A stretch of 39,757 nt of DNA from Streptosporangiaceae bacterium (GCA_030038015.1 JASHPR010000385.1:1-39757), one strand, 5' to 3'; shown: positions 1 to 39,757, numbered from the stretch's first letter. Made by a program: numbers and translations. Notes: generated from the letters alone by a model not told the origin.

Positions 1-747
1 CTCCCGGTCGCGCAGCCAGCGCTCGAATTCGGTGGCGACGATGCGCTCGTCGTGCACCCCGGCCGCCTCGTCCGAAGCCAGCCACACGATGGGCGGGCCC
101 ATCACGGCGGGCTCGAGCAGCTCCTGGCCCTCGGGCAGGGCGACGGGCGGCAGCATGCCGGTGGCGGTCGCGCCCCCGGGCAGCAGCAGGTTGACGGTGA
201 CGCCGGTGTCCCGCAGGTCGGCGGCCATGATCCGGGACAGCGCCTCGCTGCCGGCGCGCGACGGCCCGTAGGGGACGAACCCGGCCCGGTGCATGGTCGA
301 ATGGTTTACCGAGATGTTGACGATGCGGCCGCCGCCCGCGGCCAGCATCCGCGGCGTGACCTCGCGCGCCACCAGGAAGTAGCCGGTCAGATTGGTCTCG
401 ATCACCGCACGGAAGCCGTCGGGCGGCACCTCCCAGAAACCCTGCGGGTGCGTCATGAAGCGCGGGTTGACCGTGCGCATGCCGATCCCGGCGTTGTTCA
501 CCAGCATGTCGATGCCGCCGAGCCGAGACCACGCCTGGCCGACCGCCCGGGCCACCGAAGACTCGTCGCGCACATCCAGCTCGATGCCGGCCGCGCCCGG
601 CAGCTTCGCGGCGACCGCGGCCGCACGCGCGGCGGACCGGCCGGTCAGCGCGACCGTCGCCCCCGCCGCGGCCAGCGCGGAGGCCATCGCGAGGCCCAGG
701 CCGCTCGTCCCACCGGTCACCAGCACTTTCAGCGAAGAAGCAGTCAT
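1..747 (-). CDS. SDR-family oxidoreductase, 3' end cut by the window edge
   Basis: A classical short-chain dehydrogenase/reductase read from the ATG at 747; 249 codons are visible and no stop is reached. The Rossmann dinucleotide motif TGGTSGLG lies near residues 11-18 and the NNAG motif in the middle, so NAD(P)-linked oxidation or reduction of an alcohol/ketone is expected in the cytoplasm. The catalytic tetrad looks altered: the usual YxxxK reads YGPSR, with arginine at the lysine position, and the upstream segment is NISVNHS. It follows the crotonase gene on the same strand after 69 bp, so the two may be co-transcribed, although a separate operator-like palindrome lies just upstream. The substrate is unknown. 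Confidence is high for the family and low for activity. Confidence 0.88.
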   Translation of the reverse strand, partial: MTASSLKVLVTGGTSGLGLAMASALAAAGATVALTGRSAARAAAVAAKLPGAAGIELDVRDESSVARAVGQAWSRLGGIDMLVNNAGIGMRTVNPRFMTHPQGFWEVPPDGFRAVIETNLTGYFLVAREVTPRMLAAGGGRIVNISVNHSTMHRAGFVPYGPSRAGSEALSRIMAADLRDTGVTVNLLLPGGATATGMLPPVALPEGQELLEPAVMGPPIVWLASDEAAGVHDERIVATEFERWLRDRE

Positions 748-764
748 GATCGCGAGGCTACGGT

Positions 765-780
765 TTAGAGCGCGCTCCAA
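765..780. promoter_or_regulatory. operator-like palindrome upstream of the SDR gene
   Basis: TTAGAGCGCGCTCCAA is a 16-bp inverted repeat with one mismatched pair and a perfect 10-bp core. It lies 18-33 bp upstream of the SDR start at 747, inside the 69-bp gap after the crotonase gene. Size and form fit a TetR-type operator, which would give the SDR its own promoter. The binding regulator is not known. Confidence 0.45.
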
Positions 781-816
781 GTCAAGCGGTCTGGCGGTGG
801 CTCAGCGCGTGTCCGG

Positions 817-1626
817 TCAGCGGCCCTGCCACCGCGGCGTCCGGCCTTCGGTCAGCGCCCGGAGGCCCTCCTTGAAGTCCTCGGACTGCAGGCAGCGGAT
901 CTGCGCCTCGAGGGCCAGCCGGAAGGCATCCTCGGGGGCGCAGTGCCAGGCCGCGTCGATCGCCCGCCGCGCGCCGCGCACCGCCAGCGGCGGCTGGGCT
1001 GCCAGGCGCCCCGCCAACTCGGCGGCGTCGGCGTCGAGATCGTCGCCGGGAACCACGCGGTTGGCCAGCCCGATCCGCAGCGCCTCGGCGGCGTCGATGG
1101 TGTCGCCCAGCAGGATCAGCTCGCGGGCGCGACTCTCACCGACGATCCGGGGCAGCCGGACGGTGGCGCCCATATCGGGCAGCAGCCCGAAGCGGGTTTC
1201 CGGGAGGCCTACCTTCGTGCCCTCGGCGAAGATACGGAAGTCGCACGCCAGGGCAAGCTGCAGCCCGGCGCCGTAGGCGTGACCGCGCACGGCCGCGACG
1301 CTCGCGCAGCCCAGGCTTGGGATCCAGCTGAACACCCCGGCGGCGGCCATGCCCTCGTCCACCGTGAGCCCGCCGGCGGGCCGCTCCGCCCAGCTGGCCA
1401 GCAGCCCGGCCATGCCCTCGACCAGGTCGATGCCGGCCGAGAAGGCCGGCCCGTCCCCGGTCACCACCAGGCAGCGCAGGGTGTCGTCGGGCAGCAGCTC
1501 GGCACCGAGGCGGGTGAGCTCCCACCACATCAGCGGGTTCTGCGCATTCCGCTTGGCGGGACGGGCCAGGGTCAGCGTGCCGACGTCGCCCTCGCGCCGG
1601 TAACGAATGGTCTGGAAGTCGCTCAT
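817..1626 (-). CDS. enoyl-CoA hydratase/isomerase (crotonase) family protein
   Basis: A 269-residue crotonase-fold protein beginning MSDFQTIRYRREG. The oxyanion-hole segments FSAGIDL and HAYGAGLQLALACDFRI are present, as is the second acidic position in LPETRFGLLPDMG. The first catalytic glutamate of classical enoyl-CoA hydratase (E in GGGCELA) is glutamine here (AGLQLAL), so isomerase, hydrolase or another crotonase chemistry is as likely as hydration. The start at 1626 is preferred over an upstream in-frame ATG at 1662, because 1626 has a GGACGG ribosome-binding sequence and the upstream ATG lies inside the operator palindrome. It is divergent from the TetR gene and probably repressed by it. 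It presumably acts on an acyl-CoA in a degradation pathway. Confidence 0.9.
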   Translation of the reverse strand: MSDFQTIRYRREGDVGTLTLARPAKRNAQNPLMWWELTRLGAELLPDDTLRCLVVTGDGPAFSAGIDLVEGMAGLLASWAERPAGGLTVDEGMAAAGVFSWIPSLGCASVAAVRGHAYGAGLQLALACDFRIFAEGTKVGLPETRFGLLPDMGATVRLPRIVGESRARELILLGDTIDAAEALRIGLANRVVPGDDLDADAAELAGRLAAQPPLAVRGARRAIDAAWHCAPEDAFRLALEAQIRCLQSEDFKEGLRALTEGRTPRWQGR

Positions 1627-1653
1627 GTGCCGTCCAGGTTGAACGTCATCGGA

Positions 1654-1681
1654 TCGATCCATACATTAATGTATGGATCGA
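1654..1681. promoter_or_regulatory. perfect 28-bp palindrome, probable TetR operator
   Basis: The half-site TCGATCCATACATT is followed directly by its exact reverse complement, giving a perfect 28-bp dyad centred between 1667 and 1668. It lies 28 bp upstream of the crotonase start and 57 bp upstream of the TetR start, in the divergent promoter region. This is the classic position for an operator through which a TetR repressor controls both itself and its neighbour. Confidence 0.8.
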
Positions 1682-1737
1682 GGCTAGGCCGCATCGGCAA
1701 CAGGTGTCAACGCGGCATCGGAACGAGAGGGAACGCG

Positions 1738-2316
1738 ATGGCGCCCCCGGTTCGCACCCCGCGCAGCGAATGGATCAAGCAAGGCCTCCGGGCGCTTGGG
1801 GCTGGCGGCCCGGACGCCGTCCGGATCGAATCACTGGCAGCGGGACTCGGCGTCACCAGGGGCGGCTTCTACTGGCACTTCGAAGACCGCCAGGCGCTGC
1901 TGGCGGAGATGCTCGATACCTGGGAGCGGGCAACCACCGAGGACGTGGCCGAGCGCCTGGTAAGCGAGGGCGGTGACCTTACCGCCACGATACGGCGGCT
2001 GTTCGCGCTCACCTCCCCCGGCGTTGTGCAGACCGACCTCGCCATCCGCGATTGGGCCCGCCGTGACCAGGCGGTCGCCGAGCGCCTCCGGCGCATCGAC
2101 AACCAGCGCATGGGCCATCTGCGAGCGCTGTTCGGCATGGTGTGCCCCGACCCCGGCGAGGCCGAGGCCCGCAGCCTGCTTGCCTTCTCACTGCTGATCG
2201 GCAGCCACTACATTGCCGCCGAGCACGGCGCGCTAAGCCGTGCAGACATCGTCGAATTGGCCCTCAGGCAGCTCGGGGCTCAGGCTCCGCCGGCTGCACC
2301 CGCAACCGAGCCATGA
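1738..2316 (+). CDS. TetR/AcrR-family transcriptional regulator
   Basis: A 192-residue repressor. The N-terminal helix-turn-helix is clear around residues 25-55 (IESLAAGLGVTRGGFYWHF followed by DRQALLAEML), typical of TetR. The C-terminal ligand-binding domain is helical and unassigned. The start at the ATG at 1738 follows GAGAGGGAACGCG; longer in-frame extensions would cross the promoter and operator. The gene is divergent from the crotonase/SDR pair across the 28-bp palindrome, so autoregulation and control of the acyl-CoA genes is the simplest model. The effector is likely an acyl-CoA or the pathway substrate, by inference only. Confidence 0.92.
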   Translation: MAPPVRTPRSEWIKQGLRALGAGGPDAVRIESLAAGLGVTRGGFYWHFEDRQALLAEMLDTWERATTEDVAERLVSEGGDLTATIRRLFALTSPGVVQTDLAIRDWARRDQAVAERLRRIDNQRMGHLRALFGMVCPDPGEAEARSLLAFSLLIGSHYIAAEHGALSRADIVELALRQLGAQAPPAAPATEP

Positions 2317-2582
2317 ATTCTCCGGCCTCATCCGCTGGGCGTTTAGCCGCCGGCCCGCCGGGTAGCGCCCGCGCGATACGAGCGAGGCATAGCCGGCCGC
2401 ACCCGCACACACCGCCCCGCCCGGTCGTGCTGCGGACAGCTGGGTCGGCGGTCGCCGCAATCGACCGGCTCCGGGACGCCATCAGCGGCCGCGGCCGCCC
2501 GGCGTGAAGCGGGCCAGCAACCAGGTCGGGCGTTCAGGGAACTGGGCCGGAGGCCCGGCAGCGGGAGTTGCGGTCCTGGCGG

Positions 2583-4391
2583 TCAGGAGAATCCGAGGCC
2601 GTCGAACGTCCCGGACGTGCGCCACTTCTCGATGTAGGCGAAGTAGGCGCTGGGCCCGTAGGGGTAGCCGCGGCCGAGGAACGAGCCCGGGTCCTGGCCC
2701 TCGTTGTTGTAGTAGCCCGGGGTGCAGTCCGGCCCGCCGATCATGCTGGCCGGCCCGGACAGCAGCAGGCTGACCCACGCGTCCTCGGCATCTTGCGACG
2801 GCTCGACCGCGGCGAACCCGTTGTCCAGCACGTGCCGGACGGTCACCGCGATCGTCCGGGCGGAGTCGACGATGTTGTGCGGCACGTTGGAGATCAGGTT
2901 CGCGCCCTGCGTCGGCTGCACGAACAGCAGGTTCGGGAACCCGCGGACGTGGATGCCGTGCAGGGTGCGCATCCCGCCGGCCCAGTGCTCCGACAGCGTG
3001 CCGCCGCCGCGCCCGGTCACCTCGAAGCCGGCCCGCCGGGTGTAGGGGGTGCCGACCTCGAAGCCGGAGCCGAAGATGACGCAGTCAAGCTCGTAGTGCC
3101 GGCCGGCCGCGACCACGCCGGTCGCGGTGATCTCCTGCACGCCCTTGCCGTCGGTGTCGACCAGGTGCGTGCCCGGGCTGTTGAAGGCCTGCAGGTACTC
3201 GTCGTGGAAGCACGGCCGCTTGCACAGCTGGCGGTACCAGGCCTTGAGCTTCTGCGCGGTGCCGGGGTCCCGCACGACGGCATCGGCGCGGGCGCGGATC
3301 TCCTCCATCTTCTCGAAGTCGGACTCCTCGTAGGCGGCGAGCATCGCGGCCAGGCTGCGGTCCTCCAGCGGCAGCGCGGCGATCCTGGCCCGGACCCGGC
3401 GCGCGATGTCGGTCCAGCCGTCCTGGACGAGGTCCTCCTCCGCGTTCCCGCCGGACTGGTTGGCCGTGAAGTTCTGCAGCCAGCGCTGCTGCCAGCCCGG
3501 CGTCGCCACCTCGGCGAACCAGCGCGGGTCGATCGGGTGGTTGTCCCGCACGTCGACCGAGGAAGGCGTGCGCTGGAACACGTACAGCTCCCGGCAGTCC
3601 CGGGACAGGTGCGGCACGCACTGCACCGCGGTCGCCCCGGTGCCGATGATGCCCACGCGCTTGCCGGCGAGCTTGCTCATCGGCGCGCCGTCCGGGCCGC
3701 CGCCGGTGTAGCCGTAGTCCCACCGGCTGGTGTGGAACGAGTGGCCCCGGAACGAGCCGATCCCGGGGATCCCCGGCAGCTTCGGCACGCTCAGCGGGCC
3801 GGTGCCCAGCACGACGAACTGCGCCGTCATCCGGTCGCCCCGGCTGGTCTCGATGACCCAGCACGCACGCTCCTCGTTCAAGGTCAGTCTCGTGACCTCG
3901 GTGTGGAACAGCGCGTCGTCGTAGAGGCCGAACTGCCTGCCGATGCGCTGGCAGTGCGCGAGGATCTCCGGGCCGTGCACGTACTTCTCGGTGGGCATGT
4001 GCCCGGTCTCTTCCAGCAGCGGCAGGTACACCATGGACGCCGTGTCGCACTGCGCGCCGGGGTAGCGGTTCCAGTACCAGGTGCCGCCGAAATCGCCGCC
4101 CTTGTCGATGATGCGGACGTCGACGCCCGCCTCCCGCAGCCGGGCGCCGGCGACCAGGCCGGCGAACCCGCCGCCGACGCACACGACGGTCCGGTGATCG
4201 GTCAGCGGCGGGCGCTCCTCCCATGGTGTGCAGGGATCATCGAGGTAGTGCGCGTACTCGCCGGTGAGGCGGAGGTACTGGGCATTGCCGTCCGGGCGGA
4301 GCCGCTTGTCCCGCTCTTCGGCGTACTTGCGGCGCAGCGCGTCGGTGTCGATGCGGCCGGGCCTCGCCGGCTGCTCGGTCGTCGTCATCAT
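2583..4391 (-). CDS. type I Baeyer-Villiger monooxygenase (long, ~600 aa)
   Basis: FAD- and NADPH-dependent monooxygenase that would insert oxygen next to a ketone to give an ester or lactone. The FAD motif GGGFAG lies at residues 73-78, the BVMO fingerprint FxGxxxHxxxWD at 214-225 (FRGHSFHTSRWD), and the NADPH motif GTGATA follows near residue 250. At 602 residues, with about 65 residues before the first Rossmann motif, it resembles the long BVMO branch that acts on bulky terpenoid or large cyclic ketones rather than the ~500-residue MymA type. Two adjacent ATGs exist; the second, at 4388, is better spaced from the GGAGG sequence and may be the true start. It is divergent from an alpha/beta hydrolase, which could open the ester formed. 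The C-terminus is complete and convergent with the TetR gene. Confidence 0.93.
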   Translation of the reverse strand: MMTTTEQPARPGRIDTDALRRKYAEERDKRLRPDGNAQYLRLTGEYAHYLDDPCTPWEERPPLTDHRTVVCVGGGFAGLVAGARLREAGVDVRIIDKGGDFGGTWYWNRYPGAQCDTASMVYLPLLEETGHMPTEKYVHGPEILAHCQRIGRQFGLYDDALFHTEVTRLTLNEERACWVIETSRGDRMTAQFVVLGTGPLSVPKLPGIPGIGSFRGHSFHTSRWDYGYTGGGPDGAPMSKLAGKRVGIIGTGATAVQCVPHLSRDCRELYVFQRTPSSVDVRDNHPIDPRWFAEVATPGWQQRWLQNFTANQSGGNAEEDLVQDGWTDIARRVRARIAALPLEDRSLAAMLAAYEESDFEKMEEIRARADAVVRDPGTAQKLKAWYRQLCKRPCFHDEYLQAFNSPGTHLVDTDGKGVQEITATGVVAAGRHYELDCVIFGSGFEVGTPYTRRAGFEVTGRGGGTLSEHWAGGMRTLHGIHVRGFPNLLFVQPTQGANLISNVPHNIVDSARTIAVTVRHVLDNGFAAVEPSQDAEDAWVSLLLSGPASMIGGPDCTPGYYNNEGQDPGSFLGRGYPYGPSAYFAYIEKWRTSGTFDGLGFS

Positions 4392-4452
4392 CGCCTCCGC
4401 CGGGCCGGCCCGTCTCCCCAGGCGAGAACGGCGCCGCCAGACGGTGTCATCC

Positions 4453-4470
4453 TGTCACTAAGGCGTGACA
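4453..4470. promoter_or_regulatory. inverted repeat TGTCAC-N6-GTGACA in a divergent promoter region
   Basis: Perfect 6-bp arms separated by 6 bp, 62 bp upstream of the BVMO start and 147 bp upstream of the hydrolase start. The position and symmetry suit an operator for a dimeric regulator controlling the BVMO/hydrolase pair. No regulator gene is adjacent, so the binding protein is unknown. Confidence 0.4.
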
Positions 4471-4617
4471 TCCGCACCGGGCCGCTGGCGCTGGTCACCA
4501 GGCCCGGTGCGGCCCGGCCGGCTGTCCTGAACGGGACGCCACGGGGTGTGCAGGCGGTGCTGAAAGGGAACTGAGCGGCCAGCGGGATGACCGCTCCGCG
4601 GCAACCTCGGGGGACCG

Positions 4618-5790
4618 ATGAAGCTGTACTTTGACGACGTCTCGTTCGACGGCCAGCTGCAGCGCAGCATCGCGAAGGCCGATTCGGGCATGGCCAACGT
4701 CGGGGAGTGCCTGGCCATCGCCGAGCAGATCACTCCCGGGGACCGGGACAGCTGGTACCGGGCATGGTCTGGTTTCGGGGCCCGCCTGGCCCGCCAGGCC
4801 GGGGAGGCGGCCAAGGCCGGGCACCGCGTCAGCGCGCGGGGCGCCTACCTGCGCGCGGCCGAGTACTTCCGGCAGGCGTTCTTCTTCCACCGCGACGACC
4901 TGGACTCCAGCGAGCTCCGCAGCGCGTACCCGTCGAGCGTGCGGGCGTTCCGATCGGCCCTGGACCATTTCGGGCAGCCCGTCCGCGTCCTGTCCGGCCC
5001 GGTATCGGGATACCTGTTCACGCCGCGCCCGGCGGCCGGCCGGCGCCCCGCCATCGTGCACATCGGCGGCTACGACGGCACCGCGGAAGAGCTGTACGCC
5101 GCCGCGCCCGCCGCCGTCGAACGCGGCTACGTGTTCGCCGCGCTGGACGGCCCGGGCCAGGGGGCGGTGCTCTACGACCAGCGGGTTCCGATGCGCCCGG
5201 ACTGGGAGAACGTCGTGCCGGCCATGTTCGGCGCCATCACGGCGCATCCCGAGGTCGACCCCGGGCGCGTCACGCTGGTCGGGCGGTCCTTCGGCGGGCT
5301 GATCGCGCCGCGCGGTGCCGCCGGAGAGCACCGGCTCGCCGCCATGATCGTCGACCCCGGCCAGTACGACCTGGGACAGGCCGTGATGTCCCGGCTGGGC
5401 CCGCTGGCGGACCTGGTGAACGACCCGGCGGCCGACCCCCAGTTCGACGCCCTGCTGGGCAGCCCGGCGATGAAGGCCCTGCTGGCGCCCCGGATCGTGA
5501 CCCACGGGGTGACGGGCGTCCGCGCGTACTTCGCCGACCTGCTGCGCTACACGAACGCCGGCACCGCTGCCCGGGTGGCCTGCCCGGCCTTCGTCACCGA
5601 CAACCAGACCGATGAGATCTCGACCGGCCAGGGCAGGATGCTGTTCGACCACCTCACCTGCCCCAAGGAGTTCCGGCTGTTCACGAAGGAAGAAGGCGCC
5701 GAAGGGCACTGCGAGGGAATGGCCCCCGTCGTGTTCTGGGACGCCGCGTTCGACTGGCTGGACGCACTGCTGCCCGGCACGACGGGCTGA
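4618..5790 (+). CDS. alpha/beta hydrolase with helical N-terminal domain
   Basis: A 390-residue serine hydrolase. The first ~135 residues look helical, with no hydrolase motif, followed by the alpha/beta core. The nucleophile elbow is GRSFGG with Ser224, an acidic residue lies in the TDNQTDEIS segment, and the likely catalytic histidine is His364 in GHCEG. This arrangement (N-terminal helical cap, late core) is that of the FrsA/2,6-dihydroxypseudooxynicotine-hydrolase-like group, which includes C-C bond and ester hydrolases. It is divergent from the long BVMO, so hydrolysis of a BVMO-made ester or lactone is a reasonable inference. The start follows GGGGGACCG. No signal peptide is seen, so it acts in the cytoplasm. 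Confidence 0.88.
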   Translation: MKLYFDDVSFDGQLQRSIAKADSGMANVGECLAIAEQITPGDRDSWYRAWSGFGARLARQAGEAAKAGHRVSARGAYLRAAEYFRQAFFFHRDDLDSSELRSAYPSSVRAFRSALDHFGQPVRVLSGPVSGYLFTPRPAAGRRPAIVHIGGYDGTAEELYAAAPAAVERGYVFAALDGPGQGAVLYDQRVPMRPDWENVVPAMFGAITAHPEVDPGRVTLVGRSFGGLIAPRGAAGEHRLAAMIVDPGQYDLGQAVMSRLGPLADLVNDPAADPQFDALLGSPAMKALLAPRIVTHGVTGVRAYFADLLRYTNAGTAARVACPAFVTDNQTDEISTGQGRMLFDHLTCPKEFRLFTKEEGAEGHCEGMAPVVFWDAAFDWLDALLPGTTG

Positions 5791-5958
5791 CCGCCGGCGC
5801 CTTCTGACGGACTTACCGAACAGGACAGCCATCCGCCGACGGTGACAGGTACCGGGGTGCCTGCCAAGCCGGGCCGGCATCGTCGTGGCGGCCGTCGAAG
5901 AGCCCTGGTAGCGTGCGGCGTCGGAAGCAGGGCGGAACAAGGGCATAGGAGGGTCTTC

Positions 5959-7671
5959 ATGTCATTACGCCATCGATCTGCCGCGCTCGCCGGCGGGGCT
6001 TCGTGCATGGCCGCGCTGGCCGGGCTGGTGATTGCCACCACGCCGGCTGCGCCCGCGCACCGGCTCAGCGCGGCCATGACCACCCACGCGGCCGCGCAAT
6101 CACCGACGCCAGTTGCTGCGCGTCCGCCGTTGGGGCGTGCCGAGGCGTCGGGGCTGAAGCCGGATCTCCGCACTGCCGGCACGGCAGACACGGCGTCACC
6201 GTGGACGCCGCTGGAGAACGCGCCGCCGTTCGGCACGCCCGGCACGATGCTGCTGGAGAGCGATGGGACGGTGCTCGTTCACGATGAGCCGGACAACAAC
6301 GTCACGGGCGGCACGAACGAGTGGTGGAAGCTCACGCCGGCTGCCAACGGCAGCTACATCGACGGGACGTGGAGCCAGATCGCGTCGATGCCGGCCGCGT
6401 ACACGCCCCTGTACTTCGCGTCGGCGATCCTGCCCGACGGGCGCATGATCGTCGAGGGCGGCGAATACATCGGCGAGAACGCGGTGTGGTCGGACGAGGG
6501 CGCGATCTACAACCCGGTGACCAACACCTGGGCTTCGGTCGCACCGCCGCCGGGCTGGACGAACATGGGCGACGCCGCGAGCGAGGTCCTGGACAACGGC
6601 ACCTTCATGCTCCAGCAGCCGTGCAATACGTGCCTCACGAACCCGGATCTCACCGTTGATGACGCGCTGCTCAACGCGGGAAACCTGACGTGGCGGGTGA
6701 TCCCCGCGACGGGCAAGACTGATCCCAACGACGAAGAGGGCTGGACGCTTGAGCCGAACGGCAAGGTCCTGACACTCGACCTCTGGGCGCCGGGTAACAC
6801 CGAGCTATTCAACCCGAACACCGAGACCTGGTCGTTCGCGGGAGCCACGGCTGTGGGCGGCAGCCCCGTCGATCCGTGGCCGGTCGTCGAGATCGGGCCG
6901 CAGGTCGAGATGCCGGGCGGCAACGTGTTCGTGGTCGGGGCCGGCTCGAGCACGCAGGAGCCGCCCACGACGTGCACCACGGATGAGCCGACGCAGACCG
7001 CGCTCTACAACTACCAGGCGGGCACGTGGTCCGCGGGGCCGGAGATCCCGGCCATCGGCGGCCAGGAGATGGACAGCACCGACGGGCCGGGGTCGGTCCT
7101 GCCGGACGGGAACGTGCTGTTCGACGTCAGCGCGTGCGTGTATAACACGCCGACTCACTTCTTCGTCTACAACGCGAGCTCGAACACGCTTACCCAGATC
7201 CCGGACGTGCCCAACGCTCCGAACGACTCCTCGTACTACACGCGGATGCTGGCGCTGCCGAACGGGCAGGTGCTGTTCAACGACGGCAGCAGCCAGATGG
7301 AGGTCTACACGGCCGGTGGCACGCCCAACCCGGCATGGGAGCCTTCGATCACATCCCTGAGCTCCACGACGCTAGCCCCGGGGGGCACCTACACCCTGTC
7401 CGGCACGCAGCTCGCCGGGCTGGACCAGGGAGCCGCCTACGGTGATGACGTCCAGGACAACACCAACTTCCCCCTGGTACGGATCACCAACTCCGCCACC
7501 GGCGTGGTGACCTACGCCCGGACCAGCAACTGGACCTCGGTATCGGTCGCTCCCGGCACCAGGTCCTCGACGGAGTTCACCCTCCCGCCGGGCACGCCGG
7601 CGGGCAAGAGCACGCTGGTCGTGGTCGCCAACGGGATCGCCTCACCGCCTGCGACGGTGACGGTCTCCTGA
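5959..7671 (+). CDS. secreted Kelch/galactose-oxidase-like protein
   Basis: A 570-residue exported protein. The N-terminus has a basic start (RHR), a hydrophobic stretch and an alanine-rich cleavage region near residues 30-40. The body contains repeated Kelch-like beta-propeller blades (for example LPDGRMIVEGGEY, LPDGNVLFDVSA and LPNGQVLFNDGSS). The last ~110 residues match the galactose-oxidase C-terminal E-set domain: a YGDDVQDNTNFPLVRITN segment followed by a YARTSNW segment. A catalytic copper site could not be confirmed, so an oxidase activity is uncertain. The start at 5959 is set by AGGAGGG at 5947-5953; a longer in-frame ORF upstream is not supported. It stands as a single gene followed by a strong hairpin. 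Confidence 0.88.
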   Translation: MSLRHRSAALAGGASCMAALAGLVIATTPAAPAHRLSAAMTTHAAAQSPTPVAARPPLGRAEASGLKPDLRTAGTADTASPWTPLENAPPFGTPGTMLLESDGTVLVHDEPDNNVTGGTNEWWKLTPAANGSYIDGTWSQIASMPAAYTPLYFASAILPDGRMIVEGGEYIGENAVWSDEGAIYNPVTNTWASVAPPPGWTNMGDAASEVLDNGTFMLQQPCNTCLTNPDLTVDDALLNAGNLTWRVIPATGKTDPNDEEGWTLEPNGKVLTLDLWAPGNTELFNPNTETWSFAGATAVGGSPVDPWPVVEIGPQVEMPGGNVFVVGAGSSTQEPPTTCTTDEPTQTALYNYQAGTWSAGPEIPAIGGQEMDSTDGPGSVLPDGNVLFDVSACVYNTPTHFFVYNASSNTLTQIPDVPNAPNDSSYYTRMLALPNGQVLFNDGSSQMEVYTAGGTPNPAWEPSITSLSSTTLAPGGTYTLSGTQLAGLDQGAAYGDDVQDNTNFPLVRITNSATGVVTYARTSNWTSVSVAPGTRSSTEFTLPPGTPAGKSTLVVVANGIASPPATVTVS

Positions 7672-7713
7672 GGGCGAACTGAGCGGTCGTTCCGCGAACG
7701 GCGCAGCTGCTTT

Positions 7714-7748
7714 CCAGGCCCGCCCCGAGCACCCCGGGGCGGGCCTGG
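7714..7748 (+). terminator. strong GC hairpin after the Kelch gene
   Basis: A perfect 14-bp stem (CCAGGCCCGCCCCG pairing with CGGGGCGGGCCTGG) with a 7-nt loop, 43 bp after the Kelch stop codon. No T-tract follows, which is common for terminator hairpins in high-GC actinobacteria. Confidence 0.65.
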
Positions 7749-7875
7749 CGCTGGCGCGGCCTTCTTGCCGCCATCATGAACCTGCGGCCGGGATGACGAT
7801 CCAGGGGCGTCAGCGCCAGCGGCCAGGGCGTGCCGGTGCAGATCGCCGGCCAGAACGTGAGCTGAGGGGACGTTC

Positions 7876-8421
7876 ATGCGCGAGATCGGGTACGCGGTAA
7901 GGGGATTCCTCACGGTCCGCAAGGGCTCCATGCGCGTGCCCCTGAGGGGGTCGCTGGCGCTCGGCGCGGATCGGGACTCCGGCCTGTTCACCGGGGACCT
8001 CAGCCTCGACCCGTCCACCATCAGCCGGACGGCCTTTGGCGCCAGCCTCTTCAGCGCTACCGTCCAGATTGCGGCCGAATCCCCCGTCATCGGCGTCGTC
8101 GACCACGAGGGCCGGGTGTTCGCGACGGTCATGGTGGACGCGGTCATAGCTGCTGCCCACGCCGCCGGGCGTACATTGATCAGCGGCTGTTCCTGCCGCA
8201 CGTCCGAGCATGCCATCGTGCCGCTGCGCTCTAAGCCTGGTTTCAGCCTGGAGCAGGGCGGCCGCCTGGTCGGCAGCTACCGCCGGCCGCCGTTCACCGG
8301 GTGCGGATGGGTCACTCCGATTGTCAACCTGCTGGTCGCCGGCCCGGGAAACGCCGTCGTCATCGATCTCATCCCGGTCACGCCCGGCGCAGGGTGTCCC
8401 GCAACGCCTCGAGCGCGGTGA
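7876..8421 (+). CDS. hypothetical protein (181 aa), beta-rich
   Basis: No family recognised. The ORF begins MREIGYAVRGFLTVRKGSM after a GAGGGGACGTTC ribosome-binding sequence and has the composition of a real protein: alternating hydrophobic strands (SRTAFGASLFSATVQIAAE, SPVIGVVDHEGRVFATVMV) suggest a barrel- or lipocalin-like beta fold. No signal peptide or membrane helix is evident. Two cysteines occur close together (GCSC), with a third later. Its last 44 bp overlap the 3' end of the convergent epimerase gene. It is probably monocistronic; function unknown. Confidence 0.6.
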   Translation: MREIGYAVRGFLTVRKGSMRVPLRGSLALGADRDSGLFTGDLSLDPSTISRTAFGASLFSATVQIAAESPVIGVVDHEGRVFATVMVDAVIAAAHAAGRTLISGCSCRTSEHAIVPLRSKPGFSLEQGGRLVGSYRRPPFTGCGWVTPIVNLLVAGPGNAVVIDLIPVTPGAGCPATPRAR

Positions 8422-9385
8422 AGCGGGGCGCCCAGCCCAGTTCCCGCTTCGCACGGGTCGTGTCCATGATCGCCGGATGGCTGGCCACCTCCACCCACTG
8501 CGCGACGGGCGGCAGGAAAGGCAGGGCGGCGACCGCCCGGGCCGCGACCTGCGCGGGGCCCGCGGGCACGGGCAGCGGGAGCATGCCGAGTTCGCGGGCG
8601 ACGTCGGCGGCGGTCAGGATCCCGTCGGCGGCGATGTTGTAGGCGCCCGGCGGGCCAGCGCCGACGACGCACCGCAGCAGGGCCTGCCCCACGTCCTCCT
8701 CGTGCACGAACTGCACGGGCAGCGTGGGCACCAGCACCGGCACCGGCAGCGGAAGCCGGCCAATCCGCCCGGCCAGACCGCGGGCCAGCGGCATCAGCGG
8801 CCCGGGCAGCAGGTCCTTCGCCCCCAAGGTGTCCGGGCCGAGCACGATTGACGGGCGCAGCAGGTAAAGGAGGGGCCCGCCAGGCCGGGCGGCAGCCTCG
8901 GCCTGCAGCAGCTGCTCGAGCTCGGCCTTCTCCCGGGCATAGAACAGCCGGGCGGCTGGCCGCACCGGCCAGTCCTCGGTCATCCCGACCGGGTTGTCGG
9001 GGTGGAAGCCGTAGGCAGCCACCGAGGAGGAATAGACGAAGCGGCGGGCACCGGCCGCGGCCGCGGCCCGGAACGCGTTCAGCGTGCCGTCGACGTTGAT
9101 CTCCCGGATCGCCTGACCCGACGCGGCACCGGTCACCTGGAACGCCAGGTGCACCACCACGTCGGCCTGGCCGAACGCGTCGCGCAGGGCCTCCGGATCG
9201 CGGACATCCCCGCGGCGGTACTCCATCTTCGTCCAGCCATGAGCAGCCGGGTCGAACGGGCGCCGGGCGATGCCCAGGATCCGCGTCACCCGGTCGTCGG
9301 CTTGAAGCAAGGGGATCAGGCCGAAGCCGAACGTGCCGGTCGGGCCGGTTACCGCGACCGTCAGGTCCCTTTCGCCGCGTGACAT
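8378..9385 (-). CDS. NAD-dependent epimerase/dehydratase (extended SDR)
   Basis: A 335-residue extended-SDR protein. The Rossmann motif GPTGTFG lies near residues 14-20, an SSSVAAYG serine segment follows mid-protein, and the catalytic YxxxK reads YAREK. Members act on nucleotide sugars, 3-beta-hydroxysteroids or beta-hydroxy acids (the OleD type); the substrate cannot be told here. The start is uncertain: ATG 9385 and ATG 9397 are both possible, neither has a strong ribosome-binding site, and the upstream in-frame extension to 9652 crosses the divergent promoter and the WS/DGAT start. It is divergent from WS/DGAT, and DosR-like boxes lie between the two. Confidence 0.87.
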   Translation of the reverse strand: MSRGERDLTVAVTGPTGTFGFGLIPLLQADDRVTRILGIARRPFDPAAHGWTKMEYRRGDVRDPEALRDAFGQADVVVHLAFQVTGAASGQAIREINVDGTLNAFRAAAAAGARRFVYSSSVAAYGFHPDNPVGMTEDWPVRPAARLFYAREKAELEQLLQAEAAARPGGPLLYLLRPSIVLGPDTLGAKDLLPGPLMPLARGLAGRIGRLPLPVPVLVPTLPVQFVHEEDVGQALLRCVVGAGPPGAYNIAADGILTAADVARELGMLPLPVPAGPAQVAARAVAALPFLPPVAQWVEVASHPAIMDTTRAKRELGWAPRFTALEALRDTLRRA

Positions 9386-9442
9386 CGCGGACAGCATATG
9401 ACGGCTGCCATCGGGCAGCTGGCCGATCACCGCTCGCGACGA

Positions 9443-9477
9443 GGGCCGAAGGTCCCGGCAGAAGGGACGACCGGCCG
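9443..9477. promoter_or_regulatory. tandem DosR/DevR-like boxes between the epimerase and WS/DGAT genes
   Basis: Box 1 (9443-9456) is GGGCCGAAGGTCCC, a full match to the GGGNC-N4-GNCCC core of the actinobacterial DosR box. Box 2 (9464-9477) is GGGACGACCGGCCG, with one mismatch in the last position. Their centres are 21 bp apart, two helical turns. In M. tuberculosis the WS/DGAT gene tgs1 is a DosR-regulon member, so the position in front of a WS/DGAT gene is meaningful. The GC-rich background makes single matches common. Confidence 0.5.
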
Positions 9478-9590
9478 GGGCGAGCCGGAAACCGCCCGGC
9501 TTACCCTCCAATAAGGACAAGAATGTACCCGGCCGGCCGGCCCAGCGCGGCCGGGCGGCGACATGGGTGCTACCCAGCAAAGGGGGCATC

Positions 9591-11021
9591 ATGGACAGGC
9601 TGAACCCGCTGGACGCCCTGTTCATCGACGCGGAGGACGAAGACCCGCACACGTCGATGGCGATCGCGTCGATCGCGGTATTCGAGGGCCCGTGCCCATC
9701 CCACGAAGAGTTTATGGCCTTCCTTGCCGGACGGTTGCCGCGGGTACGCCGCTACCGTCAGAAGCTTCGCGCGGTACCGTTCCATCTCGGACGGCCGGTC
9801 TGGGTTGATGACCCGCACTTCGACCTCCGTTACCACGCCCGGCGGACTGCCCTCCCCGCGCCCGGGGGCGATCAGCAGCTCGCCGACCTGATGGCCCGGG
9901 TGATGTCCCAGCGGCTCGACCGCGATCACCCGCTGTGGGAGTACTGGATCGCCGAGGGGCTCCCCCAGGATCGCTGGGCGCTGATTTCCAAGGTGCACCA
10001 TTGCATGGTCGATGGGGTCGCCGGCACCGATCTGTACCGGGTGATCTTCGACTTCTCGCCCGAGCCCTCACCGCCCACCGCCGATCACCAGGCCCCGGCC
10101 GCGGAGCCTTCCCCGCTCCAGCTGGCCGCGCAGGCCGCCGTGGACATGGTCGTGCTCCCGGTCCGGGAAACCCTGGCGCTGGGCAGTGGTATCGCGGCCG
10201 ATCCGGGCAGTGCCGTACGCCAGGCCGCCGACACGGCGCGGGCGTTCGCCAAGCTCGCGCCGGCCTTGTGGCCCGCCACCGGGTCCTCGCTGAGCGGGCA
10301 TATCGGCCGGCAGCGGCGCTACACCTGGGCCCGGGCGTCGCTGGATGATGTCAAGAAGGTCAAGCGGGAGCTGGGCGGCACCGTGAACGACGTCGTCCTG
10401 GCCGCGATCAGCGGCGCTTTCCGGGCGCTCCTGCTCGCCCGTGGCGAGCAGCCCGAACCGCACATGGTCCGCTCGCTGGTTCCGGTCTCGCTCCGGGCCC
10501 CCGGTGAGGAGGGCATCTACGAGAACCGGGTCTCAGCGGTACTGGCCGATCTCCCCGTCCACATCGCCGACCCGGTCGAGCGGCTCGGGGCCGTCCGGGC
10601 CCAACTGCAGGCCCTGAAATCAGCCGACGAAGCGAAGGCCGGCGAGGCCCTGGTCGCCCTCGGCCGCTTCACCCCGTTCCCGTTCCTGTCCTGGGGGATC
10701 AGGCTGGTGTTCGGCCTGCCCCAGCGGGAGATCATCACCGTCACCACGAACGTGCCAGGTCCCCAGCAGCCGCTCTACGGGCTGGGCCGAAAGCTCGTGG
10801 AGATCATCCCGTACGTTCCGATCGCCACCACGGTCCGCACCGGGATCGCGATCTTCAGCTACTGCGGCGACGTCACCTTCGGGATCACCGGCGACTTCGC
10901 GGCCAGCCCCGACGTCGACGTGCTCGCCCATGGCATCGAGGACGGCCTGTCCGAGCTCCTGGCAGCCGCCGGGCACCAGCCCAGGCCGGCCGCGGCCGGT
11001 GAGGGCCAGCCCCAGGCCTAG
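9591..11021 (+). CDS. wax ester synthase/diacylglycerol acyltransferase (WS/DGAT)
   Basis: A 476-residue acyl-CoA-dependent acyltransferase that esterifies diacylglycerol or long-chain alcohols to make storage triacylglycerol or wax ester, usually at the inner membrane face. The active-site motif HHxxxDG is present at residues 136-142 (HHCMVDG), and the length is that of the family. The N-terminus MDRLNPLDALFIDAED and the C-terminal NVPGP segment are typical. The start at 9591 follows AGGGGGCATC; the longer in-frame start at 9567 lacks a better signal. A MerR regulator follows after 50 bp. Tandem DosR-like boxes lie ~115-150 bp upstream, suggesting low-oxygen induction as for mycobacterial tgs1. 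Confidence 0.95.
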   Translation: MDRLNPLDALFIDAEDEDPHTSMAIASIAVFEGPCPSHEEFMAFLAGRLPRVRRYRQKLRAVPFHLGRPVWVDDPHFDLRYHARRTALPAPGGDQQLADLMARVMSQRLDRDHPLWEYWIAEGLPQDRWALISKVHHCMVDGVAGTDLYRVIFDFSPEPSPPTADHQAPAAEPSPLQLAAQAAVDMVVLPVRETLALGSGIAADPGSAVRQAADTARAFAKLAPALWPATGSSLSGHIGRQRRYTWARASLDDVKKVKRELGGTVNDVVLAAISGAFRALLLARGEQPEPHMVRSLVPVSLRAPGEEGIYENRVSAVLADLPVHIADPVERLGAVRAQLQALKSADEAKAGEALVALGRFTPFPFLSWGIRLVFGLPQREIITVTTNVPGPQQPLYGLGRKLVEIIPYVPIATTVRTGIAIFSYCGDVTFGITGDFAASPDVDVLAHGIEDGLSELLAAAGHQPRPAAAGEGQPQA

Positions 11022-11071
11022 CGTTCAAGGACTCGGCCTGTATCTCAATCCGAGGCCGGGGACGTGCACCT

Positions 11072-11872
11072 ATGCTTGCGCAGGTGGATGCGGCGGATGG
11101 TCCGGCGCGCCGCCACGCGGGCCGCGCTGTGCGGGACGCGCCGGCCGCGCGTGAGTACCGCATCGGCGAACTCGCCCGCGAGGCCGGGATCACGGTTCGC
11201 ACATTGCGCTACTACCAGGAGCGGAGGCTGCTGCCGCCGCCGCGGCGTGAGGGGCGGATCGGCTGGTATTCGCAGGCTCACCTGAGCCGGCTGCGGGTCA
11301 TAAGCCAGATGCTGGACCGCGGCCACACTCTGGGCGGGATCGGTGAGCTGCTCTCGGCCTGGGAGCAGGGCTATGACCTGGCCGACCTGCTCGGCTTGCA
11401 GCGGGCGATGACCGCCCCGTGGTCGGACGAGGCAGCCGTGCCGGTCACCGTCGCCGAGATCTCCGCCCTGCTCAGAGACCAGCTGACGCCCGACGTGCTC
11501 GAGGAAGCGATCCGCCTGGGCTACGTCGATGTCGACGGGGACCGCGTCGTCCATGTCAGCCCCAGGCTGCTCGATGCCACCACCGCCCTGGTGCGCGAAG
11601 GCATCCCGCTGCCCGCGATCCTGGCCACCGGCCGTGAGCTGCAGTCAGGCCTGGACACGATGGCGTCGTTGTTCGTGGAGCTTGTCATCACCCACGTCCT
11701 CGGCCGTGGCCGGGGCGTGCCGGCGCCGCATGAGGTCGCGCGGCTCGCCGAGACCATCGAGCGGCTGCGGCCGATTGCGCGGATCGTGATCGACGCGGAG
11801 TTCGGCCGGGCCATGGACAGGCGCGCCCGCGTCACGTACGGCGAATTCATCCGGAAGCTCGCGCGTGATTAG
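11072..11872 (+). CDS. MerR-family transcriptional regulator
   Basis: A 266-residue regulator. The winged helix-turn-helix is plain around residues 28-95 (YRIGELAREAGITVRTLRYYQERRLLPPP, with GRIGWYSQAHLSRL in the wing, given here as two separate segments: YRIGELAREAGITV and RTLRYYQERRLLPPP). A ~25-residue basic/alanine-rich leader precedes it. The C-terminal ~170 residues lack a metal-binding cysteine set, so an organic effector is more likely than a metal. It lies between WS/DGAT and the SDR-BVMO pair, all on one strand, and may regulate either. Whether the start is the ATG at 11072 or a nearby GTG is not certain, as the ribosome-binding site is weak. Confidence 0.9.
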   Translation: MLAQVDAADGPARRHAGRAVRDAPAAREYRIGELAREAGITVRTLRYYQERRLLPPPRREGRIGWYSQAHLSRLRVISQMLDRGHTLGGIGELLSAWEQGYDLADLLGLQRAMTAPWSDEAAVPVTVAEISALLRDQLTPDVLEEAIRLGYVDVDGDRVVHVSPRLLDATTALVREGIPLPAILATGRELQSGLDTMASLFVELVITHVLGRGRGVPAPHEVARLAETIERLRPIARIVIDAEFGRAMDRRARVTYGEFIRKLARD

Positions 11873-11900
11873 TCCCGGTTGAGAGGCTTGGTCCCGGTTG
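11872..11900 (+). repeat. 10-bp direct repeat GTCCCGGTTG, copies 19 bp apart
   Basis: Identical GTCCCGGTTG copies occupy 11872-11881 and 11891-11900, directly after the MerR stop codon and upstream of the SDR promoter region. They could be binding sites for an activator of the SDR-BVMO operon, or chance in GC-rich DNA. Confidence 0.35.
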
Positions 11901-11956
11901 TTCCGGCCGGGATCGGGCCGGGCCCTTACCCGTGGGGGCAACCTGGGCTATCATGT

Positions 11957-11984
11957 GACGATGCCAGTAATTACTGGCATCGTC
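11957..11984. promoter_or_regulatory. perfect 28-bp palindrome upstream of the SDR-BVMO operon
   Basis: The half-site GACGATGCCAGTAA is followed by its exact reverse complement, a perfect 28-bp dyad ending 28 bp before the SDR start. A TATCAT sequence just before it (11949-11954) could be a -10 element, so a bound protein would block transcription start. The same size and perfect symmetry as the 1654-1681 operator suggest a TetR-type repressor; the sequence differs, so another regulator is implied. Confidence 0.75.
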
Positions 11985-12012
11985 GCCGACCAGTGGGAGA
12001 GCTAGCGTCACG

Positions 12013-12894
12013 ATGAGGCGAGCCAGGGATGTGACCGGTCAGGTCGTGGTGGTGACCGGGGCGGCGCGGGGGATCGGGGCGCTCGTCGCGGGGCGCCTGG
12101 CCGCCAGAGGCGCGCGGGTGGCACTGCTCGGCCTGGAACCGGGTGAGCTGGCCAAGGTGTCCGCCGGTTGCGGGCCGCACTCCCGCTGGTGGGAGGTTGA
12201 CGTGACCGACGAGCATGCGCTCCCGGACGTTGCCGCCGCGGTTCGCGACGCCTACGGCCGGATCGACGTCGTCGTCGCCAACGCCGGGATCGCCATCGGT
12301 GGCCCGTTCATGCACTCCGATGCCCGCTCGTTCACGAGGGTCATCGAGGTCAACCTGCTCGGCAGCGTGGCCACCGCCCGCGCGTTCCTGCCCGCCCTGC
12401 TCGAAAGCAAGGGTTATCTGCTGCAGGTGGCGTCGCTGGCCGCGCTCGCCCCAGCCCCGATGATGGCCGCGTACTGCGCGAGCAAGTCGGGCGTGGAGGC
12501 TTTCGCCCATGCTGTCCGCGGCGAGCTGGCGCACCACGGGGTGCAGGTCGGCGTGGCCTACCTGAGCTGGACCGACACCGACATGGTGCGCGGGGCGGAT
12601 GAGAACCCGGCACTTCGGGAGATGCGCGCGGGGCTGCCGTTCCCGATAGGCCGCACCCACCGCCTCGCGCCCGCGGCCGACGCCCTGGTGCACGGGATCT
12701 CCAGGCGCGCGCCGCGCATTTACGCGCAGCGCTGGCTGCCGCCGATGCAGCTGGTCAGGGGCGTCCTGCCGCTGGCCGTCGCCAGGTTCGGCGCCCGCAC
12801 CGTGCCGGAGATCGAGTCGCGGTGGCTGGCGACGGGCGCCGGCACCTTGCCTCTCGGGGCCGGCGGAGCCGCGGACACCGGGACGCGAGCATGA
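12013..12894 (+). CDS. SDR-family oxidoreductase (SadH-like)
   Basis: A 293-residue classical SDR with C-terminal extension. The cofactor motif TGAARGIG lies near residues 15-22, NAG in VANAGIA, and the active site is intact: serine in VASLAAL and YxxxK as YCASK. The ~70-residue C-terminal region after the core (RIYAQRWLPPMQLVRG) is as seen in the SadH-like proteins next to mymA-type monooxygenases in mycobacteria. It likely interconverts a secondary alcohol and the ketone used by the downstream BVMO, to which it is coupled by an ATGA overlap. The ribosome-binding site GGGAGA is a somewhat long 12 nt from the ATG. Control through the 28-bp palindrome just upstream is likely. Confidence 0.92.
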   Translation: MRRARDVTGQVVVVTGAARGIGALVAGRLAARGARVALLGLEPGELAKVSAGCGPHSRWWEVDVTDEHALPDVAAAVRDAYGRIDVVVANAGIAIGGPFMHSDARSFTRVIEVNLLGSVATARAFLPALLESKGYLLQVASLAALAPAPMMAAYCASKSGVEAFAHAVRGELAHHGVQVGVAYLSWTDTDMVRGADENPALREMRAGLPFPIGRTHRLAPAADALVHGISRRAPRIYAQRWLPPMQLVRGVLPLAVARFGARTVPEIESRWLATGAGTLPLGAGGAADTGTRA

Positions 12895-14357
12895 GCCCGG
12901 CACGCAACGACCCGGGGCTCATCATCATCGGATCCGGATTTGCCGGCCTGTGCATGGCGATCCGGCTGAAGCAGGCCGGCTACCACCACTTCGTGATCCT
13001 CGAAAAGAACGATGACCTCGGCGGGACGTGGCGGGATAACAGGTATCCCGGGTGTGCGTGCGACGTGCCGTCGCACATGTACTCGTTCTCGTTCGAGCTC
13101 AACCCGGCCTGGTCCAGGATGTTCGCGCCGCAAGCCGAGATATGGGACTACATGAGGCGATGCGTAGCTAAGTACGGTATCGCGGCCCACATCCGGTTCG
13201 GCCGCTCGGTGGAGCGGGTGGAATGGGACGACAGTGCCGGCCGGTGGCGCATCGCGACGGCGACGGGCGAGGCGTACACGGCCCGCGCGGTCGTGTCCGG
13301 CATCGGGGCGCTGCACGTGCCGTCGGTCCCGGAGATTCCGGGCGCCAGCAAGTTCGCCGGCGCGGCCTTCCACTCGGCGGAATGGGACCAGTCCTGTGAC
13401 CTTTCCGGCAAGCGGGTCGCGGTCATCGGGACCGGGGCCTCGGCGATTCAGTTCATCCCCGAGATCGCCAAGCATGCTGCCCAGGTTCACGTCTTCCAGC
13501 GGACGCCGCCATGGATCCATCCGAGGCCGGACTTTGAGATCCCGCCCGCGATCCGCGCCACGTTCGCCGCCGCCCCCCCGGTGATGCGGGCGTTCCGTGA
13601 CGGGATCTACTGGCTGCTTGAGGCGCGCGCGGCCGGGTTCGCCGTGCATCCGCGGCTGCTGGCGCCGTTGCGGTGGATGGCCGAACGCCATATTGAACGC
13701 CAGGTCGGTGACCCGGCGCTGCGCGCGAAGGTGACGCCGGACTACACGATCGGCTGCAAGCGGATCCTGCTATCCTCCAATTACTATCCGGCCCTCGCCA
13801 GGCCGAACGTCGACCTCGTCACCGAGCCCGTCGCCGAGATCAGCGAGCGCGGGCTGACCTGCGCGGACGGCAGCGCGTACGACGCCGATGTGATCATCTA
13901 CGGCACCGGCTTCAAGACCGTTGAGGCGATCGCCGAACTCAACGTGGCCGGGCGCGACGGGGTCAAGCTCCAGGACGTGTGGCGCGGTGGCGTCGAGGCC
14001 TATCACGGCATCACCGTCACCGGGTTCCCGAACTTCTTCCTGCTGCTGGGCCCGAACACGGGCCTGGGGCACAATTCGATGATCTTCATGATCGAAAGCC
14101 AGGTCCAGCACGTGCTGAGCTGCCTGCGGCTGCTTGCCGCCGACGGCGGGGAAACGATCGAGGTCAAGGCGTCCGCGCTGCGCCGCTTCAACGACGGGAT
14201 CCAGCGCCGCCTGGGCCGCGCCGTGTGGAGTGAGGGCGGCTGCACGAGCTGGTACCTGGACGCGAACGGCGTCAACCGCGCCCTGTGGCCTGGGTTCAGC
14301 TTCGAGTACTGGGCGCGCACCAGGCGCGCCCGCCCCGCCGACTATGTGATCCGCTGA
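12891..14357 (+). CDS. Baeyer-Villiger-type flavin monooxygenase (MymA-like)
   Basis: A 488-residue FAD/NADPH monooxygenase. The FAD motif GSGFAG lies near residue 13, the BVMO fingerprint FxGxxxHxxxWD starts at residue 155 (FAGAAFHSAEWD), and the NADPH motif GTGASA follows. Length and features fit the MymA/EthA-size group, which oxidises ketones, thioethers or lipid-linked carbonyls. The ATG overlaps the SDR stop (ATGA), showing translational coupling: alcohol to ketone to ester is the likely sequence. In M. tuberculosis the mymA operon likewise combines a BVMO, an SDR and WS/DGAT-like proteins. The 3' 588 bp are overlapped by an open frame extending from the convergent hydrolase. Confidence 0.94.
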   Translation: MSPARNDPGLIIIGSGFAGLCMAIRLKQAGYHHFVILEKNDDLGGTWRDNRYPGCACDVPSHMYSFSFELNPAWSRMFAPQAEIWDYMRRCVAKYGIAAHIRFGRSVERVEWDDSAGRWRIATATGEAYTARAVVSGIGALHVPSVPEIPGASKFAGAAFHSAEWDQSCDLSGKRVAVIGTGASAIQFIPEIAKHAAQVHVFQRTPPWIHPRPDFEIPPAIRATFAAAPPVMRAFRDGIYWLLEARAAGFAVHPRLLAPLRWMAERHIERQVGDPALRAKVTPDYTIGCKRILLSSNYYPALARPNVDLVTEPVAEISERGLTCADGSAYDADVIIYGTGFKTVEAIAELNVAGRDGVKLQDVWRGGVEAYHGITVTGFPNFFLLLGPNTGLGHNSMIFMIESQVQHVLSCLRLLAADGGETIEVKASALRRFNDGIQRRLGRAVWSEGGCTSWYLDANGVNRALWPGFSFEYWARTRRARPADYVIR

Positions 14358-15338
14358 CGCGCGGCGGCCCGATAAGGCACAGACCTCGCCCCCCATGGCC
14401 GGGCCATGCGGCTCTTGCGGCGCTGCGGGCGCCCAGACGCGGTCGAGGAACTCGCTGATCTCGGCGGTCAGCCGGGCAGGCCGCAACCACAGTTCGGCGA
14501 ACGTGCGGGTCCGGATCAGCCTGGAGTTTGGCAGCTGCCGGGCGAGCCGTCGCGCGTCGGTGAACGAGTGGATCAGGTCGATCCCGTGTCCCAGGACCAG
14601 CGCCGGGGCGGTGATGGCCCGGCGCTGGTCGCCAGTCGGGGCGATCGGGCCCACCAGGACGCCGTGCAGCACGGCGGCGATCTCATCCGGGTCCGATGCG
14701 GCGGCACTGACGAACGAGCCGACCGGGCCGAGCCTTGCCGCGGGCAGGCGTGCGGCGGCCCGGGAGACCCACCGCAGCGGGGTCCGCGCGTAGTGCACCC
14801 CGAGCAGGAGCGGCAGGAAGACCAGCGCCGCCGCCGGGACGGCCGACTCCAGCACCGGCATTTCCAGGATCAGGCCGCGGACCCGCTCCGGTGCTCGCAC
14901 GGCGGCGAGCAGGCTCACGTTGGTACCCAGCGAGACCCCGCCGAGCACCGCCTGATCCGCGCCCAGCTCGTCCAGCAGGCACAGCACCTGCTCCGAGTAA
15001 AGATCCATCCGGTGGGCGCCAGCGTGGCGGGGCTTCTCGCTCCGGCCATGACCCAGCAGGTCGAGCAGCACGACCCGGTTGCCCTGGGCGGCCAGTGTCC
15101 GGGCCAGGCCGCGGCTGAGGTTGGCGTCCAGCAACAGGCCATGCAGCCACACGAGCACCCGGTCGCCCGTGCCGTAGACCTCATAGGACAGCCGGTGCTG
15201 ACCCCAGGACACCGTATGGCGTGTGCCTTCGGCGCCCGGGCCGTCTCCCCCGGCTGCGTCGAAACCATCAGGCGTGCTGGGCCTCGGCTGGTGACGTTCG
15301 CCTCTACCGGCGGGTACCGAAGGCCGGAAAACTTTCAT
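13770..15338 (-). CDS. alpha/beta hydrolase with read-through tail antisense to the BVMO
   Basis: The hydrolase domain spans roughly residues 40-315: an HG segment (WLHGLLLDANL), LLGHGRSEKP, the nucleophile elbow GVSLG, and a C-terminal EISEFLDRV helix. At the place of the usual catalytic histidine the sequence reads RTFAELWLRP, with no histidine, so either the histidine lies elsewhere or the enzyme differs. No stop codon follows the domain: the frame continues for residues 328-522 on the antisense strand of the BVMO to 13770, and that tail has no protein-like character. The natural end is expected near 14360. The start at 15338 is weakly supported. It is divergent from the ketosynthase gene, only 51 bp away, and could share its promoter region. 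Confidence 0.7.
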   Translation of the reverse strand: MKVFRPSVPAGRGERHQPRPSTPDGFDAAGGDGPGAEGTRHTVSWGQHRLSYEVYGTGDRVLVWLHGLLLDANLSRGLARTLAAQGNRVVLLDLLGHGRSEKPRHAGAHRMDLYSEQVLCLLDELGADQAVLGGVSLGTNVSLLAAVRAPERVRGLILEMPVLESAVPAAALVFLPLLLGVHYARTPLRWVSRAAARLPAARLGPVGSFVSAAASDPDEIAAVLHGVLVGPIAPTGDQRRAITAPALVLGHGIDLIHSFTDARRLARQLPNSRLIRTRTFAELWLRPARLTAEISEFLDRVWAPAAPQEPHGPAMGGEVCALSGRRASADHIVGGAGAPGARPVLEAEPRPQGAVDAVRVQVPARAAALTPHGAAQAALDPVVEAAQRGRLDLDRFPAVGGKQPQAAQHVLDLAFDHEDHRIVPQARVRAQQQEEVREPGDGDAVIGLDATAPHVLELDPVAPGHVEFGDRLNGLEAGAVDDHIGVVRAAVRAGQPALADLGDGLGDEVDVRPGEGRIVIGG

Positions 15339-15389
15339 ACATGATCATAACGCCCTCTGCGAGGCGCATGGGTGGTGTGGAGGGGTTCG

Positions 15390-16502
15390 ATGAGCGAAAT
15401 TCGCGGAGAACAGCCAGATCACTGGCTGGCACTTAAGTCCCCTGGTTCCGGCGGCTCCAGCGGGTGCCGCATAGAGAGCGTGGGCGTGAAGCTGCCTTCC
15501 CGCAGGCTTACGACCAGGGACCTGATGGGCCGGACCAGCCACCGCACCCGTATCCAGCTGGAGCGGCTGACCGGCATCCACGAACGTCACGTCGTCGGGC
15601 CGGGCGAGAACTCCTTCACCCTCGCCGCCGGGGCTGCCCGTGACTGCCTGGCACATTCACAGCGTCAGGCGTCGGACATCGAGATGCTGATCAACACGAG
15701 CATCACCCGGTCCAGGGGCCGGTCCTCGCAGTCGTTCGAGCCCCCGCTCAGCCTGTACGTCAAGCAGGCGATCGGCGCGCCGCAGGCGGTGAACTTCGAT
15801 CTCTCCAACGCGTGCGCCGGCATGCTTACCGGGGTGTTCATCCTCCAGGACTGCATCACCCGGGGTGAGATCAGCTGCGGCATGGTGGTTTCCGGCGAGT
15901 ACATCTCCCACCTGAGCTGGAACGCGGCGAGGCAGATCCGCTCCCTGTTCAGCAAGCAGCTCGCATCACTGACGCTCGGTGACGCGGGCGCCGCCGTGAT
16001 CGTGGAACGCGCGCCCGACGGCGTCGCTGGCATCGACGTCATCGGCTTCACGACGCTCGCCGGGCACAGCCGGCTGTGCCTCGCCTTCCCCAGCACCGTG
16101 GGCCCGGGCGCTCAGATGTACACCAAGTCCAGGACGCTGCAGAAGGTGGCAATCGAGGACATGGCGCCGCTGGTCGCCGAGGTGATCGGCGAAGCCGGGA
16201 TCGACCTGGCCGACATCGACTACCTGATCCCGCATCAGACCTCTGCCCGGGCCATCCGCCAGGGCACGGAGGCATTCGCCCGGCGTCTCGGCGCCACGCC
16301 GAAGCATGTGGTCGTCAACCTGGAGGAGTACGGCAACACCTCGTCGACAACGCTGTTCGTGGCACTCCACAAGTACCTCGAGGAGCAGCGGATCCAAAAG
16401 GGAGACCGGGTGATGCTGCTGGCGCTCGCCTCCGGCATCGAGATCGGCATGGCCATACTCACCATCGATAGCCAGGTGGAGCACTATGGGCGCACACATT
16501 GA
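15390..16502 (+). CDS. 3-oxoacyl-ACP synthase III (KAS III, FabH-like)
   Basis: A 370-residue thiolase-fold condensing enzyme, predicted to join an acyl-CoA primer with a malonyl extender or another acyl group. The full triad is visible: Cys142 (NACAG), His282 (PHQTS) and Asn316 (YGNTS). It is longer than housekeeping FabH (~320 aa) because of an N-terminal leader. The start at 15390 follows GGAGGGG; an in-frame ATG 18 bp upstream is less well placed. Its last 17 bp overlap the next ketosynthase-like gene, so the pair is co-translated and may form a heterodimer. The setting (hydrolases, exporter, no fatty-acid synthase genes) suggests specialised acyl product formation rather than primary fatty-acid synthesis. 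Confidence 0.92.
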   Translation: MSEIRGEQPDHWLALKSPGSGGSSGCRIESVGVKLPSRRLTTRDLMGRTSHRTRIQLERLTGIHERHVVGPGENSFTLAAGAARDCLAHSQRQASDIEMLINTSITRSRGRSSQSFEPPLSLYVKQAIGAPQAVNFDLSNACAGMLTGVFILQDCITRGEISCGMVVSGEYISHLSWNAARQIRSLFSKQLASLTLGDAGAAVIVERAPDGVAGIDVIGFTTLAGHSRLCLAFPSTVGPGAQMYTKSRTLQKVAIEDMAPLVAEVIGEAGIDLADIDYLIPHQTSARAIRQGTEAFARRLGATPKHVVVNLEEYGNTSSTTLFVALHKYLEEQRIQKGDRVMLLALASGIEIGMAILTIDSQVEHYGRTH

Positions 16503-17409
16503 AGCCGCCAGCGCGCTGGCCAGCCACGGATTGCGCAAGCCAACCGCGCGGCGTCTTGCCGATGCCGCCGCGCGAGCCTGCCTCGCGCAGGCAGGAAGAA
16601 AGCCCGGCGATGTCGACATGCTGATCAACGCCGGTGTCTACCGGGAAGACAGCATGGGCGAGCCGGCGCTCGCCGCCCTCATACAGGAGGACATCGGGGC
16701 CAACCTGGGCCAGCCGCCGATCGGAGGGCAGGGCACCTTCTCGTTCGACCTCATGAACGGCACCTGCGGCGTGATCAGCGCCATCCAGGTTGAGACGGGC
16801 TTCCTGCGTTCCGGCGTCATCCGGCTCGGCGCGATCGTGGCCAGCGACGTCGAACCGAATCTCAAGGATCCGGGAACTGCCCCCTTCCGGCCGGCCGGCG
16901 GCGCAATGCTCCTCGGCTGGGATGACAGCCCGGCCGGGTTCACCGATTTCTACGAGGAGACATTTCCCGAGTACGAGGATCTGTTCGTCAGCGGGCTGGC
17001 GTGGCAGGAGCGGCACGGGCTCCGGGTCCCGCGGCAAGCAGCCGGCCGGCACCAGATGGTCATTGACTCCAAACCCGGGTACCAAGGCCGTCTTACCGAC
17101 TGCGCCGAGGAGGCGACCCGCCGCTTCCTGCGCCGGCTGGGGATGGACATGAGCGAAATCGACCTGCTCGTCCCTGCTCCCTCCGTCCCGGACTTCCTGG
17201 ACCCGCTGCGGGTAAGACTGGGCATCCCGGGGGACCGAGTCGCCTATGTAGCAGAAGGCCTGGAGATGGCCTACAGCACCGGGCCCATCGCCGCACTGCA
17301 GGCGGCCCTCAAGTCGGGCCGTCTGCGCGATGCCCGGAACACCCTCATGGTCGCGGCCGGGGCGGGAATCACGGTCGCCCTCGCCCTGTACCGGCAGACA
17401 CCGCCTTGA
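16486..17409 (+). CDS. degenerate KAS III-like protein
   Basis: A 307-residue thiolase-fold protein paired with the active KAS III. A cysteine sits at the nucleophile position (Cys94, in MNGTCGVIS), but the histidine region reads VPAPSVPD instead of PHQ, and the asparagine region reads AYSTGPIAA. The first ~45 residues of a normal KAS III are missing. Canonical Claisen condensation by this protein alone is therefore unlikely. The 17-bp overlap with the preceding gene and their shared fold suggest an obligate partner, as in the PqsBC heterodimer, where one subunit has lost catalytic residues. An acyl-transfer or product-shaping role is an inference. Confidence 0.82.
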   Translation: MGAHIEAASALASHGLRKPTARRLADAAARACLAQAGRKPGDVDMLINAGVYREDSMGEPALAALIQEDIGANLGQPPIGGQGTFSFDLMNGTCGVISAIQVETGFLRSGVIRLGAIVASDVEPNLKDPGTAPFRPAGGAMLLGWDDSPAGFTDFYEETFPEYEDLFVSGLAWQERHGLRVPRQAAGRHQMVIDSKPGYQGRLTDCAEEATRRFLRRLGMDMSEIDLLVPAPSVPDFLDPLRVRLGIPGDRVAYVAEGLEMAYSTGPIAALQAALKSGRLRDARNTLMVAAGAGITVALALYRQTPP

Positions 17410-17413
17410 GCGG

Positions 17414-18442
17414 ATGACGAAGATGAACCGCACGGCGCGGTCACTGATCGCTGCGGGGGCCCCGGCTGCCGGTTTTGCCGCCCTCGCCGCGAATCCCACG
17501 GTCAGGCAGGAGGCGCGGCGGATCGGCCGGTTCGCCCGGCCGCTACGGCGCAGCGTGACCCGGGCGCCGCTGCCGCCATGCCTCCCGCCCGGCCGCGTGA
17601 TCAACCTGCCCGGCCGTGGCGAGGTCTTCGTGCGCGACTCCGGCGGCCTCCGCGGGGGTCCCGCCGTGCTGCTCCTGCACGGCTGGACCGCCAGCGCTGA
17701 CCTCAACTTCTTCCCGGCCTACGACTCGCTCGCGAAGTCTTACCGGGTCATCGCGCCTGACCTGCGGGGGCACGGGCGCGGGTTGCGGTCAGCCGAACCG
17801 TTCAGCCTCGAAGACTGCGCCGACGACGCCGCCGCGCTCCTGGACCAGCTCGGGGCCCAGCATGTGATCGTCGTCGGATACTCGATGGGCGGCGCGGTCG
17901 GGCTGCTGCTGGCCCGGCGGCATCCCGGCAGGGTGGAGGCTCTGGTCATGCAGGCCACGGCGCTCGAATGGCGCCAGAAGGCCCGCGAGCGGATGGTCTG
18001 GCGCCTGCTGTCAGTGCTTGAGCTAAGCCTGCGGTTCGGTGCGGGCGCCGGCCTTGTCGACCGGGTCCTTCGCCAGGCGATCGAGGAGTCGCCCGAGCTC
18101 GACGTCTACCGGCCGTGGCTGGCCGCAGAATTCCGCCGCGGGCTGACGCGCGAACTCGGCGGCGCAGGACGAGCGCTGAGCCGTTATGACGCGCGGCCGT
18201 GGGCGGGCCGGCTGGGCCTCCCCGCGGTCATGCTCATCACGACCGGAGACCGGCTGGTGCGCCCTGCTAAGCAGCAAGCACTCGCCGAAGCGCTGCATGC
18301 GCAAGTGATCGAGGCTGACGCCGACCACGACCTCCCGCTGGTCAAGAGCGACGAGTATGCGCGCCTGACCAAGCTCGCCGTCGATACCGCCGCCGCGGCC
18401 GCTGGGCTCAAGGGCCCCGGCAGGTTCCTGCGCCGAGGTTAG
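17414..18442 (+). CDS. alpha/beta hydrolase
   Basis: A 342-residue serine hydrolase with a complete triad: Ser157 (GYSMGG), Asp279 (TTGDRLV) and His305 (DADHDL). The segment LLLHGWTAS supplies the oxyanion hole, and LRGHGRG follows. The first ~60 residues contain a weak hydrophobic alanine-rich stretch (SLIAAGAPAAGFAALAA), perhaps a membrane-associated leader. The start is ATG 17414 or 17423, immediately after the KAS-like stop, so the three genes form one operon. It may release or trim the acyl product of the ketosynthase pair. It ends 26 bp before the convergent exporter gene. Confidence 0.9.
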   Translation: MTKMNRTARSLIAAGAPAAGFAALAANPTVRQEARRIGRFARPLRRSVTRAPLPPCLPPGRVINLPGRGEVFVRDSGGLRGGPAVLLLHGWTASADLNFFPAYDSLAKSYRVIAPDLRGHGRGLRSAEPFSLEDCADDAAALLDQLGAQHVIVVGYSMGGAVGLLLARRHPGRVEALVMQATALEWRQKARERMVWRLLSVLELSLRFGAGAGLVDRVLRQAIEESPELDVYRPWLAAEFRRGLTRELGGAGRALSRYDARPWAGRLGLPAVMLITTGDRLVRPAKQQALAEALHAQVIEADADHDLPLVKSDEYARLTKLAVDTAAAAAGLKGPGRFLRRG

Positions 18443-18468
18443 CTGCTGGACACTGCCGGATGAGACCG

Positions 18469-19980
18469 CTAGCTGCCGGCCAGGTCAGCGCGGCGGACGC
18501 GGATCGCGGTGATCGCGGCCAGGAGAATGAGCACGGCGATCGCGGCGGCGACCAGGAAGGCCCGGTCGAAGCCGGCCGCCAGCGCGTGCTGGTATGCCGC
18601 GTGCCACGTGGCGGCCGGCGGCGACGCCGCCCGGGCAGCCGCGGCCGCCTGGGCCCGGGCGCTGTCGGAGACCACCGTCCAGGCCACGGTGCCCAGCACC
18701 GCGAGGCCGATGGAACCGCCTATCTGGCGGCCGGCGTTGAGCAGGCTGGCGGCAGCCCCGGAGTCCGCCTCGGGGACGCGGGCCAGGGCGACCAGCGTCA
18801 GCGGGACGATCAGCAGGCCGAATGCGGTCCCGATGACCAGGCCGGGGCCGAGCAGCCCGCCCGCGTACGTGCCGTGCTCAGGCACCCGGGACAGCCAGTA
18901 CAGGCCCCCGGTGGCGGCGGCGCCGCCGGCCAGCAGCAGCGGGCGCGCGCCGATCCGCTGCACGAGCGCGGCAGCGGCGGCGGAACCGGCCAGCATCACG
19001 ACGGTCACAGGCAGGAACGCCACTCCCGTCTTGAGCGGCGAGTAACCCCACACGTCCTGCACGAACAGGGTGAGGAAGAAGAACATGCCGAAGATGGCGG
19101 TCCCCACGCTCAGCATGATGAGGTTCGCTCCGACCCGGTCCCGGCTGCGCAGCAGCCGCGCCGGCAGCAGCGCGTGGCGGCTGCGCGCCTCGATGACCGC
19201 GAACGCGCCGAGCAGGACCGCGCCGGCTGCCAGCGAGGCCACCACCCTGCCGTCGCCCCACTGCGACACCCCGTTCTGGCTGGCAGCGGCGTTGGTAAGG
19301 CCGTAGACGAGCGCGGTCACTCCCGCGGTTCCGGTGATGGCGCCCGGAAGGTCGAACCGGCCCCCCCTCCGGCGGGGTGCGGCGGGCAGCACGGCTGGGG
19401 CCGCGAGCGCGACAGCGACGCCGATCGGCACGTTGACGAACAGCACCCACCGCCACGAGACGTACGTGACGAGCAGCCCCCCGGCGATCAGCCCGACGAC
19501 GGTGCCGGCCACGCTCATCGCGGAGTACACGCCCATCGCCCGGCTGCGGGCCGCCCCTTCCGGGAACGTCGTCGCGATCAGCGCCAGCGCGGTGGGCGCG
19601 ACGATGGCGCCGCCCGCGCCCTGCACGGCCCGGGCCGCCAGCAGCCACGCCGGAGAGGTGGCGAGCCCGCCCGCGAGGGACGCGGCCACGAACAGCAGCA
19701 GGCCGGTGACGAACATCCGGCGCCGCCCGAGCAGATCACCGGCACGGCCGCCGAGCAGCAGCAGCCCGCCGAGCACCAGGGCATAAGCGTTGACGACCCA
19801 CTCCAGGCCGCTGCCGGAGAATCGCAGTGCCGCCTGAATGTGCGGCAGCGCGACGGTGACGATGGTCGCGTCCAGCACGACCATCAGCTGCGCGGTCGCG
19901 ATGACCAGCAGCGCCACGCCAAGGTGGCCGCCCTTGTTCCCGGTGCCTGCCTCACTGGTTGCGGAAAGTGTCGTTGCCAT
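18469..19980 (-). CDS. MFS transporter, DHA2 (EmrB/QacA) family
   Basis: A 503-residue proton-coupled drug/metabolite exporter with about 14 hydrophobic helices. Family signatures are present: TM1 with VVLDATIVTVALP, motif A as GRAGDLLGRRRMF, and the TM5 region ending SWRWVLFVNVPIG. It is divergent from the sensor kinase gene across 166 bp containing a TACTCC-N4-GGAGTA operator-like repeat, so it is probably the target of that two-component system. It could export the product of the ketosynthase operon or give resistance to a toxic compound. Confidence 0.93.
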   Translation of the reverse strand: MATTLSATSEAGTGNKGGHLGVALLVIATAQLMVVLDATIVTVALPHIQAALRFSGSGLEWVVNAYALVLGGLLLLGGRAGDLLGRRRMFVTGLLLFVAASLAGGLATSPAWLLAARAVQGAGGAIVAPTALALIATTFPEGAARSRAMGVYSAMSVAGTVVGLIAGGLLVTYVSWRWVLFVNVPIGVAVALAAPAVLPAAPRRRGGRFDLPGAITGTAGVTALVYGLTNAAASQNGVSQWGDGRVVASLAAGAVLLGAFAVIEARSRHALLPARLLRSRDRVGANLIMLSVGTAIFGMFFFLTLFVQDVWGYSPLKTGVAFLPVTVVMLAGSAAAAALVQRIGARPLLLAGGAAATGGLYWLSRVPEHGTYAGGLLGPGLVIGTAFGLLIVPLTLVALARVPEADSGAAASLLNAGRQIGGSIGLAVLGTVAWTVVSDSARAQAAAAARAASPPAATWHAAYQHALAAGFDRAFLVAAAIAVLILLAAITAIRVRRADLAGS

Positions 19981-20071
19981 ACCTGCGATGCTGCCGGCCG
20001 GGCGGCCCGCCGTCGTCGTGCGCGGGAAGCGTCTTCTGCCTGCTCAGCGCGGATGCGGCGGCCTGCGCGGG

Positions 20072-20087
20072 TACTCCGCGGGGAGTA
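20072..20087. promoter_or_regulatory. inverted repeat TACTCC-N4-GGAGTA between exporter and kinase genes
   Basis: A perfect 6+6-bp inverted repeat, 60 bp upstream of the kinase start and 92 bp upstream of the exporter start. A dyad of this size in a divergent exporter/two-component promoter region is a good candidate binding site for the NarL-type response regulator encoded downstream. Confidence 0.55.
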
Positions 20088-20146
20088 GCCGGAAATGGGT
20101 CCGGCCGGCGAACGCGGCCGGAGGGCCGCGCGCGTACGCTCAGGGA

Positions 20147-20929
20147 ATGCGCACCGATCGCGGCCGGCGGACGTTCTACGCGGCCGGATGGGTCATCTCG
20201 GCCGGCGTCATGGTCGTGACGTTCCGCATCTGGCAGCTGCACCTCCGCGAGGTCGAGCAGCGCGCGGAAGAGGCCGAGCGGACCAGGGACGAAGCCGCCC
20301 GCCGCAGGGCGATGGGGGAACGGCTGCGGATCGCCCGGGAGCTGCACGATTCCCTGACGCACAGCATCTCCGTGATCCGTGTTCAGGCAGGCGTGGCGGT
20401 GCACCTGGCGCGCAAGCGCGGCGAGGACGTGCCGCCGGCGCTGCTGGCGATCCAGGAGGCGGCCGCGGACGCCGCGCGGGAACTGCGCACGACGCTCACC
20501 GTGCTGCGCAGCCAGGAGGACGGCGACGGCAGCGGCCTTGGCCAGCTGGACAGCCTGGTGGGACGCGCGCGGGCCGCCGGGCTCCCCGTGACGGTGACCG
20601 TGACCGGCCCCGAGCGGGCGCTCCCGCCGGAAGTGGACCAGGCTGCCTACCGGATCGTCCAGGAAGCGCTCACCAACGTAAGCCGTCACGCCGGGCGGGC
20701 CTGCGCGTCGGTTCACCTGCACTACACGCCCGGTGCGCTCGCCGTCCAGGTCGACGACGACGGCACGGGGACCGGCACCGGCGCTGGCCCCCGGCCGGCG
20801 GGCCCCGGGCTGGGCCTCATCGGCATGCGGGAACGGGTGACCGCGCTCGGCGGCCGGCTCCACGCCGGACCGCGGGACGGCGGCGGCTTCCGGGTGCGCG
20901 CCGAACTCCCCGCGCGGGCACCGTCTTGA
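20147..20929 (+). CDS. NarL-type sensor histidine kinase, minimal sensor
   Basis: A 260-residue HisKA_3-type kinase. One transmembrane helix (residues ~10-27) is followed by a short charged coiled-coil linker (EVEQRAEEAERTRDEAARRR), the phospho-acceptor His67 in RIARELHDSL, and the HATPase domain with YRIVQEALTNVSRHAG and GLGLIGMRERV. There is almost no extracellular or GAF/PAS sensor region, so it must sense through the membrane helix or a partner. The start at 20147 is preferred because in-frame extension upstream crosses the promoter and the exporter N-terminus. The stop overlaps the response-regulator start by 4 nt. Confidence 0.88.
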   Translation: MRTDRGRRTFYAAGWVISAGVMVVTFRIWQLHLREVEQRAEEAERTRDEAARRRAMGERLRIARELHDSLTHSISVIRVQAGVAVHLARKRGEDVPPALLAIQEAAADAARELRTTLTVLRSQEDGDGSGLGQLDSLVGRARAAGLPVTVTVTGPERALPPEVDQAAYRIVQEALTNVSRHAGRACASVHLHYTPGALAVQVDDDGTGTGTGAGPRPAGPGLGLIGMRERVTALGGRLHAGPRDGGGFRVRAELPARAPS

Positions 20930-21591
20930 TCAGGATCCTGCTGGCCGACGACCAGGCGCTGATCCGCAGCGGCATCCGCTCGCTGCTCGAAGCCGAGGAC
21001 GACATCGACGTGGTCGCCGAGGCCGCCGACGGGCGGCAGGCGGTGACGCTGGCCGCCGAGCACCGCCCGGACATCGCTCTGGTGGACATTCAGATGCCGG
21101 TGCTGGACGGCATCGAGGCCACCCGGCAGATCGTCGCGGACGAGCGGCTGGACAAGGTGCGCGTGGTGATCCTCACCAACTTCGGGCTCGACGAGTACAT
21201 CTTCCGCGCGCTGCGGGCCGGGGCGTACGGGTTCCTGCTGAAGGACACCGCTCCGGCCGAGCTGCTGCAGGCGCTGCGGGTCGTCATGCGCGGGGACGCG
21301 CTGCTGTCTCCCGCGGTCACCCGCCGCCTGATCAGCGAGTTCGTCGCCCGGCCTCCGGACGCGGTCGCCGCGGCAGGGATGGAAAGCCTCACCAACAGGG
21401 AACGGGAGGTGGTGGCGCTCGTCGCGCACGGCCTTTCCAACGACGAGATCGCCAAGGCCATGGTGCTCAGCCCCGCCACCGCCAAGACCCACGTCAGCCG
21501 CGCGATGATCAAGCTCGGCGCCCGCGACCGGGCGCAGCTCGTGGTCTTCGCCTACCAGGCCGGCCTGGTCACCCCGCGCGCTGCCGGGTGA
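20926..21591 (+). CDS. NarL/LuxR-family response regulator
   Basis: A 221-residue two-domain regulator. The receiver domain has the acidic pair Asp8/Asp9, phospho-acceptor Asp54, Thr84 and Lys106; the C-terminal LuxR helix-turn-helix runs from SLTNREREVVALVAHG to AMIKLGARDRAQ. The start is TTG at 20926, overlapping the kinase stop (TTGA), as no ATG or GTG is in place before the conserved IRILLADDQ. With the kinase it likely controls the divergent exporter through the repeat at 20072-20087. Its recognition helix (ATAKTHVSRAMI) differs from that of mycobacterial DosR as recalled, so it is probably not the regulator of the DosR-like boxes. Confidence 0.93.
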   Translation: MIRILLADDQALIRSGIRSLLEAEDDIDVVAEAADGRQAVTLAAEHRPDIALVDIQMPVLDGIEATRQIVADERLDKVRVVILTNFGLDEYIFRALRAGAYGFLLKDTAPAELLQALRVVMRGDALLSPAVTRRLISEFVARPPDAVAAAGMESLTNREREVVALVAHGLSNDEIAKAMVLSPATAKTHVSRAMIKLGARDRAQLVVFAYQAGLVTPRAAG

Positions 21592-21728
21592 CCTGCACCG
21601 GGGCCTGCCTGGTCGCCGGGCCCGTGAGGTGGCCCGCCCAGCTGGACCCCGGCCACGTCCGGCCGCATGCGGGATGCCGCGGGGCAGGAACGGCCGGGCC
21701 AGGGCACAGACCACTGGGGCAGCAAGAC

Positions 21729-21742
21729 AGGACTAAGGGCCC
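21729..21742. promoter_or_regulatory. DosR-like box upstream of the small receiver-like gene
   Basis: AGGACTAAGGGCCC, which on the other strand reads GGGCCCTTAGTCCT. It matches the DosR core with one terminal mismatch and has the same outer bases (GGGCC-N4-GTCCT) as the box at 28454-28467. It lies 55 bp before the start at 21798. No clear tandem partner is seen. Confidence 0.35.
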
Positions 21743-21797
21743 TGCCAGCGGCGCAGCAGCAAGTGCCTTCATGGAAGTAGAAGGCCAGGTGGGGCGT

Positions 21798-22232
21798 ATG
21801 AAACAGCGAGTACCCAGGAGAGCATGGCGCGCAGGGGCGGCGACGCATCGCCCGCGAGTTCTCATCGAGGACGGACACCCGGCGCTGGCGATTTCAGACT
21901 TCTCCATGTTCGGGCAGGCGGGCTTTGACGTCGCTTTCTGTTCAGGTCCAGGGCGTGACCCGTCGGCTTGCCCGCTGCTGCGCGGGGAGCGGTGCCCCCT
22001 CGTGGCTGGTGCCGACGCCGTGCTGCACGGTCTTGACCCGGAGCTCGGCATCGCTGCGGCCATCCGCCGGCAGAGCCCGCGCACGCCGGTGATCGTCGAG
22101 CAGGAGCGCGATCCCGACGGCTGCCTGCCACCGGTGCCCGCAGGCTGCCTGCCGCTGGTCTCCCCGTGCTCGGTGAAAGGGCAGATCGACGCCTTGTGGC
22201 AGGCACTCACGCTGCCGGCCCGGCCAAGGTGA
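21798..22232 (+). CDS. small protein with receiver-like N-terminus
   Basis: A 144-residue protein of unassigned family. After a basic leader (MKQRVPRRAWRAG) it reads RPRVLIEDGHPALAISDFSMF, which resembles the first strand and helix of a response-regulator receiver, but no clear phospho-acceptor site follows. Six cysteines are present. The region GADAVLHGLDPELGIAAAIRR with the later PVIVEQE strand continues an alternating alpha/beta pattern. The start at 21798 has GGTGGGGCGT upstream and is preferred over longer forms. It lies 206 bp after the response regulator and may have its own promoter with a DosR-like box. The likely role, a pseudo-receiver or stress protein, is speculative. Confidence 0.6.
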   Translation: MKQRVPRRAWRAGAATHRPRVLIEDGHPALAISDFSMFGQAGFDVAFCSGPGRDPSACPLLRGERCPLVAGADAVLHGLDPELGIAAAIRRQSPRTPVIVEQERDPDGCLPPVPAGCLPLVSPCSVKGQIDALWQALTLPARPR

Positions 22233-22395
22233 CCGGCGCACACAACAGCCCAGCAGAGCACATTCCCGCTTTCCCAGACCGCAAGCCACATCCGGCCCAC
22301 GCCGCGAAGCTCCCCCGCAGCCGTGGGCATGTTCCCGCCGGGCAGGTCACGACGGCGCCAGGTCCCGCAAGGCCACCTCATCGGCTGCCAGCAAA

Positions 22396-22414
22396 GCCGC
22401 GACCGGGTCGCGGC
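22396..22414. terminator. hairpin between convergent genes
   Basis: GCCGCGAC-CGG-GTCGCGGC forms a perfect 8-bp stem with a 3-nt loop in the 204-bp gap between the convergent genes ending at 22232 and 22437. It could serve as a bidirectional terminator; no T-tract is present. Confidence 0.4.
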
Positions 22415-22436
22415 GCAGGCGTTATCCGGTCGCCGG

Positions 22437-22712
22437 CTACCCAGCCGTCCGGCCGCGGCTGAAATCGTCCAGTACCTCCTGGGCCGCGGCGAAGAACCCT
22501 ACCCAGTACCGGTTGCCGAATTCGCCGTCGTTGCCGAGCTCGAAGCTCGCGACGAAGTCGCGCAGCTCATCGACTGTCGCGAAGTCGCGCGCCCAGGTGG
22601 TCCCTTCCTCGCGCCCCCGCCGGTAGTCGTCGGCCTGCTGCGCCTCAACCGTGGCGGCCGGCCTGGCGGGCACCGTCACGGCCGCCGGACTCGGGCGTAT
22701 CGTGCTGCTCAT
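22437..22712 (-). CDS. small acidic hypothetical protein at the end of the Por-Nfn operon
   Basis: A 91-residue protein of no recognised family. The first ~30 residues are low-complexity and proline/alanine-rich. The remainder, from DDYRRGREEGTTWARDFAT through VDELRDFVASFELG to YWVGFFAAAQEVLDDF, is predicted helical with many aromatic and acidic residues. The start at ATG 22712 has a strong AAAGGAGG ribosome-binding site inside the 3' end of the upstream oxidoreductase gene (68-bp overlap), so it is translated as part of that operon. A small accessory or stabilising subunit of the oxidoreductase is possible but unproven. Confidence 0.65.
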   Translation of the reverse strand: MSSTIRPSPAAVTVPARPAATVEAQQADDYRRGREEGTTWARDFATVDELRDFVASFELGNDGEFGNRYWVGFFAAAQEVLDDFSRGRTAG

Positions 22713-24132
22713 CGCGGCCTCCTTTCTCTGCGGCACGCTGCTGCAGGTACTCATGGACGGCTGTCGCCGCCCTGCGGCCCGCGCCCATGGCCAGGATCAC
22801 CGTTGCGGCACCGGTGACGATATCGCCGCCCGCGTACACACCCTCACGGCTCGTAGCGCCCGTCTGCTCGTCGGCGACGATGCAGCCGTGCCGGTCGACG
22901 TCGAGGCCCTGAGTCGTCTTCGGGACAAGGGGGTTCGGGTTGGTGCCGAGGGCGATGACGACGACATCGGCTTCCATCGTGAACTCCGAGCCGGGCACCG
23001 GGACCGGACGCCGGCGGCCCGATTCGTCCGGCTCGCCGAGTTCGGTGCGGATGCACTCGATGCCCCGGACCCACCCGTTGTCGTCGCCGAGGAAGCGCGT
23101 CGGGACGGTGAGCCAGTCGAAGATCACGCCCTCCTCGCGCGCCCGCTCGTAGTCCTCCGCCCGGGCGCCCTTTTCCCGTTCGGAGCGGCGGTACACGATG
23201 TGGGCCTCCTCGGCGCCGAGGCGGACCGAGCAGCGCGCCGCGTCCATCGCGGTGTCGCCGGCGCCGATGATCGCGGCCCGTCTTGGCTGACGGATGGGCG
23301 TGTCGTACTCGGGGAACGAGTACGCGTGCATCAGGTTGACGCGGGTGAGGAACTCGTTGGCCGAGTAGATGCCCTTGAGGTTTTCCCCGGGGACGTTCAT
23401 GAAGATCGGTGAGCCCGCGCCCGTTCCGACAAAGACCGCCGAGTAGCCGAGCTCGTCGATGAGCTGCTCGATGGTGACCGTCTTGCCGATGATGACGTCG
23501 CGGACAAATTCGACGCCGAGCGCCTTGAGGTGCGCCACGTCTTCGTCGACGATCTCCTTCGGCAGGCGGTACTGGGGGATCCCGTAGCGCAGGACGCCGC
23601 CGAACGCGTGCAGCGCCTCGAAGACCGTCACGGGATAGCCGAGCTGCGCGAGGTCGCTGGCCGCCGTGAGGCCGGCCGGGCCCGAGCCGACGATCGCGAT
23701 CTTCTGGTCGCGCCACACCTCGGCCGCGGCGGTCTCACCGCCGTTCCCGTGGCTGCGCTCCCAGTCGGCGACAAAGCGCTCCAGCCGGCCGATGCCCACG
23801 GGGTCCTGGTGGGGGAAGAGCACGCAGCGCAACTCGCACTGGTGCTCGACCGGGCAGACCCGGCCGCAGATCGCGGGCAGCAGGTTGCGGCGGCGGATCG
23901 CCGCGGCGGCGCCCCCGAAGTCCCCCAGCGCGACGTGGCGCACGAAGTCGCGGATGGGCACGTTGACCGGGCAGCCCTGCTCGCACACGGGGTCCTGGCA
24001 GACAAGGCACCGCCGGGCCTCGGCGATGGCCCGCTCCACGGTGTAGCCCTCGGCGACCTCGTCCCAGCTGCGCCGGCGTTCCTGCGGATCCCGGCACGGC
24101 ATAGCGGTCTTGTGCGGATAGACGATGGGCAT
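22645..24132 (-). CDS. NfnB/GltD-like NAD(P)-dependent oxidoreductase, large subunit
   Basis: A 495-residue flavoprotein of the glutamate-synthase small-subunit/NfnB/SudA family. Eight N-terminal cysteines (42, 45, 50, 54 and 89, 93, 99, 103) can hold two [4Fe-4S] clusters. The FAD motif GSGPAG lies at 149-154 and a second Rossmann motif (IGAGDTAMDAAR) near 285 binds NADPH. No GltB gene is nearby, and the preceding gene encodes the NfnA-type partner, so it is more likely a ferredoxin:NAD(P) transhydrogenase than glutamate synthase. It starts 4 bp after the NfnA-like stop, with a strong GGAGGTAA. Its C-terminal tail after EYLQQRA is charged and poorly structured and overlaps the small downstream gene. 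Confidence 0.9.
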   Translation of the reverse strand: MPIVYPHKTAMPCRDPQERRRSWDEVAEGYTVERAIAEARRCLVCQDPVCEQGCPVNVPIRDFVRHVALGDFGGAAAAIRRRNLLPAICGRVCPVEHQCELRCVLFPHQDPVGIGRLERFVADWERSHGNGGETAAAEVWRDQKIAIVGSGPAGLTAASDLAQLGYPVTVFEALHAFGGVLRYGIPQYRLPKEIVDEDVAHLKALGVEFVRDVIIGKTVTIEQLIDELGYSAVFVGTGAGSPIFMNVPGENLKGIYSANEFLTRVNLMHAYSFPEYDTPIRQPRRAAIIGAGDTAMDAARCSVRLGAEEAHIVYRRSEREKGARAEDYERAREEGVIFDWLTVPTRFLGDDNGWVRGIECIRTELGEPDESGRRRPVPVPGSEFTMEADVVVIALGTNPNPLVPKTTQGLDVDRHGCIVADEQTGATSREGVYAGGDIVTGAATVILAMGAGRRAATAVHEYLQQRAAEKGGRDEQHDTPESGGRDGARQAGRHG

Positions 24133-24136
24133 GGCG

Positions 24137-24973
24137 TTACCTCCGTACTCCCGCTAGCTCGCAGGCCACGCGTTCCTGCTCCCGGTAGATCGTCAGGCGG
24201 GAATCTGCCTCGTCGAAGTCCACCTGGTGGGCATCGAAGAACGGGCCGTCCACGCAGGCGAAGAGCGTCTTGCCGCCGACCGTGACGCGGCAGCCGCCGC
24301 ACATGCCGGTGCCGTCCACCATCAGCGGGTCGAGGGAGACCATGGCGGGCAGGCCACGGAGCCGTGTCGTGTTCGCGACGGCGCGCATCATCGGCATCGG
24401 GCCCACGGCATAGCAGTGGGTGAACCCGGCGCCAGCGTCCAGCAGTTCCTCCAGGCGGCCGGTGACCAGGCCGTGGTAGCCGAGGGAGCCGTCGTCGGTG
24501 CACACGTGCACCTCGTCGCTCTCGGTGGCCAGCAGGTCGGCGAGGATCACCAGGCCGCGGGTGCGGGCGCCGACGATGCACGAGACCCGAACGCCGCGCG
24601 AGCGCAGCGCGCGGGCCAGCGGGAACACCGCGCCCGTGCCGAAGCCGCCGCCGATCAGCACGGCATGGCCTTCTGCCGGGAGCGGCACCTCCTGGCCGAG
24701 CGGGCCGACGAAGTCGAGGAACTCCTCCCCCGGCTGCATCGCGTTGACCAGCGCGGTCGTGCGACCCACCTCCTGGACGACGATCGTGATCGTGCCCGTG
24801 GCCCGGCTGAAGTCGGTGATGCTGATCGGGATCCGCTCGCCGTGCTCGGTGACCCGCAGGATCACGAACTGGCCGGGCGCCGCGTTGCGCACCACGAGCG
24901 GGGCGTGGACCACGAAGAGCTTGGTGATGTCCGTCAGGTCGCGCTTCTCGATGATCCGTGCGGTGGTGTCCAT
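24137..24973 (-). CDS. NfnA/SudB-like FAD and [2Fe-2S] subunit
   Basis: A 278-residue ferredoxin-reductase-fold protein of the dihydroorotate dehydrogenase electron-transfer/sulfide dehydrogenase family. The N-terminal FAD domain contains RIPISITDFS, the NAD domain starts at GGGFGTGAVFPLARAL (~108-123), and the C-terminal cluster segment DGTGMCGGCRV has Cys225 and Cys228, with Cys240 following. Three cysteines plus an aspartate match the unusual Asp(Cys)3 [2Fe-2S] ligation described for Pyrococcus sulfide dehydrogenase. It would pair with the next gene product to move electrons between reduced ferredoxin and NAD(H)/NADP(H). The start at 24973, with GGAGTGACC upstream, lies 11 bp after the Por alpha-beta stop. 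Confidence 0.91.
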   Translation of the reverse strand: MDTTARIIEKRDLTDITKLFVVHAPLVVRNAAPGQFVILRVTEHGERIPISITDFSRATGTITIVVQEVGRTTALVNAMQPGEEFLDFVGPLGQEVPLPAEGHAVLIGGGFGTGAVFPLARALRSRGVRVSCIVGARTRGLVILADLLATESDEVHVCTDDGSLGYHGLVTGRLEELLDAGAGFTHCYAVGPMPMMRAVANTTRLRGLPAMVSLDPLMVDGTGMCGGCRVTVGGKTLFACVDGPFFDAHQVDFDEADSRLTIYREQERVACELAGVRR

Positions 24974-24984
24974 GGTCACTCCAC

Positions 24985-27273
24985 TCACAGCAGGGGGTGC
25001 TCGTCCCTCGCCTTGAGTCGCTGCCAGCGGCGCTCCACTTCGGCCTCGATCGAGGCGAGCGTCGCTTCGTTGCCGGGCTGGCAGAGGTGCTTCGTCTTGC
25101 CCATCAGCTTGAGCCAGTCGGCGACCGGCACGCGCCGCCCGATCGGCTCCGGGTCGTAGGTGATGTGGGTTATGCCCCGCTCGATCTCGTACAGCGGGAA
25201 GAAGCATGAGTCGACCGCGGCCTGGACGACCTCGACGCCGACCCGGTCCTCGGTCTTCCAGTTGAGCGGGCAGGAGATCAGCACCTTCCCGTAGACCATG
25301 CCCTCATGGCTCGCGTACCACTGGGCCTTGGCGGCCTTCGCCACCAGGTCGTCGGGGTAGCCCTCGACGCCGGTGAACACGTACGGGATGTTGGTCGCGG
25401 CCATGATCTGCGGGGTGTCCTTGTGGTGGAAGGACTTGCCCAGCTCGGCAGGCCCCACGTGGCTGGTCGACGTCATGTGGCCGAGCGGCGTCGAGTAGCT
25501 GAGCTGGCTGCCCGTGTTCATGTAGCCCTCGTTGTCGTACTCGACGACGATCATCCTGTGGTTCCGGAGCGCGGCGCCGATCGCGGTGCCCATGCCGATG
25601 TCCATGCCGCCGTCGCCGGTGACCATCACGAACGTGATGTCCTCGCCGGCCGGCAGCTCGCCGCGGCGAATTCGCTCGTGGAACACCTCGACGAGCCCGC
25701 TCAGCGCGCCGGCGCCGTTCTGGAACAGGTTGTGCACGTAGGTGATGCGGTGCGAGGTGCAGGGGTAGCCGGTGGAGACGACCATCGCGCAGCCCGTCTG
25801 GTAGAGCACGACCACGTCACCCTCGATGCCGCGCAGGAACTGGTCCAGTGCGGGGAAGATGCCGCACCCAGGGCATGCGCCGTGGCCGGGCACGACTCGC
25901 TTCGGCTTGGCGGCGAGCTGCCAGTAGGGCGGCGCCTCGACCTTGAGCCTGCCGTCCGGGCCCGGCTCCACCTTGAGCAGTCCGCTGGTCATCTCCTCAC
26001 GGGTCAGCGGCGGCGTGCCGCGGCGTGGCCGCGACTTGGCGGGGTCGCCGGGCTCAACGCCGTAGTAGTCGAACGGCACCTTGACCGCGCCCCGCTCGGC
26101 GGCCTCGGCCGCGAGCCGGAAGAACGCCTCGGCGTCCTCCGCGTAGAAATCGCGCCCGCCGAGGCCGTAGACACGGCTCAGGCACAGGGTGCGGTTTCCC
26201 TGGTCGTCTTTCAGCGCGGACTTCACCTCGTGCGCGAGGGTGGCGCCGTGCGCCCCGTAGGAGCTGGAGCGCTCGCCGATGACGACCGCCCGGACGCCGC
26301 GCAGCGCCTGCCGGATCGCGTCCGCTGGGAACGGGCGGATCACGTTGGGGCTGACGACGCCGGCCCGGATGCCCTCGGCACGCAGCCGGTCCGCAACGTC
26401 CTTCGCGGTCTCCGCGGCCGAGTTGAGCAGGAAGACCGCGATCTCCGCGTCATCCATCCGGTACTCGTCGACGAGGTCGTAATGCCGGCCGCTCAGCTCC
26501 TCGTACTCGGCGAAGACCTCCCGGAACGCGGGCAGCGCGGCGTCCATCGCCCGCTCAAGCTGGTACTTGTTGTTGATCAGGTCGGGGTCGTTCATGTACG
26601 GCCCGATCGTCACCGGGTGCCGCGGGTCAAGCGCGGTCACCACGTCCGGCAGCGGGCCGAGCCAGTCCCGCACGGTGGCGTCGTCGGCGAAGGTCGAGAC
26701 GCGGCGCTTCTGGTGGCTGGTGAAGAAGCCGTCGAAGGCCACGATCGCCGGCAGCCGCACCTCGGCACGCTCGGCGACGCGCAGCGCGATGAGGTTCATG
26801 TCGTAGACCGCCTGCGGATCACGAGCCAGGAGGACCAGCCAGCCGGTGCTCAGCGCGTAGTAGACGTCGGAGTGGTCACCGCGGATGTCGAGCGGCCCGC
26901 TGACCGTGCGCGTGGCGAGGTCGAGCAGCATCGGATAGCGCGTGCCCGACTGCACCGGCAGCTCCTCCAGCGAGTACAGCAGGCCCTGGGCGCTGGTCGC
27001 GTTGAAGACGCGGCCGCCGCCGGTCGCGGCGCCGTAGCAGATGCCAGCCGCGCTGTGCTCGCCGTCGGCCGGCACCATCACGATGTCGTGCTCGCCCGCG
27101 GCCTTCATCTCGTCGAGCAGCTCGGCGATCTCCGTCGACGGGGTGATCGGGTAGTAGCCCATCAGGTGGAAGTCGATCTGCTTCGCGGACAGCGCCGCCA
27201 TCTCGTTGCCGGCGCGGAACCCGGTAACCTGCTCGGCCCGGCGGGTCGTCGGCCTCGGCGGTGCGACAGTCAT
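24985..27273 (-). CDS. 2-oxoacid:ferredoxin oxidoreductase, fused alpha-beta subunit
   Basis: A 762-residue fusion of the PorA-like alpha domain (residues ~1-400, with YYPITPSTEIAELLDEM and PADGEHSAAG) and the thiamine-diphosphate-binding PorB-like beta domain (~450-740). The beta part has CPGC and further cysteines for a [4Fe-4S] cluster and the TPP motif GDGG (553-556) followed by DNEGYMNTGSQ, the form typical of pyruvate-type enzymes. The reaction is oxidative decarboxylation of pyruvate (or a related 2-oxoacid) to acyl-CoA with reduction of ferredoxin, or its reverse. The start overlaps the gamma-delta stop by one base (TGATG), showing tight coupling. This is an oxygen-sensitive, anaerobic-type enzyme in an otherwise aerobic gene neighbourhood. 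Confidence 0.95.
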   Translation of the reverse strand: MTVAPPRPTTRRAEQVTGFRAGNEMAALSAKQIDFHLMGYYPITPSTEIAELLDEMKAAGEHDIVMVPADGEHSAAGICYGAATGGGRVFNATSAQGLLYSLEELPVQSGTRYPMLLDLATRTVSGPLDIRGDHSDVYYALSTGWLVLLARDPQAVYDMNLIALRVAERAEVRLPAIVAFDGFFTSHQKRRVSTFADDATVRDWLGPLPDVVTALDPRHPVTIGPYMNDPDLINNKYQLERAMDAALPAFREVFAEYEELSGRHYDLVDEYRMDDAEIAVFLLNSAAETAKDVADRLRAEGIRAGVVSPNVIRPFPADAIRQALRGVRAVVIGERSSSYGAHGATLAHEVKSALKDDQGNRTLCLSRVYGLGGRDFYAEDAEAFFRLAAEAAERGAVKVPFDYYGVEPGDPAKSRPRRGTPPLTREEMTSGLLKVEPGPDGRLKVEAPPYWQLAAKPKRVVPGHGACPGCGIFPALDQFLRGIEGDVVVLYQTGCAMVVSTGYPCTSHRITYVHNLFQNGAGALSGLVEVFHERIRRGELPAGEDITFVMVTGDGGMDIGMGTAIGAALRNHRMIVVEYDNEGYMNTGSQLSYSTPLGHMTSTSHVGPAELGKSFHHKDTPQIMAATNIPYVFTGVEGYPDDLVAKAAKAQWYASHEGMVYGKVLISCPLNWKTEDRVGVEVVQAAVDSCFFPLYEIERGITHITYDPEPIGRRVPVADWLKLMGKTKHLCQPGNEATLASIEAEVERRWQRLKARDEHPLL

Positions 27274-28319
27274 CAGGCGTCCCCCCTCTCGCGGTCAAGC
27301 CACGCGAAGAGCGGGACGCGATGCGCCTCGGCCCAGCCGTCCTCCTCTCGGAGCTCGGCGAGCGCGCCGGTCGGGCAGGCGTCGACACACTTCAGGCAGC
27401 CCTTGCAGTAGTTGTAGTCGATGCCGAGCAGCCGCACCGCGGGCTGGCCGTCGCCCTCGTCGGACCAGACGAAGCACAGGTCGGGGCAGACGATGTCGCA
27501 GATCCCGCAGTGCGTGCACGCGTCGGGGTCGAAGGCGGGGAGGAAGCCCTGCCGCGACGTGCTGAGGTTCTTGACAATGCTGTTGCCCACGTCAAGGATG
27601 GCGCCACCGATCGGCGCGTCGAGGTACCCGAACGCGGGTGCGGTTCGCTGCACGGGCCGGCCGGGGTCGCCGGGCTCCGCCGGCCAGGTCCTGCTCCGCA
27701 CCTCACGGTAGCCGCGGTCGAACGTGCGCAGGTTCGCCTCGACGAGGTGCGCGTAGCGGGCCGAGAAGCTGGCGCGGATCGACTCCTTCACCACGGCGGG
27801 GTCGAGGAACGGACAGGCGCGGGCCACCGCGCCGAGCATCGCGGTGTTCACGCGCGTCTTCTCCTCGATCGCGATACCGAGCGCGTCGAGCACCGCCACC
27901 GTGCCAGAGCGCAGGCCCAGCGCCTCGCGGACCTGCTCGGGGGCCGAGCGCGTGTTCATGATCAGCGTGCCGCTGGCGGTCAGGCCGGCGGCCACGTCGA
28001 ACGAGTGCGTCAGTGCCTCGTGGAAAACCGCCACCACCTGCGGCCTCTCGATCGGGCTGCTGGTGCGGACCTCACGATCGCCTGGGCAGAAGCGCACAAA
28101 CGACTTGACCGGCGTGCCTTTCTTCTCCGAGCCGTACGAGGAGAAGTGCGCACCGTTGAAGCCCTGGCGCAGGACCCCGGCCTCGGCAAGGATCTTCCCG
28201 GCCAGGTGCGCGCCGAGCCCGCCAATCGACTCGAGGCGAATGCCGAAGAAGCCATCATCACCGGACCCGGGAAGCGGATCCGTCCTGGTGTCCACCGGAG
28301 TTGGCGCCCGCGTTGACAT
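27273..28319 (-). CDS. 2-oxoacid:ferredoxin oxidoreductase, fused gamma-delta subunit
   Basis: A 348-residue fusion of a PorG-like gamma domain (residues ~20-210, with GIGGLGAHLAGKILAEAG in variant form and GSEKKGTPVKSFVRF) and a C-terminal PorD-like 2x[4Fe-4S] ferredoxin. The ferredoxin cysteines are 268/271/274/278 and 305/308/311/315. Together with the alpha-beta polypeptide it makes a two-subunit, four-domain complex. The start at 28319 has GGAGGTGTCC upstream; longer in-frame ORFs extend into the intergenic region and are not supported. It is the first gene of the operon, behind DosR-like boxes. Confidence 0.94.
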   Translation of the reverse strand: MSTRAPTPVDTRTDPLPGSGDDGFFGIRLESIGGLGAHLAGKILAEAGVLRQGFNGAHFSSYGSEKKGTPVKSFVRFCPGDREVRTSSPIERPQVVAVFHEALTHSFDVAAGLTASGTLIMNTRSAPEQVREALGLRSGTVAVLDALGIAIEEKTRVNTAMLGAVARACPFLDPAVVKESIRASFSARYAHLVEANLRTFDRGYREVRSRTWPAEPGDPGRPVQRTAPAFGYLDAPIGGAILDVGNSIVKNLSTSRQGFLPAFDPDACTHCGICDIVCPDLCFVWSDEGDGQPAVRLLGIDYNYCKGCLKCVDACPTGALAELREEDGWAEAHRVPLFAWLDRERGDA

Positions 28320-28430
28320 TGGACACCTCCGTGATCCACGTATTCGCTTGCCTCTTGCGTTCGTTCGGTCCAGCCCTCTGGATCGCTTGCAAACACCTCT
28401 CACGCTGCGCGGCGTCCATGACCCTGGCCA

Positions 28431-28467
28431 GGGCCGAAAGGTGATGCTGTCCCGGGCCGAAAGTCCT
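28431..28467. promoter_or_regulatory. tandem DosR-like boxes in front of the Por-Nfn operon
   Basis: GGGCCGAAAG occurs twice, at 28431 and 28454, 23 bp apart. The second copy continues to GGGCCGAAAGTCCT (28454-28467), a near-complete DosR core; the first has only the left half-site (GGGCCGAAAGGTGA). They lie 112-148 bp upstream of the gamma-delta start. Repetition at about two helical turns is as expected for cooperative DosR sites. Confidence 0.5.
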
Positions 28468-28644
28468 GGCCGGTGGCCGCGAAGCCGCTCGGCCGGGGCC
28501 GAGCCGGTAATCTCGGCTGGCCATGATCGCGTCATAGCGCTCCCCAAGGATCTGGATGACGACATATGGGGCGAACGGGTCGCCGACGGCCGTGCGAGCT
28601 TGCTGCACCGCTCGCGGAATAAACGGGGATGCAGGTGCCGGCCA

Positions 28645-28681
28645 TGGATCAAGGTCCCGGGCGGTGCGGGACCAAAGACCC
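28645..28681. promoter_or_regulatory. DosR-like box with weaker partner, between Por and flavoprotein genes
   Basis: GGGACCAAAGACCC at 28668-28681 matches the DosR core fully, with an A-rich centre. A weaker copy, TGGATCAAGGTCCC (two mismatches), starts 23 bp upstream at 28645. The full box lies 181 bp before the flavoprotein start and could serve either direction. Confidence 0.5.
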
Positions 28682-28861
28682 TTCCCCGCATCGGCGCAGA
28701 CGGCCAAGGCTCGGTCGGGTACACAATCCTCGGGCTCTCGCCGCTGGCATCTGGCAGACGGCGGCTGCGGAGGTCATCAATCACCAGTTCGGCCGCCAGA
28801 TCCTTGCTCTCGGCCGGCTGGTCCCTGGGCACGCGAAGAGAAGCAGATTGGGAGTATCCGA

Positions 28862-30394
28862 ATGTCCGAAGTTTCCGGAACCTGGGACGAGGAAGCCGAC
28901 GTCGTCGTCGTGGGGTACGGGTTCGCCGGGGCGGCGACGGCGATCGCTGCGCACGACGAGGGCGCCGACGTGCTCCTCTTGGAGAAGGCGCCCGAGGAGC
29001 ACAAGGGCGGCAACAGCCGCGTCTCGGCCAACATCGTTTTCTGGCCCAACGACGTGGAGAAGGCCAAGACCTACTTCCGGGCCTTGACCGGCCCGTACAC
29101 GGACAACATCTCCGACAAGATGATCGAGGTCTGGGCAGAGGAGATGCACGCCAACCGGGCGTGGCTCGAACGACTCGGCATGCAGCCCATAGGCATCGGC
29201 GGCGCTGAGTTCCCCGAGTTCCCGGGTTCGGACTGCGTAGAGATGCTCGTCAATGCCGGCCAGCTCCCCGGATCCGGCCGCCAGGAGTTCACCCTCCGGC
29301 AGACGCCCGCGCAGCTCGGGCAGATGCTGGGGGGCGAACGGCTGTGGAAGGGAGTCACCGAGCCGGCGCTCGATGCTCGCAAGATCCGGAGGATGTACGG
29401 CACGGCGGCCGTCCACCTGGTGGAGAGCAGCGGCGCAGTCGCCGGCGTCCTCGCCGATCGGCAGGGAAAGCGCATCGCGATCAAGGCGGAGCGGGCCGTC
29501 GTGCTCACGTGCGGGGGGTTCGAGAACAACCCGACGATGGTGCGCACCTACGTCAACGCCTTGCCCTGCATCTACCCCACCGGGACTCCGTACAACACCG
29601 GCGATGGCGTCCGCATGGCGCAGGAGGTCGGTGCCGACCTCTGGCACATGAGCAACATCGCCGGCCCCGAGCTCTTCTTCAAGGCGCCAGAGCTCCCCGT
29701 GGCCCGCTGGATCAACCTCCCGCATGCCGGCAGCTACATCTTCGTGGCCGCCGACGGCAAGCGGTTCATAGCCGAAGGCGACCAGTGCATGGGAACCGAC
29801 CGGCACGGGAAGCTCAACTACCACGGCATGTGGATGCAGCAGACAGCACCGATGCCGGTCCACCTGATCTTCGATGAGAGCTTCCGCGCCTCAGGATGCA
29901 TCGGCGACTCGTTCTGCTGCTGGGACGTGGTCCACGGCAACCGATACAACTGGAGCGACGACAACCTCCGCGAGGTCGAAAGGGGCTGGATCAAGCGGGC
30001 GACTTCCATCCGCGATCTGGCGGCTCTCATCGGCCTCCCCCCTGATGTGCTTGAAGCGACCGTGACGCGGTACAACACGTTCGTGGCGCAGGGCGCCGAC
30101 GCAGACTTCGGGCGGAACCCGGCATGGATCGCGGCGATCGAGACGCCCCCGTTCTACGCGATGGAGCTGACACCCAGTTTCGTGAACACCCAAGGAGGCC
30201 CCCGGCGCAACGAGAACGCGCAGGTGATCGGGCTCGACGGCCGGCCGGTCCCGCGGCTCTACTCGGCCGGTGAGCTCGGCTCGATCTACGCCTACAACTA
30301 CAACGCGGGTGGCAACATCGGCGAATGCTTCGCGTTCGGCCGGATCGCCGGGCGCAACGCGGCACGAGAGAAGCCGCTCGAGCTTGCGGGCTAG
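28862..30394 (+). CDS. FAD-dependent oxidoreductase (fumarate reductase/KstD-like)
   Basis: A 510-residue FAD_binding_2 flavoprotein. The FAD motif GYGFAG lies near residues 17-22, followed by a conserved LLLEKAPEEHKGGNS segment. The C-terminus carries the second FAD-contacting segment LYSAGELGSIYAYNYNAGGN. The family includes soluble fumarate/urocanate reductases and 3-ketosteroid dehydrogenases; the active-site residues needed to choose could not be aligned with certainty. No signal peptide, heme-binding motif or membrane anchor is seen, so it is cytoplasmic and would use a soluble electron donor. The start at 28862 follows GGGAGTATCCGA. It is divergent from the Por-Nfn operon, with DosR-like boxes between, which would fit a reductase used at low oxygen. 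Confidence 0.9.
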   Translation: MSEVSGTWDEEADVVVVGYGFAGAATAIAAHDEGADVLLLEKAPEEHKGGNSRVSANIVFWPNDVEKAKTYFRALTGPYTDNISDKMIEVWAEEMHANRAWLERLGMQPIGIGGAEFPEFPGSDCVEMLVNAGQLPGSGRQEFTLRQTPAQLGQMLGGERLWKGVTEPALDARKIRRMYGTAAVHLVESSGAVAGVLADRQGKRIAIKAERAVVLTCGGFENNPTMVRTYVNALPCIYPTGTPYNTGDGVRMAQEVGADLWHMSNIAGPELFFKAPELPVARWINLPHAGSYIFVAADGKRFIAEGDQCMGTDRHGKLNYHGMWMQQTAPMPVHLIFDESFRASGCIGDSFCCWDVVHGNRYNWSDDNLREVERGWIKRATSIRDLAALIGLPPDVLEATVTRYNTFVAQGADADFGRNPAWIAAIETPPFYAMELTPSFVNTQGGPRRNENAQVIGLDGRPVPRLYSAGELGSIYAYNYNAGGNIGECFAFGRIAGRNAAREKPLELAG

Positions 30395-30822
30395 GCCCCC
30401 GGGCCACCCGGCAGGCTGGGCCTCAACGTTCCGGGCCGCGAGAATGCCCACCGCCCATGCACCAGCACCCACCAAAGATCCCGTTGCTGCGCCCGGCCAG
30501 CTCTGCGAAGGCATCCCACGAGGAAGGTCGAGAGGCCGAACCGTGTGGCCGTTCCCGCAGCGCCGCACGAGACCCTCCCGATCCGCAGCGGCGCCGGGCG
30601 CAGCATCGCCGTGCCGATCAGCCCGGCGACCAGGCTGATCACCCGGGACTATGGGACCGCGGCGGTGGGACTTACGGCCCTTGGTAGCGGCGGGTGGCCG
30701 GATGATGCTGACGCGAGCGCTGCGGTGACGGCGTGGCCATCGACTGGCTGACCGCCACGGGTTCGCAGGCATGCCGTGGCCGGCGCAGCGTGTCCGTGCC
30801 TTGGCAAGTTCGGGGGTTCCCG
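30395..30822. other. 428-bp intergenic region upstream of the HMGS-like operon
   Basis: Short open frames exist on both strands, but none has a good ribosome-binding site or recognisable domain. The region contains a tandem pair of DosR-like boxes at 30645-30680. No RNA gene was recognised. Confidence 0.5.
30645..30680. promoter_or_regulatory. tandem DosR-like boxes upstream of the HMGS-like/thiolase-like/DUF35 operon
   Basis: GGGACTTACGGCCC (30667-30680) followed by TT matches the fuller mycobacterial DosR form GGGACTTNNGNCCC completely. A second copy, GGGACTATGGGACC (30645-30658), has one core mismatch. The spacing is 22 bp centre to centre. The strong box lies 142 bp before the first gene start. 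Confidence 0.55.
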
Positions 30823-31905
30823 ATGAAGAGCGGAATAGTGGCTTACGGGGTGTCTGTTCCGTACCGCCGGATCGATGTGAAGGCAATCCTTGAGGTGTGG
30901 GGCAACTCCAGCCCCGAAGTCCTGGAGCACCTTGGCCTGACCGAGCGCGGGGTCCTGTTTTTTGATGAGGACACCACGACGCTGGCGATCGAGGCAGCCC
31001 GGAACGCTCTGCAGGGGGGCGGGGTGGCGGGCGGCGACCTGGAGGCGGTGTACCTGGGGACGGGCACCAACGCCTGGGCCTCAAACCCGTCATCGACACT
31101 CGTGGCTGAAGCCGTGGGTGCTGGTCCGGGCCTGATCTGCTGTGATTTGCAGTTTTCGGGGAAGTCGGGGACGTCGGCGATGCAGGCGCTGCTGGGGCTG
31201 ACGGAGTCTGGCCTGATCTCGCGTGGGCTGGCGATCGGCGCGGACACACTCAACCGGCATGTCGCGCCGGGCGAACTGTATGAGTACACGGCGTCGGCCG
31301 GCGCGGCCGCGTTTGTTATCGGGGCGGAGGATGTGGCCGCGCGGGTCCTCGGCATGCACTCGCACATGAGCTCGCTCAATGACTGGTTCCGCACCGAGGG
31401 TGAGCGCTATATCAGGACCGCGTCGTCCAACATCCCCGACCTGCTCCGGCTGGGGCTGGCCGAGCACATCGTGCCCGCGGTCCTGGCGCTGAACGGCAAG
31501 CTGGGGCTTGCGCCTCAGGATTACGCGCACGCGGTGTTCCAGCAGCCCTACGGTTTCGTGCCTTTCATGCTGGCCGAGGCGCTGGGCCTGAAACCGGACC
31601 AGGTAGCCCTCGGTGCCGTCTCAGGCAAGATCGGCGACTGCGGCGCGGCGTCTGCCCTGCTCGGGCTCGCCAATGTGCTGGACAACGCCGAACCGGGTGA
31701 CAAGGTCTTGCTGGCTTCCTACGGCTTCGGCGCCGGCAGCGACGCCTTCGCGCTGGAGATAACGGGCCACATCAGCCGGCTCCGGCAGAACGGGCCCACC
31801 GTGCACGACCTCCTCGCCCGCAAGGAAATGGTCAGCTATGCCGCCAGCGTGAAGTTTGAGCACAAGTTCCTCAAGCCTGATCACCCTTCGGGCCCGTGGA
31901 CCTGA
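30823..31905 (+). CDS. HMG-CoA synthase-like protein lacking canonical catalytic residues
   Basis: A 360-residue thiolase-fold protein of the archaeal-type HMG-CoA synthase family, judged from the N-terminus (GIVAYGVSVPYRRID), the GDKVLLASYGFGAGSDAF C-terminal region and the gene order. The active site is degraded: where archaeal HMGS has FACKAGT, this reads FSGKSGT, with Gly113 for the cysteine; the FHQP histidine is Gln240 (FQQP); and the glutamate segment GSES is GTGT. HMG-CoA synthesis by the known mechanism is therefore unlikely. It is followed by a thiolase-like and a DUF35 gene, the same trio that forms a complex in archaea, so a structural or altered catalytic role in that complex is inferred. 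The start follows CGGGGGTTCCCG. Confidence 0.82.
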   Translation: MKSGIVAYGVSVPYRRIDVKAILEVWGNSSPEVLEHLGLTERGVLFFDEDTTTLAIEAARNALQGGGVAGGDLEAVYLGTGTNAWASNPSSTLVAEAVGAGPGLICCDLQFSGKSGTSAMQALLGLTESGLISRGLAIGADTLNRHVAPGELYEYTASAGAAAFVIGAEDVAARVLGMHSHMSSLNDWFRTEGERYIRTASSNIPDLLRLGLAEHIVPAVLALNGKLGLAPQDYAHAVFQQPYGFVPFMLAEALGLKPDQVALGAVSGKIGDCGAASALLGLANVLDNAEPGDKVLLASYGFGAGSDAFALEITGHISRLRQNGPTVHDLLARKEMVSYAASVKFEHKFLKPDHPSGPWT

Positions 31906-31927
31906 CCAGGAAAGGAAGGGGAGGGTC

Positions 31928-33157
31928 ATGGCCACCGTCAACAGGGTAGCGATCGTTGGGGTCGGCCAGTCGCAGCGCAACTCGGCCTACAACAAGAAAG
32001 GGGGCTGGAAGGGCGCCGTCGTCGAGGCGGTTTATGAGGCGCTCCAGGATGCCCGCATGGACCCTGACGAGCTCGACGGCGGGGTGGTGAACTACCACGG
32101 TGAGGCCTACATGGGTTACGGCGGCATCGGCCCGACACTGGCCGAGGAACTGGGCATATCACCGGTCGGCATCATTCCCATCGTCGCCCAGTGCACCGGC
32201 GGAGGGATCACCGCCCTCACCGCCTGGACACAGATCGTCTCGGGCGTGCACCGCAGGGTGCTATGCCTGGCGTTCGACGTAGACGACAACGTCCACATCC
32301 TCGACAACTACAACGTCTCCAACGACAGTGACTGGGACTACATGACCGGCATCGGCCATGAGGAAGCCGCCGGCCTGCGCGAGCAGGCCTACTACCGCAA
32401 GTACGGCTATGACCTGAGCGTGGCCGCGCGCTGGCATCAGCAGTGCTACTGGTATGCCAACCGCAACCCGCGGGCAGCCTGCTACCAGGTGCCCTCGCCG
32501 CCGATGCAGGTCCTGACCCGCGAGGTGCTGCCGGGCAGCAACATCCCCTCCCTGGAAGCCCACCGGGAGGTCGCATTCACGCTCGGCGCGGCGGCGTGGA
32601 TCATGGTTCCCGAGCAGGACGCGGCGGGATACCCGCACAAGCCCGTATACATGACCGGCGGCGAATACGCGGTTTCCCCCGGGCTGATCTCCAAGAACTA
32701 TCACTATCCGCGGCCCGGGCTGGAAAGCGCTGACCTCACTGAGCTCCCCGCGACGCGCGTCGCCGCCCGTAAGGCCTACGCGATGGCAGGCATCTCCCCG
32801 CGCGACATCGACCTCGCCCAGACCTACTCACCCGGGCTTTCCGGCGTGCTGCAACTGGAGGCGCTAGGGATCTGCGAAACCGGCACCGGCGGCAAGTTCG
32901 TCCTCGATGGAGGCACTGCCATCGACGGCCCATGCCCCACCAACACCAACGGTGGGCAGATCGCTTTCAGCCTGAGCTCCGGGTCCGATGTCGGCGACAT
33001 GCTCATCGAATCGGTCCAGCAACTGCGCGGAGAGGTCGAACTGCCCGACCGGCAGGTCAAAGACGCCAAAGTCGCCGCCTGCGCTGGTTATCAGGCCATC
33101 GGCAGCGGCAGCACCGTCACCGTGCTGACCAACCAGGAAGGACGAGCTGATGTCTGA
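31928..33157 (+). CDS. thiolase-like protein (DUF35-associated, SCP-x/Ltp2-type)
   Basis: A 409-residue thiolase-superfamily protein. The nucleophile cysteine is present at Cys89 (VAQCTGGG), and the NxxGG substrate loop is seen as TNTNGG near 339-343. The usual second and third catalytic elements are altered: the HD-type histidine region reads AQTYSPGLSG (Tyr300), and the C-terminal segment reads CAGYQAIGSGS instead of a cysteine/histidine-glycine motif. Such divergent thiolases with DUF35 partners include the steroid side-chain retro-aldolase Ltp2 and the BbsAB thiolase, so C-C bond cleavage or retro-aldol chemistry on a CoA ester is as likely as thiolysis. It begins 22 bp after the HMGS-like stop and overlaps the DUF35 gene by 8 bp. 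Confidence 0.87.
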   Translation: MATVNRVAIVGVGQSQRNSAYNKKGGWKGAVVEAVYEALQDARMDPDELDGGVVNYHGEAYMGYGGIGPTLAEELGISPVGIIPIVAQCTGGGITALTAWTQIVSGVHRRVLCLAFDVDDNVHILDNYNVSNDSDWDYMTGIGHEEAAGLREQAYYRKYGYDLSVAARWHQQCYWYANRNPRAACYQVPSPPMQVLTREVLPGSNIPSLEAHREVAFTLGAAAWIMVPEQDAAGYPHKPVYMTGGEYAVSPGLISKNYHYPRPGLESADLTELPATRVAARKAYAMAGISPRDIDLAQTYSPGLSGVLQLEALGICETGTGGKFVLDGGTAIDGPCPTNTNGGQIAFSLSSGSDVGDMLIESVQQLRGEVELPDRQVKDAKVAACAGYQAIGSGSTVTVLTNQEGRADV

Positions 33158-33599
33158 GTTCGCATCCGAGTGGATCGACCATGACATGATCTTCACCTCC
33201 TTCCGGGCATGGCGGGAACGGCTCGGCCGCTACCGCCTGGAAGGCTCCAAATGCGCAGGCTGTGGTGAGATCTGGTTCCCCAGGCGGCACGGGGTATGCC
33301 CGAAATGCCACAGCCGGGATCTTGCACCCTACCAGTGCCCGCACACCGGAGAAGTGATCGAGTTCATCATCAAGGACAACCCGTTCACCGACCTGTCCGG
33401 CACCCAGTACCACGGGCGCGGGAAACGAGTCATCGCCATCATCAGGCTCGATGACGGGCTGCACGTGGCCGCGGACCTTGAGGACTGCTCACCCGCCGAC
33501 GTTCACCCGGGAATGCGGGTTAAGCTCAGCACCCGCAAATGGATGCGCGAATCAAACAGCAACTGGCAGTACGGATACAAATTCACGCCAGCCCGATAG
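33150..33599 (+). CDS. DUF35 zinc-ribbon/OB-fold acyl-CoA-binding protein
   Basis: A 149-residue protein with a rubredoxin-like zinc ribbon (Cys35, Cys38, Cys50, Cys53) followed by an OB-fold region (VIEFIIKDNPFTDL through RVIAIIRLDDGLHVAADL). DUF35 proteins bind thiolase-like partners and shape or bridge the CoA channel, as in the archaeal thiolase-HMGS complex, Ltp2-ChsH2 and BbsAB. The start overlaps the thiolase-like stop by 8 bp, implying stoichiometric synthesis and complex formation. All zinc ligands are intact, unlike the catalytic residues of the HMGS-like partner. Confidence 0.93.
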   Translation: MSEFASEWIDHDMIFTSFRAWRERLGRYRLEGSKCAGCGEIWFPRRHGVCPKCHSRDLAPYQCPHTGEVIEFIIKDNPFTDLSGTQYHGRGKRVIAIIRLDDGLHVAADLEDCSPADVHPGMRVKLSTRKWMRESNSNWQYGYKFTPAR

Positions 33600-33758
33600 A
33601 AAGGGTCAACTCCGGCGTGGAGGTCCGATCGCCTGGCGTGACGAGGAAGTGCGGCGGGTCCGGCGTGCGCGCAAAAGCACGGTGCGCAGGCAGACCCGTC
33701 TTGCGATCGGGTCAGGCCCGGCGGTCCCGCGGCCCTGCCCGAAAGGTAGCGTGCCCTC

Positions 33759-34571
33759 ATGCGCAAGGACCTGACCATGGATGATCTCGGCGACCTGGCG
33801 GAGCTCCCGTTGCTGGCGGTGCTGGCCACCTACCGGCGCGATGGCACCGTGCTGCTGTCTCCGGTCTGGCACGAATGGCGCGACGGCGGCTTCCAGGTGG
33901 TCACCGGCAGCCACGACGTGAAGGCCGCGCATCTGCGGCGAGATCCCAGAGCCAGCATCGTGGTCTGCGAGCACACCCCGCCCTACCGCGGAGTCGAGGT
34001 GCGCTGCCATGCCCGGCTCGCCACCGCAGCTGCCGGCGATGCGGTACGGCGCATCGCCTCTCGCTACCTCGGTCCCGAGGCCGGAGCCGCATATGCCGAG
34101 AGCGCAGGCGACGATCTTCTTATCCGCCTGGAACCGGGTGATCTTCGGGCCTGGGACTTCGCCGACCAGTTCTCCGCCTCGAATGGCCCAGCGGACTTAC
34201 CGATGCGGCGTGAACGAAGTCGAGCAACTGCCGGTCCGGTTGCCCTTAACCACCGAGACCGACACCTTCACCTTGTAGCCGGGCGTGGCGCCGCTGATGT
34301 AGTACGGGACCGTGGCGTTGCCCTTTCTTCCCGCTGTCCGGTGGTGCGTGGTCTTGGTCGTCTTGTAGTGAGCCACCGTGGTCACATGTGCGTAAGCTGC
34401 GGTATGCACGCGCACGTCGGTGGTGGTGTAGTCCGCGGGGTGCGCATTGCTCATGGTGGCTTTGCACGGAAGGCGCGACGCGTCAGGCGCGGCGACGGCT
34501 ACGCCGCCGCTGAGCACGGTGGCCGTGATGGCTGCTGCCGCGCTGGCGGCGACGGCGATACGCGCTCGTAG
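33759..34571 (+). CDS. pyridoxamine 5'-phosphate oxidase-fold protein with read-through tail
   Basis: The first ~146 residues form a split-barrel flavin/F420-binding domain: LPLLAVLATYRRDGTVLLSPVWHEW, with GGFQVVTGSHDVKAAHLRRDPRASIVV following (given as separate segments GGFQVVTGSHDVKAAHLR and RDPRASIVV). Such proteins use FMN or F420 to reduce small substrates or protect against oxidants. After FADQFSAS the frame does not stop but runs 375 bp antisense through the small secreted-protein gene to 34571, giving a basic, repetitive tail that does not look like protein. The natural length is ~145-150 residues. An alternative start at 33777 has a better spaced AAGGA. It lies 159 bp after the DUF35 gene. 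Confidence 0.72.
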   Translation: MRKDLTMDDLGDLAELPLLAVLATYRRDGTVLLSPVWHEWRDGGFQVVTGSHDVKAAHLRRDPRASIVVCEHTPPYRGVEVRCHARLATAAAGDAVRRIASRYLGPEAGAAYAESAGDDLLIRLEPGDLRAWDFADQFSASNGPADLPMRRERSRATAGPVALNHRDRHLHLVAGRGAADVVRDRGVALSSRCPVVRGLGRLVVSHRGHMCVSCGMHAHVGGGVVRGVRIAHGGFARKARRVRRGDGYAAAEHGGRDGCCRAGGDGDTRS

Positions 34572-34592
34572 CATTCCCATGCCGCTGACCAT
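34197..34592 (-). CDS. small secreted protein
   Basis: A ~127-131-residue exported protein: a basic start (MLRARIAVA), a long alanine/valine hydrophobic stretch and an AVAAPDA-type signal-peptidase site near residue 35. The mature part is threonine/histidine/tyrosine-rich (DVRVHTAAYAHVTTVAHY), with two cysteines (in LPCKAT and GSCSTS) that could form a disulfide, and predicted beta strands ending SVSVVKGNRTGSC. No enzyme family was recognised. The start may be 34592, 34580 or 34574; GAAGGAGA lies just upstream. Its whole length except the first residues is overlapped antisense by the tail of the PNPOx-fold ORF. Confidence 0.7.
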   Translation of the reverse strand: MVSGMGMLRARIAVAASAAAAITATVLSGGVAVAAPDASRLPCKATMSNAHPADYTTTDVRVHTAAYAHVTTVAHYKTTKTTHHRTAGRKGNATVPYYISGATPGYKVKVSVSVVKGNRTGSCSTSFTPHR

Positions 34593-35062
34593 TCTCCTTC
34601 AAGCAGCCGAGGCCAGCCCGGCCGTGCATATCGTGCGGCACTGTCGCCCAGCGGCTTGTCAGTCAGTCGCAAGGGCCGGCTCGGTGACTCTTCTCCTGCC
34701 GGCAATGGAAAGACGTCTGGACCCCGCTGGCGGATGACACCCGGGCTCCGGGATCTGCCCGCCGGGCAGGGCTTACTTCCGGAGGCAGAGCCATATGACG
34801 CGCAATCGGTGGACCCACGGTGACACGCACCGCACTCACGTGGAACGTGGCTCCTCGCGGCTGAGCCGATCCTCGCGAGCACTCGCGTTGTCCTCGCCCT
34901 ATTGATCTGGGCCTAACACTGAACGCGCAGCGCGGTTGAGCCACTCGCTGGTGGTGGCGCGCGGTGCCGGCGATCTGGCGCCGATTCTCGCTGGCTGGGA
35001 TCATCGCATGCGCCGCACCGAACGGGGTTGATCGGTGCGCAGCCGCGGTCGGCCCCGGCCGG
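34593..35062. other. 470-bp intergenic region, nothing recognised
   Basis: The gap lies between two minus-strand genes (secreted protein and GYD protein). Open frames here have poorly biased codons and no ribosome-binding sites or domains. No RNA gene, repeat or operator was recognised. Confidence 0.5.
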
Positions 35063-35356
35063 TCAGCCCGCGCGCTTGGTGATGTCGGAGAATTCCCGTT
35101 TGGAAAAGGCCCGCAGGGTGGTCGTCCGGACATTCCCGAGCGCGCCAAGCTGCAGCAGCGTCGCGGTCATCGTCTCATCGTCAGGTGCGTCAGCGATCAC
35201 GAGCATGTCATGCGGGCCGATCGTCCAGTAGATGTCCCGGAGCTTGCCGCCCGCCTGCTGCAGCAGCTTGGCGAACGCATCAGCCCGCTTTGGTGAGTCC
35301 TTGAACGCCGCAATGCCCTGATCGGTCCAGTTAACCAGCGCCACATACGTCGGCAT
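35063..35356 (-). CDS. GYD-domain protein
   Basis: A 97-residue ferredoxin-like-fold protein (GYD family): MPTYVALVNWTDQGIAAFKDSP, then IYWTIGPHDMLVIADAPDD and a C-terminal RTTTLRAFSKREF strand (segments separated here: MPTYVALVNWTDQG, IYWTIGPHDMLVIADAPDD). The domain is a dimeric alpha/beta barrel of unknown biochemical role found in many bacteria. The start at 35356 has a strong GGAGGGGG; an in-frame ATG at 35371 is less well placed. It is a single gene between non-coding stretches. Confidence 0.9.
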   Translation of the reverse strand: MPTYVALVNWTDQGIAAFKDSPKRADAFAKLLQQAGGKLRDIYWTIGPHDMLVIADAPDDETMTATLLQLGALGNVRTTTLRAFSKREFSDITKRAG

Positions 35357-35557
35357 CGGTGCCCCCTCCATGCACGACCAGCAACCTCCCCGTTCCGCCG
35401 AAGGGTACGCCGCTCATGCAAGTCCGGCAAGGCTGGCCGGCGCAGGCCGTCATAGCTTGGCCGCGCACGGCCTCCCCGAGATCAAGTTCATCGCGGCGCC
35501 CCGGTACGGAACCGCTGCCGCCCGCTGCCGTGGCCCTGCCGGGCGAGCGACAATGAC

Positions 35558-36850
35558 ATGGTGGACGGTAGTGCCGACGTCCTGAGCAGCGGGCGGGATC
35601 CGGACCGGCCCCCTGGCTGGCCGGTGCGCTGGCGGCTGGTCGCTGCGGCGGCGGCCGTTGCCCTGACCGGGGCGGGGATCACGCTCGGCGTGCGGCTGAC
35701 CGGCCAGCCGAGCCCGCCGAATGCGGCGGCCGCGGCTAAGCAGCCGCAGACCGTGCCCGCGATGCTGGGCGGGGCGCGGTTGCAGCCGGACGCGTCGCTG
35801 GGCACGCTGCTGCTGGGCGGCCCCGGTGAGCTGCGCCTGCTGGACGCCGGCGACCAGTCGTCGGCCCCGCTCGGCTGGGCCAAGGGCCTGCTCGGCGTGA
35901 GCGGGCCGAGCCGGCTCGGGCCAAGTCCCGGGGTACGGCAGATCGCCTCGGTGTCGGGTGGCGTGGTCGCGCTGCTCGGCAGCGATGCGGCCGGCGGCTA
36001 CCCGGCCATCGGAGCGGTCTTCTTCATCCCGGTCACCGCGCGGGGAGCGGCTGCACCCCGCCTCATCGCCTGGGCAAGCTACCTGGCCGTCGCGCTGAAC
36101 CAGCGTGACATCTGGGTGGAACAGGCGAGCGCGCCGCCCGGCCGCGGGCCCGGACGCACCTGGCTGGTCAACGAAACCGGCCGCCGGCTGTCACCGGCTC
36201 TGCGGCTGCACGGCCAGGTACTGCTCGCCGCCACCGTGCGTGGCCTGCTCACCCAGGGGCCGTCCGGGCAGGGGGCAAGCCTGATCAACCCGGCCAGCGG
36301 CGCCATGCGGCCCGCTGGCGTTCCCGGCGACGCATTCGTGGTGGCGGCCGGGCCCGACGATGTGGCCTGGCAGCCGGCCTACCGCGGCGGCCCCTGCTGG
36401 CTGCATATCACCAGCCTGCGCGACGGCACCGACACGGTAATCCCGCTGCCGCCGCGCACCTTCCCTGACGACTACCCTGCCCCGGCCGCGTTCGGTCCTG
36501 CCGGGCGGCGCCTGGCGCTGCCGATGACCACCACCAACCGCGAAGACCGGATAACCGGCACCTCGGTATACGTCGTCGACATCGGCCTGCGGCGGCTGAT
36601 CCGGCTGCCCGGCGGGCCGGTTCCGCTGTCCGCAATCCCTGCCCGCCTTGGCGCGGTCCCGGCCGGCAGTCCGGACATCGTCTCGGTGCACTGGGCCGGA
36701 TCGGGACTGTGGATCGTCGCCACCGACGGGCAGGATTCCCAGGTGGCTTACTGGGCGGGCGCCGGCCCGCTGCGCGTGCTCGGGCCCGTGCCCGGCGCGG
36801 CATACACGTTCGCTGTCGCGCCCGGCGCGACCCCAGCGGCATCGCGGTGA
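35558..36850 (+). CDS. membrane-anchored protein, beta-propeller-like ectodomain
   Basis: A 430-residue protein with a short cytoplasmic N-terminus, one transmembrane helix (residues ~25-47, WRLVAAAAAVALTGAGITL) and a large extracytoplasmic domain. The ectodomain contains repeated strand patterns (LLLGGPGELRLLDAG, GLWIVATDGQDSQVAYW) suggesting a beta-propeller, as in many actinobacterial anchored proteins. No enzyme motif was identified. The ribosome-binding site is weak. It precedes the ABC exporter by 231 bp on the same strand, without clear operon linkage. Confidence 0.75.
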   Translation: MVDGSADVLSSGRDPDRPPGWPVRWRLVAAAAAVALTGAGITLGVRLTGQPSPPNAAAAAKQPQTVPAMLGGARLQPDASLGTLLLGGPGELRLLDAGDQSSAPLGWAKGLLGVSGPSRLGPSPGVRQIASVSGGVVALLGSDAAGGYPAIGAVFFIPVTARGAAAPRLIAWASYLAVALNQRDIWVEQASAPPGRGPGRTWLVNETGRRLSPALRLHGQVLLAATVRGLLTQGPSGQGASLINPASGAMRPAGVPGDAFVVAAGPDDVAWQPAYRGGPCWLHITSLRDGTDTVIPLPPRTFPDDYPAPAAFGPAGRRLALPMTTTNREDRITGTSVYVVDIGLRRLIRLPGGPVPLSAIPARLGAVPAGSPDIVSVHWAGSGLWIVATDGQDSQVAYWAGAGPLRVLGPVPGAAYTFAVAPGATPAASR

Positions 36851-37013
36851 GCCCCGGCACCTGCTGACGGCCGCAGGTGCCCGGACACTGTGGCCTGTGC
36901 CAGGTAAACCCGCGCCGTCACAAGCTGCTCGGCATGCAACTGATCGATCCTGCGGCCATGGCGCGCCAGCTCAGCGCGACCGGGTTCCGGCCGGGTCCTC
37001 AGCGGCCAGGCGG

Positions 37014-37027
37014 GTGACCTTCGGCCC
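37014..37027. promoter_or_regulatory. weak DosR-like box upstream of the ABC exporter
   Basis: GTGACCTTCGGCCC has one core mismatch to GGGNC-N4-GNCCC and lies 54 bp before the ATPase start. A partial partner, GGGTCCTCAGCGGC, starts 21 bp upstream at 36993. Weaker than the other sites and could be chance. Confidence 0.25.
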
Positions 37028-37081
37028 TGGGGCCGGCCCCGCGATCCGCGCATCATCGGCATGGGACCGGGAGGCAGGGGC

Positions 37082-38065
37082 ATGGCAGGCAGCGCGATCG
37101 TGGTGGACCAGCTGACCAAGCGCTTCGGCAGCGTGACCGCGCTGGACCGGGTCGGGTTCGCCGTCCCGGCCGGGACCGTGTTCGGGCTGCTCGGGCCGAA
37201 CGGCGCCGGCAAGACGACCGCGATCAGGATCCTGACCACGCTGCTGCGGCCAGATCATGGAAGTGCCACCGTGCTCGGGCTGGACGTGGTCAGGAATGCC
37301 GCCGCGGTCCGCCACCAGATCGGGCTGGCGGGTCAGTACGCGGCCGTCGATGAGCACCTGACCGGCCGGGAGAACCTGCGCCTGATCGGGCGCCTGGCCC
37401 AGCTGCGCCGGGTCGAGTTGCGCGCCCGGGCGGATCAGCTGCTCACCCGGTTCGGCCTGGCGGAGGCAGCGTCCCGGCCGGTCCGGACCTACTCGGGCGG
37501 GATGCGCAGGCGGCTGGACGTCGCGGCCGCGCTGGTGGCCAGGCCGCCGGTGCTGTTCCTGGACGAACCGACCACAGGGCTGGACCTGCTCAGCCGGAAC
37601 GAGCTGTGGGCGGTGATCAGAGAACTGGTCGCCGACGGGACCACCGTGGTGCTCACCACCCAGTACCTGGAGGAGGCGGACCGGCTGACCGACCGGGTCG
37701 CGGTGATCGACCGGGGCCGGGTGATCGCCGATGACACCGCGGCGGCGCTCAAGATGCGCCTGGGCAGCACGGTGGTCGAGTTCGACATGGCCGATGAGCA
37801 GGCTGCGGCCGGGGCGGCCGTGGCGCTGGCCGGGGGGCGCGGGCCGCGGCCCGAGCGTGAGCGCAGCCATATCCGGCTGACCTCGAACGACAGCTCGGCC
37901 GTGCTCATCGATGCGCTGCACACGCTGGAGGTCAGCCGGCTCCGGCCGGTCGCGGTCCAGGTGCGCGCGCCGAGCCTGGATGACGTGTTCCTGCTGCTCA
38001 CCGGCCACCACGCAGAGGACACCCAGGCCGGAGCCGGAGAACGGCAAGGAGGGGAGGCGGCATGA
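37082..38065 (+). CDS. DrrA-type ABC transporter ATP-binding protein
   Basis: A 327-residue ATPase of the daunorubicin-resistance type. Walker A is GPNGAGKT (38-45), the signature is YSGGM (137-141), Walker B is FLDEPT (159-164), and an H-loop follows in VLTTQYLEEAD. The ~90-residue C-terminal domain typical of DrrA follows the core. It powers export of a drug, lipid or metabolite with the permease encoded next. The start at 37082 has GGGAGG at good spacing and is preferred over 37061. The stop overlaps the permease start by ATGA. Confidence 0.95.
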   Translation: MAGSAIVVDQLTKRFGSVTALDRVGFAVPAGTVFGLLGPNGAGKTTAIRILTTLLRPDHGSATVLGLDVVRNAAAVRHQIGLAGQYAAVDEHLTGRENLRLIGRLAQLRRVELRARADQLLTRFGLAEAASRPVRTYSGGMRRRLDVAAALVARPPVLFLDEPTTGLDLLSRNELWAVIRELVADGTTVVLTTQYLEEADRLTDRVAVIDRGRVIADDTAAALKMRLGSTVVEFDMADEQAAAGAAVALAGGRGPRPERERSHIRLTSNDSSAVLIDALHTLEVSRLRPVAVQVRAPSLDDVFLLLTGHHAEDTQAGAGERQGGEAA

Positions 38066-38874
38066 CCGCGGTACCGTTTCCGCTGCGCCGGCCGGCCCGC
38101 CGCCAGCTGCTCGGCCCGGTTCGTGACGTGCTCGCGGTGGCCGGGCGCAACCTGAACGTCATCCGCCGCACGCCCAGGCTGCTGGTGTTCTCGACCATCC
38201 AGCCGCTGGTGTTCCTGGTGCTCTTCCGTTACGTGTTCGCCGGCGTGGCGGAAAGGACACTGCCGCCCGGGATCCCCTACGTCGACTACCTGATGCCCGG
38301 CATCTTCGTCCAGGTCACCGTGTTTGGCGCCATGAACACCGCCATCGGGCTGGCCGCGGACCTGCAGACCGGCCTGCTCGAGCGGTTCCGCTCGCTGCCG
38401 ATGTCCCGGGTCGCGGTGCTGGCCGGGCGCACGCTGGCCGATCTCGCCCGCAACGTCTTCGTGGTCGCGCTGATGACCGGGGTAGGGTTCGCGGTCGGCT
38501 TCCGGATCCACAACGGCGCGGGCCCGTTCCTGGCCGGCCTGGTCCTGGTGCTCGCGTTCGGGCTGGCGATGTCGTGGGTCTACGCGGTGATCGGTCTGGC
38601 CGTCGGTGACCCGGAAACCGCCCAGGCGGCCGGATTCCCGGTGCTGGCCCCGCTGGTCTTCGCCTCCTCGGCGTTCATCCCGGTGGCTACGATGCCCGGA
38701 TGGCTCCAGGCGTTCGCCGCTCACCAGCCGGTGTCCTATTCCGCGTCGGCGCTGCGGGCGCTGGTGCTCGGCGGGCCCGCCGCCACCTATGTCTGGGACT
38801 CACTCGCCTGGTACGCCGCGATCGTCATCGTGTTCGCGCCGCTCGGCGCGTGGCTGTACCGGCGCGCGGCCTGA
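38062..38874 (+). CDS. DrrB-type ABC-2 transporter permease
   Basis: A 270-residue membrane protein with about six helices and the ABC-2 family features: an amphipathic N-terminus (RNLNVIRRTPRLLVFSTIQP), the conserved LERFRSLPMSR cytoplasmic loop and the C-terminal PVSYSASALRALVLGGP segment. It is coupled to the ATPase gene by a 4-bp overlap. Together they form an exporter; no biosynthetic genes adjoin directly, so the substrate is unknown. Confidence 0.94.
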   Translation: MTAVPFPLRRPARRQLLGPVRDVLAVAGRNLNVIRRTPRLLVFSTIQPLVFLVLFRYVFAGVAERTLPPGIPYVDYLMPGIFVQVTVFGAMNTAIGLAADLQTGLLERFRSLPMSRVAVLAGRTLADLARNVFVVALMTGVGFAVGFRIHNGAGPFLAGLVLVLAFGLAMSWVYAVIGLAVGDPETAQAAGFPVLAPLVFASSAFIPVATMPGWLQAFAAHQPVSYSASALRALVLGGPAATYVWDSLAWYAAIVIVFAPLGAWLYRRAA

Positions 38875-38949
38875 CCTCAGGCTTGCGCTGCTCACAGCGG
38901 CTCGCACGCTGTCCTGCGGCGGCAAGCAGCCTGTTGCAGCGCTGACGGT

Positions 38950-39300
38950 TCAGCACGTCAGGTGCAAGATGGCGTTGGTGTCCTTGGTGGTCTGGGTCAG
39001 CACGCCGATCGCCTGCTCCGTGGGCAGGATGACAAGGTCGACGTCGCGGCGGCGGGCTTCTTCGCGGACTTCCCGCATCACCGGCAGAGCGCCATCAGCG
39101 CCGGTGCCGATCACCAGCCGGCGGCACTGCCAGGGGATGTCCTCAGCGACTGATAGCGGGGTGTGCCCGTACGCGCCGCGGAACTTGCGGGAGGGGCCCT
39201 TCTTGCGCTTGCGGATCTTCCCGCGGTCGATGACCAGGTCGCGGTCATAGGTCATGCCGTCGACTCGCACCGAACCGAACGAGTAGTCGGAGAATCGCAT
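38950..39300 (-). CDS. Mth938/AAMDC-like domain protein
   Basis: A 116-residue protein of the Mth938/DUF498 fold: FSDYSFGSVRVDGMTYDRDL, then LVIGTGADGALPV and the DLVILPTEQAIGVL segment with a final CONH-rich tail DTNAILHLTC (segment boundaries approximate). The family includes human NDUFAF3-like and AAMDC proteins and has no established bacterial function. The start at 39300 gives the normal family length; an ATG seven codons upstream also exists. It is convergent with the ABC exporter. Confidence 0.85.
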   Translation of the reverse strand: MRFSDYSFGSVRVDGMTYDRDLVIDRGKIRKRKKGPSRKFRGAYGHTPLSVAEDIPWQCRRLVIGTGADGALPVMREVREEARRRDVDLVILPTEQAIGVLTQTTKDTNAILHLTC

Positions 39301-39468
39301 ACGAAGACTGTTACCCGCCATGCGGCCGTGTCAGCCAGGGCCTTGCAGAGTTTATGTCACGGCACCGCGGGGCCCGGCGGCCCGCCTGCCCCGGTCCAGT
39401 GCCTTGCGCATCTGTCCTGACAGTACTGGATCGACCCGGGGTTATGGTGGTCGCGGCGGTGGTGGGGG

Positions 39469-39757
39469 ATGGAGCACTTGTCGTGGCCGGCCCACCTGGG
39501 CCTGGGCGCCAGGGGGGCCGCGGCACGCGCCGGGATCGCGCTGCGGTTGCCGGGGCCGGGCCGGTGCGGGGTGTGCCCGCGGCTGCGCAGGGACCGGCCG
39601 GCTCGGCGGCCAGCACGGCCTGTGCGCGATCGGCGGGCGGCCGGTCGTCGCCACACATGTCCCGCATTTCGGTGCGGAGGATTGCCTGCGCGGGCGCAAC
39701 GGCTCGGGCACGATCTTCTTCTCCGGGTGCAACCTGCGGTGCGTGTTCTGCCAGGAC
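39469..39757 (+). pseudogene. PflA-like radical SAM protein, 5' part, with apparent frameshift; cut by the window edge
   Basis: The last ~150 bp read LGGQHGLCAIGG, then HFGAEDCLRGRNGSGT, IFFSGCNLRCVFCQD. This holds the radical SAM CxxxCxxC motif (CNLRCVFC) in the form of the PflA-like/AmmeMemoRadiSam-related family. Upstream, an ATG at 39469 opens a different frame that reads GRCGVCPR, the start of the family's conserved N-terminal cysteine motif. The two halves join only by a frame change near 39580, where CPR should be followed by xC. A one-base insertion or two-base loss, or a sequencing error, would explain this. The remainder lies beyond the window. Confidence 0.6.

Follow-up and report, generated by a model that had tools for sequence, protein, structure and literature searches.

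A putative PhlACB/MucABC-class acyltransferase trio with an altered acceptor site in Streptosporangiaceae

We questioned what reaction could be served by a three-gene locus of a Streptosporangiaceae bacterium in which an HMG-CoA synthase (HMGS)-like, a thiolase-like and a DUF35 protein are encoded side by side and the HMGS-like protein has lost its catalytic residues. The locus lies on the + strand of a 39,757-nucleotide stretch of DNA (hereafter the window). Searches with phmmer, together with trees for the first two products and Pfam for the third, assigned a PhlA-like (dead HMG-CoA-synthase-like) subunit of 360 amino acids (30823..31905), a PhlC-like (thiolase-fold) catalytic subunit of 409 amino acids (31928..33157), and a PhlB-like DUF35 (zinc ribbon and OB fold) subunit of 149 amino acids (33150..33599). 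All three frames are intact, with ATG starts and stop codons. The HMGS-like and thiolase-like genes are 22 bp apart and the thiolase-like and DUF35 genes overlap by 8 bp, so that the trio reads as one operon; a promoter and terminator scan gave nothing above chance. The contiguous order HMGS-like, thiolase-like, DUF35 (A-C-B) is identical in DAPG loci and on a Priestia plasmid. The initial annotation had likened the gene order and assembly to the archaeal thiolase-HMGS-DUF35 complex (6ESQ), and this resemblance holds, with all three folds in common and the A subunits ~40% identical.

In alignments to the active archaeal HMGS of 6ESQ, a G79-T-G81-T segment, Gly113 and Gln240 of the HMGS-like protein fall on the Glu, Cys and His positions, respectively (codons of Gly81, 31063..31065; Gly113, 31159..31161; Gln240, 31540..31542; all +), just as had been read from the sequence beforehand. 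Whereas the archaeal complex keeps the HMGS Cys, His and Glu, the window trio has lost them and keeps only the Cys of the thiolase motif. Neither Cys106 nor Cys107 aligns with the active site, so that the alignment named beforehand as a refutation of the initial annotation did not materialize; PhlA, too, has a counterpart of Cys106, located seven residues ahead of the Gly. The HMGS-like protein nevertheless passes NCBIfam NF003274 (hydroxymethylglutaryl-CoA synthase) with 343 bits against a cut-off of 244, so automatic annotation would name the first gene HMG-CoA synthase. That reading of the trio is almost certainly wrong, since the HMGS Glu, Cys and His and both thiolase His are replaced and TIGR00748 is missed (301 against a cut-off of 353); an HMGS/mevalonate complex was ruled out on Gly81, Gly113 and Gln240. 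The analysis of the trio therefore corrects an automatic name earned without catalytic residues.

The same losses are found in PhlA. The HMGS-like subunit matched PhlA best in phmmer (5m3k_A, E 4e-89), followed by 9skh_A (E 6e-86), 6esq_I (E 1e-71) and 9vbo_A of MucABC (E 5e-37), and it is ~45% identical to PhlA, which was also the first match found with an AlphaFold2 model of moderate quality (pLDDT 65). PhlA carries Gly115 at the HMGS cysteine, the counterpart of Gly113, and Cys83 at the glutamate, where the window has Gly81 (PMC6392133); its residue at the His position is likewise Gln (VFQQ). Since PhlA shows these Gly, Gln and Cys-for-Glu losses, the dead HMGS subunit is already documented for the class and is not a new arrangement. 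The idea of an unprecedented combination that calls for a new CoA-ester reaction is thus not supported: solved complexes share an identically dead HMGS subunit, namely PhlACB (5M3K) and CsATase (9SKH), with MucABC (9VBO) forming a related, second known branch. In the A-subunit tree, which takes in MucA on a long branch, the window protein and its close relative are sister to PhlA, the Priestia protein and MucA (90/85), while the active archaeal HMGS lies outside. Of the two roles suggested earlier for the HMGS-like protein, that of a scaffold probably applies, by analogy with PhlACB; that of a second catalytic subunit does not fit this comparison, in which only PhlC residues act in acyl transfer and Cys88 becomes acetylated (PMC6392133).

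The DUF35 subunit points in the same direction. Its zinc ligands had been described as intact, and Cys35, Cys38, Cys50 and Cys53 are indeed all present when the residues are read (Cys35-x2-Cys38 ... Cys50-x2-Cys53, 33252..33308, +). It scores above the cut-offs of Pfam zf-ChsH2 and OB_ChsH2_C and matches PhlB (5m3k_B) with E 3e-30; moreover, its N-terminal tail resembles that of PhlB, whereas the DUF35 protein of 6ESQ has no such tail.

The thiolase-like subunit matches 9skh_I (E 8e-61) and 5m3k_C (E 3e-59) and is ~35% identical to PhlC. As previously claimed, Cys89 is kept (32192..32194, +) and aligns with the PhlC nucleophile Cys88 (PMC6392133), while Tyr300 (32825..32827, +) aligns with PhlC Tyr298 and takes the place of the His of the thiolase HDCF motif. 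The earlier claim had left out that the second thiolase His, that of the GHP motif, is also lost: its position, PhlC His347, is occupied by Leu349 (32972..32974, +), and Leu is kept there in the second genome described below (L041/L048). A chemistry differing from that of both thiolase and HMGS, which had been anticipated, is supported. Much of the PhlC catalytic set is retained, with His57, Cys89, His144, Tyr300, Ser351 and Asp354 corresponding to PhlC His56, Cys88, His144, Tyr298, Ser349 and Asp352. Compared with PhlC, the window protein has Leu349 for His347, Ile124 for Tyr124, Phe217 for Trp211, Gln for Asn87, and QA in place of the Gly384-Gly385 oxyanion loop; the alignment is free of gaps at Leu349 and in the C-terminal loop, whereas the Ile124/Tyr124 and Phe217/Trp211 matches fall in gapped stretches and are less certain. 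The lid region also has a longer loop than the Trp211 lid of PhlC. Since the Priestia protein and MucC keep the His347 position, its loss is, among the proteins compared, peculiar to the window branch. In a C-subunit tree built from sequences other than MucC, the window, Priestia and PhlC proteins form a clade with 100/100 support against all other thiolases, including Ltp2-like proteins, although the order inside this clade is unresolved.

The initial annotation had raised the possibility of a retro-aldol or other C-C cleavage acting on CoA esters, with Ltp2-ChsH2 and BbsAB as models; we compared the thiolase-like subunit with these enzymes and with Sal-Shy. The steroid side-chain aldolases Ltp2-ChsH2 (6OK1) and Sal-Shy likewise pair a thiolase fold with a DUF35 partner, and in the alignment Tyr300 occupies the place of the catalytic Tyr in both Ltp2 and Sal. 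In contrast, the window protein has Cys89 where Ltp2 has Gly, and it has neither the YDHF/YDCY motif nor the second acid (Tyr344 in Ltp2). The second genome encodes a genuine Ltp2 (L043; 6ok1_A, E 2e-166) in which Gly, YDHF and Tyr stand where the window protein has Cys89, YSPG and Leu349, which contradicts an Ltp2-type reaction. The benzoylsuccinyl-CoA thiolase BbsAB (7PXP) also combines a thiolase-like with a DUF35 protein, but the match is weak (E 2e-10) and confined to the C-terminal part, and the BbsB model gave 45.7 bits against a cut-off of 750. To our knowledge, none of Ltp2-ChsH2, Sal-Shy and BbsAB has an HMGS-like subunit. Chemistry of the Ltp2, Sal or BbsAB kind was thus rejected on residues and model scores, and we regard cleavage of this type as quite improbable.

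All three subunits, the A-C-B order and the dead-site residues match PhlACB, and the trio is accordingly assigned, by sequence, to the PhlACB/MucABC class in its broad sense, within which it is divergent. The likeness of PhlACB to the archaeal thiolase/HMGS complex has been noted before (PMC6392133). PpATase (5M3K) and CsATase (9SKH), both PhlACB-type 2,4-diacetylphloroglucinol C-acetyltransferases, share with the window the gene order, the Gly, Gln and missing Glu of PhlA, the Cys nucleophile with His56, His144, Tyr298, Ser349 and Asp352, and the PhlB zinc ribbon with its N-terminal tail; they differ at His347, Tyr124, Asn87, Trp211 and the oxyanion GG, in their shorter lid loop, and in that no phlD was found with the window trio. 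MucABC of Streptococcus macacae (9VBO) shares the dead HMGS-like, thiolase-like and PhlB-type DUF35 subunits, but its A subunit is only 26% identical to that of the window, MucC keeps the His347 position, and the muc genes lie with NRPS/PKS genes. For the class to which MucABC belongs, acetylation of tetramic acids at C-3 has been proposed as the role in the mutanocyclin/reutericyclin pathway (PMC10161427). A Phl/Muc-type trio also lies directly upstream of NRPS genes on the Priestia megaterium plasmid CP109765 (L002:11529-20629), and the muc/rtc clusters likewise adjoin NRPS genes (PMC10161427); the Priestia locus is possibly a 3-acyl tetramate-type cluster.

Taken together, these comparisons favor the trio being a PhlACB/MucABC-like multi-component acyltransferase that transfers an acyl group via Cys89 to a carbon nucleophile, with the HMGS-like protein in a structural role; by analogy with the characterized complexes, we put the probability of this reading at roughly 65%. 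PhlACB assembles as (A2C2)2B4, with A and C dimers held together via PhlB (PMC6392133), and from this enzyme we infer the assembly, the acyl-cysteine and the C-acylation proposed here. DUF35 subunits would clamp dimers of the thiolase fold to dimers of the dead HMGS fold. The thiolase-like subunit would bind an acyl group in thioester linkage at Cys89, the HMGS-like protein serving structure only, and would then hand this group on to a small molecule, at a carbon nucleophile of the enol or phenol type.

The acceptor side of the active site differs from that of the characterized enzymes, and this counts against the acyltransferase reading. In PpATase and CsATase, Tyr124 and His347 bind and activate the second hydroxyl of the acceptor (PMC6392133, PMC12955522); the H347F variant of PpATase PhlC retains <1 of 44 mU/mg (PMC6392133), and His347 and Tyr124 mutants of CsATase are dead (PMC12955522). 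The window has Leu349 and Ile124 at these essential positions and QA for the oxyanion GG. These features set it apart from the narrow PhlACB family, so that, narrowly defined, the trio is no DAPG acetyltransferase; it must use an acceptor other than a 1,3-dihydroxyarene in the binding mode of PhlC, and, with the His347/Tyr124 side gone, the acceptor or the reaction may be unusual. Further points against the acyltransferase reading are the long branch of the thiolase-like protein in the C-subunit tree (1.46), the failure of its AlphaFold2 model (pLDDT 43), and the genomic setting, with no type III PKS and no PKS or NRPS neighbor to explain a substrate. Type III PKS genes (phlD, PF00195) were absent from both carrier genomes (assemblies 91% and 84% complete) under a search that was positive in control genomes, and this argues against phloroglucinol-type substrates. 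The altered active site suggests, at the level of its residues, a substrate outside those known for the class.

As a further alternative to a CoA-free C-acyltransferase, the trio could be a Claisen or retro-Claisen thiolase that depends on CoA or ACP for condensation or cleavage and has a dead HMGS as its scaffold. The retention of Cys89 and a lid-region loop not shortened as in PhlC would both suit such an enzyme. Downstream of the trio in the second genome (L048:700-5328), moreover, the next genes run in one direction and encode an ACP, a CocE/NonD hydrolase, a phosphotransacetylase, an acetate kinase and a holo-ACP synthase, and these neighbors might point to acyl-ACP or an acetyl compound as donor. 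This hint is weak, however, because the ACP, CocE, Pta, AckA and AcpS genes of the second genome had no DNA match in the window's own genome. Since both thiolase catalytic His (HDCF, GHP) are also lost, having become Tyr300 and Leu349, we consider a Claisen-type enzyme unlikely. Around the window trio, a FAD_binding_2 protein lies ~430 bp upstream (28850-30394, +); it is reductase-like and related to 3-ketosteroid-delta-1-dehydrogenase/flavocytochrome c, but falls short of the cut-off for each NCBIfam model listed. An F420/PPOX-like gene lies downstream. Deducing function from these neighbors was abandoned, as the FAD-binding and F420/PPOX-like genes are not shared with the second genome.

The second carrier is a metagenome-assembled genome of another genus of the same family (UBA9676; G655/G969). 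The two genomes share a block (30809..33599, +) at 85-88% DNA identity that extends from 14 bp upstream of the first ATG through the last stop codon, with different genes on either side. Elsewhere in the half of the window that contains the trio, matches to the second genome are mostly at 67-70% identity, except for a short end piece and a multicopy DUF498-like segment; the latter (38917-39347) matches several G655 contigs at 81-90%, far above the surrounding genes, as a multicopy element. The HMGS-like proteins are 88% identical with the same dead-site residues, so that the replacements do not stem from chance, and Leu349 and the changed oxyanion loop are both conserved. Between the window and the second genome, dN/dS was 0.12 for A, 0.15 for B and about 0.08-0.20 for C, the last from two sequenced pieces because the second genome's C gene is incomplete and split over two contigs; an apparent 160-bp deletion at its thiolase/DUF35 junction coincides with an assembly join (two N) and was left uncounted. 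All three genes are thus under purifying selection among unrelated neighbors. The trio could in principle be a decaying, non-functional remnant, as several catalytic positions are replaced and the genes are very rare in the family. The open, overlapping frames and the dN/dS of roughly 0.08-0.20 between two genera speak against decay, as does the altered C-terminal segment (FSLxSGSDVGDM...AACAGYQAIGSGS), which with 4 differences in 49 residues from the second genome is the best conserved part, and we judge a remnant very improbable.

A survey of how often such degenerate trios occur, called for by the initial annotation, found this one in 2 of the 343 genomes of the family, with neighbors that are not shared between the carriers. 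Both carrier genomes are fragmented assemblies with ~7% contamination, but two separate assemblies from one family make contamination an unlikely source. Viral contigs and phages searched for the trio yielded nothing. Elsewhere, a sample of 396 genomes of the phylum held nothing closer than ~33% identity; the distant actinobacterial relatives lie in frames of mostly 470-630 amino acids in which the HMGS residues are likewise missing, and a dead HMGS-like protein is therefore no rarity in itself. In these phylum relatives (L021-L039), the HMGS Cys and His are replaced throughout; one with a long frame (L030) also matches DUF35, and some of the HMGS-like genes adjoin thiolase genes, the thiolase of L039 having complete thiolase motifs.

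A bolder form of the acyltransferase reading, which is tentative and in our view somewhat doubtful, is that the trio represents a third branch of three-component acyltransferases. Such a branch would have abandoned the His347/Tyr124 site, would use Cys89 with His57, His144 and Tyr300 to acylate or deacylate a carbon of a metabolite that is neither phloroglucinol nor tetramate, and would spread from genome to genome as a stand-alone set of three genes. Biocatalysis places value on CoA-free C-acylation of the Friedel-Crafts type, and the enzymes characterized as active in the studies cited here, including 4 of 8 tested in PMC12955522, all from Pseudomonas or Chromobacterium, share one acceptor pocket. 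The divergent complex of this actinobacterium, its rebuilt acceptor site conserved under selection, is a good candidate for a different acceptor range.

The window holds other loci of note. On the - strand (22645-28832), a 2-oxoacid:ferredoxin oxidoreductase, with its alpha/beta and gamma/delta parts fused in two genes, is followed by two proteins similar to the NfnAB pair, one a DHODB-like FAD/NAD protein and the other GltA-like, which score above the cut-offs of NCBIfam PRK06222 and gltA; these genes are a possible electron-bifurcating set in an actinobacterium. An OleD-like reductase is encoded at 8378-9652. At 15372-18442 (+), a KAS III protein with an intact Cys-His-Asn triad (NACAGM, PHQ, GNTS) is encoded by a gene that overlaps a second KAS III-like gene, seemingly without His and Asn, followed by an alpha/beta hydrolase; this arrangement is reminiscent of the NltA/NltB heterodimers of beta-lactone clusters.
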